DNA from: Xanthomonas vasicola
Lineage (GTDB): Bacteria > Pseudomonadota > Gammaproteobacteria > Xanthomonadales > Xanthomonadaceae
Assembly: GCF_000772705.2 (NCBI RefSeq)
Contig: NZ_JSBW02000002.1
Coordinates: 124,001 to 188,000 of the forward strand
Direction: 5' to 3'
Length of the DNA: 64,000 nucleotides
In this document: positions 1-64,000 of the stretch, in pieces
How the letters are laid out: each line of letters opens with the position of its first letter
Numbering within the stretch: the stretch's first letter is position 1
Notes under the pieces: generated by a model
The model's input: the letters and a program-made list of their open reading frames with translations, nothing else
What the model was told of the DNA's origin: nothing
Database searches by the model: none
Translations under genes and position numbers: made by a program

Positions 1-44
1 GCGAGCACGCGGCCCAACGCCGCGGTCAGTGCATGGGTTCGCAT
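1..44 (-). CDS. Start of next head gene, probably S49-type head maturation protease (partial)
   Basis: An ATG at 44-42 lies two bases after the portal stop and opens a frame that runs off the left edge, giving MRTHALTAALGRVL. In lambda-type modules the gene after the portal gene encodes the gpC scaffold/protease of peptidase family S49. The identification rests on gene order only, because fourteen residues are too few to show a domain. Confidence 0.45.
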   Translation of the reverse strand, partial: MRTHALTAALGRVL

Positions 45-46
45 AG

Positions 47-1603
47 TCAGATGTCCCTCAACATGTCGCGCGAAAGATCGGCGCGCAATTGGGCACGCGC
101 TTCCGCAGGTGCCGGCGCTGCCGGCTGCAATTGCTGCTGCTGTTGCTGCCAGTCCTGGCGCTGGCGCAGTACTTCGTCGGGGTTGTTGCCGTACTGCAGC
201 GTGTTCTGCTGCGGGCTCACCCAGCCGCGGTCCTCGGCCTCGCCTTTGGCGTAAGCCTCCTTGAGCGGATCGATCCACGGCATGATCGGGCGCACGTATG
301 TGGACGCCGCCAGATGCCGCAGCGTCCAGCCGCGCGGCATGCGCACCTTGCCGGACAGCACGGCCGCCTCGATAAAGCGCTGGCGTGTCGGGCGCACGAA
401 CAAAGCAATGAAGCGCTCGGCCAGCATCAGGTAGCTGCCCCACTTCTCCACAAGCTCCTGGCGCTGCGCCGAATACGTGCCGTTGTAGTCCAGCGACAGG
501 CTGGAGTAGCTCACGCCGATGCCGCCGGCAGCAGCGCGCAGCTGCTCCTTGCGCCAGGTTGCGGCATTCGGGTTCGGGCGGTCGGTGCCTAGGCTCTCGA
601 TGGATTCGCCGGGCAGCAGGTCGTCAAAGATGGCGCCGGGCGCCATGCGCAGTTCGCGCACCGGCACGCCCTGCTTCATCAGCGCCACGCCGCCCAATCC
701 TTCGCCCACGGGCTGGTATAGCTCGCCCGAGCCTTTCTTGATCTGGAACGTCATCGAAGCAGCCACCTTGGCCGCGATGCGCTCGGACTCTTCGTAGTCC
801 TTGACGTCTTCAAAGCGCGACATCGCACTGGCGAACACGCTCAAGCCGCGCACCTGATGCAAGCGCTTGAGATTGGCGATGCAGTGCATCACCTCGGCGC
901 TCACACGCTTGGTATCGGTGGTCCAGCCCAGCGGGTCGCCTGGGTGCTGCTTGTACACGTGGTAGGCCACCGGGCGCCCCCACGCGTTGCGCTCCACACC
1001 CTGCAAGATGTTGCGGGTTGGGTCGTTGAAGTCCAGCGGCACCAGGTCAGCCTCCAGCATCTCGATGCTGTAAGGCACGCCGCCGCCATGCTCTAGATAC
1101 GGCACACTGCCGCTGAGGTCCTGATAGAACGCCTCGCCATCGCGTAGCCAGCTGCGTGCCAGCAGTTGCTGGCACGCGCCGTAGTCGTGGGCACGGGTGA
1201 CTTCGGGCGCGTCCCACCACACGTCCCACAGCTCATCCAGCTGCAGCGCCAGTTCGCGGTTGATCGGCTGGCCTGGCAGACGCGGTGCAGACAGTACGTC
1301 GATGCCGGAGCCGACGGTGTTTTGCACCAGCACGTTGAGGGCGTTGTCGGCCAGGTCTAGATCGCGCTCCAAGTGGCGCGCTTGGTCACGTAGCTGGCGG
1401 GAGTCCATGCCGGCAATCGCGTTGCCGCTGCCCCAATCGCGGGCCAGCTTGCGGCTGCGCGATGGGCGGGTGACTTCATGGGCACGGGCCACCACACGCA
1501 GCTGCTGTTCGCGCACTGCAGTGCGCGCCTCGATAGCGCGCACGTTGCGGTCAGTGGAGATAGCGACACCGAGGCGCTCGCGGGCGATGCGTGCGGAGGC
1601 CAT
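47..1603 (-). CDS. Phage portal protein, lambda gpB family
   Basis: At 518 residues this matches lambda gpB-type portals, the dodecameric ring at the capsid vertex through which DNA is packaged and ejected. Family features include an early region rich in Arg and the pattern NPNAATWRKEQLRAAAGGIGVSYSSLSLDYNG reduced to its core GIGVSYSSLS near residues 370-380, followed by a Tyr-Ser-rich stretch typical of the clip/stem part. The C-terminus carries a run of glutamines (about residue 483 onward) and an Ala/Pro-rich tail. The start overlaps the last base of the gpW stop region, and the next gene follows after two bases, so the three genes are translated as a unit. Confidence 0.9.
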   Translation of the reverse strand: MASARIARERLGVAISTDRNVRAIEARTAVREQQLRVVARAHEVTRPSRSRKLARDWGSGNAIAGMDSRQLRDQARHLERDLDLADNALNVLVQNTVGSGIDVLSAPRLPGQPINRELALQLDELWDVWWDAPEVTRAHDYGACQQLLARSWLRDGEAFYQDLSGSVPYLEHGGGVPYSIEMLEADLVPLDFNDPTRNILQGVERNAWGRPVAYHVYKQHPGDPLGWTTDTKRVSAEVMHCIANLKRLHQVRGLSVFASAMSRFEDVKDYEESERIAAKVAASMTFQIKKGSGELYQPVGEGLGGVALMKQGVPVRELRMAPGAIFDDLLPGESIESLGTDRPNPNAATWRKEQLRAAAGGIGVSYSSLSLDYNGTYSAQRQELVEKWGSYLMLAERFIALFVRPTRQRFIEAAVLSGKVRMPRGWTLRHLAASTYVRPIMPWIDPLKEAYAKGEAEDRGWVSPQQNTLQYGNNPDEVLRQRQDWQQQQQQLQPAAPAPAEARAQLRADLSRDMLRDI

Positions 1604-1818
1604 CAGGTCCGACCACCAAAATCAGCAGTGGCCCAGCGGGCGCGACGCCCCGGCTGGGCCACTCTATCTACGGCGGCCTGCCACTCCTGGCGACCCTTGC
1701 GGATCTCTGCCAGATCCGCGCGGGTGAGCACGCGCTCACCTAGCCGAACGCTCTGCCCCTGCAGCACGGCGATCTCTGCCTGCTGATACGTGGTGAGCAT
1801 TTCCTGAGCCGTCTTCAT
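1603..1818 (-). CDS. gpW-like head-to-tail joining protein
   Basis: This 71-residue protein has the size and layout of lambda gpW, which closes the portal vertex and forms the tail attachment site. The N-terminal part is helical (TAQEMLTTYQQAEIAVLQG), followed by a short RLGERVLTRADL segment and a second helix with KGRQEWQAAVD, as in the family. It lies directly upstream of the portal gene with a one-base overlap. In lambda it would follow the large terminase directly, but here a foreign gene on the other strand and a small regulator-like gene lie between them. Confidence 0.85.
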   Translation of the reverse strand: MKTAQEMLTTYQQAEIAVLQGQSVRLGERVLTRADLAEIRKGRQEWQAAVDRVAQPGRRARWATADFGGRT

Positions 1819-2000
1819 GACGAGTCAGGTTATTGAGAGCAGTGTCCCGCATCTATGCGAAAGTTGGCACAGCCTGAAGCGCAAACAGTTGATTTATATG
1901 AGCGTCCCTACCCGATTTGTCAATAGTTTGACCAACTTCTGGACTAATCGTCCCTCGGCGAAAGATACTTCCAACAATAACTAGCGAAAGGACGCACCGA

Positions 2001-3290
2001 ATGCTTTCCCCACTCTATGATCTCGATGAACTTGTACTGCAATGTAGAGATGAGCGAGCCAGGAGTTACATACGCGAAGCTGTGGCAAGCTATCGAGCCG
2101 GCGCATTTCGCGCGTCAATAGTGGCAACCTGGGTCGCCGTCTGCTATGACATCATGGCGAAGCTTCATGAACTAGCCATTGCCGGCGACGCCGCTGCTGA
2201 AAAACAAGTAGTCGAACTCACACGCATTCGGACCAATGGCGACGTTCGCTCGGCGCTCGCATTCGAAAAGAAAATTTTGGAGCATGCCAGGAATCAGTTT
2301 GAGCTCATATCGCATCTTGAGGAGCTGGACTTGGCGCGACTATTAGAAGATCGCAATAGGTGCGCTCACCCTTCACTGGTGGCTGAAGGCGAGGCTTACG
2401 AACCGCCCGGCGAGCTTGCGCGTTTGCACATCCGCAACTCTGTCGATTCACTTCTCAAGCATCCGCCAGCTCAAGGCAAATACGCTTTGGAGCGACTCCT
2501 GTCCGATGTAAGGTCTAATTATTTTCCAACTAGAAGTGCCGATGCTCAGGCCTGGATGGCAAATGGGATCCTTAAGAAACCACGCCGCTCGTTGCTCGAC
2601 AATTTTGTCATCTCATTGGTTAAACATTTGCTACTTGAGCAGGAATCTGCACAAAGTAGCCAAAGCCACTATTCTGCGTTGAATGCATGCTATGCCCTCC
2701 ACCCGCAGCCTTGGCGTGACGTCCTAACGTCAAAGCTGTCCCACACCATGCGAAGGATAGAGGACAGAAGCCTCCACCGAGCAGTGTTATTCTTCTTCCG
2801 TTGTCCCGAAGCCTGGGACTGCATCGATACAGACGTGTCCCAGCGCATACAGAACTTCATTCAAAATCTCCCTAGTGCATCTTTCGATGTAATATATATC
2901 GCTCTAGAGATCCCAGCTCTTGTTAGTACCGCGGAGCGCCGCGCCAGACGGTCTACCCTCGAAGAAATATCCAGCACCCCTTGGTTCACGCTCCCGCGCG
3001 TCGTAGCCGACCGGCTCGTTACGCTATACCTTGAATCGCACTCATTCAATGAAGCAAACCAAATAGCCAAACAGCTATCTAGCTACGCATCCGAGTTAAA
3101 AAAAGAACATGTGTTGCGACTTATTTCAGGAGCGGCTGCCAATGCGGAAATCACTGGAAGCTTCAGCTTTTCTCCGCTTCTAGCAACTATTAAAGCAAGG
3201 GTCCCTGAAGTTACCGACCTCGGAGATTTCGACACGCTGCTACAGCAACATGGCTTGGAAAGATTCGCCGGTGACACGTCCGAATCCTAG
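2001..3290 (+). CDS. HEPN-motif protein inserted in the head gene module (cargo gene)
   Basis: This 429-residue protein is not a known phage structural protein. Residues 15-50 form a helical stretch (ARSYIREAVASYRAGAFRAS) of the kind found at the start of HEPN domains. Residues 118-123 read RNRCAH, which fits the Rx4-6H signature of HEPN RNases. The remaining 300 residues are helical with no recognised motif. The gene runs against all surrounding head genes and is noticeably more A/T-rich than they are, both signs of a separately acquired moron. HEPN RNases commonly act in abortive infection and toxin systems, so an anti-phage role is inferred, not shown. The start is an ATG preceded by a GAAAGGA ribosome site. 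Confidence 0.7.
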   Translation: MLSPLYDLDELVLQCRDERARSYIREAVASYRAGAFRASIVATWVAVCYDIMAKLHELAIAGDAAAEKQVVELTRIRTNGDVRSALAFEKKILEHARNQFELISHLEELDLARLLEDRNRCAHPSLVAEGEAYEPPGELARLHIRNSVDSLLKHPPAQGKYALERLLSDVRSNYFPTRSADAQAWMANGILKKPRRSLLDNFVISLVKHLLLEQESAQSSQSHYSALNACYALHPQPWRDVLTSKLSHTMRRIEDRSLHRAVLFFFRCPEAWDCIDTDVSQRIQNFIQNLPSASFDVIYIALEIPALVSTAERRARRSTLEEISSTPWFTLPRVVADRLVTLYLESHSFNEANQIAKQLSSYASELKKEHVLRLISGAAANAEITGSFSFSPLLATIKARVPEVTDLGDFDTLLQQHGLERFAGDTSES

Positions 3291-3292
3291 TG

Positions 3293-3589
3293 CTAAACGC
3301 TTGGCCCACGCGGCAGCCCCCCTGGGAACAAGCGATGGAGTTGGGAGCGCGAGATGCCGAATTTCTTGGCCACCCTATCTGCAGACTCCCCTGTCTCCAA
3401 TGCGTGCCTAATCGCGTCTATAGGGTACACCCGGGATATCGCCGGAAAATACGGACGTTCGCCAGCAAGGCAATGCATGACTACCTCTACGAGCGGCTGC
3501 GCCATTTTTTCGCTGATGCCTATCTCTTTCAGCATGGCACCTAGGATCCGGTCCCTTAGCGTTTCGGAGCTTTCGTTTTTCTTGGCCAT
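3293..3589 (-). CDS. Small Mor-like helix-turn-helix protein
   Basis: This 98-residue protein resembles the Mor/C activator family of Mu-like phages. It has a helical N-terminus (MAQPLVEVVMHCLAGE), a central GERPYFPAI strand and a C-terminal helix-turn-helix (ADRVAKKFGISRSQLHRLFPG). Mor-type proteins activate middle or late promoters. Its start codon overlaps the stop of the large terminase (TGATG), so it is co-translated with packaging genes. Its stop is two bases from the 3' end of the convergent HEPN gene. The family assignment is tentative because the match is to pattern and layout only. Confidence 0.5.
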   Translation of the reverse strand: MAKKNESSETLRDRILGAMLKEIGISEKMAQPLVEVVMHCLAGERPYFPAISRVYPIDAIRHALETGESADRVAKKFGISRSQLHRLFPGGLPRGPSV

Positions 3590-5517
3590 CAGAGCACCCA
3601 GCCCTCATTAGCAAAGCCAAGTGATCTCTGTTCTTTTCCAACTGATCTCGAAGGCGCAAGAGGCTCTTGCTTAGTCAAGCTGGCCGAGGATGTTTCACGG
3701 GAATCATCGCTTACTGGCAGCGAAACTTCTTTTAAAACATGCTCATCCAAACAATCCCAGTCGACTTTGCTGTAGCGATGCAATCGAACTTCTGAGTGAT
3801 GGGCCGCTGCGTAGGCATACACCCACGTATCAAGGGGCTCATTCCGCACGACTCGCTTCTCAAAGCGATTCTTCACCGGGTTGTAGACCTCCGACACCAG
3901 GCCCGGGAAGAACTCCGGCGGCAACTGGTCACTGAAGTGAACGAGCCGCGCATCCGCCTGACGTTCGGCATCGGCTGAGAGCCGGCTGTAGAGGTAGTGC
4001 TTTGCGGCTACACCGCCCACGTGATAAATCGTGATGCCGCGCTTATCGGTGCGTCCGCGCCACGTGACGTCAACCAGCTTTCCCTTCGAAAGGATTGGGG
4101 CGTTGTTCGGCACGGCGCCGAAGATGCCCATTGGCCGGTTGATCAGTCGCTGGCGAACGTAGTGCTTGACTGCCTCGGTGCGGTGGCCACCGGCATCTAT
4201 AGCGGTGGCGAGGGGCCGCAGCTGCGCGCCGTCTTCGCGCTCGATTGGGCGGTTCAGAAGATCCGTCAACGCAACCCACACGGCCTCTTCGGCGGGGTCA
4301 CCCGATAGCTCGACGTAATCCAGCGTCCACGCAGCCATGCCCCTGCCCCATCCCACGATGTGCACCGCCAAGCGGTTGTCTTGCGTGTCGACGCCTACAG
4401 TGATCGCCAGCACGCCGCGCGGCGCATGCCGCAGGCGGTACGGTTCCGCGCGGTCGGCGATGACGTTGTGCTTCACCGCCCGCATCGACGGGTCTTCCCA
4501 CGTCTCCGCAAGCCGGTCGTTGATGAACGTCTTGAGGGAGGCGGGATCGTTCTGGGCATCGAGCCACTCGCGAGCCAGATCTGCCCAGCGCGGCCCAAGG
4601 CCGAATTGGTAGTACAGGCAGTTGATGGTGTAACCGCGCACATCAGAATCAGGGTTGGCGGCCACCCAGCGGCCTGCGGCGATCATGTCAGTCTTGTGGT
4701 GCTCTTCGATTGCGGAACCGCACTCGCTGCACCCGTACCAGGCGTGCTTGGCATCGGGTGACCACACCAGGCCGCTCCAGCTCAACGCCTGGTAATGGCC
4801 GCAATGCGGGCACGGCACATGGAAACGGCGCTGGTCGCTCTTCTCGTAGAGCTTGGCAATGCGGCTCAGCCCCGCGATCCCCGGGGTGCTGATGTAAAGG
4901 CGCTTGTAGGTGGAAGGAAATGCCGAAGTGCGCCCGTCCAGCATCTTGACCGGGTCGTCGCCGGTGATCAGCTGCTGCGGCGCCTCGTCGATCTCATCGA
5001 CGCCCAGATATTTCACTGTCGTGGACTTCAGTCGCTGCGGGCTGCCCATGTGCTCCACGTAGAGCTGCCCCCCGGCGAAGTCTTTGAAGGTGCGCTGGTT
5101 GGCGCTGTCACGGCTGGCGGTACTGCTGAGCGCGCGGCGCACGGCTGGGCACACTTCGATCATGGGATTCAACTTCTGGGCAATCCATTTGTTCATGGAG
5201 GCCTCGCCCGGCAGCGCGTACATGATCGGCGCCGGTGCGTAGTCCATCCAGTAGGCGATCGCGTTAGTGGCCAGCTGGCTCTTGCCGAACTGGATCGGGA
5301 ACATCGCCACCAGCTGGTGCACCGAGCTGCGCGCGGACATGGCGTCCATCGGTTCGCGTAGTGGCGGATTGCGGTCGGTGACCCAGCGCCCCGGCTTGCT
5401 GCTGCCCTTGGTCGACAGGCGCATGTGCTCGTCGCACCACTGCGAAACCGTCTGTGGCCGCCTTGGCTGCAACGCTCGGGACAGCACGGCTTTGACGCGG
5501 AGGTTAGCGGACGTCAT
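3589..5517 (-). CDS. Terminase large subunit, lambda gpA family
   Basis: This is the packaging motor ATPase and DNA-cutting nuclease, 642 residues, essentially the length of lambda gpA. An ATP-binding P-loop variant, PIQFGKSQ, lies near residue 74. A Walker B segment, YLGVDEIDEA, is near 170. Two Cys pairs (CPHCGH and CSECG) form a zinc-ribbon-like insert. The nuclease domain opens with VGVDTQDNRL, which supplies the metal-binding aspartates. The frame stays open upstream to 5736, but ATG 5517 has a clear GGAGGA ribosome site and restores the family N-terminus (TSANLRVKAVLSRALQPRRP). The following Mor-like gene overlaps its stop. Confidence 0.93.
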   Translation of the reverse strand: MTSANLRVKAVLSRALQPRRPQTVSQWCDEHMRLSTKGSSKPGRWVTDRNPPLREPMDAMSARSSVHQLVAMFPIQFGKSQLATNAIAYWMDYAPAPIMYALPGEASMNKWIAQKLNPMIEVCPAVRRALSSTASRDSANQRTFKDFAGGQLYVEHMGSPQRLKSTTVKYLGVDEIDEAPQQLITGDDPVKMLDGRTSAFPSTYKRLYISTPGIAGLSRIAKLYEKSDQRRFHVPCPHCGHYQALSWSGLVWSPDAKHAWYGCSECGSAIEEHHKTDMIAAGRWVAANPDSDVRGYTINCLYYQFGLGPRWADLAREWLDAQNDPASLKTFINDRLAETWEDPSMRAVKHNVIADRAEPYRLRHAPRGVLAITVGVDTQDNRLAVHIVGWGRGMAAWTLDYVELSGDPAEEAVWVALTDLLNRPIEREDGAQLRPLATAIDAGGHRTEAVKHYVRQRLINRPMGIFGAVPNNAPILSKGKLVDVTWRGRTDKRGITIYHVGGVAAKHYLYSRLSADAERQADARLVHFSDQLPPEFFPGLVSEVYNPVKNRFEKRVVRNEPLDTWVYAYAAAHHSEVRLHRYSKVDWDCLDEHVLKEVSLPVSDDSRETSSASLTKQEPLAPSRSVGKEQRSLGFANEGWVL

Positions 5518-5569
5518 GAGCGATTCCTCCGCTATTCTTAGTTGCGTAAATTCGTCCAGTGGATCCCAT

Positions 5570-6226
5570 ATGTGGAACCGAGTCTCTCTCACCAAAGTAA
5601 CCGCCCGCATTAGGTCCGCGCTTAAATGCAGTTGGCCTGCAGCCCTTGTAGCTGCAGCCTGTGGATCTATCGTCACCATTCTTCTTATCGACCCAGCGCT
5701 TTTGTCCGGCGTGCTGTTCAACGACCTTGCTGCCAACTGGGCCAGTGCAGTCGGATCGATTTGCGCAGTAGGGGTCGCACTGCATTTGGCAGGTTCGGCT
5801 AAGCGCGATGCAAATGAGGCGGCAAGAATAAGAGCAGAAGTTGCTCTCCGACTGCTCTGGCCAGATCTGCGAAATTACCAAGCTGCCCTGAAGCGACTCA
5901 ATAGAAGCACCATCACCACAGAATCGTGGTCGAAGGATATCAACACGGTTCACGTGCAACGAATACTTGGCCAGCTTGGAAGTGATTCGGAGCGCGTTTT
6001 CAGTCTGTCTCGTGACCTCCAGGGCCCTCAGCTTGCCGCGATGTCGCAAGCAGTGGCGCATATCCGCCATGCGGAGCGGCATGCTACTGAATTGCTCATG
6101 CACTGCTCCGACAACTATGTGTCTGTGAGCTCTTGGCAGAGCAAGCAGCAAGCGGCACGCAAGTCGTCTAGCACTGCCCAACAATATCTCCATCAATTGA
6201 TCGACGAGGCAAAGCTGCTGGTCTAG
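5570..6226 (+). CDS. Membrane-anchored protein between terminase genes (cargo gene)
   Basis: This 218-residue protein has two predicted membrane helices (about 22-40 and 55-73) followed by a long helical, basic cytoplasmic domain (KRDANEAARIRAEVA and onward). No known domain is recognised. It is transcribed against the terminase genes it separates, as expected for a lysogenic conversion gene. Its layout, a membrane anchor, then a basic turn, then a helical tail, is shared with the cargo protein at 16631-17233. The ATG at 5570 gives the cleanest anchor. An in-frame ATG at 5516 overlaps the terminase start and adds 18 residues, so the start is uncertain. Confidence 0.65.
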   Translation: MWNRVSLTKVTARIRSALKCSWPAALVAAACGSIVTILLIDPALLSGVLFNDLAANWASAVGSICAVGVALHLAGSAKRDANEAARIRAEVALRLLWPDLRNYQAALKRLNRSTITTESWSKDINTVHVQRILGQLGSDSERVFSLSRDLQGPQLAAMSQAVAHIRHAERHATELLMHCSDNYVSVSSWQSKQQAARKSSSTAQQYLHQLIDEAKLLV

Positions 6227-6240
6227 AGCTGAGGCGCCTT

Positions 6241-6843
6241 TCACTTGTCTTGCCCAGTGTGGATGTCACCCGCACTTGTAGCGGCACGAAACCCTCGACT
6301 CACCTCCTCCAGCGCATGCATCAACTCGTCCCACAGCAGCTGCCGCACCTTGGCCTCGTCGGTTGCAGCGGCCAGCTGCGGCGCCAACGTGTCCGGGATG
6401 CGCTCCAGCGCCACCCGCAGCCCGGTGCCCGCCTCGGAGATGGCTTGCTCCACATCGGCACGCGGCAGCAGTTCGCCCAGCTTCTCAGCCAGCTCGATCT
6501 GCGCCATCTGCGCATCCGTCTCGGCCTTGTCCGCCAGCGCCTTGGCCTTGCGCTTTGCGTCGCTGGTCTGCGGCTCGTCGGCGTCGTCCTGGTCGTCGCT
6601 GCCCTCGCCCGCCAGCGCAGCACCACGCGCCTCGGCGTGCCGTGCAGCCACGCCGGCACGAGCGGGATCGCGCGTCTGCTCGTACAGCGCCAGGGATGCG
6701 CTCTTGAGGTAGCCCTTGCCGCCCTCGGCCTGCACCAGCCGGCCATTGCGCTTGAGCTCCACGATGTAAGACGGCCGGCAGCCGATGTAGGCTGCCAGCT
6801 CCTTGCCTGTCACCACCACATCGTTGTCCGTCATACCCAGCAC
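6241..6843 (-). CDS. Terminase small subunit, Nu1-like
   Basis: The product binds the phage packaging site and recruits the large terminase. The N-terminus has the winged-helix pattern of Nu1 (VTGKELAAYIGCRPSYIVELKRNGRLV, first 45 residues), followed by a charged linker and a coiled-coil-prone segment (KALADKAETDAQMAQIELAE) that would mediate assembly. The length of 200 residues is close to lambda Nu1 (181). A start at ATG 6834 (MTDND) is also possible. It lies directly downstream of the 9-bp repeat cluster at 6905-7159, the expected place for its binding site. Its partner gene is separated from it by a cargo gene on the opposite strand. Confidence 0.85.
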   Translation of the reverse strand: MLGMTDNDVVVTGKELAAYIGCRPSYIVELKRNGRLVQAEGGKGYLKSASLALYEQTRDPARAGVAARHAEARGAALAGEGSDDQDDADEPQTSDAKRKAKALADKAETDAQMAQIELAEKLGELLPRADVEQAISEAGTGLRVALERIPDTLAPQLAAATDEAKVRQLLWDELMHALEEVSRGFRAATSAGDIHTGQDK

Positions 6844-6904
6844 TCCACTTCTTCCATTTCTTTCAAGGCCAGCAAGACAGGAAAAAACGCGCGCGCGTGA
6901 GCGT

Positions 6905-7159
6905 GTGCGGCCTGTGCGGGAACGTGTGCGGGACGCATATCACCCGAGACATTTGCGGCAGTAACGATGTGCGGGATGTGCGGGATGTGCGGGCACTCAC
7001 ACACGCGGGAAAGGCATTGCACGCATGCGAGTGACACGGCTGCCCACGCGCCCGCGCCCACGAAGGAAGCAAAAGGCCCGCACATCCCGCACATGCCTAC
7101 TGCCGCATGCGTTTGCGCCCGCACATCTGCCCGCACACCGTCCCGCACATCCCGCACAG
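6905..7159. repeat. Cluster of 9-bp repeats (GTGCGGGAT) in opposing orientation
   Basis: The unit GTGCGGGAT or a close variant occurs on the plus strand at about 6905, 6914, 6926, and as three tandem copies at 6969-6995. It occurs in reverse (ATCCCGCAC, written CCCGCACAT) at 7077-7085, 7086-7094, 7118-7126, 7130-7138, 7142-7150 and 7151-7159. Forward copies fill the left half and reverse copies the right half, so the region can fold back on itself. It lies between the primase-helicase stop and the small terminase start and holds no convincing gene. Candidate roles are a replication origin or the terminase-binding part of a cos/pac site. Confidence 0.8.
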
Positions 7160-7174
7160 CCACAGGCGCAGTGC

Positions 7175-9586
7175 TCATGCGCGTCCCTTGTATTCGTTGA
7201 ACGCGCCGCGGAACCCGACCACTTCGGTGCCCAGCCATGACGATTCGGTCTGGTCATCCGGGCACGCTGCATTGCCCAGCAGCAGGAATCCATGCGGGCC
7301 GTGACTGGTCTGCTCGATGAGGTAGCGCTTGCGCGCGCGATCCGGATGCGTGATGCCGCGTTTGCGCACCAGCGCGTTGATGAACTTGGGCGACGGCGCC
7401 GGCTTCACGCCCTCGCGGCCGCACCAGACCTTGTAGACCTCGTACCACTCTTTCGACGGCGCCGGCCGCGGCTTCAAGCCAGGGATGTCCTGGCCGTACA
7501 ACTCGTCCAGGAAGCGCTGTGGGCTGTCCTGCCCCAGGTTGATCAGCTCGGCTTTGGCAGCGGTCATCGGTGGATTGGTGCCATTGGTGAAGTCGCCCAG
7601 GTCGACCTGCAGCAAGTGGTGGTGCAGCGCTGCGGTGCCGCCGGCGCGGATCTCTGCCAGCACCTCCTGGTAGAACTCGGCCGGCAGCTTGTCCGGCGTC
7701 CAGATCACGGCATGCCGGCGGTCATCTTCCTCGAGCACAACCGGCATCGCCTCGTTCGACAGGAACACTAGGTTGGCGTGGTTGTCTTCTTCGTAGGCCT
7801 GGATGTTCTTCGGGTTAATGCGGATGCGGTCGCCGGTGATCAGCGCCTTCAGCTTGTTCTTGAGGTGGTACACCTCGGTGCGCGCCACCACTTCGTCCGC
7901 CAGCAAGAACAGCTTGCGGCTGGCCCAGTCGTTGAACTTGTCCTCCAGCGCGGACTGGTCCAGCACGCGGCCGTATTCGCCGAACAGCTTCATGTACTCG
8001 TCGAAGAACATGTTCTTGCCGGTGCCTTGCGGCCCGTGAATCACGATCGTCGATTTCATCTTGGCGCCCGGGTGCTGCAGCGGGTAGGCCAGCCACTTGA
8101 TCACCCAGTCGTAGAGCATGCGCTGGTTGGCTTCGTTGCCGCACATGTGCCACAGCAGCTGCAGCAGCTTGTCGCAGGTGCCCTCCTGCGGCACGGTCGG
8201 CCAGCCCGCGAATAGATTGCAGGTGATGCCGGGCTTGCAGCCGGATGGGTCGAAGTCCACCTCTTGCACACGCACGATGGCGCGCTGCGGGCTCTCAAGC
8301 CATGCGCGGTGCAGCTCGCGCCGCACGCAGGCATCGCGCATGTCGCCCAGCGCCACAAGCATGTGCTCCTGGTGATCGAACACCGTGCCGCCCTGCCCGT
8401 ACACCAACGCAAAACGACTCAACAGTGCATCGATGCTGTCGATCGGCTTGAGGAGTGCCTTCCCCGCGCCCCCGGTGCTGGGGATGGAAGCGGCGCGTTT
8501 TTCCACCGGTGCCCGCCACGATAGCTCCGTGATGCGGGCCTCCACCTGCGCGCGCACCACGTGCAGGCCTTCGGCCAGGTGCAGATCATTGAAGTCGCTG
8601 ACCTTGCGACCCTGGCCGATGTAGTTGGCACGGCGCGTGGCCTCATCGGCGAAAACCGGTAATAGCGCAGCACCGCGAACATCCAGTGCCGCGGCGCTGG
8701 CGCCGAGCATGCCGGCGTTCTCCGCCCTGTGGTCTTCACCGCAGGTGGGGCACGCCTTCGGGTGATCGGAGAGCACCAGGCGCGACTTGCACACGCGGCA
8801 CTTCTGCAGCACGTCGTCATCGCCACAGATCAGCACCTTGGTGCTGCGGTAACGCTTCGCCAGCGCGCTGGCCACCGGCATCAGGTTGCCCGCGTCGAAC
8901 GCCACGGCCACCGGATAGCCGGTAGCCATGTGCAGACTCGCCGCCGTGGCATAGCCCTCTGCCACCAGCAATATCCACTGCGGCGTGCCGCCGATCAGGT
9001 GGAAGTGCCCACGCTTGGCCAGGCCGGCAGGCCAGAACTCCTTCACCGGCTTGCGCTGCTGGTCGGCCTGCTTGGCGGTCCGCAGCAGCTGCAACCCGTG
9101 GATGGCGCCATTGCCATCGAGCAGCGGCACAACGGCAATTCCCGATCCGCCGTAGCGCAGGCCAAAGCCTTGCACGCCCTTGGCGGCGAGGTAGTCGGAT
9201 TCGCCGTCGTGCAGGGCCTTGCCCCATGCCCGGGTGGCACGTTCGGCAGCGCGGCGGTTCTCGTCCTGCCGCGCGGCTTCTGCGCGGCGGCGGTCTTCCG
9301 CCAGCCGGCGCTTCAATGCCTCACGCTGCTCCGCGGTAAATTCGCTATCGCGCTTGCGCAACTCCACCTTGATGGCGCCGTTGTCGTTGCCGCGCCAGAT
9401 GCCGTAGGTGCCAACAATCAGCACATCCGTGCCGTTGGTGTGCAGCTCGTGCAGCACGTACCAACCGCGTCGCTCGCGCGAGCCTTCGACTTTGCAGCGG
9501 ACCATACGGCCGCTCGCATCAAGACCGTCGAGGATCAGACCCGCGTCGCGCAGCTGGCCAAGCACATCATCGTAATTCGCCAGCAT
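7175..9586 (-). CDS. Phage primase-helicase (toprim plus SF3-type helicase)
   Basis: This 803-residue replication protein has a toprim region near residues 200-260 (VAEGYATAASLHMATGYPVAVAFDAGN as the acidic core, ending GDDD). It also has a four-cysteine zinc motif (CRVC and CPTC) at about 265-285, and a C-terminal helicase with Walker A GPQGTGKN near residue 525 and acidic LLADEV downstream. This fusion, as in P4 alpha and DUF5906-type proteins, would prime and unwind phage DNA. The start codon follows the upstream gene's stop without a gap (TGAATG). The repeat cluster lies immediately after its stop. Confidence 0.9.
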   Translation of the reverse strand: MLANYDDVLGQLRDAGLILDGLDASGRMVRCKVEGSRERRGWYVLHELHTNGTDVLIVGTYGIWRGNDNGAIKVELRKRDSEFTAEQREALKRRLAEDRRRAEAARQDENRRAAERATRAWGKALHDGESDYLAAKGVQGFGLRYGGSGIAVVPLLDGNGAIHGLQLLRTAKQADQQRKPVKEFWPAGLAKRGHFHLIGGTPQWILLVAEGYATAASLHMATGYPVAVAFDAGNLMPVASALAKRYRSTKVLICGDDDVLQKCRVCKSRLVLSDHPKACPTCGEDHRAENAGMLGASAAALDVRGAALLPVFADEATRRANYIGQGRKVSDFNDLHLAEGLHVVRAQVEARITELSWRAPVEKRAASIPSTGGAGKALLKPIDSIDALLSRFALVYGQGGTVFDHQEHMLVALGDMRDACVRRELHRAWLESPQRAIVRVQEVDFDPSGCKPGITCNLFAGWPTVPQEGTCDKLLQLLWHMCGNEANQRMLYDWVIKWLAYPLQHPGAKMKSTIVIHGPQGTGKNMFFDEYMKLFGEYGRVLDQSALEDKFNDWASRKLFLLADEVVARTEVYHLKNKLKALITGDRIRINPKNIQAYEEDNHANLVFLSNEAMPVVLEEDDRRHAVIWTPDKLPAEFYQEVLAEIRAGGTAALHHHLLQVDLGDFTNGTNPPMTAAKAELINLGQDSPQRFLDELYGQDIPGLKPRPAPSKEWYEVYKVWCGREGVKPAPSPKFINALVRKRGITHPDRARKRYLIEQTSHGPHGFLLLGNAACPDDQTESSWLGTEVVGFRGAFNEYKGRA

Positions 9587-9952
9587 TCAGTAACTTCCAG
9601 CCGCGCTATCTACCAAGGGAACGGGGTTCGAATTACCCGCATCGGGGGTCGGCCAGGAGGACCCATCGCCCGGAGCTGAACGCCTTGTCCGCTCGTTCAG
9701 ATTCAGCGCCTCGCCATGCGCGCGCGCCCTTTCCGCCGCTTCCCGGGGAGATGGGGCGCAGGGCAGCGGCAACACGCCTTGCGCGTGCGCGCCTGCGGTA
9801 TCGGCATGGCGCAACCGCTCGCGCTCGGCCAACGCGTCATCGCCAGCCAAACCAGGTGCATCGCTGTAGAGCAGGCGCAACGCTTCGGCAACGTGTTGCT
9901 GCGCGGCGGGGCTCAAGGTGCGGCGGATGTGGGAGGCGCGGTTGGTCGTCAT
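9587..9952 (-). CDS. Small phage protein of unknown function
   Basis: This 121-residue product starts at MTTNRASHIRRTL. The frame is open further upstream to 10039, but this ATG overlaps the CII-like gene's stop region and sits in the regular overlap pattern of the operon. The N-terminal half (LSPAAQQHVAEALRLLYSD) is helical and the rest is polar and Pro-rich with no recognised motif. It abuts the primase-helicase start, so a role in replication is possible from position alone. Confidence 0.6.
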   Translation of the reverse strand: MTTNRASHIRRTLSPAAQQHVAEALRLLYSDAPGLAGDDALAERERLRHADTAGAHAQGVLPLPCAPSPREAAERARAHGEALNLNERTRRSAPGDGSSWPTPDAGNSNPVPLVDSAAGSY

Positions 9953-9953
9953 G

Positions 9954-10484
9954 TCATGCACGCTTACGGCCCTTGGCTGCCGCGCGGCGCACGTTACGCT
10001 CCAGGCGGTGGCACATCGTGCGGATCGCCTGCAGCTCATCCACCATCAAGTCGGCTTCCTGCAGCGACAGATGCGCGTCGTCCAGCGCTTCGAGCGCAAC
10101 ACCAGACAGGCGCCCCGCGTGCTTGGCAACGTGCAGCAGCTTGGCTTGCATCGCGGCCACTTCATCCGGCCAGCCGTTCTCCGGTGCGGGCGGTACGAAA
10201 TCCATGGCCAGATCGAATTGCGCGCCCAGTGATTGAATCCAGCACGTCGCCTGCGCCTGCCCGGCGCTCAGCTCCTGCATCCACTCAGTGAGCATCTCCG
10301 CCATCTCCATCGACAGCGATTCGCCCTCCAAGCCCCGCAGCTTCTTGCGCAGCGATTCTGCGGCGATGGCCTTGCCGCGACGCTCTGTCAGGTAGGCGGC
10401 GGCCGCACGCACATTCCCCGGCATCTGCGACACCGCGTTGTATAGCGCGTCGCGCCAATAGATATCTGAGCGTTGGCACGTCAT
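9954..10484 (-). CDS. CII-like phage regulatory protein
   Basis: This 176-residue protein resembles the phage regulatory CII family (CP76). It begins with IYWRDALYNAVSQMPGNVRAAAAYLTERRGK, then AESLRKKLRGLEGESLSMEMAEMLTEWMQE, the helix-turn-helix-like part that in this family recognises DNA. The remainder is helical. It lies early in the leftward operon after Cro, the position where lambdoid phages encode CII. Overlaps of a few bases on both sides show it is co-translated with its neighbours. The family call is from motif pattern and position. Confidence 0.6.
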   Translation of the reverse strand: MTCQRSDIYWRDALYNAVSQMPGNVRAAAAYLTERRGKAIAAESLRKKLRGLEGESLSMEMAEMLTEWMQELSAGQAQATCWIQSLGAQFDLAMDFVPPAPENGWPDEVAAMQAKLLHVAKHAGRLSGVALEALDDAHLSLQEADLMVDELQAIRTMCHRLERNVRRAAAKGRKRA

Positions 10485-10813
10485 CGCGCGACACCCTGAA
10501 ACTTCGTGCAGTTCATCGTGGTGGCCGCCCGGCTGGACGACGCACCATGTGCGTCATGCTCACCACCACCCCACTCCTTAGGTTCACCGCCCTCCGACGC
10601 TACGAGGTCTGCACTGGCATTGGTGATGTTGTCGCTGTCTTCTTTGTTGCCGAGCAAACCGGAGCAGAACGCGAACAGTCCCGCCGCAGTCAGGGCGATC
10701 GCAGCGACATTGCGTACAAGCCCCGGAATGGTTGAGTCCGCCGACGCCTGCGCACCCTGCTCCCATCGCCGACGCGCGACATCGAGCGCCGACTCTTGGC
10801 TAGGCTTACGCAT
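10481..10813 (-). CDS. Small membrane protein of unknown function
   Basis: This 110-residue product starts at MRKPSQESALDVARRRWEQG. The ATG at 10813 has a GGGAGGG ribosome site, whereas the longer frame to 10861 does not. Residues about 32-50 (VRNVAAIALTAAGLFAFCSG) form one membrane helix, and the C-terminal half is polar and Gly/Ser-rich. It overlaps the CII-like gene by four bases. No family is recognised. Confidence 0.6.
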   Translation of the reverse strand: MRKPSQESALDVARRRWEQGAQASADSTIPGLVRNVAAIALTAAGLFAFCSGLLGNKEDSDNITNASADLVASEGGEPKEWGGGEHDAHGASSSRAATTMNCTKFQGVAR

Positions 10814-10881
10814 AGGTGCCACCCTCCCCGCGATATGCTGGGACCCCCACGGCACCAACAAGAGCCCGCAAGGAGGGCGAC

Positions 10882-11142
10882 ATGGACGACGACGTAAAAC
10901 AGCGATTGAACGAAATTCTGGCTATCATGAAATCGCAGAACGATTTGCAAGTAGAGTTCAAGGACCAAATTGCCGCAGCGCATGTGCTGCTAATCGGTAT
11001 TATTCGGGCATTCGCGGACACGCCAGGATTCAAAGAAAATGTAGAGCGAACGATCTTGGAGATCGAAGCGGGTACGATCCAGCCCGGAGCAAAAAAGCAG
11101 ATTGCGGAAATCACTCGTCGCGCCCTTTACAGACACGAGTAA
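10882..11142 (+). CDS. Small protein of unknown function, opposite to early operon
   Basis: This 86-residue protein starts at MDDDVKQRLNEILAIMKSQ behind a strong AGGAGGG ribosome site. It is almost entirely helical, with one moderately hydrophobic stretch (AAHVLLIGIIRAFAD, about residues 29-43). It is on the plus strand while its neighbours are leftward, and its 3' end overlaps the 3' end of the convergent gene at 11111. The base composition is more A/T-rich than its surroundings, suggesting separate acquisition. No function can be assigned. Confidence 0.6.
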   Translation: MDDDVKQRLNEILAIMKSQNDLQVEFKDQIAAAHVLLIGIIRAFADTPGFKENVERTILEIEAGTIQPGAKKQIAEITRRALYRHE

Positions 11143-11323
11143 AACCATTCACTCGGCAATTGGCGTCTAACACGACAGGATTGGACGCCTCCGAGGGATG
11201 TATTGAACCTCTGAGAGCGGCAATCTCAGCATCAATTGCGTCCCACCTCGCCTTCTCATTTACCGTTTGGCGATTGAGCCAGTTGCGAACCCAAAGTCTT
11301 GGATTCCAGCTATCAGGCAACAT
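11111..11323 (-). CDS. Small phage protein, third gene of leftward immunity operon
   Basis: This 70-residue product starts at MLPDSWNPRLWVRNWLN. The ATG overlaps the end of the preceding gene by eleven bases. It is polar and mostly helical (EKARWDAIDAEIAALRGS) without a recognised motif. Its last 32 bases overlap the convergent small gene on the plus strand, which would make the two transcripts antisense to each other. Confidence 0.5.
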   Translation of the reverse strand: MLPDSWNPRLWVRNWLNRQTVNEKARWDAIDAEIAALRGSIHPSEASNPVVLDANCRVNGFTRVCKGRDE

Positions 11324-11507
11324 CGGCCACCTCCAGAAAGTTGAGCGACCAGCCCACCCGGCGGCGGCGCTCGGTGAGCGCTGCCCAGTCATCGGCGGTC
11401 AGGCACAGATCGGCGATATCGCCGTTGTTGTGGATCGGCAGGCCCACGAGCGTGGCGAGCTCGCCCGCACTCAGGGCGTCATCCAGCGGCGTGACGTGAC
11501 GAGACAT
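11313..11507 (-). CDS. Small phage protein, second gene of leftward immunity operon
   Basis: This 64-residue product, MSRHVTPLDDALSAGELATLVG onward, shares one base between its start and the Cro-like stop (TGATG), which implies translational coupling. Its sequence (ALSAGELATLVGLPIHNNGDIADLCLTADDWAALTERRRR) is acidic then basic, with no recognised domain. Genes in this place in lambdoid phages are often early regulators or anti-repressors, but nothing in the sequence confirms that. Confidence 0.55.
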   Translation of the reverse strand: MSRHVTPLDDALSAGELATLVGLPIHNNGDIADLCLTADDWAALTERRRRVGWSLNFLEVADVA

Positions 11508-11746
11508 CAAGCCACCTCCTGCACGTTGCCTGCCGGGCCGAAAATGTCCGGACGAAGATCGGTGCGGCGTATCGAACCGTTCGATATCCGTTCGATCAAC
11601 GCGCACCGCTCTGCAGGCACCTTCACCACGCCGGTCTCCCACTGAGAAACGATTCCTTGCGTTGCAGAGGAACCTGCGTCCGTAAGCAGCGCAGCGAACG
11701 CGGCCTGCGACAGTCCTACCTCTCGGCGATATGCGGCAATGTCCAT
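11507..11746 (-). CDS. YdaS/Cro-like repressor
   Basis: This 79-residue DNA-binding protein has a helix-turn-helix over MDIAAYRREVGLSQAAFAALL and GIVSQWETGVVKV, the YdaS/Cro pattern. It would compete with the divergent CI-type repressor for the shared operators and so set the lytic course. An in-frame ATG at 11752 adds two residues. The promoter at 11753-11780 places the predicted transcription start at or next to the ATG at 11746, so the message may have no leader. It heads the leftward operon. Confidence 0.8.
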   Translation of the reverse strand: MDIAAYRREVGLSQAAFAALLTDAGSSATQGIVSQWETGVVKVPAERCALIERISNGSIRRTDLRPDIFGPAGNVQEVA

Positions 11747-11752
11747 GCCCAA

Positions 11753-11780
11753 ATATTAGCGCCACTCATCCACATGTCAA
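11753..11780 (-). promoter_or_regulatory. Leftward early promoter (Cro side)
   Basis: Reading leftward, TTGACA at 11780-11775 is followed after 16 bases by TAATAT at 11758-11753, close to the sigma-70 consensus. One operator covers the -10 element and a second touches the -35 element, so repressor binding would block polymerase. The predicted start of transcription falls at about 11746, the YdaS-like ATG. Confidence 0.75.
11755..11769. promoter_or_regulatory. Repressor operator 1 (over -10 of leftward promoter)
   Basis: ATTAG-CGCCA-CTCAT is a 15-bp site with five-base arms and a five-base centre, one mismatch from the palindrome ATTAG-N5-CTAAT shared by all five sites in the prophage. Confidence 0.7.
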
Positions 11781-11793
11781 TAGTGCCGCTGAT
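11779..11793. promoter_or_regulatory. Repressor operator 2 (at -35 of leftward promoter)
   Basis: AATAG-TGCCG-CTGAT is the weakest of the five sites, with one mismatch in each arm. It lies 24 bp from operator 1 (centre to centre) and overlaps the end of the -35 hexamer. Confidence 0.6.
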
Positions 11794-11804
11794 GGAAAGC
11801 TGCA

Positions 11805-12557
11805 ATGTCCTCGATTAGCGTTACTAATATGGAATCCAGCCGACGCGCCAAACCCACCATCGCTGACGCTGAAGCGGCCGAGCGCCTGAAGACAGCTTGG
11901 TCGGAGCGCGCACGTGAACGCGGGATCACACAAGACAAGATGGCGGAGGAACTGGGGATTACCCAGGGCGCTGTCAGCCAATATCTCAATGGCAAGATCC
12001 CGATGAACTATCGGACGTTGATGGCGTTCTGCCAGGCACTTGGGATAGACGCTTGCGATATCCGCACCGATCTGCCCGAGCAACGCCTCGTCAGCCACGC
12101 TGCTTCAGACGACTCTGACTGGACTGCCGTGACCGGCTACTCCCAGGCGGTAGGCCTAGGCGCTTCCGGCGCAGAAGCCACGGAGTACGCTGAGACCCAC
12201 AGTCTCCACTTCAAGAAGACCAGCCTGCGCCGCCGGGGCATCCTCGGTCGGCCGCTGGCGGTGTACTACGGCAAGGGCGACAGCATGGAACCGGCTATCA
12301 CCGACGGCGATGCCATCCTGTTCGACACATCCGACACCCGCATTGTGGATGGCGTGATGTACCTGATCCAGGTGCACGGCGCCGCCAATCCCGAGTACTA
12401 CGTCAAGCGCGCCGAGGTACTGGATGGCACGGTGTACTTCCGCAGCGACAACCCGCACGGCGACCACGACTGGCGCAAGCCCAAGCGCATGGACTCACAA
12501 CGCCAGCCCATCACCGTGGTCGGCCGCGTTCACTGGATAGGCGGCTGGGCCGACTAA
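11805..12557 (+). CDS. CI-type repressor with S24 self-cleavage domain
   Basis: This is the prophage maintenance repressor, 250 residues. The N-terminal helix-turn-helix reads ITQDKMAEELGITQGAVSQYLNG (about residues 41-63). A linker leads to the LexA-like S24 domain, with the catalytic serine in GKGDSMEP and the catalytic lysine in YYVKRAEV, so SOS-induced self-cleavage is expected. It is divergent from the Cro-like gene across three operators. Two starts are possible: ATG 11805 with a GGAAAG site, or ATG 11829 (MESSRRAK), which leaves operator 3 outside the gene. The product is followed closely by the HipA-like gene on the same strand. Confidence 0.88.
   Translation: MSSISVTNMESSRRAKPTIADAEAAERLKTAWSERARERGITQDKMAEELGITQGAVSQYLNGKIPMNYRTLMAFCQALGIDACDIRTDLPEQRLVSHAASDDSDWTAVTGYSQAVGLGASGAEATEYAETHSLHFKKTSLRRRGILGRPLAVYYGKGDSMEPAITDGDAILFDTSDTRIVDGVMYLIQVHGAANPEYYVKRAEVLDGTVYFRSDNPHGDHDWRKPKRMDSQRQPITVVGRVHWIGGWAD
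11814..11828. promoter_or_regulatory. Repressor operator 3 (at the repressor start)
   Basis: ATTAG-CGTTA-CTAAT has perfect arms. It ends one base before the ATG at 11829 and lies inside the reading frame if translation begins at 11805. This position suits autoregulation of the repressor and favours the shorter start. Confidence 0.7.
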
Positions 12558-12579
12558 TGATTGAGGGAGCCACAAGGAC

Positions 12580-13329
12580 GTGACGGGTCTAGCCAAGCAA
12601 CCGGTCTGCATCGAAGAAATCCAGGGAAGAACACAACAAGGTGCTACCCGGCCATTCCTGTGCCGTGGCGATGATGGCTTGCTCTACTACGTCAAAGGGG
12701 TCGGTGCAAACCGGCGCAGCCTCATCTGCGAGTGGATGGCTGGCAGGCTTGCAACCGGATTCGGCCTCAACATTCCCCAGTTCGAGATCGCTTATGTGCC
12801 GCCAGGGCTGGCTGACCTGCATCCCGAAGGCCGTGATTTAGGATCGGGCCCCGTCTTCGCATCGCGGGTTGCCCCCAACGCTAATGAGATCGTCTTTCTG
12901 GAGGCGACCCGCGTGCCTCGGGACGTGCGGCGGGACGTAATCGCGTTCGACTGGTGGATCCGCAATGGTGATCGCTCGCTGACAGCGAAGGGTGGAAATC
13001 CCAATCTTCTGTGGGACGCTGGAAACAGTGAGCTGGTGGTGATCGACCACAACCTGGCGTTCGATCAAGACTTCGACGCTGACGCATTCCTTGCGACGCA
13101 CATCTTCCAAGCTGAATTTCCTGCGTTACGCGCCGATCTCGTACTCATGGCAGAATATGCTGCTCGAATGAAAGCCACGCTGGAGTTGTGGGACCATGCT
13201 TGGCGTTCGGTTCCCGACGAATGGCTGTTCCACGACGACGAGCAGACTGTTTCGACTGACTTCGACCCTACCGCCAGTGCTGCTTTGCTGGCACGCTGCC
13301 ACACCGAGGACCTGTGGAGGCTCCCATGA
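12580..13329 (+). CDS. HipA-like kinase-fold protein (HipA_2 type)
   Basis: This 249-residue protein begins at a GTG behind a GAGGGAG site. It resembles the compact HipA-like domain that is usually found beside DUF3037. An N-terminal lysine in LYYVKGVGANRRSLICEW could contact ATP. The segment FDWWIRNGDRSL followed by GNPNLLWD and VIDHNLAFD carries the Asp/Asn pattern of the HipA catalytic and metal sites. HipA proteins phosphorylate translation factors and cause dormancy, but the target of this short type is not known to me. It is 22 bp downstream of the repressor and overlaps the DUF3037 gene (ATGA), so it should be expressed in the lysogen. Confidence 0.75.
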   Translation: MTGLAKQPVCIEEIQGRTQQGATRPFLCRGDDGLLYYVKGVGANRRSLICEWMAGRLATGFGLNIPQFEIAYVPPGLADLHPEGRDLGSGPVFASRVAPNANEIVFLEATRVPRDVRRDVIAFDWWIRNGDRSLTAKGGNPNLLWDAGNSELVVIDHNLAFDQDFDADAFLATHIFQAEFPALRADLVLMAEYAARMKATLELWDHAWRSVPDEWLFHDDEQTVSTDFDPTASAALLARCHTEDLWRLP

Positions 13330-14150
13330 ATATGCGAGTCCCTTGCCAATACGCCATTGTCCAATTCCTGCCCTATCCGGAAACCGGGGAGTTTGCGAAC
13401 GTGGGCGTGGTGTTGGCCTGTCCTCAGATGCGCTACCTGGGAGTCCGCATCGCGCCCCACAGACGTACCAAGCGGGTCACCGATTTCTTCGAGGGACTGC
13501 AGGCTCGCGTGTATCGCGAGGCGCTCCGATACATCGAGGGCGACCTGAATCGGTTTAGTGACGCGGTGGCCCATGGACAGATCCCGGCAAACCTGGCGTT
13601 CGATGAAATCACACGTCCACGCGAGGCACTGATTCGATATGGTGCCGCGCGCACCATCATGAGCAACGGCCACCCGAACGACACATTGCAGCAGTTGTAC
13701 GACAGGTTTGTCGAACGTGACTTCGCCACGAAGGAGTATCACGAGACAGCGATGCGCCAGCGAGTGGACGACTTGCTAGCTAACGCCCATCTGCGCAGCT
13801 ACTTCGCGGAGGCGGCGGTAGGCGATGACAGCTACCCCGTGAAGTTTCCTTTCGTCTCCATCGCTTCGGAAGCGCCGCAGATCGTAATCAAGCCGCTCAA
13901 CCTGACCCAGGACGAGCCGTGCAAGATCTTCGAACACGGCAATACGTGGCTTGGTCGTGTCATCAGGCTACGCAAGCACGGGCAGCTACCTAAGACGGTG
14001 CTTTTTGCTATCGATCAGGCGGCCGAGGGTGAGAAGCGGATCAAGGCAGCAGCCGAGGTGACCGCTGACCTGAGATCTGCAGGAGCGATTGTCGAGCCGC
14101 TCCGCCACACCGATGCGATCCTGAGGGTGGCAAAGCAGGCAAAGCCGTAA
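13326..14150 (+). CDS. DUF3037 family protein, partner of HipA-like kinase
   Basis: This 274-residue protein begins MNMRVPCQYAIVQFLPYPETGEFANVGVVL, the characteristic opening of DUF3037, with the conserved ERANVGVV-like strand (here EFANVGVVLACP). The rest includes helical regions and a C-terminal alpha/beta part (TVLFAIDQAAEGEKRIKAAAEV). Its start overlaps the kinase stop by four bases, which suggests equal expression and a complex. The function of the pair is unknown to me. An antitoxin-like or regulatory partnership is an inference from the layout. Confidence 0.75.
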   Translation: MNMRVPCQYAIVQFLPYPETGEFANVGVVLACPQMRYLGVRIAPHRRTKRVTDFFEGLQARVYREALRYIEGDLNRFSDAVAHGQIPANLAFDEITRPREALIRYGAARTIMSNGHPNDTLQQLYDRFVERDFATKEYHETAMRQRVDDLLANAHLRSYFAEAAVGDDSYPVKFPFVSIASEAPQIVIKPLNLTQDEPCKIFEHGNTWLGRVIRLRKHGQLPKTVLFAIDQAAEGEKRIKAAAEVTADLRSAGAIVEPLRHTDAILRVAKQAKP

Positions 14151-14159
14151 TTCCGATGC

Positions 14160-14184
14160 AAACCCTGCTCCGGCTGGGTTTTCT
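14160..14184 (+). terminator. Probable terminator after the repressor/HipA/DUF3037 operon
   Basis: AAACCC at 14160-14165 pairs with GGGTTT at 14176-14181 around a GC-rich ten-base loop, followed by more T residues. It starts ten bases after the DUF3037 stop, as expected for the end of the lysogenic transcript. Confidence 0.45.
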
Positions 14185-14195
14185 ATGCGGGGAGC

Positions 14196-14354
14196 ATGCA
14201 ATTCAAGCTCCAAATTACTACTCTGGAATGCGCTTTCCCATTGCCGGCTGTGGCGGTCCAGCAGTCGCGCTTTGAGAGCACCGCCGAGGACTGGATGGCC
14301 AGCCACGCCAACGACGCGAACGACCCCAGCCCTGGGATGATCGAAGCCGAGTAA
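14196..14354 (+). CDS. Small protein of unknown function (52 aa)
   Basis: The reading frame MQFKLQITTLECAFPLPAVA onward ends in an acidic helix (GMIEAE). It has a GGGGAG ribosome site and is free of rare features, so it is probably translated. It lies between the probable terminator and the rightward promoter. No function can be proposed. Confidence 0.5.
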   Translation: MQFKLQITTLECAFPLPAVAVQQSRFESTAEDWMASHANDANDPSPGMIEAE

Positions 14355-14399
14355 AACGCCGACCTTTTCGACACAGTTTGGACATCTAGCTGGCAATAA

Positions 14400-14414
14400 A
14401 TTAGCGCCCCTATT
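14400..14414. promoter_or_regulatory. Repressor operator 4 (at -35 of rightward promoter)
   Basis: ATTAG-CGCCC-CTATT has one mismatch in the right arm. The final TT forms the start of the -35 hexamer TTGACT, exactly as operator 2 relates to the leftward promoter. Confidence 0.7.
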
Positions 14415-14441
14415 GACTTATAGTATTAGCGCCCCTAATCT
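14413..14441 (+). promoter_or_regulatory. Rightward early promoter
   Basis: TTGACT at 14413-14418 and TAATCT at 14436-14441 are separated by 17 bases. Operators 4 and 5 cover both elements. Transcription should begin near 14448 and read the whole early operon to about 20.8 kb. Confidence 0.75.
14425..14439. promoter_or_regulatory. Repressor operator 5 (over -10 of rightward promoter)
   Basis: ATTAG-CGCCC-CTAAT has perfect arms and lies 25 bp from operator 4, one base more than the spacing of operators 1 and 2, which matches the one-base longer promoter spacer. Confidence 0.75.
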
Positions 14442-14447
14442 TGTCCG

Positions 14448-14550
14448 GTCAGCTCTCCAGCTGACGGGCGACCGGCGGGTCGTCCCTGTCGGTCAGCCCT
14501 CCCCCTCTGCCCGGTAGCAGGCCCCTCCCCTGGCCTAATTGACCCGCCGG
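14448..14550 (+). promoter_or_regulatory. Structured leader of the rightward early transcript
   Basis: A seven-base-pair hairpin (GTCAGCT, loop CTCC, AGCTGAC) occupies 14448-14465, at the predicted 5' end. CCGGCGGGTC at 14472-14481 pairs perfectly with GACCCGCCGG at 14541-14550. Structured leaders in this place in lambdoid phages can act in antitermination, and that role is a guess here. Confidence 0.5.
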
Positions 14551-14576
14551 CGCCCTCCTTCTTCGGAGAGAGCGCC

Positions 14577-14816
14577 ATGTCCCGGAATGCAGACCTCGAG
14601 CTCGACGAGCTCACCGCAGCAGCGACGAGCGGCCCCGCCACTCGTCGCTGCCTCAGCGCCTGTGCTGCCGCAGACCACGCTCACGCTAGTGCGCTCAAGC
14701 GCCGCGGCATGTCAAAGGGTCCAAAACGCTACCCGACGCGCAGCGATCGCATAGAACTGAGGGGCCTGCGAGCCGAAGCAGCCAGCCGCGACTTCGTCCG
14801 GGAGCTGCGCGCATGA
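14577..14816 (+). CDS. Early phage protein of unknown function (79 aa)
   Basis: This is the first gene of the rightward early operon, MSRNADLELDELTAAATSGP onward, with a GGAGAGAG ribosome site. It is basic in the second half (KRRGMSKGPKRYPTRSDR) and ends in a helix that overlaps the next start (ATGA). There are no recognised motifs. The basic segment could bind nucleic acid. Confidence 0.6.
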   Translation: MSRNADLELDELTAAATSGPATRRCLSACAAADHAHASALKRRGMSKGPKRYPTRSDRIELRGLRAEAASRDFVRELRA

Positions 14817-15025
14817 GCGCTGTTGCAGCTTCGTTGACCGCAGAAGATCTGACGGCCGCAATCATCTGGGCCGAGGACGCTATCCGCGAGGACGCGCACA
14901 CCCTCAAAACGCTAGGCGACTACGCCTCGGCGAGCTATGCAACGTGCCTGCAAAAGAGGATCGCCAAGCGTAGGGAGCAGTTGGAGCGCTTCCGCTCTGC
15001 ACTCGCAGAGGTTGGTGCCGCATGA
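14813..15025 (+). CDS. Early phage protein of unknown function (70 aa)
   Basis: MSAVAASLTAEDLTAAIIWAEDA onward is a wholly helical protein with a basic central helix (LQKRIAKRREQLERFRS). Both ends overlap neighbouring genes by four bases, so it is translated from the common message. No family is recognised. Confidence 0.6.
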   Translation: MSAVAASLTAEDLTAAIIWAEDAIREDAHTLKTLGDYASASYATCLQKRIAKRREQLERFRSALAEVGAA

Positions 15026-15294
15026 ACGAGTTTCCCTCTGCCGGCTTCCGGCCGGGCCGTGGTCAAGGCACCTTGCTGCGGCTGTGCGTCAAACGCGATT
15101 CGGTGAGCGCTGCGCTGTATGGCACAGACCGCGGCAGAGAGCTTGCGGTGACTGTCTGCCGCCTCGGCGACGTGCGCCGTATGGCCGGCGCGCTGCAACT
15201 TGGCCAGACCGCGTACACCGCAGGCGATGACGCTCTGCAGGCTATGTGCGAGTGGATGGCGGCGCACGGCGTGCCGGTACGGGTGACTCCATGA
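15022..15294 (+). CDS. Early phage protein of unknown function (90 aa)
   Basis: MNEFPSAGFRPGRGQGTLLR onward has alternating strands and one helix near the end (GDDALQAMCEWMAAHGV). It overlaps both neighbours by four bases. There is no recognised domain. Confidence 0.6.
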   Translation: MNEFPSAGFRPGRGQGTLLRLCVKRDSVSAALYGTDRGRELAVTVCRLGDVRRMAGALQLGQTAYTAGDDALQAMCEWMAAHGVPVRVTP

Positions 15295-15569
15295 GCGACC
15301 ATCCATTGGAAGCCTTCTTCCCCACCGGGCATGCCAGCCAAACACTTGCGCTGATGATCTGCAGCGACTGGATCTGGGCTGGCCTGTACGACGGCAAGGT
15401 CACGCCATCTCTAGACGGCTGCGCAGTTGCGCCGTGCCTGCGCGCACGCGCCACCACCCGCCATCTGTCCATTGGCCCCGACTCCTTCGCACTGGCACCG
15501 CGCGTCCTGCTGCGGGCCACACGCTGGTTGCGCCAGCACGGCGTGCATGTCCAGGAGCAGCGCGCATGA
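15291..15569 (+). CDS. Early phage protein of unknown function (92 aa)
   Basis: The ATG at 15291 overlaps the preceding stop. The longer frame from 15246 would overlap the upstream gene by 49 bases and is rejected. The product, MSDHPLEAFFPTGHASQTLA onward, includes DWIWAGLYDGKVTPSLDG and a C-terminal helix. It has the same order of elements as the previous gene (a strand pair, then a helix before the C-terminus), so the two may be distant duplicates. No function is known. Confidence 0.55.
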   Translation: MSDHPLEAFFPTGHASQTLALMICSDWIWAGLYDGKVTPSLDGCAVAPCLRARATTRHLSIGPDSFALAPRVLLRATRWLRQHGVHVQEQRA

Positions 15570-15754
15570 GCCGCCTTTATGAGCGTGCCATCGCCCTTGG
15601 CTGGACATTGGTGGCCATCGCCGCCGCCGTCTGTGTGCCGCTGCGCCTGGCCGAAATCCACGCCGCGCAACGCAGCGCAGTTGCACAGCCGGCAGTGGTC
15701 ACAGAGCAAAAGGCGTCCCTTCCCCACGTGCGGCTGGCGCGAGCAGAGGACTGA
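15566..15754 (+). CDS. Small single-span membrane protein (62 aa)
   Basis: MSRLYERAIALGWTLVAIAA begins a protein with one membrane helix at about residues 8-27, followed by a polar tail. It overlaps the preceding gene by four bases, and the next gene begins one base after its stop. The role is unknown. Short single-span proteins in phage early regions are often exclusion or lysis-timing factors, but this is only a possibility. Confidence 0.55.
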   Translation: MSRLYERAIALGWTLVAIAAAVCVPLRLAEIHAAQRSAVAQPAVVTEQKASLPHVRLARAED

Positions 15755-15755
15755 C

Positions 15756-16055
15756 ATGCGCCAGGAAGCCAAACCATTACCGCCCACTGTTTCTACATGC
15801 CAGCCAGGCCATCGCCCGCAGCTGGTCACCACGCACGGCGCACCGCATCGCTATCGCATTGGCGGCCCCGCACCGACCACGTTCCACATCGAGTGCTGCC
15901 GCTGCGGCAAGGCCACCGCGCCCAGCCCCAGCCGCGCGCTCACCGAAAGCCGCTGGACCGAACCCACCGGCCAGCATCGCATCCCGCTTTCCCACCTAAG
16001 CCGAGCACGCGAGCAGCTATTCGCCGTGCTGGCGCTTGCGGCCCACGCCGCCTGA
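15756..16055 (+). CDS. Early phage protein with Cys motif (99 aa)
   Basis: MRQEAKPLPPTVSTCQPGHR onward contains ECCRCGK near residue 50, with a histidine two residues before (FHIECCRC). Together with the upstream CQPGH it could hold a metal ion. The C-terminal half is helical. It is one base from the preceding gene and about eleven bases from the next. No family is recognised. Confidence 0.55.
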   Translation: MRQEAKPLPPTVSTCQPGHRPQLVTTHGAPHRYRIGGPAPTTFHIECCRCGKATAPSPSRALTESRWTEPTGQHRIPLSHLSRAREQLFAVLALAAHAA

Positions 16056-16066
16056 CCGAGGTCACC

Positions 16067-16366
16067 ATGCATCTACAACCCAAAGCACAAGCCGCGCTCA
16101 AGGCGGCATACACCTCACAGGGCCGTACCCTGCGACGAACCCGCGGAGGCTTCGCCGCCATGCCCGCACAAGTAAAAACCAGCGGCCCCGTGCAGATCCA
16201 AGCGTTCACCCGCCGCTGCATCAACTGGCTCGACGAAGCCGGCCTGGTGCAGTTCGACGACCCGCAATTCCCGAACGTCATCACCCTCAACCCGCGCGGC
16301 ATCGCCTACGCCGAACAGCTGCTGCGCGACGAACCCGCTGCGCGTGGCAAGGCAGGTGTGCAATGA
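16067..16366 (+). CDS. Early phage protein, possible winged helix (99 aa)
   Basis: MHLQPKAQAALKAAYTSQGR onward shows a helix, a helix and a short hairpin (RRCINWLDEAGLVQFDDPQFPNVITLN, then GIAYAEQLL), the layout of a small winged-helix DNA-binding fold. It overlaps the next gene by four bases. The fold assignment is from pattern only. Confidence 0.55.
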   Translation: MHLQPKAQAALKAAYTSQGRTLRRTRGGFAAMPAQVKTSGPVQIQAFTRRCINWLDEAGLVQFDDPQFPNVITLNPRGIAYAEQLLRDEPAARGKAGVQ

Positions 16367-16542
16367 GCGCCTTTGCCCTCTCGACCGTCCGTCACAAGGA
16401 CCGCGAACGTGCCGATCTTGCCGCGCATCTCAAGGCATTCGCTAAGTGCGGCGGCAAAATCGAGAAGCTCGGCGCGACACCTTTGCGCAGGAGCCTGTCG
16501 CGGCGCGAGGTTAACGATGGGCGTGTTCGCACAAATGTTTAG
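16363..16542 (+). CDS. Small early phage protein (59 aa)
   Basis: MSAFALSTVRHKDRERADLA onward is short and strongly basic (KIEKLGATPLRRSLSRREVN). Its start overlaps the preceding stop. It is the last gene of this run before the cargo gene on the opposite strand, and the C-terminus may have been altered by that insertion. Confidence 0.5.
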   Translation: MSAFALSTVRHKDRERADLAAHLKAFAKCGGKIEKLGATPLRRSLSRREVNDGRVRTNV

Positions 16543-16630
16543 TCGAAAACGTGGCGACTTTATTCCTCAGGGCCGCAGATCGAGTGGGATGGGCATGAAC
16601 ACTATCTTCGCAGCAAGACCAATCGCTCGA

Positions 16631-17233
16631 TTACTCGAGGGGAACGCTCGCTCTCCTGTCGTCCGTTGTCCAAGCTTCAACGGCGTGTATTGCCTCATTC
16701 AACTCCCTCTGCGCTTCTTTCAGAGCCCAGTAGTACAGCCCCCAGAAATCCGACCAATTCCCGTCGCTCTTGATTGTGTTTCCGATCTGCGCGCCGTGCT
16801 CAAAACGTACAACGGCGTGCAAGGCGCTTGCAACTTTGTAAGCAAGAGTGATGCTGACGGATGGCCATTTAGAAAGGTCAACGTCGTATCCCGTAGTCAT
16901 AGCGAGTTGCTCTGTAAGAGCTTGAAAATCAGCCCTGCTCGTGAGGTCGAATCCAAAGGACATCTCCGCCTCTCGTTGGAAAACGCTCCCACTTCCATAG
17001 GGAAACGCAGTCTCAAAATTATGCAGGACTGCTGCGACGCGTTTGAGCTCATGTATATAGGCCAGAGAAAAAATCGCATTAGCTTTTCTCCGAAAGGCCA
17101 TGTCTCTAAGCCAAGGAGCGGCGAGAGCAGTGCAGACCCCAACGGCAGTAGCTATGGCCGCCCAGGCATCCCAATTCACTATGCAGTACCTGCTCAGCCA
17201 CCAGCACTGGCTGACGCCATCCAGCATGCCCAT
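16631..17233 (-). CDS. Membrane-anchored protein in the early operon (cargo gene)
   Basis: This 200-residue protein runs against the early operon. One membrane helix (DAWAAIATAVGVCTALAAPW, about 22-41) is followed by a basic turn (RDMAFRRKANA) and a long helical domain (SLAYIHELKRVAAVLHNF and onward). The arrangement matches the protein at 5570-6226. No catalytic motif is visible. Orientation, position and relatively A/T-rich sequence mark it as cargo, probably with its own promoter in the 35 bp before 17269 or within the preceding gene gap. Confidence 0.65.
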   Translation of the reverse strand: MGMLDGVSQCWWLSRYCIVNWDAWAAIATAVGVCTALAAPWLRDMAFRRKANAIFSLAYIHELKRVAAVLHNFETAFPYGSGSVFQREAEMSFGFDLTSRADFQALTEQLAMTTGYDVDLSKWPSVSITLAYKVASALHAVVRFEHGAQIGNTIKSDGNWSDFWGLYYWALKEAQRELNEAIHAVEAWTTDDRRASVPLE

Positions 17234-17268
17234 CCGTTGATCTCCCTGAGTCAGGAGGCGATTCTGCC

Positions 17269-17424
17269 ATGACCAATCTCCATCCGAACGACAGGCTCGC
17301 GGCGCTGGATTGGGCGCTGAGCCGAGCGCGGGAAGCAGCCGCCAGCGATCAGCTTATCCACCTCACACACTTGCCAGCTCTCCAACATTTGCGCGATCAA
17401 GCGCATGAGGTGCGCGGTGGCTGA
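17269..17424 (+). CDS. Small early phage protein (51 aa)
   Basis: MTNLHPNDRLAALDWALSRA onward is helical and has a strong CAGGAGG ribosome site seven to ten bases ahead. Its last 20 bases overlap the cytosine methylase start, so the two are probably coupled. No function is known. Confidence 0.55.
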   Translation: MTNLHPNDRLAALDWALSRAREAAASDQLIHLTHLPALQHLRDQAHEVRGG

Positions 17425-19498
17425 CGGCTCGCACTCTTTCAACTTTCCCGCTCCGCAGGTTTCGTACCTGCGCCCGGGCGAGATCGTGGTCGACCTGTTC
17501 GCTGGCGGCGGCGGCGCGAGCGAGGCGCTCAAGCAGGCGCTGGGCGTCGATCCCGCGCTGGCCTACAACCACGACGAGTGGGCGATCGGCATGCATGCGG
17601 CCAACCACCCGCTGACGATCCACCACCGCGAGGACATCTGGCACGCCGACCCACGCAAGGACGTCGCCGGCCGGTCAATCGGTTGGTTCCATGCATCGCC
17701 GGACTGCACGCACTTCAGCCAGGCCAAGGGTGGCCAACCGCGCAACCACAAGACCCGCGCGCTCTCATGGGTCGCGCTGAAGTGGATCGGTCAGCTGCTA
17801 CGTGCCGACTTGCGAGACGGCACGAACACCGCGCCGCGCATTCTGTCGTTGGAAAACGTGTGGCAGATCCTGACCTGGGGTCCGCTGGTGGCCAAGCGCT
17901 GCAAGATGACCGGCCGCGTCCTGAAGATGGGCGGCACCGTGGCGGCCCGCGGCGAGCGGGTTCCGGTGGCGAACCAGCAGCTGGTGCCGGACAAGCGCCA
18001 CAGCGGCCGCACCTGGCGCCAGTTCGTCGCAGCGCTGGAGTCGAAGGGCTACCGCGTGGAATGGCGCAAGCTGACGGCTAGCGACTATGGCGCCGGCACC
18101 AGTCACGAACGACTGTTCCTGCTGGCGCGCCGCGACGGCGAGCCGATCGTATGGCCGGCCCCGACACACGGCACCGCGCCCGGCCTGCCGCGCGTGCGCG
18201 CAGCCGACTGCTTGGACTTCTCCCTGCCCTGCCCGTCGATCTTCACCCGCAAACGCCCGCTGGCAGATGCCACGTTGCGCCGCATTGCCAAGGGCGTGAT
18301 GCGTCACGTGCTGCAGTCGGCCGACCCCTTCATCGTGCCGGCCACGCACCATGGCTCCGACTGCGTAAACGACGTGCGGGCGCCGCTGCCGACAATCACC
18401 GCAGCCCACCGCGGCGAGCTGATGCTCGTTGCGCCTGAGCTGGCGCCCTTCATCACCGAGCACTCGAATGCCAGCAATCAGCGCACGATGAGTGGTGACG
18501 AGCCGCTGCGCACGATCTGCGCCGGGGTTAAGGACGGGCATTTCTCGGCAGTCGCGCCGGTCCTGGCGAAGTTCCGCGGCGAGAGCGACGGGCGCGCGGT
18601 GACGCAGCCGGTGCCAACAATTACCGCCGGCGGCGCTCTGGGTCTAATTGCGCCGACGCTGGTGCAGACTGGCTACAGCGAGCGCGAAGGTCAGGCGCCG
18701 CGCGCACTGGTCCTGCAGCAGCCTCTCGGCACCATTGTCGCCGGCGGCGTGAAGCATGCGGTGGTTGCCCCGATCATGGTGCAGGCTGGCCATGGTGAGG
18801 GGCGCCCCGGCGGCGTGCAGCGCTGGGGTGCTGGTGGCAAAGATGCCCGTACACCTGTCGGCACTGTCACTGCCAGCGGCAGCGGCGGCCAAGCTGTCGC
18901 GTGTGCGTTCCTCGAGCAGGCAAACGGTGGCTTTTACGAAGGCGGCGGCCGCGATGCGCGTGAGCCAATGAGTACCATCACCGCGACAGGCAGCCAGCAG
19001 CAGCTCGCGACCGCGCACCTGATCACCATGCGCAAGAACCCACACGGACAGGATGCTGCCGACCCGCTGGGCACGGTGTGCGCCGGCGCCGTACACCACG
19101 GGATGATCGAGTGCACGCTGAGCGCCGAGCAGCAGGCCGGCGCGCTGAAGGTCGCCGCGTTCCTGGTGAAGTACTACGGCACTGGCATCGGCGTCGACCT
19201 GCGCGAGCCGCTGGATACCGCGACAACGCGCGATCGCATGGCGCTAGTAACGGTGGTGATCCAGGGCACGCCCTACGTCATCGTCGACATCGGCCTGCGC
19301 ATGCTCAAGCCGCACGAGCTGTTCCGCGCGCAGGGCTTCCCCACCGGCTACCGGATCACGCACACCGCTGACGGCCGGGCGATCAGCACCAGCGCCGCCG
19401 TGCGCATGTGCGGCAACAGCGTCAGCCCACCGCCACTGGTCGCGCTGGCGCGCGCCAACCTCGACAAGAAGCCGCTGCCACTGCAGGTGGCAGCATGA
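17405..19498 (+). CDS. C5-cytosine DNA methyltransferase with internal repeats
   Basis: This 697-residue methylase carries motif I (DLFAGGGGAS, about residue 30), a catalytic loop SPDCTHFSQAKGG (motif IV with Cys, but PDC where most enzymes have PPC), motif VI LENVWQ, and a late motif VIII-like GTSHERLFLLARR. The C-terminal motifs IX-X are LKPHELFRAQGFP and MCGNSVSPPP. Between VIII and IX, residues of about 325-615 hold seven to eight copies of a unit with core P-L-x-T-I-x-A-G followed by a hydrophobic AP-x-L stretch, in place of a normal target-recognition domain. It probably protects phage DNA against host restriction. It overlaps the adenine methylase (ATGA). Confidence 0.9.
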   Translation: MRCAVADGSHSFNFPAPQVSYLRPGEIVVDLFAGGGGASEALKQALGVDPALAYNHDEWAIGMHAANHPLTIHHREDIWHADPRKDVAGRSIGWFHASPDCTHFSQAKGGQPRNHKTRALSWVALKWIGQLLRADLRDGTNTAPRILSLENVWQILTWGPLVAKRCKMTGRVLKMGGTVAARGERVPVANQQLVPDKRHSGRTWRQFVAALESKGYRVEWRKLTASDYGAGTSHERLFLLARRDGEPIVWPAPTHGTAPGLPRVRAADCLDFSLPCPSIFTRKRPLADATLRRIAKGVMRHVLQSADPFIVPATHHGSDCVNDVRAPLPTITAAHRGELMLVAPELAPFITEHSNASNQRTMSGDEPLRTICAGVKDGHFSAVAPVLAKFRGESDGRAVTQPVPTITAGGALGLIAPTLVQTGYSEREGQAPRALVLQQPLGTIVAGGVKHAVVAPIMVQAGHGEGRPGGVQRWGAGGKDARTPVGTVTASGSGGQAVACAFLEQANGGFYEGGGRDAREPMSTITATGSQQQLATAHLITMRKNPHGQDAADPLGTVCAGAVHHGMIECTLSAEQQAGALKVAAFLVKYYGTGIGVDLREPLDTATTRDRMALVTVVIQGTPYVIVDIGLRMLKPHELFRAQGFPTGYRITHTADGRAISTSAAVRMCGNSVSPPPLVALARANLDKKPLPLQVAA
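18381..19240 (+). repeat. Tandem protein-coding repeats in the cytosine methylase
   Basis: Degenerate units of roughly 35-45 codons each contain a core such as APLPTITAAH, EPLRTICAG, QPVPTITAGG, QPLGTIVAGG, TPVGTVTASG, EPMSTITATG and DPLGTVCAG. Conservation is at the protein level only, so the duplications are old. Confidence 0.7.
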
Positions 19499-20346
19499 TC
19501 ACGTCGCCTGCGTTCCGCTACCACGGTGGGAAGTTCAGGCTGTCGCCATGGGTGCAGCGCCACCTGCCGCCGCACCGGACGTATGTCGAGCCTTTCGGTG
19601 GCGCGGCCGGCGTGCTGCTGACTAAGCCACGCAGCTATGCGGAGGTTTACAACGACCTCGACGGCGACGTGGTGAACTTCTTCCGCGTGCTGCAGTCACC
19701 TGCCGATCGCGATCGTCTGGTCGAACTGTGCCAGCTGACGCCGTACGCCCGCGCTGAGTTCGACATTGCTTGGGATCCGACCGACGACGCTGTCGAGCGT
19801 GCACGCCGCCTGCTCATCCGCGCCCAGATGGGTTTCGGATCCGCAGGTGCCACCAAGGGCAAAACCGGCTTCCGGATCGATTCACAGCGTGCCTACGGCA
19901 CTGCGCAGCATCTGTGGAATCGATTCCCCGCTGGCCTGGCCGAAATAGCGGAGCGCTTCGCCGGCGTGCTGATCGAAAACCGATCCGCGATCGATGTAAT
20001 GCAGCAACACGATACGCCGCAGACGCTTCATTACGTGGATCCGCCGTACGTCCATAGCACGCGCGTCATGCAAGCAGGCAAAGCCGGCTACTACCGCCAC
20101 GAGATGACCGAGGCGGATCACAAGCAGCTGCTAGATTGCATTGGCAGCCTTACGGGCATGGTGGTGGTGTCTGGCTACCGCACTGACCTCTACGACTCCG
20201 CTCTCGCAGGCTGGCGCCGCGAGGAGACACAGGCGCGGATCAGCGCAGGCCGTGGCTGCAAGCTCCGGACTGAATGCCTGTGGATCAGTCCCGCATGCGC
20301 ATTAACAGGGCACCAGCATGGCCTGCCGCTGGGAGACGTCGCATGA
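19495..20346 (+). CDS. Dam-type N6-adenine DNA methyltransferase
   Basis: This 283-residue D12-class methylase has an AdoMet-binding start FRYHGGKFRL, EPFGGAAGVLL (motif I, about 33-43) and catalytic DPPY in HYVDPPYVHS near residue 180. The ATG at 19495 overlaps the cytosine methylase stop. The longer frame from 19408 is rejected. With the preceding gene it forms a dual methylation unit expected to mask phage DNA or affect expression. The GATC specificity of Dam relatives cannot be confirmed from sequence. Confidence 0.88.
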   Translation: MITSPAFRYHGGKFRLSPWVQRHLPPHRTYVEPFGGAAGVLLTKPRSYAEVYNDLDGDVVNFFRVLQSPADRDRLVELCQLTPYARAEFDIAWDPTDDAVERARRLLIRAQMGFGSAGATKGKTGFRIDSQRAYGTAQHLWNRFPAGLAEIAERFAGVLIENRSAIDVMQQHDTPQTLHYVDPPYVHSTRVMQAGKAGYYRHEMTEADHKQLLDCIGSLTGMVVVSGYRTDLYDSALAGWRREETQARISAGRGCKLRTECLWISPACALTGHQHGLPLGDVA

Positions 20347-20630
20347 CCCTCACCCTCCTCGGCCGCGGCCTGGACGCCATCCTGCAGCACGACCTCACCG
20401 GCATGCCGCGCCAGATCACCAACGCCGCGCGCCTGCACCGCTACGAGCGCGCCCAGCAGCTGCGCCGCGCCACCCAGTCGCCCGAAGCCCGCGAGATCGA
20501 ACAGCTCCGCGAGCAGTTCGGCCACAACTACCAGACCGCCTGGCGCAACGGCCAGCGCCCAGACCTCACACAGCTACCGCAGCACTTCGCGGCGATCAAC
20601 AAGGAGCAGCAACATAATGGGCGCCGCTGA
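20343..20630 (+). CDS. Phage protein of unknown function (95 aa)
   Basis: MTLTLLGRGLDAILQHDLTG onward is a helical, basic protein with RYERAQQLRRATQSPEAREIEQLREQF in the middle. It begins within the adenine methylase stop (ATGA) and ends fourteen bases into the next gene. No family is recognised. Confidence 0.55.
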   Translation: MTLTLLGRGLDAILQHDLTGMPRQITNAARLHRYERAQQLRRATQSPEAREIEQLREQFGHNYQTAWRNGQRPDLTQLPQHFAAINKEQQHNGRR

Positions 20631-20838
20631 GCACTCAACTTTCTGGCTGCTATACGGCCACTACGGCCCGACGATGAGCGTCGAGCAGTTCCGGGCCGAG
20701 TTCATGCCCAAGCTGACCATGAAGACGTTGCAGAATTGGATCGCGCGGGGTGACGCACCCAAGCCAATCAATGGCGTTGTAGATGTGCGGGACGTTGCCA
20801 CTTGGTGGGACGGGCAGCGGAAACAGAAGACCGGGTAG
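20617..20838 (+). CDS. PrtN-like (pyocin activator family) regulator
   Basis: This 73-residue protein fits the small PrtN family. TFWLLYGHYGPTMSVEQFRAEF is followed by a helix-turn-helix KLTMKTLQNWIARGD and a final DVRDVATWWDGQ. PrtN activates late pyocin genes in Pseudomonas, and relatives in prophages lie at the end of early operons and may act as late activators or excisionase-like proteins. Here it is the last gene of the rightward operon. Which of these roles applies is not visible. Confidence 0.65.
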   Translation: MGAAEHSTFWLLYGHYGPTMSVEQFRAEFMPKLTMKTLQNWIARGDAPKPINGVVDVRDVATWWDGQRKQKTG

Positions 20839-20866
20839 GCCCAGAGGGCCTGGCTCGTTTCGGCCG

Positions 20867-21364
20867 TTACTTAGCCGCTTTAACCATATCTAACATGGCC
20901 TTGACAAGTTCAATTTGCGGAGTCGTTATGCCGGGATTGCGATTACCTTCGTCGTTATCTTGCTTCCCTGAACTAATCATCCGCACTAATGCGAGCGTCA
21001 AGGAGAGCGGCACCGCGGCCAGGATTACTAGAACTAGACCTGTCAGCAAGATGACGTGCCAGCCGGCACCGCGAGCGGATGCCAAGATAGCAAGCGAATT
21101 GTCATCAACTACGAAAAAAATGGCGATAGGCAACATGACAAGATAAGCCAAGGATGCAACGCCAACGGCATAGAACGCCCAACGACGAAACGAACGATGC
21201 GCTTCCTCGCTTAGCTCGTACTGATCTAGATAAACCTCGCGCTTCGCTTTGGGAGGCGCGGGCGAATTCGAGGAGCCTCTACCTTGTGCAGCCCCAGCAG
21301 CTTCTCGGGCTGCCGGGGCTATCTCCGGAAACGCTTTATCAGGCTCAGGCGGCGAATCGGTCAT
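20867..21364 (-). CDS. Two-helix membrane protein abutting Panacea gene; possible toxin
   Basis: This 165-residue protein has a Pro/Ala-rich cytoplasmic head (1-45), a conserved-looking YLDQYELSEEAHRSFRRWA stretch, and two membrane helices at about 63-86 and 101-127 with a short acidic loop (FVVDDNS), then a polar tail. It starts immediately after the Panacea stop (TAAATG, no gap), so the two are co-translated. Membrane proteins are one of several toxin classes found next to Panacea antitoxins, so a membrane-disrupting toxin is a reasonable but unproven reading. Its composition is more A/T-rich than the flanks. Confidence 0.65.
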   Translation of the reverse strand: MTDSPPEPDKAFPEIAPAAREAAGAAQGRGSSNSPAPPKAKREVYLDQYELSEEAHRSFRRWAFYAVGVASLAYLVMLPIAIFFVVDDNSLAILASARGAGWHVILLTGLVLVILAAVPLSLTLALVRMISSGKQDNDEGNRNPGITTPQIELVKAMLDMVKAAK

Positions 21365-21880
21365 TTATGCGACGCTCGCAGCATTTGCTGCTTGCGCCTT
21401 CATCTCCCTGATCTTTGCCTGGTAGTGCTCTTTGATCAGCGCATTGTCGATCGGAGCGAAGTACATGTTTCGACCGCCTTGCTGATGCCACGCGATCGAC
21501 CAAGGTGTCTCCTCCATGTGAGTCATGGCGGAAAGCTGCACACCACTGAATCCAGCATAGCTCTTCCAAACAGACTCCAGAAGGCTGGCTGCATTCGCGT
21601 CAACCTTCGTTTCCGACAGCCAGGGGAATGGGCTCGGGGACAATAGCCCCTGGACAGCACCACTACCAAATTGCCTAACACGGTCGTACAAGGACTTAAT
21701 CACAGGGCCGTACTTCCAAGCTTGCACCTGCTCGTTGATGAGCGGTTGACCCATGTAGCCAAGATGCCAGCCATGTGCGATGTACACCAACTTGATCAGT
21801 TGCATCGGCGTAAGCGCCCGTCCCTCTTGCGAGGCCTTTTCAAGGAAGTAATTCGCGATGGTGGAGGGCGAGTAGGCCAT
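21365..21880 (-). CDS. Panacea-domain (DUF4065) protein, probable antitoxin
   Basis: This 171-residue protein matches the DUF4065/Panacea family, which includes SocA. It opens with SPSTIANYFLEKASQEGRAL, then TPMQLIKLVYIAHGWHLGY, the family hallmark, AWKYGPVIKSLYDRV, and an ending motif around GVQLSAMTHMEETPW. Panacea proteins neutralise very different toxins encoded beside them. ATG 21880 carries a GGGAG ribosome site, and the longer frame to 22036 is rejected because family members begin here. It lies at the right end of the prophage, a usual site for defence cargo, and its partner follows without a gap. Confidence 0.85.
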   Translation of the reverse strand: MAYSPSTIANYFLEKASQEGRALTPMQLIKLVYIAHGWHLGYMGQPLINEQVQAWKYGPVIKSLYDRVRQFGSGAVQGLLSPSPFPWLSETKVDANAASLLESVWKSYAGFSGVQLSAMTHMEETPWSIAWHQQGGRNMYFAPIDNALIKEHYQAKIREMKAQAANAASVA

Positions 21881-22036
21881 GAGATGAGCTCCCGTCCGGA
21901 GGCAGTGCAGGATCTGGGAAAAAGGTCGAACGCGAATATCACACAATCCAGTCTCACAAATTGAGAGACAAACATAGTGCGGCTGCGACCACCGCAATAC
22001 CGTTACTGCACCAGGATTGTACCAATGGGTACGCAA

Positions 22037-22582
22037 GCTATTGTTTTCAAGAGGAATGCGACCAATCCATCATCGGAGCGACGGACAGGCGCAGGGAGGC
22101 GGCGTAGCGATCGGCGGAAGCGGTCATCGACGAAGTGGCCGCAGCGAGCAGCCATTAGAATGCGAAGCAGGATCAACAGCTTACACGGGCGTCGATGAAT
22201 CTGCGGCGGTGCGGAGTGGCAGGCTGGGGCGGCTGCCTTTTGGAGTTAGCTGCGGGATCGCCCACTCGCTGCGCCAGGTGATCGACCCTATCAGTCGGCC
22301 GAATGCGAGCATTGCGCGCGATTGTGGATGGTGCTGGTGACGCGCTTCAGCCGCCAGCATCGCGGTTGCGTCCTACTGTCGGAAGAGGCGAACAGCATCG
22401 CGTTGACGCTGTTTTCGTTTCACTCACTCGCCAAGCGCGAGTGGTAACGGGAGGCATCGCTGCAGGATGCGCGGTGCCTGTCTGCGTTCGCCTCTGCGGC
22501 GAACGCGGTGCATCGTCAATGACACGTGGAGCTTTCCAAGTCCAGCGCCGCAGTCACCGCTGCGCCTGGACGAACCCGGAAC
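22037..22582. other. No gene recognised (probable prophage-chromosome junction)
   Basis: About 550 bp without a convincing reading frame, promoter or tRNA gene. The prophage right end should fall here or just before, but no attachment sequence can be picked out without the left end. Confidence 0.4.
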
Positions 22583-22807
22583 TTATGGGTTACGGACACC
22601 AACACGCTCTTCGGCGCTCAGCGGCTTGCCGAGGGCGTGGTACGAGGCGACCAGCGTGATCAGGGCAGTGCCCATGACCGTGTAGAAGCTCCACGACTTG
22701 GCCAGTACGTGCACCTGGCCGAAGACCAGTGCGACCACGGCAGTAGCGGTGCACAGCACCATGGCCAGCAGAGACATCAAAAAAGGGATGGAAGGATCGA
22801 GCTTCAT
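22583..22807 (-). CDS. Small two-span membrane protein (74 aa)
   Basis: MKLDPSIPFLMSLLAMVLCT begins a protein with membrane helices at about 8-28 and 39-58 and a short polar tail (GKPLSAEERVG). It is G+C-rich and codon-typical of the chromosome, so it is counted as a host gene. No family is recognised. Confidence 0.6.
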   Translation of the reverse strand: MKLDPSIPFLMSLLAMVLCTATAVVALVFGQVHVLAKSWSFYTVMGTALITLVASYHALGKPLSAEERVGVRNP

Positions 22808-23534
22808 GGTCCGGGGGTTCCAGGGTGCGATGCGATAGCTGCAGCATCGGCGTTCCCGGCGCTTTCTTGAACTGTTTTCTGCGCTTTTTTTCAGGCAATT
22901 TCGAGCAGGTCAGCAAGCACTCAGTTTTCTGTCAAAGCCTTGGCGCGCAAGGGGTTGCGTGTCGGAAAACTCCCGACGCAATGGTAGAAAAATCGCCACC
23001 CGCGCCAGAGTTACAACGCGGCTGTGGCGGAAAACCGGCGGGGCTGCACGAGGCGATTTGTGGCCTGCCGCAGGTGCGGCCTCTGACGTTGTGTCGGTTG
23101 CGGTTCTTCTGGGCGATGCAGTGGGGTGCGTTAGCGAAAGAGAGCGGTAAAGCTCGGAAGTCGTCGCCAGGCTCAGGCAAGAAACGTGCAGGTCACCAGC
23201 TTGGCGCCGCGCTTCCAGGCGCTTGCCGGGACTAGGCTGTCCTTGGGCTGTCTTGACGATGGCTGGGGCCGCCGATGTGGAGAGAAGCCGGGGATGCGCT
23301 GCCAGGCAATGGCTCAACCTGCAGAAGACCTGGAAGGTGCACCTGGGTCTGCCAACGCTGAGCTAAGTCCGACAAGAGCTCTTGAGCGACAGCCTATGCC
23401 GCGCAGCGGGCAGCAGCGGCCATACGGGTCTGGCGCCGGCATGGACCAACGCGAAGCGGAACACCGGGGCGCTTGTAGGCCGATGACCAGCGCACGAAGC
23501 ACGCGGACCTAGCCAGCAAGCGAGATCGGCACGC
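22808..23534. other. Intergenic, nothing recognised
   Basis: About 730 bp with several overlapping open frames in all directions but none with a plausible composition, ribosome site or domain. Confidence 0.4.
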
Positions 23535-24110
23535 TCAGCGCGCCGGAGCGGTGGCGAATTCGCCGCGTTGCAGCTTGGTCACGTCGTTGCCCTGCCCGTC
23601 CTTGAGGCTGAGGTCTGCGCCCTTAGCAGCCAGGTCCTTGAGCACGTCGGTACGTTGGAACAGCGCCGCATACATCGCGGCGGTCTGGCCGGCGTTGTTG
23701 CGCTGGTCGGGCGCACAGTCGGCCTGCATCAGGCGCTTGGCGATGCCCAGCTCGCCCTTGAAGATGGCGCCCATCAGCGCGGTATTGCCACGCTTGTCCT
23801 GCGCACAGGGGTCGGCACCGGCGCTGAGCAGTTGCTCCACTGCCGGGCGCTGGCCGTGGTACGCGGCGAGGATCAAGGCGGTATAGCCCTTCTCGTCGCG
23901 GGTATTGAGGTCGTAATGCGAGCGAATGAATTCCGCCAGCATGTCCTGGCGACCTTCGCGCGCAGCGTCGAAGAAATACTCACGCAGTTGCAGTTTGATC
24001 TGCTCAGGTGTGGCGGTAGCCGTCGCGTTGACGGCGGGTGTGGATGCCGGCGAAGCAGCATTGGCAACTGCAGACAGGCTGCCAAGCATCAAAAGCAATA
24101 CGGTGCGCAT
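23535..24110 (-). CDS. ankB: Periplasmic ankyrin-repeat protein AnkB
   Basis: This 191-residue protein has a Sec signal (MRTVLLLMLGSLSAVANA) and then four to five ankyrin repeats. The clearest are DEKGYTALILAAYHGQRPAV, QDKRGNTALMGAIFKGELGI and RNNAGQTAAMYAALFQRTDV. In Pseudomonas aeruginosa, ankB lies downstream of katB and is needed for full catalase activity in peroxide resistance. Here too it follows the catalase gene on the same strand, 59 bp after it, and both products are exported. Confidence 0.85.
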   Translation of the reverse strand: MRTVLLLMLGSLSAVANAASPASTPAVNATATATPEQIKLQLREYFFDAAREGRQDMLAEFIRSHYDLNTRDEKGYTALILAAYHGQRPAVEQLLSAGADPCAQDKRGNTALMGAIFKGELGIAKRLMQADCAPDQRNNAGQTAAMYAALFQRTDVLKDLAAKGADLSLKDGQGNDVTKLQRGEFATAPAR

Positions 24111-24169
24111 GGGGATCTCCCGAAACTAACGACGACATCGCGGCGCAGACTGCGATGTCGTCGGGCGGA

Positions 24170-25693
24170 TCAGTCCTGCAGGCTGGAGGCCAGCTGCTTG
24201 ACGCGCGACAGGTCGCCCCTGGCCACGCGGGTAACGCCGGTGCCGTACTCGGGGTCGGCCTTGTACAGGAACGACAGCATCAGGTGCTTGCTTTCGGTAT
24301 CGGTGGTGGCCAGAGACTCGCCGAAACTCTGCACCAGATCAGCACGATCCTTCTTGCTGTAGGAGCGGTACAACTCGCCGGCCTGCTTGAAGTTCTGCTC
24401 GCGGGTGATCTTGGCCTGCTGGGTGGTGCCCGACAGCGGCAGTTCGCTATAGCGCGCAGCGGTGTCCTGCGGACGCGGCTGCAGACGGCTCGGCTCGTAG
24501 TTCACTCCGCTGGTGGTCTGGCCGATATTGCCCTGCCCATCCTGGTTGCCGTTGTTGACCGCCACACGTGGACGGTTAACCGGCAGGCTCAGGCCATTGG
24601 CACCGATGCGATACAGCTGCGTATCGGCATAGGAGAAAATACGGCCCTGCAACAAACGATCTTCAGACGGCTCGATACCCGGCACCAGATTGGCCGGGGC
24701 CATCGCGACCTGCTCGGTCTCCTGGAAGAAGTTGTCGACGTTCTTGTTCAACACCATCTGGCCGACCTTCTGCTCCGGCACGTCCGGCCAGATCTTGGTG
24801 GCGTCGAGCGGGTCGAAATCGAACTTGGACAGGTCTTCCGGCTTGAGCACCTGTACGTACAGGTCCCACTTCGGGTAATTGCCCTTCTTGATCGCATCAA
24901 CCAGATCGTTGGTCAGGTGACTGTAGTCCTTGGCCTGCACGGCGGCGACCTGCTTGGGATCGAGATTCTTGATGCCTTGCAGCGTCTTCCAATGGAACTT
25001 GACGTAATGCACTTCGCCCTGCGCATTGACCAGCTTGTAGGCATGCACGCCATTGCCGTCCATGAAGCGATAGCCAGCCGGCGTGCCCTCGTTGGAGTAC
25101 AGCAGCGTCAGCGTGCGGGTTGCTTCGGGCACGTGCGAGAAGAAATCGAAGCGACGCGAATCGTCGTCCAGGTTGGTGCGCGGGTCTGGCTTGAACGCAT
25201 GCACCATGTCAGGAAACTTGATTGCATCGCGAATGAAGAACGTGGGGAAGTTGTTGCCGACCAGATCCCAATTGCCTTCGCTGGTATAGAACTTGGTGGC
25301 GAAACCATGCGGGTCGCGCAGCGTTTCCGGCGAATGATTGCCGTGCACCACCGAGGAAAAGCGCACGAAGACCGGAGTTTTTTCGCCAGCGCTGAAGACC
25401 TTGGCTTTGGTCAGGTTGGACAGATCGGCGGTGGCAGTGAACTCGCCTTTGACGCCGGTGCCGCGCGCATGCACCACCCGCTCCGGGATGCGCTCGCGAT
25501 CGAAGCGCTGCAGCTTCTGAATCAGCTGGACGTCTTGCAGCAGGGTCGGGCCGTTGGGGCCTGCCGTCTGCGAATTCTGGTTATCACCGACCTTGGCGCC
25601 ATTGTCGCGGGTCAGAACGGATTGGGCGAAGACCGGCGGGGCGATCAACGTCGGGGCTAGCAGGGCTAGCACCATGAGGTGTCCAGGGCGCAT
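24170..25693 (-). CDS. katB: Periplasmic monofunctional catalase KatB
   Basis: This haem catalase of 507 residues decomposes hydrogen peroxide. A signal peptide (first 24 residues, ending VFA) sends it to the periplasm. The distal histidine lies in ERVVHARGTG, the distal asparagine in GNNFPTFFIRDA, and the haem-ligand tyrosine in RIFSYADTQLYRIG. RFSSVVHG and DPHGFATKFY are family signatures. Expression is probably peroxide-induced through OxyR, but no OxyR site could be confirmed upstream. Confidence 0.93.
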   Translation of the reverse strand: MRPGHLMVLALLAPTLIAPPVFAQSVLTRDNGAKVGDNQNSQTAGPNGPTLLQDVQLIQKLQRFDRERIPERVVHARGTGVKGEFTATADLSNLTKAKVFSAGEKTPVFVRFSSVVHGNHSPETLRDPHGFATKFYTSEGNWDLVGNNFPTFFIRDAIKFPDMVHAFKPDPRTNLDDDSRRFDFFSHVPEATRTLTLLYSNEGTPAGYRFMDGNGVHAYKLVNAQGEVHYVKFHWKTLQGIKNLDPKQVAAVQAKDYSHLTNDLVDAIKKGNYPKWDLYVQVLKPEDLSKFDFDPLDATKIWPDVPEQKVGQMVLNKNVDNFFQETEQVAMAPANLVPGIEPSEDRLLQGRIFSYADTQLYRIGANGLSLPVNRPRVAVNNGNQDGQGNIGQTTSGVNYEPSRLQPRPQDTAARYSELPLSGTTQQAKITREQNFKQAGELYRSYSKKDRADLVQSFGESLATTDTESKHLMLSFLYKADPEYGTGVTRVARGDLSRVKQLASSLQD

Positions 25694-26246
25694 GGCGTCA
25701 GCTCGTTTGGGGGAGCCTGAATCATGGCGAGCAGGCAGAAGCGTGAGAAGTCGTTAGTTATGATCGCTGCGATAGGGGAACGTAATGATGACTGCGTTGC
25801 GTGATATGCATCGCCAAATTTGCGGGCAGTGGGTTGCAGATAGCTCCAGCAATGGGCGTCTGCATGCAGCATCCGCATTTGGTTTTGCATGATCTGAGTT
25901 CCGATCGCTCTCAGCGAATGCGGCGCTGCAAGGACGATGCCCAGCATGAATGATGCAGGTCACCTCTTACACGCATGCGCGATGCAGTCCTGGTCAATGC
26001 ATGAAGCAATCAGCTGCGGGGCATGCAATGCGTGGGATCATCGAATGGTGCAGCTGCGCCATCGCGTGGTGCAGATGTGGAGCGACCAGCCACGCTCTTT
26101 GTGTTGCTGCACAACGCGGCGCTGGATTGCACCGCGCAGCAATCGCACCGGGCGCGCTACACGCGTATCGGCTGCGCCAGCGCACACCGCCGCACGCGCC
26201 ATCGTCCGGCGCGATAGTGGTGGCACCGCAGATCGTCAGGCAATAC
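25694..26246. other. Intergenic, upstream of katB
   Basis: About 550 bp between the katB start and the dinG stop, with no supported gene. It contains the katB promoter, which cannot be located with confidence. Confidence 0.4.
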
Positions 26247-28382
26247 TCAACGCCCAATCACCCGCTTGAACGGCGGCAGTGCATCGATGATGCGTTTGCC
26301 GTAGCGGCGGGTGAGCAGGCGCGAGTCGAGAATGATCACGCGGCCATGGTCGTTGGAGCTGCGAATCAAGCGGCCGGCGAACTGCGTGAGCGTGCGCAGC
26401 GCATGCGGGATGGCGATCAGGTTGAAGGCGTTATGACCGCGACTTTCCAACCATTCGCTCAGGGTAGATGTTTGCGGATCGGTGGGCACGGCGAACGGCA
26501 CCTGGGTGATGACCACGGTGGTGCAGGCTTCGCCCGGCAGATCCAACCCTTCGCCGAAAGAATTCAAACCGAACAACACCGAGCCTTCGCCAGCAGCGAT
26601 GCGGCGCAAATGTTCGGTGATCAATTGCGACTTGTTGCCCTCGCCTTGCACCAACACGCGATTGCGCTGCGCCAACGGCATCAGGTCGGCCACCTTTTCC
26701 ATCTTCCAGCGCGAGGTGAACAACACGATGCTGCCCTTGGCGCTCCAATCCAGTTCGCGCACCAGATATTTGGCCACTTCCTTGGGATGGCCTTCGCGGT
26801 CGTCGGGTGTCACCGGGAAATTGGGCACGATCAATTCGGCTTGATTGGGCAGGTCGAACGGCGAGGCCAGCGAGGCCATTTCTGCGTGATCGGGCAAGCC
26901 ATTGTCGATGGCGAAGGATTGGAAATCGCCGCCGCCGGTGAGCGTGGCCGAGGTCATCACCACCGAATCCACTTCGTTCCAGATCATCGTGCGCAACACC
27001 TGCGCAGCCGACACCGGCGAGCAATGGCAAATCAAATCGCCATCGCGTGAGAGGGTGATCCAGCGCGCCATCGGCGGCTGGCCTTCCTTGTCTTCGCGGC
27101 GCCAGCCACTCCACAGATTGTGCTGCTGCTCGGCCATTTCCAGCGCCAGGCCAAGGCTACGCTGCAAACGTTCGCGCGCGGAGTCGTCTTGTTTTCCCTT
27201 CGCAATCGCGCTATGTGCGGCATGCACCCAATTGAACAGCGCGCGAGTTTCTTCGCCGAGTTCTTCGATGGCCGGGCCCCATTGCGGCGGCAACTTGCCA
27301 TTGGCCGCACGCCACAACGGATCGCGCTCGCCGGGCTCCGGCTTCCACACGCGTTCGACCTCGGCGTGGAAGGCCTTGAGCAGCTTGGACACGCGCGCAG
27401 CCACCTCAATGGCTTCGTTGGGCAGCAAATTGCCCAGCTTGTCCTTGTCCACTGCGCGATAAGCGGCCGCGATGAGGATCTGCATGCGCCCGGTACGCCT
27501 GGCCATGTCGTCCAGCGGCAGATTGGCTGCGCCCTGATCGATCGCTACGCCGGCGATGTGATGACCTTCGTCGAGCACCAGCAGCATGTCCGATGGCGGG
27601 GCGATGAGTGGCTGGCCGTTTTCGGCATCGCCCAGTGACAACGACGACAGCAGCAAGGCGTGGTTGGTGACCACGATCTGCGCCTCGCGCACATCGGTGC
27701 GTGCCTTGAGCACCGGGCATTGCGCGGCGTAGCTGCAGCGGCGCCCCGCACAGCCGGAGGCCGGCGTGGTGATGCGCATGCGCAGCGGCACCGAAACCTG
27801 CTCGGGTGCGTCGTCCAGGTCGCCGTTCCAGGTGCGTGCGGCGTAGGCCTTGGCCAGGCGCTTGGCCAGATCCGCATCGACCGGGCTGAGCGGGCGGTCG
27901 TAGAGCGCCTGCTCGTCTTCGAACATGGCGTTCTGGCTGGTGTCGCCTTCCAGCTCGGCGGCGTTGCGGGTGCACAGGTAGCGGGTGCGGCCCTTGGCCA
28001 GCGCCACGCTGGCGTCCAGCCCGGTGGCCTTGAGGAAGGCCGGGATGTCGCGTTCCACCAGCTGCGATTGCAATGCCACGGTGCCAGTGCTGATGACCAG
28101 TTTTTTCTTGGTGGCCAGGGCGATCGGCACGCCGGCGGTGAGATAGCCCAGGCTCTTGCCTACGCCGGTGGGTGCCTCGGCAATGCCGATGCCGCCGGAG
28201 GTGGCCAGCGCACGCGACACCAGGCCGATCATCTGGCTCTGCGCACGGCGCGTGGCAAAGCCCGGCGTATTGGCCTGCAACTTGGCGTAGGCGTCGCGGA
28301 TGCTGGCCTTGATCGGGTCGGTCAGGGTGCGCTGGGTGGGAACGGGCGCCGACGGCGCGGCCGGTGGGGCAACTTCACTCAT
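26247..28382 (-). CDS. dinG: ATP-dependent DNA helicase DinG
   Basis: This 711-residue XPD-like superfamily 2 helicase unwinds 5'-tailed, forked and R-loop substrates. Walker A is in EAPTGVGKSLGY (about residue 69). Four cysteines of an iron-sulfur cluster lie in YLCTRN and GCAGRRCSY with a further one in AQCPV. The DEGH box is VLDEGHHIA. Late motifs include LFGLNSFGEGLDLPG and QFAGRLIRSSNDHG, the helicase motif VI. It is present in most gamma-proteobacteria and functions in repair and replication-transcription conflicts. It stands alone here. Confidence 0.93.
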   Translation of the reverse strand: MSEVAPPAAPSAPVPTQRTLTDPIKASIRDAYAKLQANTPGFATRRAQSQMIGLVSRALATSGGIGIAEAPTGVGKSLGYLTAGVPIALATKKKLVISTGTVALQSQLVERDIPAFLKATGLDASVALAKGRTRYLCTRNAAELEGDTSQNAMFEDEQALYDRPLSPVDADLAKRLAKAYAARTWNGDLDDAPEQVSVPLRMRITTPASGCAGRRCSYAAQCPVLKARTDVREAQIVVTNHALLLSSLSLGDAENGQPLIAPPSDMLLVLDEGHHIAGVAIDQGAANLPLDDMARRTGRMQILIAAAYRAVDKDKLGNLLPNEAIEVAARVSKLLKAFHAEVERVWKPEPGERDPLWRAANGKLPPQWGPAIEELGEETRALFNWVHAAHSAIAKGKQDDSARERLQRSLGLALEMAEQQHNLWSGWRREDKEGQPPMARWITLSRDGDLICHCSPVSAAQVLRTMIWNEVDSVVMTSATLTGGGDFQSFAIDNGLPDHAEMASLASPFDLPNQAELIVPNFPVTPDDREGHPKEVAKYLVRELDWSAKGSIVLFTSRWKMEKVADLMPLAQRNRVLVQGEGNKSQLITEHLRRIAAGEGSVLFGLNSFGEGLDLPGEACTTVVITQVPFAVPTDPQTSTLSEWLESRGHNAFNLIAIPHALRTLTQFAGRLIRSSNDHGRVIILDSRLLTRRYGKRIIDALPPFKRVIGR

Positions 28383-28635
28383 CGCACTATTTTCGCACGG
28401 ACCGGCGCAGCGCCTGCGACCGGCGTGGTACGCGGCTGAACGTGTTTGCTTGCGCGGGGACGTAGTGCGGCCAACCTATACGCCGGGAGCGAACGCTGCA
28501 CAGCCAGCCATATGGTTCGGATGCTCGATTAGCGCCTGCAAGCACTGGCTGCCTGCTTGGACCCGGAAGCTCGCGCGATGGATGCCGACCGAGGCCCCCG
28601 CTGCCTGCAATGCGCAGGCAGCGTCTATTTGTTCG

Positions 28636-28872
28636 TCAGCCGCGCTGCGTCCGCGACGGCCACGCATAGCGCGCCCACACCAAGCCGATGACTGCCATTG
28701 CGATGCCCATCAACACCATGCCGACGCCCACGCCATTCGGCCCGAAACGTTCGTACAGCAGGCCGCCGCGATTGACTGCGGCCAGCGCCTGCGGATGCAG
28801 CAGCGTCCACACGCCCTGCCCGGTGCAGACCAGCCCAACGATCACCAGCAAGATGGCTTTGAGCGGGATCAT
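28636..28872 (-). CDS. Small membrane protein (78 aa)
   Basis: MIPLKAILLVIVGLVCTGQG onward has membrane helices at about 5-20 and 47-65 separated by ERFGPNGVGVG. Its start overlaps the preceding gene's stop (ATGA), so it is the third gene of an aroE-led operon. The longer frame to 29130 is a shadow. The function is unknown. Confidence 0.65.
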   Translation of the reverse strand: MIPLKAILLVIVGLVCTGQGVWTLLHPQALAAVNRGGLLYERFGPNGVGVGMVLMGIAMAVIGLVWARYAWPSRTQRG

Positions 28873-29231
28873 GAGCGCGGACCAGTGGCGGGCGCCAAGC
28901 GTTGCAGGCTGGCCGCCAGCGTCCACACCAGCACGCCGATGCCGACGGCCTGCACGGCCATCAGCACGAAGTGGGCGATGCTGACAACCATGCTGATCTG
29001 ACGCACATTGCCTTGCTGCAGCAACAGCATCGGAATCGCCTGGAACGCGACCTCGGCGAACAGGCAGCCCAGCAGCAACCAGAGCGCGGCCAGGCCGGCA
29101 CGCCGCAGCGGGCTCTGCGGGGCGCGCCATAGCAAGACCAACCCAAGCAGCACCGCAATCAGCATCGGCACGCGCGACAGCAGGCTGGTGACCAGGGTCA
29201 GCAGGATAGCGGTGACATCGGGGCTGCCCAT
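28869..29231 (-). CDS. Membrane protein, four helices (120 aa)
   Basis: MGSPDVTAILLTLVTSLLSR begins a protein with about four membrane spans and almost no soluble part. Its ATG lies one base after the aroE stop. The next gene overlaps its end. No family is recognised. The link to aroE is transcriptional only. Confidence 0.65.
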   Translation of the reverse strand: MGSPDVTAILLTLVTSLLSRVPMLIAVLLGLVLLWRAPQSPLRRAGLAALWLLLGCLFAEVAFQAIPMLLLQQGNVRQISMVVSIAHFVLMAVQAVGIGVLVWTLAASLQRLAPATGPRS

Positions 29232-29232
29232 G

Positions 29233-30084
29233 TCAGTCGGCACTGACCAGCACGGCTTCGCGCGCGCGCAGCGCGGCGTAGACCGGGTCGGTGTCCGGGC
29301 GCACGCCGTGCCATAGCGCGAAGCTTTCTGCAGCCTGCTCTACCAGCATGCCCAGGCCGTCGATGGCATATCGGCATTGCGCCGCACGCGCCCAGGCCAG
29401 GAACGCGATGGCGGTGTCGCCGTAATTCAGATCGACCGCAGCGGTGAGGCTGTTGACCAGGCCCAGTGGCAGCGCGAACGCGCCGGCATCGCGATCGCGG
29501 CCGGCGGCAGTGGCATTGACGATCAGTTCGAAGTCGCCCAGCTCGCGCAGGTCTTCGATGTAACGCGAGGTCACCCGCGCCGGCTCGCCCAGTGCATCGC
29601 ACAAGGCATCGGCGCGCTCGGGCGAGCGGTTCACCACCACCATTGCGGTGATACCCGCCTCCAGCAGTGCCGGCGCCACACCGCGCGCAGCACCACCGGC
29701 GCCCAGCAGCAGCACGCGGCGGCCACGCAGATCCAGGCCCTGGCGCTCGGTGAGATCACGCACCAGGCCGGCGCCATCGGTGTTGTCGCCCTGCCACTGG
29801 TCGTCGTTACGCACCAAGGTGTTCACTGCCCCCGCCAGCCGCGCGCGATCGCTCAGGCTACTGGCCAGCGCATAGGCGGCTTCCTTCAACGGCAGGGTGA
29901 CGTTGGCGCCCTTGCCGCCCTCATCGGCGAAACGTTGCAGCGCGGCAGTGAAGTCCTCCGGCGGCGCGTCGATGGCGGTGTAGTCCAGCGCAATGCCGGT
30001 CTGCTTCCCGAAGTCGGCATGGATGGCCGGCGACAGCGAATGGGCGACGGGGTGACCGAACACGGCATAACGGGATACGGGCAT
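29233..30084 (-). CDS. aroE: Shikimate dehydrogenase
   Basis: This 283-residue NADP-dependent enzyme reduces 3-dehydroshikimate to shikimate in aromatic amino acid synthesis. The substrate pocket is marked by HSLSPAIH (about 13), the catalytic lysine in [11 protein letters not shown] and aspartate in GDNTDGAGL. The nucleotide-binding loop is LGAGGAARG near 130, followed by NRSPERAD, whose arginines select NADP. Two small membrane genes follow with almost no spacing. Confidence 0.93.
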
Positions 30085-30149
30085 GAAACGCTCTCTGGTT
30101 GACTAGACTGTGCGCGACTTTAGAGCCGCTCTTGAGGCAGGAACACCGC

Positions 30150-31031
30150 ATGCAATATCGATGGACCCTGCTCACGCTGGCGGCAAGTTTACTCTGCGTC
30201 CCGTCTGCTTCGGGGCTTGCCGAATTCGGCATCGAGGGGATGGGTGTGGTCTCCACGCCAGCCAACGAGGCACGCGCCACACTCAGCCCGGACGGGCAGC
30301 GCATCGTTTGGGCCAGCGACCGCGCCGGTGGCGCTGGCGGCTGGGATCTGTGGCAGGCGCAGCTACGCGGCGGGCGCTGGCAAGACGCGCGGCCATTACC
30401 GATCAACACCGCACAGGACGAGACCACCCCATTGTTCAGTGCCGACGGCCGCTGGCTGCTGTTCGCCTCCACCCGACCCGCCGGCGCGGGCGGCAGCGAC
30501 CTGTACCGTGCGCCGGTGGATGCGCAAGGCGCCGTGGGTGCGGCGCAATCGTTGGGTACGGCGATCAACAGCGCCGGCAACGAGCGCGCGCCAACGCTGT
30601 CGCTGGACGGGACGCGCTTGCTGTTCGCCAGCGACGGGCATGGTGGCGCCGGCGGCATGGATCTGTTCGTGGCGCGCTGGGATGGGAAAGCCTTTAGTGC
30701 GCCGGCGGCCTTGGTCGACATCAACAGTGCAGCCGACGAACTGGACGCGGCCTGGCTCGGCGACGGACGCGCGCTGGTGTGGGCCCGCGGGAAGACCGAT
30801 GGCCCCAGCCAATTGCTACTGGCGGTCTGCAAGGACGGCCATTTCGCCCAGGGCGCGCCGCTGCCGCTGTCGTTCAACGGGCCGCAGGAGCGCACCTTCG
30901 GTGCGGTCGTGGATACGGCAAAGCCCGGCGAATTGTTGGTGACCGGCAGTGCCCGTGCGCCACGTGCAGGGCAGCTGGACATCTACCGAATGAAGGCACC
31001 GGCAGCCGATGGCGATGCGAATTGCCGTTGA
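30150..31031 (+). CDS. Secreted TolB-like beta-propeller (PD40) protein
   Basis: This 293-residue protein has a signal peptide (MQYRWTLLTLAASLLCVPSASG) and repeated PD40 blades with SPDGQRIVWASDRAGG, SADGRWLLFASTRP and SLDGTRLLFASDGHGG, each containing the D-G-R-x-L-x-F-x-S pattern. Such propellers bind partner proteins or substrates in the periplasm. ATG 30150 is chosen because it begins the signal, and the longer frame to 30099 reads into the divergent aroE promoter. It is divergent from aroE. The partner is unknown. Confidence 0.75.
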   Translation: MQYRWTLLTLAASLLCVPSASGLAEFGIEGMGVVSTPANEARATLSPDGQRIVWASDRAGGAGGWDLWQAQLRGGRWQDARPLPINTAQDETTPLFSADGRWLLFASTRPAGAGGSDLYRAPVDAQGAVGAAQSLGTAINSAGNERAPTLSLDGTRLLFASDGHGGAGGMDLFVARWDGKAFSAPAALVDINSAADELDAAWLGDGRALVWARGKTDGPSQLLLAVCKDGHFAQGAPLPLSFNGPQERTFGAVVDTAKPGELLVTGSARAPRAGQLDIYRMKAPAADGDANCR

Positions 31032-31181
31032 GGGGGATGGAGGCACCAGGTCAGAGCCAGATCGGCTGGCTTCCATTTATGGCACGCCGGTTTGTTGAAG
31101 GGCGAATGGTCTGACCTTTGCTGCAGGCTGACTTACTCTGAGTTCTGGCTGCAGGCAGCTGATCTGCGACTTGGCTGCAGG

Positions 31182-31289
31182 GTCCTTGCCCGCCCACCAT
31201 CGCAGGACACGCTGCAAGTACGTCCTTGTAAGCTCCTTGGCTGCATCCATGCCGCCAAGGGTCCCGCGATGGTGAGCGGGCAAGGACCA
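31182..31289. repeat. Long inverted repeat (28-base arms)
   Basis: The arm starting GGTCCTTGCCCGCCCACC at 31182-31209 pairs with 31262-31289 with two mismatches. Inside, CCTTGGC and GCCGCCAAGG give a second, shorter pairing. It can form one extended hairpin of about 108 nt. Confidence 0.6.
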
Positions 31290-31490
31290 GTGACGTCGGT
31301 CGGTGTGCATGGCGTACGAACTGCATTGCGCGATTCGTTAAACGAATAACGCGTTGGCTCAGTTGATGTCCTGTCGCAGCCGCTGGCTGCTGTCATGACC
31401 ATGCGATTCGCAGCAGCAACCAAATCGACACATGCAGCAATCGGTTCGTAGCATTGAGTTGCTTTAGTTAGATGGCAGCCAACTCTCTGT

Positions 31491-31550
31491 CGCGGTGCCC
31501 TCGCCGCTTGCGGGTTTACGGCGTGTCCAGCAAGCGGTGAGGACACCGCG
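31491..31550. repeat. Inverted repeat (21-base arms)
   Basis: CGCGGTGCCCTCGCCGCTTG at 31491-31510 plus one base pairs with 31530-31550, 19 of 21 positions matching, around an 18-base loop. No T-run follows, so it is not a classic terminator. Confidence 0.6.
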
Positions 31551-31777
31551 CACTCGACGGAGCAGACTTTCGACTGCATCAACAAGATGCAGCCAACAAA
31601 CCGCCGCGCAGATGCTAAGCAAGCGGCGCGCAGGTAATGCTCGAACTAGGAGTCGGCATATATCAGCCGCGTGTTGCGATTCTCCAGCCTACGGCTCTGC
31701 GCTTGCAGCTGCCTAACGCTCACCAGCTACGTTCTGTTAGCCGAGGTAAGGCCGCAATCCCGCAGCCATCACCGCAC

Positions 31778-34312
31778 TCAATACACATCGCGCCGATAAC
31801 GGCCCGCCGCGGTCAATGATTCCAACCGCGTGTCACCGAGCAGTTCTCGCAAGGTTGTATCGACTTCGCGCGCCATGCTGTCCAGACTGCCGCAGACGTA
31901 AATCACGGCGCCGCGGTCGATCCAGTGCCGCAACGTGTCGCCGGCTTCGCGCAAGTGATGTTGCACGTAGCGCTTGTGCGGTTGGTCGCGCGAGAACACC
32001 CACTCCAGTTGTTGTAGATGCCCACTTGACTGCCAGGCCTGCAACTCGCCGGCGAACAAGCGGTCGTGCGCGGCATGCCGTTCGCCGAACAACAACCAGT
32101 GCCCATGCACGCCGGTCAGCTCGGCTTCGCGTAGCAGCGCGCGCAGGCCGGCAATGCCGGTGCCATTGCCGATCAAGACCATCGGCATTTTTTCCACCCG
32201 ATGAAACCCGGGATTGGTGCGCAACCGTGCGCGCACCGGCGTGCCGGTCGCCGCATGGCAGATCAGCCAACCCGAACCCAGACCGGGGCTGCCATCGGCA
32301 CGCGCGGTCAGCCGCACCACGACCGTCGCCGTCCCGTCGGCCGGCACGCTGGCGAGTGAGTAATCGCGCGTGGGCAGCCAGGCGCAGGCATCCAGCCAGC
32401 CTTGCGGATCCACAGCATGGGCAAGCGGCGTTGCAGGCGGTTCCGGCAGCACGCGCTCGGCGGCGGCCTGCTGCAGCTGCAGTAATTGTGCGTCCACATG
32501 CACCAGCGCGTCTGGCGACAGACCCCAGGCAGCCAGAAAAGCACGCACCTGTGCTTCGGCATGCGCGGGTTGCACTTCGAGGATGTCGCCAGCCTGCCAC
32601 TGTGCTTCGGCCGGTGGCTGCAGATCGATGCGCCAGATCGGTGCCCCTTCGCTGCCCGGATTCACATGGGTGCGCGAGGACAGCATCCATTCGGTCAAGG
32701 TGGGCCGTGCCAGGGGCACAGCAACCACCGGTGCACCGGCGATCTGGCCCAGCTGCGCATGCCACTGCGCCAGCGCTTGCGGATCGACGTTATCCATTTC
32801 CACCGCAGGAAACAGCGCGCGCGCGCCCTGCGCATCCAGCCACTGTTCGACACGCCGCGAGAACCCGCAGAACTGTGCGTATTGGCGGTCGCCCAGTGCC
32901 AGCACCGCATAAGTCAGTTGCGGTAATTCCAAGCGTTGCCGCAGCAGTCCACGCTCGAAACCGCGCGCCGCATCCGGTGGCTCGCCATCGCCAAACGTAC
33001 TGATCACGAACAGCGCGTGCCGGGTGCGTTGCAGTTCCTGCGCATCCAGTTGCGCCAACGAACGCACCTGCACCGGCAAGCCGACCGCCTGCAGATGCCC
33101 GGCGGCCTGCCACGCCAGGCGCTCGGCAAAACCGCTCTGGCTGGCAAACGCAATCAACCATGGCGCCGCTTGCGAGGCCGGTGCTGCGCCTTGCAATACC
33201 TTGCGCGCAGCGCGCAGTTCGCTTTTTTTGCCGCGCCGATCCAGATACAGCATCCAACCAGTGACGAAGAATACCGACATGCCCAGGCTGGCCAGCATCA
33301 CCACGATGCGCCCGGGCAACCCGAAGAAGCTGCCCGAATGCAGCGGGAACATGCTCACCGCTATCTGTTGCCCGCGCGGCAACAGCGCGTAGTCCTGGCG
33401 CTGCAGCAGTGCTCCGCTGTCCGGCGCGATATCAAGACTGTCGTAGGCGCGATCGTGCGCGGGATTGTCAGGCAAGAACCGCACGTTCAACGGCTGCCCG
33501 GCGCGCGTGGGAATGCGCAGATCCAAGGCAGCGCTGCGGGTGGCGGGAATGCCATCGAGCGTACGTTGCACGCCTGCGAAATCGATGGTGGCCGGGCGGT
33601 TATCGCCTCGGTCGCCGCGTATCGCAGGCGTGGCGCCGAGCAAGGCCACCATGCCATCGCGATACCAGGGGTAGGACCAGGTCAGCCCGGTCAGCGCGAC
33701 CAGCAGATACACCAGCAAGCACCAGGTACCGAACACCGCGTGCAGGCTCCACAAAAAACTGCGCCCCTGCCGTCGCCATTCCACCACCCACCAGGTGCGC
33801 GGGCTCCACCACCGTCGCGGCCAGCGCAGATACAGCCCCGATGCGCAGAAGAACAGCAAGATGAAGGCGCTCGCACCGGTCACCGGCTGCCCGCGCTTGC
33901 CGGCGGTCAGATTGCGGTGCAGGTCTTCGATGAAGGCAAACGCAGCGCTCAGCCGCGGCGGCGCAACCCGCTCCCCCGTGTAGGGATCGAAGTACACCCG
34001 GCCACCGCCCTTGCCGGAGAGGCGAGCGGCCGAGGGCCGCGCGCCGGTGGGGTCGATCAACAGGCGCGTGACCGTGTGTTTTTGCACTGCATTGGTCGGC
34101 GCCAGATCGAGCCGTTGCAGCAACACATCCACCGGCAAGGGCTGCTCGCCCGCCGCATGCCGTTGCGCCAGTTGCGCAATGGCCGGGTTGGCCATGCGCA
34201 CGATCTCGTTTTCAAACGACATCGCCGCACCGGTCAACCCCATGACCGACAGCACCAGCCCGGCAGTGATGCCGAGCAGCCAATGCAGCTGGAACAAGAG
34301 CGTCTTGATCAA
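31778..34312 (-). CDS. PepSY membrane protein fused to flavodoxin and FAD/NAD reductase
   Basis: This is a fused membrane electron-transfer protein of about 844 residues. The N-terminal third has PepSY-type membrane helices (LLFQLHWLLGITAGLVLSVM; LHAVFGTWCLLVYLLVALTGL). The middle third is a flavodoxin (VISTFGDGEPPDAA and LALGDRQYAQFCGFS). The last third is a ferredoxin-reductase-like FAD/NAD domain (RDYSLASVP, GNGTGIAGLRALL, YVCGSLDSMAREV). Relatives reduce ferric siderophores or pass electrons across the membrane. The frame is open to an ATG at 34378, but a Fur-like site falls inside that extension. TTG 34312 gives the expected start MIKTLLFQLHW. The first residues remain uncertain. Confidence 0.8.
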   Translation of the reverse strand: MIKTLLFQLHWLLGITAGLVLSVMGLTGAAMSFENEIVRMANPAIAQLAQRHAAGEQPLPVDVLLQRLDLAPTNAVQKHTVTRLLIDPTGARPSAARLSGKGGGRVYFDPYTGERVAPPRLSAAFAFIEDLHRNLTAGKRGQPVTGASAFILLFFCASGLYLRWPRRWWSPRTWWVVEWRRQGRSFLWSLHAVFGTWCLLVYLLVALTGLTWSYPWYRDGMVALLGATPAIRGDRGDNRPATIDFAGVQRTLDGIPATRSAALDLRIPTRAGQPLNVRFLPDNPAHDRAYDSLDIAPDSGALLQRQDYALLPRGQQIAVSMFPLHSGSFFGLPGRIVVMLASLGMSVFFVTGWMLYLDRRGKKSELRAARKVLQGAAPASQAAPWLIAFASQSGFAERLAWQAAGHLQAVGLPVQVRSLAQLDAQELQRTRHALFVISTFGDGEPPDAARGFERGLLRQRLELPQLTYAVLALGDRQYAQFCGFSRRVEQWLDAQGARALFPAVEMDNVDPQALAQWHAQLGQIAGAPVVAVPLARPTLTEWMLSSRTHVNPGSEGAPIWRIDLQPPAEAQWQAGDILEVQPAHAEAQVRAFLAAWGLSPDALVHVDAQLLQLQQAAAERVLPEPPATPLAHAVDPQGWLDACAWLPTRDYSLASVPADGTATVVVRLTARADGSPGLGSGWLICHAATGTPVRARLRTNPGFHRVEKMPMVLIGNGTGIAGLRALLREAELTGVHGHWLLFGERHAAHDRLFAGELQAWQSSGHLQQLEWVFSRDQPHKRYVQHHLREAGDTLRHWIDRGAVIYVCGSLDSMAREVDTTLRELLGDTRLESLTAAGRYRRDVY

Positions 34313-34349
34313 GACCTGGGCACGAAACAGGACGGCCGGCCATTGTAGA

Positions 34350-34364
34350 TGAGAATGAGTCTCG
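34350..34364. promoter_or_regulatory. Fur-box-like site upstream of the PepSY-flavoreductase
   Basis: TGAGAATGAGTCTCG is a near-perfect 7-1-7 dyad of the Fur type (compare TGAGAAT-N-ATTCTCA). It is extended by GATG and CATC on either side (34348-34368). The site would repress the flavoreductase when iron is sufficient. Confidence 0.55.
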
Positions 34365-34543
34365 CATCCGATCGGCATCGGCTGATGGCGTTCTGCCGCA
34401 GCCTGTCATGCAGTCCCTCGGAAACGGCCAGCCTTGCTTCATGCGCGCTGCGGCACGCCGTCATCTGCCGAACATAACGCGGTCATCGTTTGGACATCGC
34501 GCGTTGCCACCTTTCTCACTCCTCCTGGCAAGCGAGCTCTGCA

Positions 34544-35296
34544 ATGCCTTTCTTCTTGCGCAGTTGTGTGGTGCTGGCAGCGTTGTGCACGACCTCGGCG
34601 GCGGTTGCCGCCACCAGTTGCCCCACGCTTTACGCAAACGGCACCCCGCCTGCCGTGAGCAGTTCCACCACCCGCACCACCGAGGTGTGCCACACCGAAT
34701 ACGTGCTGCTGGCCTCGGGCGTGACCAAGGACCCGGTGTACTCGGCCGAGCACCTGACCGACCAGCAGGTTGCCGGCGCCGAGGCGACCGGCCGGGTCGG
34801 CTCCTTCCACGACGAAACCGGTCTCCCGGCCGCTGATCGCTCGAAAAGTTCCGACTACACCAACACCGGCTACGACCGCGGGCACATGACGCCGGCCGGC
34901 GATGCATCGACCGAAAGTTCGGAAAAAGAGACCTTTTCCATGGCCAACGTCGTCCCGCAGGACCACAAGCTCAACACCGGCGAGTGGGCGTACATCGAAC
35001 AACAGGTGCGTCAGCTGGCCAAGCAACACGGCGAGTTGTACGTGGTGACTGGCCCGGCCTTCGACAGCGGCACCGCAGCGACCATCGGCACCGACAAGGT
35101 CGCCGTCCCGGCGTATGTGTGGAAGGCGATCTACGAACCGGGCGTGGGCGCGGGCGCGTATCTGTGCGTCAACGACAGCAGCATCAACTGCGACGTGGTG
35201 TCGATCAACGATCTGGTCATGATGACCAACGTGGACCCGTTTCCCTCGCTCAGCGCGAGCGTCAAGTCGCAGGCGATCGCGCTGGTACTGCCGTAA
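34544..35296 (+). CDS. Secreted DNA/RNA non-specific endonuclease
   Basis: This 250-residue nuclease of the NucA/Serratia type hydrolyses DNA and RNA. A signal peptide is present (MPFFLRSCVVLAALCTTSAAVA). The active-site motif is YDRGHMTPAGD with the general-base histidine, followed by a metal-binding asparagine in SMANVVPQDHKLN. Paired cysteines suggest export. ATG 34544 starts the signal, and the longer frame from 34490 is rejected. It is divergent from the flavoreductase, possibly for nutrient release. Confidence 0.88.
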   Translation: MPFFLRSCVVLAALCTTSAAVAATSCPTLYANGTPPAVSSSTTRTTEVCHTEYVLLASGVTKDPVYSAEHLTDQQVAGAEATGRVGSFHDETGLPAADRSKSSDYTNTGYDRGHMTPAGDASTESSEKETFSMANVVPQDHKLNTGEWAYIEQQVRQLAKQHGELYVVTGPAFDSGTAATIGTDKVAVPAYVWKAIYEPGVGAGAYLCVNDSSINCDVVSINDLVMMTNVDPFPSLSASVKSQAIALVLP

Positions 35297-35419
35297 CGTC
35301 CAGGTTTGCGCGCGTAATTCAGCTGCATGTGCGTGACGCGGGCGGACGTCGCGCGTAAACGGCAAGCGGGATCGCTCATCGCAGCGGCTGTTGCCATGCA
35401 GGTGCATACACCGCCGCTG

Positions 35420-36334
35420 TCAGTTGCTGCCGGCGCCCGCCTCCGGCGCGGCGCAGTGCGCGGCCAATCCCGCTGCCAAAGCCGCGAACACCGCACTGCA
35501 GGCCGCACTGGCGCGCAGGTCTTGATGCATCGTGACCCAGACGTCCAGGGCAACGCCGACCTGCTGCGGCAACACCGGCAGCAGGCGTGGGGTCCGCCGC
35601 GCCAGCGCCGCCTGGCAGAAGCCGATGCCGCATCCGGCACGGATCAGCGCCAACTGGGCCAAATCGCTATCGGCACGTAGCGCGAAGGCCGCATGTTCCC
35701 AAAACGGCAAGCCCTTGCGCGCGCTGCGCAGGAACGGCGTGTCGGTGTCGAAGCCCACCAGCGCGTGCTGCGCCAGATCGTCCGGGCGCTGCGGCACGCC
35801 ATGCCGGTCTACATAATCCGGATGGGCGTGTAGCCCGATTGCGATCTCACCAACGCGGCGCGCCACCAGCAGGTCCTGCTGCGGCCGGATCATGCGCACC
35901 GCCACATCGGCTTCGCGATGCAGCAGATCCTGCACCCGATTGCTCAACACCAGTTCCATGCGCAGCTGCGCATGCGCGTTCCGTAACGCCGCCAGGATCG
36001 GCGGCAGGATTTCAGCGCCCACCACTTCGCTCGCGGAGATTCTGACCGTGCCTTGCAACGCGTCGCCATGCCGGCCAGCTGCGCGCTGCAATGCCGCGGC
36101 CATATCGGCCATGGCGCGCGCATGAAGACGCAACGCCTGCGCAGCATCGGTGGGCAGCAGTCCGGTTTGCGAACGTACAAACAGCGGCACTGCCAGCAGT
36201 TCCTCCAACGCCGCCACATGCCGCCCGACCGTCGGCTGGGTGAGACCCAGCGCGCGTGCCGCCGCAGACAGCGAACCCTCTTCCAGCACCGCGAGGAAGG
36301 ATCGGTGGAGCTCCCAACTGATCGTATCGGCCAT
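35420..36334 (-). CDS. LysR family transcription regulator
   Basis: This 304-residue protein has the N-terminal winged helix (SWELHRSFLAVLEEGSLSAA, ALGLTQPTVGRHVAALEELL) and the C-terminal substrate-binding domain of LysR regulators. It is divergent from an epimerase-like gene 92 bp away, so it probably controls that gene and itself. The inducer is unknown. Confidence 0.88.
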   Translation of the reverse strand: MADTISWELHRSFLAVLEEGSLSAAARALGLTQPTVGRHVAALEELLAVPLFVRSQTGLLPTDAAQALRLHARAMADMAAALQRAAGRHGDALQGTVRISASEVVGAEILPPILAALRNAHAQLRMELVLSNRVQDLLHREADVAVRMIRPQQDLLVARRVGEIAIGLHAHPDYVDRHGVPQRPDDLAQHALVGFDTDTPFLRSARKGLPFWEHAAFALRADSDLAQLALIRAGCGIGFCQAALARRTPRLLPVLPQQVGVALDVWVTMHQDLRASAACSAVFAALAAGLAAHCAAPEAGAGSN

Positions 36335-36426
36335 ACATAAATGTATAGCTGCGCGCGCATCTTCGCCAATTTATTCGTAGCGACGACCTCTCCACACTGG
36401 CCGCATCTCGACAGCGGAGCAGACTC

Positions 36427-37419
36427 ATGAGACAGACAGCGAGCGCCCTGGTACTGGGTGCCAGCGGCGGTATCGGCGGCGAAGTGGCGCGGCAACTGCG
36501 CGATGCAGGCTGGCAGGTGCGCGCGCTGCAGCGCGGATTTGCGGCTAATGCGGAGCACCGCGACGGCATCGACTGGCGTCGCGGCGACGCCATGCAGCAA
36601 CAGGATGTCTTGCAGGCAGCGCGCGGTTGCGCGGTGATCGTGCACGCGGTCAACCCGCCCGGCTACCGGCGCTGGTCCGAGCTGGTGCTGCCGATGCTCG
36701 ACAACAGCATCGCGGCGGCCCGCGCCGAGGGCGCCACCATCGTGTTGCCCGGCACCGTCTACAACTACGGCCCCGACGCCTATCCGTCGCCGGACGAGGA
36801 TGCGCCGCAAACGCCGACCAGCCGCAAAGGCGCGATCCGGGTCGAGATGGAGCGCCGCCTGCAGGCCGCCACCGCAGATGGCGCGCGGGCGCTGATCGTG
36901 CGCGCCGGCGACTACTTTGGCCCGCGTGCGCGCAATAGCTGGTTCGCACAAGGGCTGGTCACCCCAGGGCGCCCGGTCACCACGGTGACCCTGCCAGGCG
37001 CGCAAGGCGTTGGCCATCAATGGGCCTACCTGCCCGACGTTGCGCAGTGTGTGCTGCGGCTACTGCAGCGCCGCGACACGCTACCGGCGTTCGCCCGCCT
37101 GCACATGGCCGGACACTGGGATGCCGACGGCACGCAGATGGCAGCGGCGATCGGCAGGGTGGTGGTACGCCATGGCGGCGCACAGCCGAAGCTGCGCCGC
37201 TTTCCGTGGTGGGCGATCCCGCTGGCCAGTCCGTTCGTGCCACTGGCACGCGAACTGCGCGAGATCCGGCCGCTGTGGAGCAACCCACTGCGCCTGCGCA
37301 ACACACGCCTGCTCGAGGTGCTGGGCGAAGAACCGCACACGCCTCTGGACGCGGCCGTCGAGGCAACGCTCAGCGGATTGGGTTGCCTGCCGACACCGTT
37401 GCTGGCACCAGCGCACTGA
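36427..37419 (+). CDS. NAD-dependent epimerase/dehydratase family protein
   Basis: This 330-residue extended short-chain dehydrogenase relative has the nucleotide-binding glycine motif LVLGASGGIGGEVA (about 8-20), VIVHAVNPPGY, and LPGTVYNYGPDAYP, where YNYG stands in the place of the catalytic tyrosine region. Because the YxxxK motif is not intact, it could be a NAD(P)-sensing or atypical reductase. It is divergent from the LysR regulator, its likely controller. Confidence 0.75.
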   Translation: MRQTASALVLGASGGIGGEVARQLRDAGWQVRALQRGFAANAEHRDGIDWRRGDAMQQQDVLQAARGCAVIVHAVNPPGYRRWSELVLPMLDNSIAAARAEGATIVLPGTVYNYGPDAYPSPDEDAPQTPTSRKGAIRVEMERRLQAATADGARALIVRAGDYFGPRARNSWFAQGLVTPGRPVTTVTLPGAQGVGHQWAYLPDVAQCVLRLLQRRDTLPAFARLHMAGHWDADGTQMAAAIGRVVVRHGGAQPKLRRFPWWAIPLASPFVPLARELREIRPLWSNPLRLRNTRLLEVLGEEPHTPLDAAVEATLSGLGCLPTPLLAPAH

Positions 37420-37445
37420 CATAAGAGCAGCTAGCAATACGACTG

Positions 37446-37565
37446 CGCAGCCGCCAGGCGGGCGCGGCCGGTGCTCGCTGCGGCATGTACCACTCGTACA
37501 CTCCGGTTCCTGTGCGCCGTCCGCACCCACCTGACGACTGCTCGCTACGTTTTGTTAGCCGCTCT
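37446..37565. repeat. Intergenic repeat, copy A
   Basis: About 120 bp closely resembling the copy at 43025-43145. Both share GGCGGGCGCGGCCGGTGCTC, the hairpin TGTAC-N5-GTACA and the end CACCTGACGACTGCTCGC. It lies just beyond the hemB stop and is read antisense relative to hemB. Confidence 0.75.
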
Positions 37566-37604
37566 AAGATGCGCCTGCGGCGACATGGCCGCAGGCGCTC
37601 GCGC

Positions 37605-38624
<1,020 letters not shown>

Positions 38625-38822
38625 TCAGTTTACGCTCGCCATCCCGCGCAGGACGCGCTGCGACGCAGTGTCGCAGCGCTGCAACGGCACGCAGGCTCTT
38701 GCTTGCATGCTGCTGGCGGCAGGTCGGGCAAGGCACCGAAGTCTAACGATGCAGACCCTGCCCGACGCGCGCACCCGACATCTGCACACGCAGGTGCGCA
38801 TCGCCGCCTTATCGAAGGCGCT

Positions 38823-39083
38823 CTAGATAATCCCGCCGCCCAATGTCAGGCGCATCGCCCCGACCACGATCACCAGGCCGTTGAGCACCAGGCCGGTCTT
38901 GGCACGGCCGCGGTTGCCTGCCGAGGTGAACAACAGCGCGATGGCGGCGATCAGTGCGCCCACCGCCGCAAACGGAATCAGGAACCAGTTGCCCCAGCCC
39001 AGCAGCGGGATGAAAGCCAGGACCATCCAGAGCAGCGCCACGATGCCCCACAACAGACTGATCAATCCCACGGGCCACCTCAT
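38823..39083 (-). CDS. Small membrane protein (86 aa)
   Basis: MRWPVGLISLLWGIVALLWM onward has three membrane helices (about 5-26, 30-52 and 64-82) with a short basic loop (NRGRAKTG). The pattern resembles DUF4190/DUF4870-like small membrane proteins, but no family can be fixed. Confidence 0.65.
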   Translation of the reverse strand: MRWPVGLISLLWGIVALLWMVLAFIPLLGWGNWFLIPFAAVGALIAAIALLFTSAGNRGRAKTGLVLNGLVIVVGAMRLTLGGGII

Positions 39084-39275
39084 CTTGAAGAAAGCACGAG
39101 CTTACCGGCGCGACCGTCCGCGCGCCGTGGGCGGGTGGTCATCATGACCAATGGCGGTTTGGCAGCAGCCTCACACCGGCATGGCTAGGGTGCGCCGAAG
39201 TGCGGCGCGATTCAGTCCAAGCGCCGGATCATCGCTGCCACTACCCGGCTTTCATTACCCAAAGGGGGGTCCACC

Positions 39276-39737
39276 ATGCACAAGCAATCGCTGATCAGGA
39301 ACGTTGCCATCGCCGCGGCCACCGCCGCCTTGCTGGTCGGCTGCGCCAGCAGCTCCAAGGTGATGCTGGGCCAGGCGCGCGCGCCGATCGACCCGGCACA
39401 AGTGCGGGTGTATTCCAACGCCCCGGTCGGCTCGGTAGAGATCGCCCAGCTCGAATCGACCAGCGCGGCCGGATTCGGCACCCAGGGCCAGACCGACGCT
39501 GCTGTGCAACGCCTCAAGCGCGAAGCCGCCAAGCTCGGCGCCAACGGCGTGGTCATCGTCGGCGTGGGCTCAGAACGCTCCGGCGGCGGCCTGTCGGTCG
39601 GCGGTGGCAGCTACGGCGGCCGCGTCGGCGGCGGCCTGGGCATCGGCATCCCAACCACCCAGAAGCGTGCGGCGGGCGTGGCGATCTGGGTGCCGGCGGG
39701 GGCAAGCGATGCGGCACGCCCGCCACTTGGTCAATAA
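39276..39737 (+). CDS. Outer-membrane lipoprotein with RcsF/YbjQ-like pattern
   Basis: This 153-residue protein has a signal and lipobox (ATAALLVGCASSSK, Cys about 23). The mature part contains AAVQRLKREAAKLGANGVVIVGVG, similar to small lipoproteins of the RcsF or DUF4156 type, then a Gly-rich stretch (GGGSYGGRVGGGLGIG). Those relatives sense envelope stress, and that role is an inference. A probable terminator follows at 39773-39805. Confidence 0.7.
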   Translation: MHKQSLIRNVAIAAATAALLVGCASSSKVMLGQARAPIDPAQVRVYSNAPVGSVEIAQLESTSAAGFGTQGQTDAAVQRLKREAAKLGANGVVIVGVGSERSGGGLSVGGGSYGGRVGGGLGIGIPTTQKRAAGVAIWVPAGASDAARPPLGQ

Positions 39738-39772
39738 GCCATTTGACTCGGATTCGTATGTCTTCGACCAGT

Positions 39773-39805
39773 AAGACGCCAGTCTCGAGAGATACTGGGC
39801 GTCTT
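39773..39805 (+). terminator. Probable terminator after lipoprotein gene
   Basis: AAGACGCC-AGT pairs with ACT-GGGCGTCTT around a ten-base loop, with one bulged base. The T-run is short. Confidence 0.5.
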
Positions 39806-39994
39806 GTCGACGCTTCTTGCAACGAACGGCCTAAGCCGGCTTGTAATGAAACCCCAAATCGGATGCAGTATCCTCTGGCGGCGACAAGATTGGGACCGCC
39901 TTAGCCGTACATACCAGGTTTCCTGTCTACTGCGCTTTAGCCACTTGATCCTGGCAACGCGTAGCTGTTGGCCTCAGTCATCTAAGGAATAGTC

Positions 39995-40360
39995 ATGAAA
40001 AGCTGGATATGGATGTTGATGTTGGCGATGTGTTTCGTTGGACAAGCTGCGGCTCAAACTAAGGGGGTAAAGCTTGTCTGCCGCTCCGATGATCCATTTG
40101 TCTTCTGTACGCAGGGTTGCAAAGATCAAGACAAGAATTGGATACCGGTGGATCCAATTAGCGCGACCTGGGTCGCCGTGCCCGGATATTGTCTGTTCCC
40201 TAGCCCGACACCTTGCTGTGCCGGCCCAGTGTGCCTCCAGGCGTGGACACCGACTGCCATTACTGCGCTTGCGCAGTATCAGAGCGTTTGTCCGCAAGCA
40301 AAGAAACAGGGAAAGTGGACAGGTCAGCAGCGACCTGAGAATGTTCCATTCGCTCATTGA
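39995..40360 (+). CDS. Secreted cysteine-rich protein (121 aa)
   Basis: A signal peptide (MKSWIWMLMLAMCFVGQAAA) precedes a mature protein of about 100 residues with eight cysteines (LVC, FC, GC, YC, PCC, VC, VC), which suggests four disulfides in the periplasm or medium. It is relatively A/T-rich and polar. The function is not recognised. Small disulfide-rich exported proteins can be inhibitors or effectors. Confidence 0.6.
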   Translation: MKSWIWMLMLAMCFVGQAAAQTKGVKLVCRSDDPFVFCTQGCKDQDKNWIPVDPISATWVAVPGYCLFPSPTPCCAGPVCLQAWTPTAITALAQYQSVCPQAKKQGKWTGQQRPENVPFAH

Positions 40361-40535
40361 GCGCACCCGCTCGATGAAGCTTCATACAACAGGCCACCGT
40401 CCAGATCATTAATCGCGCGGCGGCTTATCAGTGTGGCCTGCTCGCCAGCACGCAGGTCACGCTCTTTTGTATTTCCAATGAAGCTGTATCGCCTTAATCA
40501 GCTTCAACTTCAGCTTCGAATAGTGTTCATTAAAT

Positions 40536-40560
40536 CGACGCGGCCTGCAGGGCCGCGCCT
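40536..40560 (-). terminator. Possible terminator after DUF885 gene
   Basis: GCGGCC pairs with GGCCGC across TGCAG in a G+C-rich stem just beyond the DUF885 stop, with T residues following on the minus strand. The stem is short. Confidence 0.35.
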
Positions 40561-40615
40561 TAGTTTCAGTATTTGAATTGCCGAGAAGAACCAGCTAGGC
40601 CAACCCCGGCTGAAT

Positions 40616-42400
40616 TTACTTCTGTTGCGCCGGAATGAACTGCGTCTCCACCGCCTTGGCCAGCTGATCCGGTGGGAGCAGGCCTTGGTCGAGCAAGAAG
40701 TTATTGAAAGCCAGGCGATCGAACTTCTTGCCCAGGGCCAATTCGGTGCGCATGCGCAGTTCGAGGATGCGGGTGTAGCCGTAGAAGTAGCTGCCGGCCT
40801 GGCCGGGGGCGCGGACGGTGTAGCGGTCCAGTTCCTGGCGGGTCATGGCCGGCGAAAGGCCGACGTCGTCTTCCAGCACCTGGCGTGCGCGGTCGCGATC
40901 GATCAGGCCCAGGTTGAGCATGGGGTCGAGCATGGCGCGGGCGGCGCGCAACAGGCGGAACTGCAGGGCGATCAGTTGGCCGTCGAGCGGTTCGTACGGC
41001 ACCATTTCCGCTTCCGCATACAACGCCCAGCCTTCGACGTTGACCGAATTGAAGGCGAACAAGCTGCGCGCCAGCGAGACGCCGCGTTCGACCATGGCGG
41101 TGAACTGCAGTTCGTGGCCGGGGCGGCCTTCGTGGGCGCTGAGCGTCCAGGCGGCCGAGCCGAAGTTGAAATCGTCGTACTGCTCTTTCTTGGCGCCATC
41201 GGCGGTCGGGTTGCCCAGCGGCAGCACGAACTGGCCCTGCTGGCCGGTATTGCCGATCAACGGCGCCGGCAGAAAGTGCGGGGCCGGTTGCGCAGCGCTT
41301 TCAGCGGCGCTACCCAGGCGCATCTGCATCGGGCGGTTGGGCACATCGACGATGCGCTGCTTGCGGATGATCGGGTCGATCTGATCGATCACGCCGCGGT
41401 AGTGGGTTTCCAGCTGGTCGTCGGCAATCTTGTTGCCCTTGAGCGCGCGGATCACCTGCACATAATCGCCGCCCTGTACGCCCTTGGCCTTGGCCACCAG
41501 CGGCGCCAGCTGGCGCATGGCCGAGCGGGTTTCCATGAACTCCAGTTGCGCGCGCTGAATCAGCTGCTGCGGGGCAATGTCGATACCGACCTGCTTGAGT
41601 TGAAAGGCGTACAGCGGCTCGGGCAGGCGGGTGTCCTTGCGTGCCTTGGGCAGCACGGTGGTGCGGGTCCAGGTGGCGTAGTCCTTCAGTTGCGTGGACA
41701 TCGCCTTGAGCGCTTCGTCGGCGCCCGCGATCTTGTACTTGGCGAAGAGCTCGCCGATGCCGGTCACGTACGTGTCCACATTGACCAGGGCCTGCTCCAC
41801 CTCGCGCTGGGTGGGCTGCAGCAAGGACTTGTTGCCCAGCTTTTCCTCATAGCGCTGGCGCGCCAGCGTGGTGGTGGGCGTGCTTCCCGGCACCAGGCCA
41901 ACATAACGCTTGAGGCGGTCCAGCGCCTTGGCGCGGCGCTCGGGCACGGTCTGGTCGGAGAGCAAACCGTTGAGGCCACTGAAGACCAGTTCCGGGGCGT
42001 CGTTCCACGGCAGCAGGTAGCGCTCGTTGAGCTCGCTGCCTTCGATGTTCTGCTCGGCCGCGCCGATCATGATCTGCAGGTCCTGGCGCACGTTGGCATC
42101 GCGCTCGGTGGCCAGCTTGGTCTGCAGCGTGGCGCGCGCCTTGCGCATGGCATCGCGATAGCGCGCGGCGTTGTCCGGGCCCAGGTCGACGACCTGATCG
42201 TCATAGCCGGGCACACCGAAAAAGCTGGCGTATTCGGGCTGGAACGGCGCCTGCGCGTTGAGCAGGATCTGCGCGTACCCATTGCTGGTCTGCACCCAGG
42301 CCGGACTGGCAGGCAGCGTCGGCGCAGCCTTACCGGTCTGTGCCTGCAACGGCAACGAAGAACCGAGCGCCAGCGCAACGGCGAGAACAAGTGGCTTCAT
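40616..42400 (-). CDS. DUF885 family metallopeptidase-like protein, exported
   Basis: This 594-residue protein begins with a signal peptide (MKPLVLAVALALGSSLPLQA). The family zinc-binding motif is SAHEGRPGHELQF (HExxxGH-like, about residue 395), with a downstream glutamate expected as third ligand in EGWALYAEAEM. The protein is helical and resembles dipeptidyl-carboxypeptidase-like proteins. ATG 42400 starts the signal. The upstream frame to 42457 lacks one. The substrate is unknown. Confidence 0.8.
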   Translation of the reverse strand: MKPLVLAVALALGSSLPLQAQTGKAAPTLPASPAWVQTSNGYAQILLNAQAPFQPEYASFFGVPGYDDQVVDLGPDNAARYRDAMRKARATLQTKLATERDANVRQDLQIMIGAAEQNIEGSELNERYLLPWNDAPELVFSGLNGLLSDQTVPERRAKALDRLKRYVGLVPGSTPTTTLARQRYEEKLGNKSLLQPTQREVEQALVNVDTYVTGIGELFAKYKIAGADEALKAMSTQLKDYATWTRTTVLPKARKDTRLPEPLYAFQLKQVGIDIAPQQLIQRAQLEFMETRSAMRQLAPLVAKAKGVQGGDYVQVIRALKGNKIADDQLETHYRGVIDQIDPIIRKQRIVDVPNRPMQMRLGSAAESAAQPAPHFLPAPLIGNTGQQGQFVLPLGNPTADGAKKEQYDDFNFGSAAWTLSAHEGRPGHELQFTAMVERGVSLARSLFAFNSVNVEGWALYAEAEMVPYEPLDGQLIALQFRLLRAARAMLDPMLNLGLIDRDRARQVLEDDVGLSPAMTRQELDRYTVRAPGQAGSYFYGYTRILELRMRTELALGKKFDRLAFNNFLLDQGLLPPDQLAKAVETQFIPAQQK

Positions 42401-42483
42401 GAGGCATATCCGCAGATTGAGTAGCGCGACCCTACCCATCTGCAACGGCCGCGGCAATCTGCCTTAGGTCATGGCAGGCAGGG

Positions 42484-42956
42484 CTACGGTGGCGATGCTG
42501 GCCGTAGCACAATGATCTGGTCGCCATCAATGCCGGCGAAGGTCAGTGTCTGGTAGGTCCAACGTCCATGCCTGCGTGTGCATCCACCTGCACGCTGCCT
42601 TCGCCACGCGGGCCCTGCAGCCCAACGCTGAAATGCGCCTCACCGGTTGGGGCGGAATAGTGAATGCTGGCATTCGGCAGGAAGGCTTCGGTGATCGGTG
42701 TGCCGAGTTGTTGCACAACCCGCGCATCGGTCTTGGCAATCTGCAATGCATCGCGATACACATCGCTGGATTTCACCGCTGCATTAATTACGTAGAGCAC
42801 CCCACCGATCAGCAGCGCCGGCAGCAAAAACAGCGCCACACCGATGCCGGGGACAATCCAACTCCAATGCCGGCTCCAAACATCAGCCACGCGCTGGGGC
42901 TGCGGTGTGATGCTAGAGGAATCGGTAGCGGCAGGGACATGGCACTCCTTGTGCAA
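42484..42956 (-). pseudogene. Coa1-like protein, interrupted by apparent frameshifts
   Basis: The middle portion encodes a cytochrome-oxidase-assembly Coa1-type protein with one membrane helix (WIVPGIGVALFLLPALLIGGVLYVI) and an ending segment SSDVYRDALQIAKTDARVV. The intact frame begins only at a TTG and ends oddly (MDVGPTRH). A better start, ATG 42940 behind AAGGAG, is one base out of frame, as if one C had been lost from a C run (42934-42936). Near 42568 the +1 frame continues the family-like end GRWTYQTLTFAGIDGDQ to a stop at 42484. Two one-base losses would explain both. Confidence 0.55.
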
Positions 42957-43024
42957 ACACTAAGAATGGCGGGCGAGTGGTGCGACGCATGCGCGTGTGA
43001 CTTGAAGCAGATTACAAAACAACT

Positions 43025-43144
43025 GCAGCACCGCCGGGCGGGCGCGGCCGGTGCTCGGACGGCATGTACCTCGCGTACACCGCGGTTCCTGTGCGCTGTC
43101 CACGCCCACCTGACGACTGCTCGCCAGGTTTTGGCTAGCCACGC

Positions 43145-43145
<1 letters not shown>
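43025..43145. repeat. Intergenic repeat, copy B
   Basis: About 120 bp matching copy A. The hairpin arms TGTAC and GTACA are kept while the five loop bases differ. It ends at the stop of the DPP-IV-like gene, the same placement as copy A near hemB. Confidence 0.75.
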
Positions 43146-45799
<2,654 letters not shown>

Positions 45800-46489
45800 T
45801 CAGCGCTTGCCGAACAGGTGTTTGCGCTCCTCCTCGCTGAGCGGCTTGCCGGCATTGGGATTGACCTTGTCCTTGAGTGCGTAGGCGCGCTGGGTGGCCG
45901 GGCGGGCGGCGATGGCGTCGTGCCAGCGCTTCAGATGGGGGAATTCGGCGTAGTCCGGCTTGAGATCGCCATACACTTCGATCCACGGATAGCTGGCCAT
46001 ATCGGCGATGCCGTAATCGTTGCCGGCCAGGAAGGCGCGGTCGGCCAGGCGCTTGTCGAGCACGCCATGCAGGCGGCGCACCTCGTTGTTGTAGCGCTCG
46101 ATCGCGTAGGGAATCTTTTCCGGTGCATAGACGTTGAAGTGGCCCATCTGGCCGCTCATCGGGCCCAGCCCGCCCATCTGCCAGAACAACCATTCCAGCG
46201 CAGCGATGCGGCCGCGCGCATCGCGCGGCAGGAAGCGGCCGGTCTTTTCGGCCAGATACAGCAGAATTGCGCCGGATTCGAACACGCTCTGCGCGCCACC
46301 GCCGTCCACCGGTGCATGGTCAACGATGGCCGGCATCTTGTTGTTGGGCGAAATCTGCAGGAACGCCGGTGCGAATTGTTCGCCCTTGCCGATGTCGACT
46401 GGTTTGACCGTGTATGTCAGCCCGACCTCTTCCAGGAACAGGGTGACTTTGTGGCCATTGGGCGTGGGCCAGTAGTACAAATCGATCAT
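45800..46489 (-). CDS. Glutathione S-transferase family protein (YfcG/Ure2-like)
   Basis: This 229-residue protein has a thioredoxin-like start MIDLYYWPTPNGHKVTLFLEE, with Thr-Pro-Asn as in YfcG-type enzymes where the threonine-asparagine pair binds glutathione. The cis-proline lies in NNKMPAIVDH and the acidic ESGAILLYLA motif follows. The C-terminal helical domain begins near 90. YfcG relatives act as disulfide-bond oxidoreductases. ATG 46489 is chosen, and the longer frame has no family similarity. Confidence 0.85.
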   Translation of the reverse strand: MIDLYYWPTPNGHKVTLFLEEVGLTYTVKPVDIGKGEQFAPAFLQISPNNKMPAIVDHAPVDGGGAQSVFESGAILLYLAEKTGRFLPRDARGRIAALEWLFWQMGGLGPMSGQMGHFNVYAPEKIPYAIERYNNEVRRLHGVLDKRLADRAFLAGNDYGIADMASYPWIEVYGDLKPDYAEFPHLKRWHDAIAARPATQRAYALKDKVNPNAGKPLSEEERKHLFGKR

Positions 46490-46878
46490 CGGGCGCTCCA
46501 GTTCAAAGGTAGGGTCGTACCAACAGACACACCACAGCGAGCAGTCTTCACGATGCCAGCATCCGGGCAGGCAATGCACCTCGCCGCTGCCGAATCCGCT
46601 TGCCATTGCGCATTCAACCGCCCGCGTTTGCTGTGTCCGTGGCATCGCATGGATATACGTTGCTATCGAAGCTTGATGGTACGGCCAAGCGATTACACGC
46701 GGATATGCTGAAAAACCGAACGCAGTGGAACGCGATGTGACGCGATCAGGTCGCGGTCGATGCTGCAGTGCAAGTTGACTTTGTTAAGCCTGCAGTAACA
46801 AATGCGCGATTGTTCGTTTGACCTTTGCCTGTCCCGCTCGGGGGCCGGCCTTATCTTTTGTTTGGGGAAGAAATTACC
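46490..46878. other. Intergenic between divergent genes
   Basis: About 390 bp containing both promoters for the transferase and the TonB receptor. No operator or element could be resolved. Confidence 0.4.
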
Positions 46879-49800
46879 GTGAGAGAGACTCGCACCCTGC
46901 CGCGTACGCGGCGCTTGACTTCTGCCCTGCTGTTCGCATTGTCGACTCCGCTGGCCGCGCAGACCGCGCCGGCGCCGCAGTCCGCATCCACCGTTCCGGG
47001 TTCCAGTCAGGCCGACCCCGCCACCCTCGATACCGTCCAGGTCAGCGGTATCCGCGGCAGCCTTACTTCGTCGATGAACGTCAAACGCGATGCCCAAGGC
47101 ATCGTTGACGGCATCGTGGCCGAAGACATTGGCAAGTTCCCCGATACCAATCTGGCCGAGTCGTTGCAGCGCATCAGCGGCGTGTCGATCGACCGCTCGC
47201 TGGGCGAGGGTTCGCGCGTCACCGTGCGCGGCGTCGGCCCGGACTTCAATCTGGTGCTGTTGAACGGCCGGCAGATGCCGGGCGCCAGCATCGAGGAATC
47301 CAACGCCTCCAACTCGCGTGCGTTCGACTTCGCCAACCTGGCGTCCGAGTCGATCTCCGGCATCGAGGTGTTCAAGACCAGCCGTGCCAGCACGCCCACC
47401 GGCGGTATCGGCGCGACCATCAACATCAAGACTGCCCGGCCGCTGGATAACCCAGGCATGCATGCCAATGTCGGCCTGAAGGGTGTGCACGATGCGTCCA
47501 ACGAGAACCTGCCGGGCCGCTTGCAAGGCGATTCGCTGACGCCGGAAATCTCAGGTATTTTCAGCAACACCTCGGCCGATGGACGCTTTGGCGTGTCGCT
47601 GAGCGGCAGCTACCAGGAACGCGACTTCGGCTACAGCCAAGTTGGCGTGCCCAATGGTTGGCGCGCGTTCCGTGGCGACTCCACTGCCTACGGCACCATT
47701 CCGCAGCCGGGTGCGCCGGGTTCGGAAAACATCGTCAACCGCCCCGGTCCGAACGATATCTATTCGGTGCCGCAGAACCTCAACTACCGCGTGGTCGGCG
47801 TCGAACGCCAGCGCACCAACGGCCAGCTGGTGCTGCAGTACAAGCCGCTGGACAACATCACCACCACGCTGGATTACACCTATTCGGAAAACAAGATTCA
47901 GCAACAGCGCAACGAAATGTCGGTGTGGTTCAACTATGGCCCCTCTGCCAGCTCCTGGACCAAGGGACCGGTCTCCGGTCCGATGACCTATTCGGAAATC
48001 GTCAATCCGCCCACCAGCGATCTGGCCACCGCCGGCTCCAACGCGGCCACGCGTAACCAGAACAAGTCGCTCGGTTTCAATGTGGATTGGGCGGTGAACG
48101 ATCAGTTCAAGCTCAACTTCGACATCCATCGTTCCACCGCCGAAGCCGGCGCGGACAGCCCGTACGGGTCGAGCAACTCGCTGGGTGTGTCCGGCTTCTA
48201 CCGCGGCACCTCGGTGGTGGATTTCAGCAAGGATTTCCCGGTGTTGCAGCAGCAGCTGGGCTTCGGACTGAACGGTCTGGACCCGTCGCGCACGCTGGTC
48301 ACCGGCTCGGCATTCCGCAACAGCTACATGAAGTCGGAAATCGATCAAGCGCAGGTCAATGGCGACTTCACCTTCGAAAACTATTCGCAGTTGAAGTTCG
48401 GCATTGGCAGCACCGAGGTCAAGAACCGCTCGGCGTTCTCCAACGTGCAGCGCGACACCTGGGGCGGCAACGGCACCGCGGCCGATTATCCGGACGACTT
48501 GTGGATTCCCAGCTCGTTTGCGCAGTACTTCGATGCGATCGACGGCAGCGGCAATCCGCAGCAGTTCAACCAGCTGTACCTGTTCGACTTCGAGCGCGTG
48601 CGCCAGGCTGCTGCGCAAGCGGCTGGCGATGAGTCGCTGTACCGCATCTCGCCGGTGTTCACCACCGACCGCCGCGTGACCGAAAAGTCCAAGAACGCCT
48701 ACCTGCAGTGGAACAACAGCTGGGACGATCTGCGCGTGCCGATCAGCCTGGCGGCAGGCGTGCGTTACGAAGAAACCAAGGTGGACGCACAGGCGCTGGT
48801 GCCGGTGGCAGTGGGCATCGACTGGGTTGCCAACAACGAATTGCCGATCCGTCTGGCCAACTCGGCGTTTGCCGGCGGCAGCGGCAAGTACGAATACTGG
48901 TTGCCCAGCCTGGATCTGAGCTTCAAGCTCACCGAAGATCTGGTGCTGCGCGGCAGCTACGGCGAAACCATCGGCCGCCCGGGCTGGGGCGATATCCAGG
49001 GCGGGCAGACGCTCAACCAGATCGGCCGCATCGAAGGCGGCACCGGCCAGGAAGGCAACCCGGGCCTGAAGCCGCTGCTCTCGCACAACATCGACTTCTC
49101 GCTGGAGTGGTACTACAGCGAGGCCAGCTACGCCTCGGTGGGTTTCTTCCGCAAGAACATCGACAACTACATCGGCGTCACCACGCGTAACGATACGTCG
49201 CTGGGCTTGAACACCCCGATCGGTGGCACGTACTGGAATGAAGCGTTGGGCAACGGCTGCGCCTCGGCCGACCTGACCTGTATCCGCAACTACATCTTCC
49301 GCAACCGCGGCGGTGCGCCGGGCGTGGTGCGCGGCGCTGACGATGCCAACGGCAACGCCACCGGTGTGATCAGTGGTCAGCCGGGCGACCCGGTGGCCAA
49401 CTTCGCCATCACCGCGCCGGCCAACCAGCGCTCGGCATCGTTGGACGGCTGGGAATTCAACGTGCAGCACATGTTCGGCGCCAGCGGCTTCGGCGTATCG
49501 GCCAACTACACCAAGGTCGACTCCGGGTTGACCTACAACAACTACGTGATCGGCGAGCAGTTCGCGCTGGAAGGCTTGAGCGATTCGGCCAACTTCGTCG
49601 GCTTCTACGACAAGGACCAGTGGCAGGTGCGTGCGGCCTACAACTGGCGCGACCAATTCCTGGCTGCGCGTTTCGATGGCAGCGGCCAGCCCAATCCGGT
49701 CTACACCGAAGCCTATGGTCAGCTGGACTTGAGCATCGGTTACCAGTGGACCGAGAACCTGTCGCTGAGCCTGGAGGCGATCAACCTCACCAACGAAATC

Positions 49801-49893
49801 CAGCGTCAGCATGGTCGGCAGAAGAACGAGATTATCTATGCCACCCAGACCGGTCCACGCTACATGCTGGGCCTGCGTTACAAGTTCTGGTGA
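46879..49893 (+). CDS. TonB-dependent receptor
   Basis: This is an outer-membrane gated channel of 1004 residues. A signal peptide (RRLTSALLFALSTPLAAQ) is followed by a Ser/Pro-rich spacer and a plug with AEDIGKFPDTNLAESLQRISGV, SRVTVRGVGPDFNLVLLNGR and ISGIEVFKTSRASTPTGGIGATINIKT. The barrel ends in a C-terminal phenylalanine-tryptophan (LGLRYKFW). GTG 46879 with GGGGAAG is preferred to the ATG-less frame opening at 46825. It leads a cluster with SapC, a cupin-like protein and a halogenase, which suggests uptake of a glycan or aromatic substrate. The ligand is unknown. Confidence 0.92.
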   Translation: MRETRTLPRTRRLTSALLFALSTPLAAQTAPAPQSASTVPGSSQADPATLDTVQVSGIRGSLTSSMNVKRDAQGIVDGIVAEDIGKFPDTNLAESLQRISGVSIDRSLGEGSRVTVRGVGPDFNLVLLNGRQMPGASIEESNASNSRAFDFANLASESISGIEVFKTSRASTPTGGIGATINIKTARPLDNPGMHANVGLKGVHDASNENLPGRLQGDSLTPEISGIFSNTSADGRFGVSLSGSYQERDFGYSQVGVPNGWRAFRGDSTAYGTIPQPGAPGSENIVNRPGPNDIYSVPQNLNYRVVGVERQRTNGQLVLQYKPLDNITTTLDYTYSENKIQQQRNEMSVWFNYGPSASSWTKGPVSGPMTYSEIVNPPTSDLATAGSNAATRNQNKSLGFNVDWAVNDQFKLNFDIHRSTAEAGADSPYGSSNSLGVSGFYRGTSVVDFSKDFPVLQQQLGFGLNGLDPSRTLVTGSAFRNSYMKSEIDQAQVNGDFTFENYSQLKFGIGSTEVKNRSAFSNVQRDTWGGNGTAADYPDDLWIPSSFAQYFDAIDGSGNPQQFNQLYLFDFERVRQAAAQAAGDESLYRISPVFTTDRRVTEKSKNAYLQWNNSWDDLRVPISLAAGVRYEETKVDAQALVPVAVGIDWVANNELPIRLANSAFAGGSGKYEYWLPSLDLSFKLTEDLVLRGSYGETIGRPGWGDIQGGQTLNQIGRIEGGTGQEGNPGLKPLLSHNIDFSLEWYYSEASYASVGFFRKNIDNYIGVTTRNDTSLGLNTPIGGTYWNEALGNGCASADLTCIRNYIFRNRGGAPGVVRGADDANGNATGVISGQPGDPVANFAITAPANQRSASLDGWEFNVQHMFGASGFGVSANYTKVDSGLTYNNYVIGEQFALEGLSDSANFVGFYDKDQWQVRAAYNWRDQFLAARFDGSGQPNPVYTEAYGQLDLSIGYQWTENLSLSLEAINLTNEIQRQHGRQKNEIIYATQTGPRYMLGLRYKFW

Positions 49894-49948
49894 TCCACGC
49901 TTAGGCGATGCAGGAATCGGGAATGACGGCATCGCTGCAGTCACCAAT

Positions 49949-49979
49949 ACGTCCCCGGCAGCCTGGCTGCCGGGGACGT
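49949..49979. repeat. Perfect hairpin between TonB receptor and SapC gene
   Basis: ACGTCCCCGGCAG at 49949-49961 pairs without mismatch with 49967-49979 across a CCTGG loop. No T-run follows. It may stabilise or attenuate the receptor message ahead of downstream genes. Confidence 0.65.
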
Positions 49980-50088
49980 ACACGGCCGTTGCACCCGGCC
50001 CGACGATGTGAATGCGTCCAGGGCTTGCCGTGCAGTGGCGATTCGTTGAAGCATAGGCCACGCGCCCCGCGTGCAGTGCCAATCCCCC

Positions 50089-50790
50089 ATGACCAATGCT
50101 GTGTTGTTGAACAATCTCGATCACCGCGATTTACGCGTGATCACCGCGCACGGCGCCGCCTACGGCGATGACGTGATGTCGGCTGCGACCTTTCCACAAG
50201 AATTTCGCCAGTTGCAGGCGCAATACCCCATCGTGTTCCATCGCAGCGGCGAGCGCAGTTTTCGGCCGCTGGTGTTACTGGGATTACGCCTGGGCGAAAA
50301 CCTGTTTCTGCATGGCGCGCGTTGGGATGCGCCCTATATTCCGCTGTCGATTCAGCGACAGCCGTTCCTGATCGGCGAACAACCCGACGGGCCGATGGTG
50401 CACGTGGACCTGGACAGCCCACGCGTCAGCAGCACCGAGGGCGAATTGCTGTTTCGCGAACACGGCGGCACCACCGAATTTCTCGACCACATCAGCCAGG
50501 TGCTGCGCACGCTGCACGATGGCCTGGTGGCCAGCACGGCATTCGTCGAACGTGCGCTGCGTTACGACCTGCTCGAACCATTTGTGTTCGAAGCCGCCTT
50601 GAACAACGGCCTGGAATGCCGCCTGGCCGGGCTCTATGTCGTGCACGAAGAACGCCTGCGCGCACTCGATGACGCGGCGCTGCTCGATCTGCACCGGCAT
50701 GGCGATCTGGAACCGCTGTACATGGCGATGGCCTCGATCGCGCAATTTCGCCATCTGCTTGAACGCATGAATCGCCGCCATGCTGGCTGA
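50089..50790 (+). CDS. SapC family protein
   Basis: This 233-residue protein matches the SapC family with HRSGERSFRPLVLLGLRLGENLFL and YIPLSIQRQPFLIG near the start, then EHGGTTEFLDHISQVLRTL. SapC was first linked to Campylobacter surface-layer genes, but in this group such genes accompany TonB receptors and their function is unclear. ATG 50089 is used. Its stop is eleven bases into the next gene, so the two are coupled. Confidence 0.8.
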   Translation: MTNAVLLNNLDHRDLRVITAHGAAYGDDVMSAATFPQEFRQLQAQYPIVFHRSGERSFRPLVLLGLRLGENLFLHGARWDAPYIPLSIQRQPFLIGEQPDGPMVHVDLDSPRVSSTEGELLFREHGGTTEFLDHISQVLRTLHDGLVASTAFVERALRYDLLEPFVFEAALNNGLECRLAGLYVVHEERLRALDDAALLDLHRHGDLEPLYMAMASIAQFRHLLERMNRRHAG

Positions 50791-51793
50791 GCCGCGCGCC
50801 ATCGAAGAGCGCCATGGCCTGGACCCGCAACAGCTGGACCCGGCCATCCTTCGCTCCACCACGCCGCTGGTGCTGCGCGGGCTGGTGCGCGACTGGCCGC
50901 TGGCGCAGGCCGGTGCGACTTCTGCGCAGGCTGCTGCAAACTATCTGCGTGGTTTCGACCGTGGCGAGGCGGTGGTCGCGCAGGTTGGGCCACCGGAGAT
51001 TGGCGGGCGTTTCTTCTACAACGCGGACATGAGCGGCTTCAACTTCCGCCCTGAGCGCGTGCCCTTGGGTGTGGTGTTGGACACCTTGTTGCGCGACCTC
51101 GATAACGCGCAGCCACCGGCCATCTATGTCGGCTCCACCACGCTGGACACCTACCTACCCGACCTGCGCGCGCACAACCCGATCGCGCTGCCGCAGAGCG
51201 AGCCGCTGGCCAGCATCTGGATCGGCAACCGCACCCGCATCGCCGCGCATCAGGATCTGCCCGACAACCTGGCCTGCGTGGTCGCCGGACGGCGCCGCTT
51301 TACGTTGTTTCCACCCGAGCAGTTGGCCAATCTCTATATCGGCCCGCTGGATCTGACCCCGGCCGGGCAACCGGTCAGCCTGGTGGATGTCACGGCGCCG
51401 GATCTGCAGCGCTTTCCGCGCTATGCGCAGGCGCTGGAACATGCGCTGGTCGCCGAACTGCAACCGGGCGATGCGTTGTTCATTCCCAGCATGTGGTGGC
51501 ATCACATCGAAGCACTGGAAAGCTTCAACGTGCTGGTCAATTTCTGGTGGCGGCAGAGCCCGGCCTACATGGATTCGCCGATGAACGCGCTGATGCTGGC
51601 GCTGCTGACCATCCGCGACTTGCCGGCAGAACAACGCGCCACCTGGCAAGAAGTGTTTCGTCACTATGTCTTCGAGGCCGACGACAGCACCGCCGCGCAT
51701 CTGCCCGATGCCGCACGCGGCGTGTTGGCCACGATGGACGACGCCAACGCGCGCAGCCTGCGCGCGCGGCTGCTGCAACGCTTGAATCGCTGA
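50780..51793 (+). CDS. Cupin-like (JmjC/FIH-type) oxygenase-like protein
   Basis: This 337-residue protein resembles the cupin-like family related to factor-inhibiting HIF and JmjC. PLVLRGLVRDWPLAQ opens the fold. TRIAAHQDLPDNLACVV carries an HxD-type iron ligand pair (H at AAHQD). The distal histidine lies in PSMWWHHIEALESFNVLVNFWW. These are Fe(II)/2-oxoglutarate enzymes in related families. It overlaps SapC and is followed by the halogenase ten bases after its stop, which suggests one metabolic unit. Confidence 0.75.
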   Translation: MLAEPRAIEERHGLDPQQLDPAILRSTTPLVLRGLVRDWPLAQAGATSAQAAANYLRGFDRGEAVVAQVGPPEIGGRFFYNADMSGFNFRPERVPLGVVLDTLLRDLDNAQPPAIYVGSTTLDTYLPDLRAHNPIALPQSEPLASIWIGNRTRIAAHQDLPDNLACVVAGRRRFTLFPPEQLANLYIGPLDLTPAGQPVSLVDVTAPDLQRFPRYAQALEHALVAELQPGDALFIPSMWWHHIEALESFNVLVNFWWRQSPAYMDSPMNALMLALLTIRDLPAEQRATWQEVFRHYVFEADDSTAAHLPDAARGVLATMDDANARSLRARLLQRLNR

Positions 51794-51803
51794 GGACCTC
51801 GCC

Positions 51804-53369
51804 ATGCCCCACACCATGCCTTCCGATCCGCAACAGCGCCCGGTGCGCCGCATCGTCATCGCCGGTGGCGGCACGGCCGGCTGGATGGCCGCTGCGGCCA
51901 TGTCGAAGTTGCTGGGCCGGCACCTGCAGATCACCTTGGTGGAGTCGGACGAGATCGGCACGGTGGGCGTGGGCGAAGCCACCATTCCCAGCCTGGTCAC
52001 CTTCCACCGTTTGCTGGAGATCGACGAGGCCGCCTTCATGGCCGCCACCCAGGCCACCATCAAGCTCGGTATCGCCTTCGAACACTGGCGCGATGTGGAC
52101 CGGCATTACATTCACTCCTTCGGTCATGCCGGCACCGATCACTGGAGCGCCGGGTTTCAGCATTTCTGGTTGAAGGGGCAGCAGCGCGGTGTGGCGCGCG
52201 ACTTCGGCGACTATTGCCTGGAACTGCGTGCGGCGCAGGAAGGCCGCTTTGCGCACCTGCCCAATGGCGGCATGAATTACGCCTATCACCTGGACGCCGG
52301 GCTGTACGCGCGCTTCCTGCGCCGCTTCAGCGAAGGCTTCGGCGTCACGCGCATCGAAGGCCGCATCGGCCAGGTGGAAACCAATGCGGAAAGCGGCTTC
52401 CTGACCGCGCTAACGCTACAGGACGGCACGCGGGTGGAAGGCGACCTGTTCCTGGATTGCACCGGCTTTGCCGGCCTGCTGATCGGCAAGACGCTGGGCG
52501 TGGGCAGCGACGATTGGTCGCGCTGGTTGTTCGCCGACAGCGCGCTGGCAGTGCAGACCGAATCGGTGGGCCCGCCCGTGACCTACACCCGCTCGCGCGC
52601 CGATCAGGCCGGCTGGATGTGGCGCATTCCGCTGCAGCACCGGGTGGGCAACGGCATCGTGTATTCCAGCCGCCACATGGACCAGGACAGCGCCCGCGTA
52701 GTGCTGGAACGCAACCTCACCGGGCGCGCGCTCACCGCGCCGCGGCCGCTGCGCTTCACGCCCAACCAGCGCCACCGCGTGTGGGAGAAGAACTGCGTGG
52801 CGCTGGGCCTGGCCAGCGGCTTTCTGGAGCCGCTGGAATCGACCAACATCCATCTGATCCAGCGCGGCATCATCCGCCTGCTGCAGACCTTTCCACAGGT
52901 CATCAATGCTGTCGACATCGCCGAGTACAACCGTCAGGCGGCCGACGAAATCACCCACATCCGCGATTTCGTGATCCTGCATTACCACGCCACCGATCGC
53001 CGCGACACGCCCTTCTGGCGCGACTGCGCGGCAATGGATATCCCCGATTCGCTGCGCCATAGGGTGGAGTTGTTCCGCCAGAGCGGTCGTGTATTCCATC
53101 AGGCCAATGAACTGTTTGCCGAGAATTCGTGGGTGCAGGTGTTGCTGGGCCAGGGCATCGTCCCGCAACAGCATCACCCGGTGGCCGACCTGATGGGCGA
53201 TGCGGAGCTGAGCCGTTTCCTGGAAACCATCCGCACCCGGGTGGAGGGAGCGCTGGTGCGGTTGCCCGCGCACGCGGACTTCCTGCAACGCTACTGCCCT
53301 GCCCCGCCGCCGCCCGAACCGGCCGCACGCGTGCCGGCCCCGACGGTCATGGCGACCCCTGCGGGATAA
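51804..53369 (+). CDS. Flavin-dependent tryptophan halogenase family protein
   Basis: This 521-residue flavin enzyme has the FAD motif IVIAGGGTAGWMAAAAMSK (about 16-34) and the halogenase signature WxWxIP in GWMWRIPLQHR, which blocks monooxygenase chemistry. CTGFAGLLIGK and ALGLASGFLEPLESTNIHLI are family motifs. It needs reduced flavin from a partner reductase, which is not encoded beside it. Halogenases from X. campestris have been reported to prefer bromide and indole-type substrates. Whether this is one of them is not tested here. It ends a TonB receptor, SapC, cupin series. Confidence 0.88.
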   Translation: MPHTMPSDPQQRPVRRIVIAGGGTAGWMAAAAMSKLLGRHLQITLVESDEIGTVGVGEATIPSLVTFHRLLEIDEAAFMAATQATIKLGIAFEHWRDVDRHYIHSFGHAGTDHWSAGFQHFWLKGQQRGVARDFGDYCLELRAAQEGRFAHLPNGGMNYAYHLDAGLYARFLRRFSEGFGVTRIEGRIGQVETNAESGFLTALTLQDGTRVEGDLFLDCTGFAGLLIGKTLGVGSDDWSRWLFADSALAVQTESVGPPVTYTRSRADQAGWMWRIPLQHRVGNGIVYSSRHMDQDSARVVLERNLTGRALTAPRPLRFTPNQRHRVWEKNCVALGLASGFLEPLESTNIHLIQRGIIRLLQTFPQVINAVDIAEYNRQAADEITHIRDFVILHYHATDRRDTPFWRDCAAMDIPDSLRHRVELFRQSGRVFHQANELFAENSWVQVLLGQGIVPQQHHPVADLMGDAELSRFLETIRTRVEGALVRLPAHADFLQRYCPAPPPPEPAARVPAPTVMATPAG

Positions 53370-53507
53370 ATTTCGACGATCTGCTGCGCAAGCTTGGCTT
53401 AGACCGGCCCGGCAATGCTAGATTGCGGCATTGCCGTCCATTGCGGGAACAATGGCCGGCGCTCGCCGCAGCAACGTTATCTTTCGCATTCGGGGTAAGG
53501 GAGACGC

Positions 53508-54518
53508 ATGTTGGATCTGACACAGGGCCGTATGGCACGCCGGATCGCGCCGGTCATTTTGTTGGTTGGCCTGGCCGCCTGCTCCAAGCAGGAAGACAAG
53601 GCCGCCACCACCGCGCCAGCCACTGGCAGCACGCCGGCAGCACCGGCGGCCGCACCGACACCTGCCACAGCGGTCTCGCCGCAAGTGCAGTCGATGGGCG
53701 CCGACCAGCTGCGCGCATCGGCCACCAAGGCACTGCAGGACAACCGCATGTACGCCCCGGCCGGCGACAACGCGCTGGAGTACTACCTGGCCTTGCGTGA
53801 GAAGCAGCCGCAGGACGCCACCGTCAACAGCGCGCTGACCGACCTGCTGCCCTATACGCTGATCGCCGCCGAACAGAGTATCAGCCGCGAAGAATTCCCC
53901 GAAGCGCAGCGTTTGATTGCGTTGATCGAAAAGGTCGACCCCAAGGCACCGGCATTGCCGCGCCTGAAGAGCGGCCTGGAAACCGGCATGAAGACCGCCG
54001 CCAACCGCTCCGAGCAGGATGCCGAGCAGGCCAAGAAGCAGGTCGAGGACAAGGCCAAGCAAGCCGCCGACCAGAAGCGTCTGGCCGAGCAGCAGACCCG
54101 CGAAGCCGCTGCTGCCCAGCAGATTGCCGCGCAACAGGAAGCGGCCCGCCAGCAGACCGCCGAGGCCGAACGCCAGGCCGCTGCACGCCGTCAGGCCGAA
54201 ACGCCCGCGCCGGCACCAACGCGTCCGGCTCCGGCGCCTGCGGCCGCCGCGGCACCGGCCGCGCAGTCGCTGCGCCCGATCAGCACCCCGGCACCGCGCT
54301 ACCCAGCCGAAGCATTGCGTGCCGGCACCTCCGGCGAAGTGCTGGTGGAACTCACGGTCGGCACCGACGGCTCGATCACTGCCTCGCGCGTGCTGCGCGC
54401 CAACCCACCGCGCGTGTTCGATCGCGAAGCGCTCAACGCAGTCAAGCGCTGGCGTTTTGAGCCGGTCGCCGCACCGGTGACCACGCGGCGCACGCTGTCG
54501 TTCAATCCGGGCGGTTGA
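53508..54518 (+). CDS. Lipoprotein with C-terminal TonB domain
   Basis: This 336-residue protein has a signal and lipobox (PVILLVGLAACSKQ, Cys about 25), an Ala/Pro spacer, a helical TPR-like region, a coiled coil rich in Gln/Ala/Lys (EQAKKQVEDKAKQAADQKRL) and a C-terminal TonB fold (PRYPAEALRAGTSGEVLVEL and VNAVKRWRFEPV-like AVKRWRFEPV). A TonB domain on a lipid anchor, without the usual membrane helix, is unusual. It may couple a TonB receptor or span the periplasm. ATG 53508 has a GGGAG site, and an inner ATG at 53532 also fits. Confidence 0.78.
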   Translation: MLDLTQGRMARRIAPVILLVGLAACSKQEDKAATTAPATGSTPAAPAAAPTPATAVSPQVQSMGADQLRASATKALQDNRMYAPAGDNALEYYLALREKQPQDATVNSALTDLLPYTLIAAEQSISREEFPEAQRLIALIEKVDPKAPALPRLKSGLETGMKTAANRSEQDAEQAKKQVEDKAKQAADQKRLAEQQTREAAAAQQIAAQQEAARQQTAEAERQAAARRQAETPAPAPTRPAPAPAAAAAPAAQSLRPISTPAPRYPAEALRAGTSGEVLVELTVGTDGSITASRVLRANPPRVFDREALNAVKRWRFEPVAAPVTTRRTLSFNPGG

Positions 54519-54640
54519 GTGAGTGGCTGGGTGGCTGGGTGGTTTGCTGACGGCTGACTGAGTGAGTGTGTTAGTCGCTGGTCGTTGATTGACGATCGTT
54601 ATTGATGCACTGCACTCCCGGCAAATGCCGGGCGCCAAAT

Positions 54641-54668
54641 AAAAAGCCCGCAGCGATGCGGGCTTTTT
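54641..54668. terminator. Strong bidirectional terminator
   Basis: AAAAAGCCCGCA, loop GCGA, then TGCGGGCTTTTT: a perfect 12-bp stem with A- and T-runs on both sides. It separates the TonB-like lipoprotein gene from the ABC permease gene, which converge here. Confidence 0.9.
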
Positions 54669-54679
54669 GTTGGTTAGTC

Positions 54680-54830
54680 ATCCGTACCCTCATCTGCCCT
54701 TGGGGCACCTTCTCCCCCATGAAGGAGGACAATGTCCCCAGGGGAGAAGGGATGCTAAATGCCAGGAAAGGCACTGCAAGCCCCTCTCCCTTGGAGAGGG
54801 GTTGCGGTGCGGGTACGGTTTCGCCGGGCA
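54680..54830. repeat. G+C-rich intergenic repeat-like segment
   Basis: Sequences such as CTTGGGGCACCTTCTCCC and GCCCCTCTCCCTTGGAGAGG form several local hairpins. The style matches common Xanthomonas intergenic repeats, but no second full copy is seen in this window. Confidence 0.4.
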
Positions 54831-54861
54831 CTTACAGCGAACAGCCAATTGCTAAAGAACA

Positions 54862-56052
54862 TCAGCCCGAAATCGCCAGACGCTCCTGATGATAACGGCG
54901 CACTGCCGCATACCACAGCAATGCCGCCACACCGAAACCGGCCAGCAGATACACCGCCCAGGTCTGCACGTTGATGGTCTCGTGGCGGATCACCTTCAAC
55001 AGCATCTGGTTCTGTGCCAGAAACGGCACCGCAAAATGCCATAGCTGCGTCTTCAGCGGATACGCCATCAACGCATAGCCCGGCAGCATCGGCAGCAGCA
55101 GCAACCAGGTCATATGCGCCTGCGCTTCCTTCATGCTTTTGGCGGCGGCGGCCAGATAGGTCAGCAGCGAGGTGCCGACGAACAGCATCGGCACCAGGAT
55201 GAAGAGCATCTGCAGCATCGGCAAGAAACCGACATTGAGCTGGCGCCCAAGGTTGGACGTGGACAGCTGCGCACTCAGCTTGAACGCCAGCAAGGTGAGC
55301 AACAACGACACCATGCCGATCACGCAGGCCGCAGCAATCTTGCCGCTGACAATGGCGCTGCGTGGTGCGGGCGTGGCCAGCAACGGCTCCAGCGATTGGC
55401 GTTCGCGCTCGCCGGCGGTGGCATCCAGAATCAACGACGCGCCACCCAGAAACGAGGTGATCACCAGCAACACCGGAAGCAGCATCGCCATCATCTGGCC
55501 GCGTTTGGCTTCGGCAGTGGCCAGGTCTTGCGCGGCAACTTCCAGGGGCCTGGAAACCTGCGCATCGATGCCGCGTGCCAGCAAACGCAAGGCGCCGACC
55601 TGCTGGCTGTAGCCGGTGAGCGCGGCCTGCAAGCGCATGCCTGGCACATCGGCCTCGCGGCGCGTGCTGTCCTTGATGATCTCCACCAGCGCCGGCCGAC
55701 CTTCGCGCCAGTCATCGGCGTAGGTGTCGCTGATGCGCAGTGCCACATCCACATCCTGGTTGCGAATCGCCGCCGTCAGATCGGCTGGCGCATCTACTGC
55801 ATTGAGCCCTTGCGCGGCGAGAAAACGCACCAGATTCGGCGCGTTGCTGCGACCGAGGGTGGGAATGTCGAGCGGCTTGTCGATCTGCGTACGCACGCGG
55901 CTTTCGCTTAAGGCACCCATGCCCAGAATCAGAATCGGGTAGAGCAACGGCGATAACAGCAATGCCAATGCCAGGGTGCGGCGGTCGCGCGAGATGTCAC
56001 GCAATTCCTTGCGCAGCACGGTCCATAGCGTGGAGAACAACGATGTGCTCAT
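54862..56052 (-). CDS. ABC exporter permease (NatB-like)
   Basis: This 396-residue permease has an N-terminal span after WTVLRKELRDISRDRRTLALA, a large periplasmic domain (about 45-165), and five more spans with VITSFLGGASLILDATAGERERQSLEPLLATP, a motif typical of Nat-type exporters. It is translated after the ATPase gene, which overlaps it by four bases. The substrate is unknown. In Bacillus the related pair exports sodium. Confidence 0.85.
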   Translation of the reverse strand: MSTSLFSTLWTVLRKELRDISRDRRTLALALLLSPLLYPILILGMGALSESRVRTQIDKPLDIPTLGRSNAPNLVRFLAAQGLNAVDAPADLTAAIRNQDVDVALRISDTYADDWREGRPALVEIIKDSTRREADVPGMRLQAALTGYSQQVGALRLLARGIDAQVSRPLEVAAQDLATAEAKRGQMMAMLLPVLLVITSFLGGASLILDATAGERERQSLEPLLATPAPRSAIVSGKIAAACVIGMVSLLLTLLAFKLSAQLSTSNLGRQLNVGFLPMLQMLFILVPMLFVGTSLLTYLAAAAKSMKEAQAHMTWLLLLPMLPGYALMAYPLKTQLWHFAVPFLAQNQMLLKVIRHETINVQTWAVYLLAGFGVAALLWYAAVRRYHQERLAISG

Positions 56053-56795
56053 GCGTGCAATCCCTCGTCCGAGCCGATCGCCTTGACGAAGGCGTCTTCC
56101 AGATTGTTTTCACCAGTGGCAGCGCGCAGTTCGTCAGCGCTCCCGGATGCCACCACCGTGCCCTTTGCGATGATGACGATGCGATCGCACAGCGCTGCCA
56201 CCTCCTGCATGATGTGGCTGGAGAAAATCACGCAGCGCCCTTCCGCACGCAGCTGCTGCAAGAAGCCACGCATGGCACGGGTGGTCATTACATCCAAGCC
56301 GTTGGTGGGCTCGTCCAGAATCACATTGCGTGGGTCGTGTACCAATGCGCGCGCAATCGCGGTCTTGGTGCGCTGACCCTGGCTGAAACCTTCGGTCTGG
56401 CGGTCCAGAATGTCGTCCATGTCCAAGGCCTTCGACAGCAGCGTTGTGCGCTGCGCGATCTGTGCGCGCGACATGCCATGCAACTCACCGAAGTAGGCGA
56501 TGTTCTCGCGTGCGGTCAAACGCTTGTAGACGCCGCGTGCGTCCGGCAACACGCCGAGTGCGCGGCGCACAGTCACCGGGGCGCGGGCGACATCCACACC
56601 ATCGATGGTGACCCTGCCCTGGTCGGGTGACATCAGCGTGTAGAGCATGCGCAAGGTGGTGGTTTTGCCGGCACCGTTGGGGCCGAGCAGGCCGGTGATC
56701 TGGCCATCGGCAGCGCTGAAACTGACCCCGTCGACGGCTTTCACCAGCCCGGCCTTGGTCTTGAACGACTTATGCAAAGTATCGACGACGATCAT
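56049..56795 (-). CDS. ABC exporter ATPase (NatA-like)
   Basis: This 248-residue ATPase starts MIVVDTLHKSFKTKAGL. Walker A is GLLGPNGAGKTTTLR, the signature is EGFSQGQRTKTA, Walker B is VILDEPTNGLD, and the H-loop SSHIMQEV follows. It overlaps the permease gene by four bases. The longer frame to 56909 overlaps the hydrolase gene and is rejected. Confidence 0.9.
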   Translation of the reverse strand: MIVVDTLHKSFKTKAGLVKAVDGVSFSAADGQITGLLGPNGAGKTTTLRMLYTLMSPDQGRVTIDGVDVARAPVTVRRALGVLPDARGVYKRLTARENIAYFGELHGMSRAQIAQRTTLLSKALDMDDILDRQTEGFSQGQRTKTAIARALVHDPRNVILDEPTNGLDVMTTRAMRGFLQQLRAEGRCVIFSSHIMQEVAALCDRIVIIAKGTVVASGSADELRAATGENNLEDAFVKAIGSDEGLHA

Positions 56796-56826
56796 GCGAG
56801 CGCCTCCGTGGCGTGGTCGATGCGGC

Positions 56827-58428
56827 TCATGGTTCCCATCCGTTGAACGAGGTGAACGCGGGCACGGTGTTGAGGTTGGCAACGCAGGTGGTATCCAGCG
56901 CCTTGGCATCGGCGGTCTGCATGAACTGGCTCAGCACCTTGGGCATGCAGCCCAGCCGGAACACCCCATGCCCCTGCCCGGGCGCAATCACGTGCCGGCC
57001 GTTGGGCAGTCCCTGCAGTACCCGCTCGGCGTAGCGTGGCGGCGTGACCGGATCGAGCTGGCCGGAGAGCAGCAACACCGGCAGCGTCGATCGGAACGGC
57101 GCGCTCGCAGCGGCCGGTGCCGGTTTGGAGGGCCACACCTTGCACGGTGCAAAGAACATCTCGGCCACCTCGTTGCCCAGCAGCGTGGCGTCCTTCTGGT
57201 CGGGTGCGTGATAACGCCCGGCGTCTTCGCTGCACAACACCGACCATTGCATCAAACGATTCATCTGATCGGACATGCCAGAAGCGCTCATCTGCGCCAA
57301 GGCCATCAACGAGGCATACCGACCTGCGGCCGCTTCATCGAGCACCAGAGGCAACAGCGATGCGGTTTCTGGCGCATACGAGAAACCGAACGCCAGGCCC
57401 GCCACGGTGTCGGCAGTGACCTGCTCGTGGCGCAAGGCACCCGTGCGCGGATCGCGGTATTCCACCGCCACCGGTGCCTGCCGCAGCCGCTCGACCACCT
57501 GGCGCAACTGCGTGGCGGTATCGACCGGAAAGCGCTTGGCGCAGGCAGGCTGCTGGCGGCATTGCGCAGACTGCAGCGCAATCGCATCTTCGAAGGTATG
57601 CGCGAACTCGCCGCCGATCACCAGATCGTTCGGCGCCACGCCATCGATCACCACGGTGCGCGTGTGCTGCGGATAACGTGCGGCATAGTGCTGCGCCACA
57701 CGCGTGCCGTACGAGGCACCGATCAGATTCAGCGACTGCACGCCCAGTGCCGCGCGTACCGCATCCAGATCGCCAATGGCTTCGCTGGTGGTGTAGTAAC
57801 GCGGGTCGGCGTCGTTGCGCAAACCGTCGGCGCATCGGGCTGCATACGCAGTCAATTGCTCGGCGGTGGCTTCGCTGCTGTTGTCCAGCGCCAGCGGCTT
57901 GCCGGCCGCGTCACGACACTCCAGCGGATGCGAGCCACCGGTGCCGCGCTGATCGACCAGAAAGATGTCGCGCTGCTTGCGGACTTCATGCAGGCCCATG
58001 TCCACGATCGCCGCGACTTCGGTGGCCGATTGCCCCGGCCCACCAGCAATGAAGAACACCGGGTCGGGCGCGCTGCCGCCACCGGCTTCGCTTTCCAGCC
58101 AGGCAATCTTCAACGCGATGCTGCGCCCGCTCGGCGCGGCCGGATTTTCCGGCACGCGCAGCGTTGCGCATTGCGCTTCGATGTTGCCTGCAGCACCACC
58201 AGCACTCAGCGTGCACGGCGTGAACAGCAGCGTGCCGTAACGATTGCCTGCTGCGCTGCCGGGTGGGTTGCTTGCAGCAGGCTGCTGCGCAGTCGTACCC
58301 GGCGCTGTCGCGGTGGATTTTCCTGCAACGTCGTTTGCTGCGGCGGGCGCTGCGGCGCGCTGGCATCCTGCAGCCAACATCGCGATCAGCACGGCCGCCA
58401 CTACTGTGGATTGCTTGACCATCGTCAT
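56827..58428 (-). CDS. Exported alpha/beta hydrolase lipoprotein (TAP/proline iminopeptidase-like)
   Basis: This roughly 533-residue protein begins with a signal and lipobox (AVLIAMLAAGCQRAA). The catalytic serine lies in LIGASYGTRVAQ, the oxyanion motif in FIAGGPGQSATE, the aspartate in LSGQLDPVTPP and the histidine in PGQGHGVFR. The C-terminal part matches the TAP-like domain of actinobacterial tripeptidyl aminopeptidases. The AGGAG site fixes ATG 58428 (MTMVKQ). It lies 31 bp before the exporter operon on the same strand and may be transcribed with it. Confidence 0.8.
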   Translation of the reverse strand: MTMVKQSTVVAAVLIAMLAAGCQRAAAPAAANDVAGKSTATAPGTTAQQPAASNPPGSAAGNRYGTLLFTPCTLSAGGAAGNIEAQCATLRVPENPAAPSGRSIALKIAWLESEAGGGSAPDPVFFIAGGPGQSATEVAAIVDMGLHEVRKQRDIFLVDQRGTGGSHPLECRDAAGKPLALDNSSEATAEQLTAYAARCADGLRNDADPRYYTTSEAIGDLDAVRAALGVQSLNLIGASYGTRVAQHYAARYPQHTRTVVIDGVAPNDLVIGGEFAHTFEDAIALQSAQCRQQPACAKRFPVDTATQLRQVVERLRQAPVAVEYRDPRTGALRHEQVTADTVAGLAFGFSYAPETASLLPLVLDEAAAGRYASLMALAQMSASGMSDQMNRLMQWSVLCSEDAGRYHAPDQKDATLLGNEVAEMFFAPCKVWPSKPAPAAASAPFRSTLPVLLLSGQLDPVTPPRYAERVLQGLPNGRHVIAPGQGHGVFRLGCMPKVLSQFMQTADAKALDTTCVANLNTVPAFTSFNGWEP

Positions 58429-58489
58429 CCTATCTCCTGGTATCCCTGTCCCCTGACGTTGCAAACGGCCACACGTGACCGCGGCAACG

Positions 58490-58717
58490 AGAGCGTGTTA
58501 TGTACTTTGAGGTGAGTGCGAAGCGTCCTGTGGCGCGTCGAGACAAGGCGTGCGCTTTGCCGAGGCTGGCCGCCTGGGCAAAGCGCGCAACGCAGTATCG
58601 GCGCGCCACAGGGCACTTCCCGAAGGGTTGGCCGCCAGCGGCACGGAGCGCCGCGCAGCACCCGCTCCGCGCCGCTGGCGATCAACGCATCTCATCTCAA
58701 AATACATAACACGCTCT
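58490..58717. repeat. Palindromic intergenic element (MITE-like)
   Basis: The outer arms GAGCGTGTTATGTA at 58491 and its complement ending at 58716 match over about 27 bases, with few differences. Inside lie CCTGTGGCGCG (58527) pairing with CGCGCCACAGG (58602), GCGCTTTGCC with GGCAAAGCGC, and CCAGCGGC with GCCGCTGG. No protein is encoded. Size and ends resemble miniature transposable or transcribed repeat elements. Confidence 0.7.
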
Positions 58718-58916
58718 AATGCCCGTCTTCGTAAAGAAAAACGTGCTCGATCGATTCCCCAAACAAACGTGCGATACGAAACGCCAATGGCAGGCTGGGA
58801 TCGTATTTGCCGGTTTCCAGCGCATTGATCGTCTGCCGCGACACGCCCAGCCGTTCGCCTAACTCGCCTTGCGACCAGCCACTGGCCTCGCGCAATTCGC
58901 GCACGCGGCTATTCAT
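58716..58916 (-). CDS. Small Xre-family regulator
   Basis: This 66-residue protein is nearly all helix-turn-helix: SGWSQGELGERLGVSRQTINALE. The start lies within the preceding gene's stop (ATGA), so it is co-expressed with the membrane protein. The pattern matches YozG/Xre-type regulators that control a neighbouring membrane gene, so autoregulation is likely. The operator may be the inverted repeat at 59637-59660. Confidence 0.85.
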   Translation of the reverse strand: MNSRVRELREASGWSQGELGERLGVSRQTINALETGKYDPSLPLAFRIARLFGESIEHVFLYEDGH

Positions 58917-59470
58917 TCAAAACGACGCGCGTGGATGCTTTTGGTAATGCCGTAGATGGCGCACAACAACGGAAATACCCATAGCATCGCCGCGCTCGCC
59001 GGAACATCGATCAGCTCGGCTGCCTGCAAGAATCTGGCGGTCATATACGCACCGCTGACCAGGCCGGCGGCAATGGCGATGGCTTCCAGTTCGATACGTC
59101 GGTCCATCTCGTCCGAATCGCGCACGTAACGCGCCACCGCACGAATCACCAGCACGACCAGCACCGCCGGCAGCAAGGCGATCAGCACACGCGCCCAGTT
59201 CGGGCCGACATGCCCAAGCAGATAGCGCCAGAACAGCATCACCACCACGTACAACGGCATCGGTACGCCGAATTCGCGGTGATACCGCTGCGCCAACGCT
59301 GGGCGGGTGCTGTCGCGCAGATTGCCGCGCGCCAGCCACATCGGCACCGAAAACAGCATGCACGACCCACCAATGCCGGCGCTGAGCCAGGCGATGTAAT
59401 CGTCCATCGGCAGCACCTGCCGCAGACCCAGCAGCCCGATACCGAGGAAGAACACTCCCACGCAGAACAC
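58913..59470 (-). CDS. Membrane protein paired with Xre regulator; N-terminus may be frameshifted
   Basis: This 185-residue protein has about four to five membrane helices. It starts at GTG 59470 without a visible ribosome site. The ATG at 59501 (MTNCKRKTLLG) has a GAGG-like site but is one base out of frame, and adding one G at the GGG run (59470-59472) would join it to the membrane protein to give a natural N-terminus. Its ATGA overlap with the regulator shows the two are a unit. The function is unknown. Confidence 0.7.
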   Translation of the reverse strand: MFCVGVFFLGIGLLGLRQVLPMDDYIAWLSAGIGGSCMLFSVPMWLARGNLRDSTRPALAQRYHREFGVPMPLYVVVMLFWRYLLGHVGPNWARVLIALLPAVLVVLVIRAVARYVRDSDEMDRRIELEAIAIAAGLVSGAYMTARFLQAAELIDVPASAAMLWVFPLLCAIYGITKSIHARRFE

Positions 59471-59501
59471 CCAACAGCGTCTTGCGCTTGCAATTCGTCA
59501 T

Positions 59502-59984
59502 TTGCACGGCCTCGGAGAAGCGACTGCCTGCGCTGCACGAGCCCTGCGCATACACCTGGCGGCTGTTCGCACAGTGCGTTGCGGTGTGCGGGCATGCCTG
59601 CATTCCATTTGCCTATGCTGCTGCCGCATCACATTCGCCTGTCAAGTACGCTTGACAGGCAAGATGCGCTTACTCGAACCTTCTGTCAAGCACCCTTTAC
59701 ACATTCGAGCCGGCGCATGGGCGTCGTCTGCGTTGCTGGCGGATGTTGTGCGATGCATGCAGTCAGACACGCGCGGTTTTTGCGTCGTCGGCGCGCCACT
59801 ACATGCATGCGGTCCAAGGCGGCGTTCCCAACGGTATCGCGCAACTTCTGCAGTGGTGACGCATGCGAAGTGGCTTGTGATGCACATTGCCGCACGCCGT
59901 TGCCTGCGTGAGATGGCATCTGCATGCCGCACCAGCGCAGACCACGCCCGCTTTGCGATACGCGCAGTCGCTTCGTTGACCGCT
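59502..59984. other. Intergenic with one perfect inverted repeat
   Basis: About 480 bp between two leftward units. It includes the ten-base-arm palindrome listed separately. No gene is supported. Confidence 0.4.
59637..59660. promoter_or_regulatory. Perfect inverted repeat, possible operator
   Basis: GCCTGTCAAG, spacer TACG, CTTGACAGGC, without mismatch. It lies 136 bp ahead of the ATG at 59501. It is too short for a terminator of the dmeR gene and has no T-run, so an operator for the Xre regulator is the simplest reading. Confidence 0.5.
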
Positions 59985-60257
59985 CTATTTCAGATAAGTC
60001 TTGAGGATGGCGGTGATGTCGTCCACTGCCAGCTCGCGCTCGCCCAGTGCGTCCGGCGCGGCAACGTGGTGCTTCAGATGCTCGCTGAGCAGCTCGACCA
60101 TCAAGCCCTGCGCCGCGCCGCGAAAGGCGGCTACCTGGGTCAGTAACGCGGTGCATTCCACGTCCTGCGCCAGGGCTTTTTCCAGCCCTTCCACCTGCCC
60201 GCGCATCCTGCGCACGCGCGCAAGCAACTTGGATTTGTCCTGATTGAGATGCGCCAC
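59985..60257 (-). CDS. dmeR: Metal-responsive CsoR/RcnR-type repressor (DmeR-like)
   Basis: This 90-residue four-helix repressor of the CsoR/RcnR family senses a metal through His/Cys residues. The N-terminus HLNQDKSKLLARVRRMRGQVEGLEKAL is the family signature. The ligand residues are His3 region, Cys35 (DVECTALL) and His60/64 (SEHLKHH). It is divergent from dmeF over a double operator, and the two would form a metal-inducible efflux unit as in Rhizobium dmeRF. Confidence 0.82.
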   Translation of the reverse strand: MAHLNQDKSKLLARVRRMRGQVEGLEKALAQDVECTALLTQVAAFRGAAQGLMVELLSEHLKHHVAAPDALGERELAVDDITAILKTYLK

Positions 60258-60258
60258 C

Positions 60259-60298
60259 TATACCCCCCTGGGGTATTTAAGATACCCTGTGGGGGTAC
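60259..60298. promoter_or_regulatory. Double G/C-tract operator between dmeR and dmeF
   Basis: TATACCCCCCTGGGGTAT at 60259-60276 and ATACCCTGTGGGGGTAC at 60282-60298 both have T/A-rich ends around C- and G-tracts, the style of RcnR/DmeR/FrmR sites. The first starts two bases before the dmeR ATG and the second lies 20 bp before the dmeF ATG. Confidence 0.75.
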
Positions 60299-60318
60299 CT
60301 TAGCCAGAGCCACACCCG

Positions 60319-61299
60319 ATGTCGACAACGCACGCCGCGCCGCATTGCGCGCAGTCGCACACCTTCGCCAGCGCCAATCCGCTTGCCGAGCGCAGTACCC
60401 GCAAGGCGGTCATCCTGACCGTGCTCATGATGATGGTGGAGATCGTGGGCGGCTGGATGCTCAATTCCATGGCCCTGCTCGCCGACGGCTGGCATATGAG
60501 CTCGCACGCGTTGGCGCTGGGGCTGGCGTTGTTCGCTTATCGCTTTGCGCGGCAGCATGCCGGGGATGTGCGCTTCACCTTCGGCACCTGGAAGGTCGAA
60601 GTGCTGGGCGGCTACACCAGCGCGATCCTGTTGTTGGGCGTGGCCGGGCTGATGGCCTTCCAATCGGTGGAACGCTTGTTCACGCCCGAGCCCATCCAAT
60701 ATCGGGAAGCCACCGTCATTGCGGTGATCGGCCTGCTGGTCAATCTGATCTGCGCGTGGTGGCTGCGCGACTCGCATGGGCATGCTCACTCCCACGGGCA
60801 CGACAGTCACGGCCATGCGCACCCACACGATGGTCATGGTCATCACGATGCGCACAGCGATCTCAATCTGCGCGCGGCGTATCTGCACGTGGTGGCCGAT
60901 GCCGCGACCTCGGTGCTCGCCATCGTGGCGCTGGTTGCCGGCATGCACTGGGGCGTGACCTGGCTGGACCCCATCATGGGCATCGTCGGCGCGGTGCTGG
61001 TCACCGTCTGGGCCTGGGGGCTGCTGCGCCGCACCGGCAGCGTGCTGCTGGATGCGGAGATGGACGCGCCGGTGGTGGCAGAGGTGAAGCAGGTCATCGC
61101 CGAGCTTGGGCATGCGATCGACATTGCCGACCTGCATGTCTGGCGCGTCGGCAGCGAGCGGTATGCCTGCGTCGTCAGCCTGGTCACTGCAGCCGACATC
61201 GATGCGGAGCTGGTGCGCCGCGCACTGCAGATTCACGAAGAACTGGTGCATGTCACGGTGGAGCTGCAGCGGCCTGCGCTACTGAACGCTGCGGCCTGA
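60319..61299 (+). CDS. dmeF: Cation diffusion facilitator (DmeF-like)
   Basis: This 326-residue CDF transporter exports divalent metal ions, probably cobalt or nickel. Spans include VILTVLMMMVEIVGGWMLN, with the metal-site segment MALLADGWHMSSHALALG (HxxxD type). A loop of alternating His/Gly/Asp residues (about 153-175) follows, then DLNLRAAYLHVVADAATSVLAIVALV, the second site. The C-terminal domain is DLHVWRVGSERYACVVSL. The His-rich loop binds ions before export. It is controlled by dmeR. Confidence 0.88.
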   Translation: MSTTHAAPHCAQSHTFASANPLAERSTRKAVILTVLMMMVEIVGGWMLNSMALLADGWHMSSHALALGLALFAYRFARQHAGDVRFTFGTWKVEVLGGYTSAILLLGVAGLMAFQSVERLFTPEPIQYREATVIAVIGLLVNLICAWWLRDSHGHAHSHGHDSHGHAHPHDGHGHHDAHSDLNLRAAYLHVVADAATSVLAIVALVAGMHWGVTWLDPIMGIVGAVLVTVWAWGLLRRTGSVLLDAEMDAPVVAEVKQVIAELGHAIDIADLHVWRVGSERYACVVSLVTAADIDAELVRRALQIHEELVHVTVELQRPALLNAAA

Positions 61300-61383
61300 G
61301 CACCGCAGCAACGCCGGGCCGCGCTGCAGGCCACAGCGTACCTGCGGGCGCAGGCGGCTTGCACGCGCAGGCTGCAGGCCGCC

Positions 61384-62145
61384 TCAGACCTTAGGCGGCG
61401 TGGAGCTGACGTACTTCTCGCGGCGGATCTGCGCACTCGGCAGCCCGGCCGCTTTCAGCGCTTCCAGGCAGGTGTCCACCATGTCGGGGTTGCCGCACAG
61501 ATAGGCGATATCGTGCGCAGCATCGGGCGCGAACTCGGCCAGGTGCTGCTGCACGTAGCCGTGCCGTACATCGGCGTGCGGCTGCTCGGGCAGTTCGCGC
61601 GAGAAGCACGGCACGTAGCGGAACTGCGGATGCGCATCGGCAAACGCGCGGAAATCGTCGCCGTACAGCAGCTCGGCCGGGGTGCGTGCGCCCTGCAGCA
61701 ACACCACCTGCACGCCGCGGGTGGCGATGGCTTTGGCCAGCAGCGGCAGCATCGAGCGATACGGGGTCACCCCGGTGCCGGTGGCGATCAGCACATAGCG
61801 CTGGTTGTGGTCGCCTGGCTGCAGGCAGAAGCGCCCGTAGGGCCCGCTGGCCTGCAACTGGTCGCCAATCTCCAGGCCTTCGAACAAGGCCGTGGCCGAG
61901 CCGCCGGGTACGAAACTCACCGCAATATCCACCGCCTCGCCCGGTCCCAGCGCGTGGTCGTGGATGGTCGCCAGCGAATAGCTGCGCTTGGTCGGCGTGC
62001 CATCGGCGTAGTCGAAATGGATCTGGATGAACTGGCCGGGCTGGAAATCCAGCGGCTGCCCGTCGTCACGGACGAACTGACAGTGGGCCACGGTGGGCGC
62101 AAGCATGCGCCGGTCAACAAGCTTGAGGGGGAATTGAACGGGCAC
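61384..62145 (-). CDS. fpr: Ferredoxin/flavodoxin-NADP reductase
   Basis: This 253-residue FAD enzyme moves electrons between NADPH and ferredoxin or flavodoxin. The FAD-binding motif is RSYSLA, with TSFVPGG-like VSFVPGGSAT. The nucleotide-binding motif is IATGTGVTPYRS, and AYLCGNPDMVDTCLEAL is typical. The longer frame to 62259 is rejected. GTG 62145 starts MPVQFPLKLVDRRMLAP, the family opening, with no clear ribosome site. It is divergent from the ABC exporter operon at 62247. Confidence 0.82.
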   Translation of the reverse strand: MPVQFPLKLVDRRMLAPTVAHCQFVRDDGQPLDFQPGQFIQIHFDYADGTPTKRSYSLATIHDHALGPGEAVDIAVSFVPGGSATALFEGLEIGDQLQASGPYGRFCLQPGDHNQRYVLIATGTGVTPYRSMLPLLAKAIATRGVQVVLLQGARTPAELLYGDDFRAFADAHPQFRYVPCFSRELPEQPHADVRHGYVQQHLAEFAPDAAHDIAYLCGNPDMVDTCLEALKAAGLPSAQIRREKYVSSTPPKV

Positions 62146-62246
62146 GAACGTATATAGGACAGTCTGTGACGGGGGCAACCCCCAACGGGCTTCTATAATA
62201 ACGGCTGCAACTTGCTGCGCCGTCACCCTGGCGCGAAGGACCCGGC

Positions 62247-63242
62247 TTGAATTCCCCATCTCCCAGTGCGCCCGCCCTGCGCGTGTGCGATCTGCGCAAG
62301 ACCTACGACAACGGCACCCAGGCGCTCAAGGGCGTGTCGCTGGACGTGGCGCCCGGCGATTTCTTCGCCCTACTCGGCCCTAACGGGGCCGGCAAATCCA
62401 CCCTGATCGGCATCATCAGCTCGCTGGTGAACCTGTCCGGCGGGCAGGTGGAAGTGTTCGGTACCGACCTGGTCCGCCACCGCAGCGATGCGATGCGCCT
62501 GATCGGCCTGGTGCCGCAGGAAATCAACTTCAACCTGTTCGAAAAGCCGTTCGACATCCTGGTCAACTACGCCGGCTTCTACGGCATGCCGCGCAGCCAG
62601 GCCGAAGCGCTGGCGAAGGTGGAACTGCGCCGCGCGCACCTGTGCGAAAAAGCACAGGTGATGAGCCGCACGCTCTCCGGCGGCATGAAGCGCGGGCTGA
62701 TGATCGCCCGCGCCATGATGACCCAGCCGCGCCTGCTGATCCTGGACGAGCCCACCGCCGGTGTGGATATCGAAATCCGCCGCGACATGTGGCGTGTGCT
62801 CAAGGACATCAACGCCGCCGGCACCACGATTATCTTGACCACGCATTACCTGGAAGAAGCCGAGCACCTGTGCCGCAACCTGGCCATCATCAACCGCGGC
62901 CAGATCGTCACCCAGGGGCCGATGCGCGAACTGCTGGCCAAGCTCGACGTGGAAGGCTTCCTGTTCGATATCGACGGTGAGCTGCCCGCGCAGTTGCCGG
63001 TGATCGAAGGCACCACGCTCACCGCCATCGACGGCCACACGCTGGATCTGGACATGCCGCGCGCGATGGACCTCAACTGCGTGTTCGCCGCCCTGGGCGA
63101 TGCCGGCATCCGCGTGCGCTCGATGCGCACCAAGAGCAACCGGCTGGAAGAATTGTTCGTTCGTCTGACCGGGCCTGGCGAGACTGTCGCCGCCCCGGCT
63201 CCTGCCACAGCGGCGCCTGTGCGCCCGGCAGGCCACCCATGA
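62247..63242 (+). CDS. ABC exporter ATPase (YadG-like)
   Basis: This 331-residue ATPase begins at TTG 62247 behind GAAGGA. Walker A is LLGPNGAGKSTLIG, the signature is SRTLSGGMKRGLM, Walker B is LLILDEPTAGVD, and the H-loop is TTHYLEEAEH. The C-terminal extension is rich in Pro/Ala. YadG/YadH-type pairs are conserved exporters of unknown substrate. The permease gene overlaps its stop. Confidence 0.88.
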   Translation: MNSPSPSAPALRVCDLRKTYDNGTQALKGVSLDVAPGDFFALLGPNGAGKSTLIGIISSLVNLSGGQVEVFGTDLVRHRSDAMRLIGLVPQEINFNLFEKPFDILVNYAGFYGMPRSQAEALAKVELRRAHLCEKAQVMSRTLSGGMKRGLMIARAMMTQPRLLILDEPTAGVDIEIRRDMWRVLKDINAAGTTIILTTHYLEEAEHLCRNLAIINRGQIVTQGPMRELLAKLDVEGFLFDIDGELPAQLPVIEGTTLTAIDGHTLDLDMPRAMDLNCVFAALGDAGIRVRSMRTKSNRLEELFVRLTGPGETVAAPAPATAAPVRPAGHP

Positions 63243-64000
63243 GTTCTTCGGAGCCGTCGATGTCCGCCACGCCCGCAACACCCCGCCAACGCAACTGGAT
63301 TGCGCTGTGCACCATCGTGCGCCGCGAAGTGCAGCGCATCCTGCGCATCTGGGGCCAGACCCTGGTGCCGCCGGCCATCACCATGACGCTCTACTTTTTG
63401 ATCTTCGGCGGGCTGATCGGCTCGCGCGTCGGCGACATGGGCGGCTATAGCTACATGCAGTTCATCGTGCCGGGCCTGGTGATGATGAGCGTGATCCAGA
63501 ACAGCTACGCCAACATTTCCTCCAGCTTCTTCGGCGCCAAGTTCGGCCGCCATGTGGAAGAGCTGCTGGTCAGCCCGATGCCCAATTGGGTGATCTTGTG
63601 GGGCTATGTGTCCGGCGCGGTGTTGCGCGGGGTGCTGGTCGGCGCAATCGTGTTGATCATCGCGATGTTCTTCACCCCGGTGCGTATCCCGCACCCGATC
63701 GTGACACTGACCACGGTGCTGCTGGGCGCGATCATCTTTTCGCTGGCCGGCTTCGTCAACGCGGTCTACGCCAAAAAGTTCGACGACGTGGCGATCGTGC
63801 CCACCTTCATCCTGACCCCGCTGTCCTACCTGGGCGGCGTGTTCTATTCGGTAAAACTGCTGCCCGGCTGGGCCGAAGCCGCCACCCAGGCCAACCCGAT
63901 CTTCTACATGGTTAATGCGTTCCGCTATGGCCTGCTCGGCAGCTCGGATGTGCCGATCTGGGTGGCCTACGCATTGATGCTGGGCTTTGTCGCCGTGCTC
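63239..64000 (+). CDS. ABC exporter permease (YadH-like), truncated by window edge
   Basis: The first 254 codons of an ABC-2 type permease are present. The N-terminus NWIALCTIVRREVQRILRIWG leads to spans with TLVPPAITMTLYFLIFGGLIG, MQFIVPGLVMMSVIQNSYAN and further helices. HVEELLVSPMPNWVI is the family signature. The start overlaps the ATPase stop (ATGA). The 3' end is beyond the window. Confidence 0.88.
   Translation, partial: MSSSEPSMSATPATPRQRNWIALCTIVRREVQRILRIWGQTLVPPAITMTLYFLIFGGLIGSRVGDMGGYSYMQFIVPGLVMMSVIQNSYANISSSFFGAKFGRHVEELLVSPMPNWVILWGYVSGAVLRGVLVGAIVLIIAMFFTPVRIPHPIVTLTTVLLGAIIFSLAGFVNAVYAKKFDDVAIVPTFILTPLSYLGGVFYSVKLLPGWAEAATQANPIFYMVNAFRYGLLGSSDVPIWVAYALMLGFVAVL

Follow-up and report, generated by a model that had tools for sequence, protein, structure and literature searches.

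A predicted lambda-type immunity region with paired operator arrays and variable cargo in a Xanthomonas vasicola prophage

The 64,000-bp stretch of Xanthomonas vasicola DNA analysed here (the window) contains what we consider, at a probability of roughly 90%, to be a lambda-type prophage immunity region, in which a CI-like repressor would shut two divergent early promoters. Sequence comparison established five palindromic sites, their geometry, their conservation, their co-variation with the helix-turn-helix (HTH) of the repressor and the order of the surrounding genes. Three sites form a left array (left operators 1, 2 and 3 at 11755..11769, 11779..11793 and 11814..11828), two form a right array (right operators 1 and 2 at 14400..14414 and 14425..14439), and all are putative binding sites of CI. 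The original prediction described them as sharing ATTAG-N5-CTAAT: all five are present at those places, but the motif is exact only at 11814 and 14425, with one mismatch at 11755 and 14400 and two at 11779. Nor are the central five bases free, as N5 would have it, AnnAGnGnnnCTnnT being invariant in 90 of 90 sites, where the anchors used to locate the right pair and site 2 fixed some of these letters and left the central G, as well as sites 1 and 3, unfixed.

The five-site observation is real, and chance is excluded. That such sites might have arisen as repeats by chance in AT-rich intergenic DNA is suggested at most by the loose pattern, which at up to two mismatches occurs 11 times in the window against 4.67 expected, about a twofold excess, and which is by itself only moderately unusual, since one of 100 shuffles also reaches 11 matches. 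A 17-bp matrix, built from 90 sites of 18 relatives without using the window or its identical copy (L011), returned as its top five in the 64 kb exactly the reported sites (27.3 and 26.5 for right operators 2 and 1; 24.1, 21.7 and 19.8 for left operators 1, 3 and 2), the next best scoring 9.5 when the same sites read on the opposite strand are ignored. This gap, together with conservation in 20 of 20 relatives and control matches of zero in 395 genomes, refutes the chance explanation, to which we give practically no weight. In the forward direction, the refined pattern AWDAGYGBYVCTVWT matches seven places throughout the 4.92-Mb genome, five of them the reported sites and two (C40, C82) at non-prophage places; the only reverse match is 11755 read the other way, and the reversed control gave none. 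Two further perfect ATTAG-N5-CTAAT matches in the genome (C32, C74) fall within long reading frames, and we regard them as chance. To call the five a complete regulon is fair only in the sense that the matrix scan found no convincing sixth site in the 64 kb.

At each end one operator runs into a -35 element and a second covers a -10 element. The leftward early promoter (11753..11780, minus strand; TTGACA-16-TAATAT) matches the consensus at 10 of 12 positions, with left operator 2 ending in its -35 and left operator 1 over its -10. Its rightward counterpart (14413..14441, plus strand; TTGACT-17-TAATCT), with right operator 1 ending in the -35 and right operator 2 over the -10, is weaker, was missed by a consensus scan and matches TATAAT at three of six positions in its -10. 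The rightward assignment draws its support from conservation: CT(A/G)TTGAC followed by CTAATCT is kept in 21 of 21 loci, the identical copy included, the -35 region reading CTATTGAC in 19 of them and CTGTTGAC in L026 and L030. The predicted operator spacings of 24 bp (11755/11779) and 25 bp (14400/14425) are correct, and the proposed mirror-image design holds for the overlap with -35 and -10 at both promoters; the ends as a whole are not full mirror images, because a third site, at the repressor start codon, occurs in the left array only.

Downstream of the rightward promoter, a structured leader (14442..14576, plus strand) is predicted, a 138-nt stretch including the ATG having a minimum free energy of -65 kcal/mol (z -3.5). 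In many relatives the rightward transcript would open with a new-looking hairpin that shows compensatory changes, and a comparison of positions 11000-16000 with Rfam gave no match at E<=1. Quite tentatively, we suggest that this transcript begins with an undescribed cis-acting RNA hairpin, kept by compensatory changes while the adjoining operators swap, which might control the early operon by antitermination, by protecting the mRNA or by masking the ribosome site; the CI-bracketed cassette might then be a modular unit of exchangeable operator/HTH code, exchangeable defence cargo and fixed RNA start.

The repressor gene (11829..12557, plus strand; phrog_35) encodes an HTH (HTH_3, 1e-9) and an S24 domain (Peptidase_S24, 1e-11). 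Its start is probably at 11829 rather than 11805, given that site 3 leads directly into an ATG in all 20 relatives, and that L026 lacks the upstream ATG while L027 has it out of frame. The Ser (GDSM) and Lys (YYVKRA) that would serve RecA-stimulated self-cleavage are conserved; the linker reads S-G in the window and A-G in several of the relatives shown. Divergent from CI lies a cro-like gene (11507..11746, minus strand) with a YdaS/Cro HTH (YdaS_toxin, 4e-13; Pfam/PHROGs), whose ATG stands 6 nt past the -10; 18 of 21 loci show a distance of 6-7 nt, and the cro transcript is probably leaderless. The same leftward operon includes genes for a CII-like activator (9954..10484, minus strand; phrog_101, E 2e-20) and a primase/replication protein (7175..9586, minus strand; phrog_2249, E 3e-203), and the first gene of the rightward operon (14577..14816, plus strand) matches phrog_16412, with no function assigned.

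In a lysogen, the CI-like repressor would occupy the three sites left of its own gene and the two that lie 2.6 kb further right, one bound dimer lying over the -35 and another over the -10 of each early promoter. This would silence a leftward early transcript carrying cro, the CII-like gene, the primase and later terminase/portal genes, as well as a rightward one carrying small early genes and methyltransferases. CI itself would probably be made from a weak promoter within the left array, where no clear -35/-10 could be assigned. Left operator 2, whose centre stands about 43 bp upstream of the CI start codon, is a candidate activating operator, this being roughly the position of the activating operator in lambda, and left operator 3, which touches the start codon, is a likely site of negative feedback. 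Cooperative looping between the two arrays is possible, the slot between them measuring 52-2990 bp in 65 loci.

The likeness to lambda extends over much of this layout. The lambda immunity region has the order OL-rexB-rexA-cI-OR-cro. Here, too, a CI with HTH and S24 domain is accompanied by a divergent cro with CII-like and replication genes behind it, accessory genes lie between cI and the far array, and each array has an operator specificity that accords with the HTH of the repressor. The cI transcript is flanked on either side by the same predicted sites, of which one extends into a -35 and one covers a -10, the rightward -10 being weak. In contrast to lambda, HipA/DUF3037 genes replace RexAB, no N/nut was noticed in passing, cro is probably leaderless, and the far (right) array has two sites instead of three, with three on the left; the matrix scan found no further site above background, and three sites per array are not known to be required of every lambda-like phage. 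This match to the lambda layout had gone unmentioned in the original prediction, as had the HipA/DUF3037 genes.

The check that had been proposed, a search for the palindrome near the same genes in relatives, came out positive in 20 of 20, while the genes in between change. These relatives comprise 18 with the same HTH cluster and two with a variant HTH (L026, L030). All keep the three left sites, site 1 in place, site 2 at 24 bp from it and site 3 a further 35 bp on, followed by the ATG. The right pair at 25 bp is found in 21 of 21 loci including the identical copy, with one to three mismatches in total and 470-2050 bp past the CI stop. The right-pair pattern alone retrieved five of 395 family genomes, the window's own and four others (control matches, zero), and in all four a Cro and a CI relative immediately precede the pair; three of them are new, because the fourth (G267/L092) is an S. 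pavanii contig already present as L005.

Across 73 relatives (76 loci less L028, L036 and L080, which were too short), the operator type follows the repressor HTH: with another HTH come other sites, at both ends together. Scores of at least 34 between left and right arrays were reached by 82.7% of 630 ordered pairs within an HTH cluster and by 5.0% of 4626 between clusters, the latter reaching up to 36, and none of 2000 label permutations gave an excess as high. In a first two-ended search, redone because many CI starts were misplaced, shuffles scored 27-34 and the sets found mostly 34-40. Weak single sets (L008, L040, L053, L079) are less certain than the group result, as scores of 33-34 overlap the background. 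By our judgement no convincing two-ended pair was found in eight of the 73 (L034, L041, L042, L043, L052, L054, L055, L072), and in L015 and L027, missed or mis-called by the redone search, an explicit pattern revealed the pair.

A natural exchange is seen in L029, where the C-terminal domain of CI, HipA and DUF3037 are 93%, 95% and 97% identical to those of the window and the DNA is 90.4% identical over window positions 12108-14259, yet most of the cro/left-array/HTH stretch and 14260-14458 do not align: this locus has a different HTH and its own, other palindrome at both ends. These two stretches are not the sole differences, since 9914-10582, 10887-11278 and the sequence beyond 14818 also fail to align in this mosaic. 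As Cro differs together with CI, the comparison does not tell which of the two is the binder. The sites could thus be mainly operators of the Cro/YdaS-like protein, with CI binding elsewhere or weakly; cro adjoins the left array, and in lambda Cro and CI share their sites. Operator types, however, go with the CI HTH clusters, in a comparison that covered CI clusters and so leaves a gap instead of refuting the Cro explanation, and we regard that explanation as unlikely.

Between CI and the right array, in the position of lambda's rexAB, lie genes for a HipA-like kinase (12580..13329, plus strand; HipA_2, PF20613, E 2e-84; PADLOC PDC-M66A, E 1.4e-9) and a DUF3037 protein, a HipD-like antitoxin candidate (13326..14150, plus strand; PF11236, E 8e-24; PDC-M66B, E 1.3e-15). 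They are adjacent, the ATG of DUF3037 overlapping the HipA stop, and both PADLOC models match, as in HipAD / DS-6 / PDC-M66, so that they likely form a defence or toxin-antitoxin pair. The CI transcript most likely runs on through both genes, and these would equip the lysogen with a toxin-antitoxin-like defence against phages. According to two reports, HipA is needed for defence and deletion of DUF3037 is toxic (PMC12548924), and mutation of a predicted catalytic residue abolishes defence (PMC13092281). E. coli phage PhiR5_1 carries cI-HipA-HipD-Kil in the same place, and its first right site likewise runs into TTGAC; the HipA of the window is only 31-33% identical to that of PhiR5_1. The right pair might be an autoregulatory operator of this toxin-antitoxin system instead of a CI site, as it lies 250 bp past DUF3037 and DS-6B has been modelled with DNA by AlphaFold3 (PMC13092281). 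This is already largely refuted, and very unlikely in our view, by the finding that 17 of the 20 relatives have the pair but lack a HipA_2 match in the locus (tblastn) and by L029, in which it differs along with the CI HTH though HipAD is 95-97% identical.

In 65 loci the slot holds HipAD, BstA, PD-Lambda-5-like and many unknown genes, BstA or PD-Lambda-5-like genes each in single relatives (BstA in L025, E 7.6e-117), which recalls BstA of prophage BTP1, a defence gene downstream of cI. The positions of BstA and rexAB have been linked before, and the cI-n region has been described, with reference to Degnan 2007, as a hotspot of mosaic diversity (PMC8585504); as far as the available part of that account goes, the slot is not tied to flanking operator arrays or HTH exchanges. 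Named phages match the 4-kb region over only 3% (Stenotrophomonas phage S1, two records), and within the accessible portion of the open-access literature we found no paper dealing with the operators of lambda-like prophages from Stenotrophomonas or Xanthomonas.

The switch thus appears to be of the lambda-like kind already known, and what seems new is its member in the Xanthomonas family. About 12 HTH/operator pairings on one common C-terminal domain offer ready material for working out the repressor-operator code and may be used to predict which prophages exclude which. Around a defence cargo that is almost the same, the specificity of the window and that of L029 differ in two separate places, which makes the pair a natural experiment. 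Prophage defence genes may be sought in the slot between the two arrays. Among these related prophages the layout is constant, while binding-site code and cargo genes vary.

The prophage lies inside the window (64 kb out of a 4.92-Mb genome), and its CI-like repressor (helix-turn-helix, HTH, plus S24 domain), HipA-like kinase and DUF3037 protein are encoded on the + strand and flanked by both early promoters. The leftward operon comprises genes for a Cro-like protein (11507-11746), a CII-like protein (9954-10484) and a primase (7175-9586), together with terminase/portal genes. The original prediction had placed copies of ATTAG-N5-CTAAT in a left triplet (11755, 11779 and 11814; sites 1-3) and a right pair (14400 and 14425), and we confirmed all five positions. 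Since the window holds only a moderate excess of this loose pattern (11 matches vs 4.67 expected, equalled in one of 100 shuffles), the sites were tested using relatives. A 17-bp matrix, built on 90 sites of 18 relatives with the window left out, scored the five sites at 27.3, 26.5, 24.1, 21.7 and 19.8 in a scan of the 64 kb, where nothing else exceeded 9.5 besides the opposite-strand reading of the same sites. The middle five bases had been taken as free, which does not hold because AnnAGnGnnnCTnnT is unvarying in 90 of the 90 sites of relatives; right pairs and site 2 were found via anchors fixing part of these letters, while sites 1 and 3 were placed by fixed distance and the central G was set by no anchor. 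From this sequence evidence we infer that CI binds the five sites and exerts the resulting regulation; Cro is a less probable candidate for the binder.

A relative of the CI repressor was encoded at 76 loci (6 genome contigs and 70 viral contigs; those that the genome collection names belong to Stenotrophomonas, apart from one Xanthomonas strain), which carry L-numbers here. Twenty-one of them match the window CI from the N-terminus, including L011, an identical copy of the window; 18 of the other 20 fall into the window's HTH cluster and two (L026, L030) into an adjacent cluster with slightly different sites. The palindrome is kept in these prophages: the left triplet in 20/20, with spacings of exactly 24 and 35, and the right pair in 21/21, 25 bp apart and 470-2050 bp past the CI stop, the genes between both arrays being variable. 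The right promoter region reads CTATTGAC in 19 loci and CTGTTGAC in two, each with CTAATCT (21/21). Because an ATG directly follows site 3 in all 20 relatives, the CI start was shifted, and 11829 is the likely start codon instead of 11805. The right-pair pattern alone, with up to two mismatches, was found in 5 of 395 genomes of the family (control matches: 0); besides the window's own genome, all four contain Cro and CI relatives upstream of the pair (CI 43-74% identical), one being the S. pavanii contig already in the set as L005.

A motif-free search for a palindrome common to the CI upstream region and a downstream pair revealed the two-ended set in 65 of 73 scorable relatives, with absence in eight, as assigned by judgement. 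Between the window and the other loci the CI C-terminal domain is 57-93% identical, whereas the HTH forms 10 multi-member clusters and 5 singletons. About 12 HTH/operator pairings emerged (the ten clusters, one of which, L008/L040/L079, is weak, plus L049 and L050), with palindromes such as TATGG-n-AT-n-CCATA, TACGG-n-ATTCCGTA, ATTAGG-N5-CCTAAT, TACAAC-N4-GTTGTA, GTCTAG-N4-CTAGAC and TAAAGC-N3-GCTTTA. The left-right cross-score averaged 35.2 within HTH clusters vs 31.1 between them (0/2000 permutations). Operator type goes with the CI HTH; as the loci are not independent, several being near-duplicates, this amounts to a strong trend and not to a calibrated probability. In most types TTGAC is again overlapped by the first right site; in the TAAAGC, TACAAC and ACAA types it is not, and the related TTTACT, TTGTTG or TTGATT takes its place.

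The best evidence that right pair and left array would serve one regulator comes from L029. This locus is 90.4% identical to the window over 12108-14259 (CI C-terminal part, HipA, DUF3037) and aligns outside both arrays (11279-11506, 86%; 14459-14818, 85%), but alignment is missing over most of cro, left array and HTH as well as over 14260-14458, where the right array lies. A palindrome different from the window's stands at both of its ends while the cargo aligns, so that, around nearly unchanged genes, both arrays differ together in predicted operator specificity. This speaks against the right pair belonging to the HipA-DUF3037 pair (HipAD) rather than to CI, and 17 of the 20 relatives have the right pair but no HipA_2 match; we consider this alternative very improbable. 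L029 is mosaic elsewhere too, 9914-10582, 10887-11278 and the region beyond 14818 being also without long aligned blocks, which makes the array/HTH swap one exchange among several.

The cro message is probably leaderless, since in 18 of 21 loci its ATG comes 6-7 nt past the -10 (6 nt in the window, 11746-11758); the sequence letters give the same distance in L014 and L030, and in L027 it is 9 nt. The leader of the rightward transcript forms a hairpin that begins close to the predicted +1, with a mean z of -2.45 and 72% below -2 over 57 distinct leaders (L015, L027 and L078 left out), vs -0.60 (16%) downstream and -0.30 (5%) upstream. Alignment of 33 leaders, chosen out of 59 because alignable while the others form other stems, gave 11 pairs, five with two-sided (compensatory) changes, three of which are C-G to G-C in 12-13 sequences. 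The window leader (14442-14576), outside this alignment, is longer (z -3.5). The hairpin has no Rfam family match and stands next to different operator types in many relatives.

The rightward operon starts at 14577 and includes two DNA methyltransferases (17405-19498 and 19408-20346). Near the right end, a SocA/Panacea-domain protein (20867-22036; PF13274, E 1.4e-17) and a small neighbour with weak, below-cut-off membrane-protein matches look like a toxin-antitoxin pair, and a small protein at 20617 has a weak PrtN-like match. No integrase was recognised rightward among reading frames listed or scanned (19400-24200 and L093). Left of the window, a protease-capsid protein is the last phage gene recognised, six further leftward frames having no Pfam match. 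The prophage may be incomplete or defective.

The slot between CI and the right operators corresponds to the rexAB position of lambda. The window's HipA_2 and DUF3037 proteins match PADLOC models PDC-M66A and PDC-M66B of HipAD (DS-6), a published stand-alone defence; according to two reports, defence is lost on HipA deletion and DUF3037 deletion is toxic (PMC12548924), and mutating a predicted catalytic residue abolishes defence (PMC13092281). Among 20 slot proteins run through PADLOC, the window's two included, clear matches besides HipAD were BstA (L025), PDC-S42 (L051) and, in L037, a PD-Lambda-5_B methyltransferase adjoining an AAA ATPase; nine had no match at E<=0.01 and the remainder were weak. 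The commonest slot family, in 12 loci (L007, L017, L024, L026, L030, L032, L035, L048, L060, L061, L073, L074), comprises small proteins that are candidate exclusion proteins; the L007 member matches no Pfam family above cut-off, and two members inspected by eye each show a coiled coil plus a membrane helix. The cI-n region is already known as a hotspot carrying defence genes (PMC8585504), and in P. putida a pair of the RexAB type is known to lie downstream of a CI-like repressor (PMC12894663). Within 65 slots, HipAD occurs in L011 (the window), L013, L016, L029 and L065. A divergent HipA_2-DUF3037 pair occupies the slot of L033 (5605-7216), a prophage of another immunity type, which may point to more than one entry of HipAD into the slot. 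The annotated order in E. coli phage PhiR5_1, cII-cro / cI-HipA-HipD / Kil-Gam-Bet, with far operators of the same design as the window's, means that a coliphage with HipAD at the rexAB position has been recorded before; the window is the same idea in a different phage lineage.
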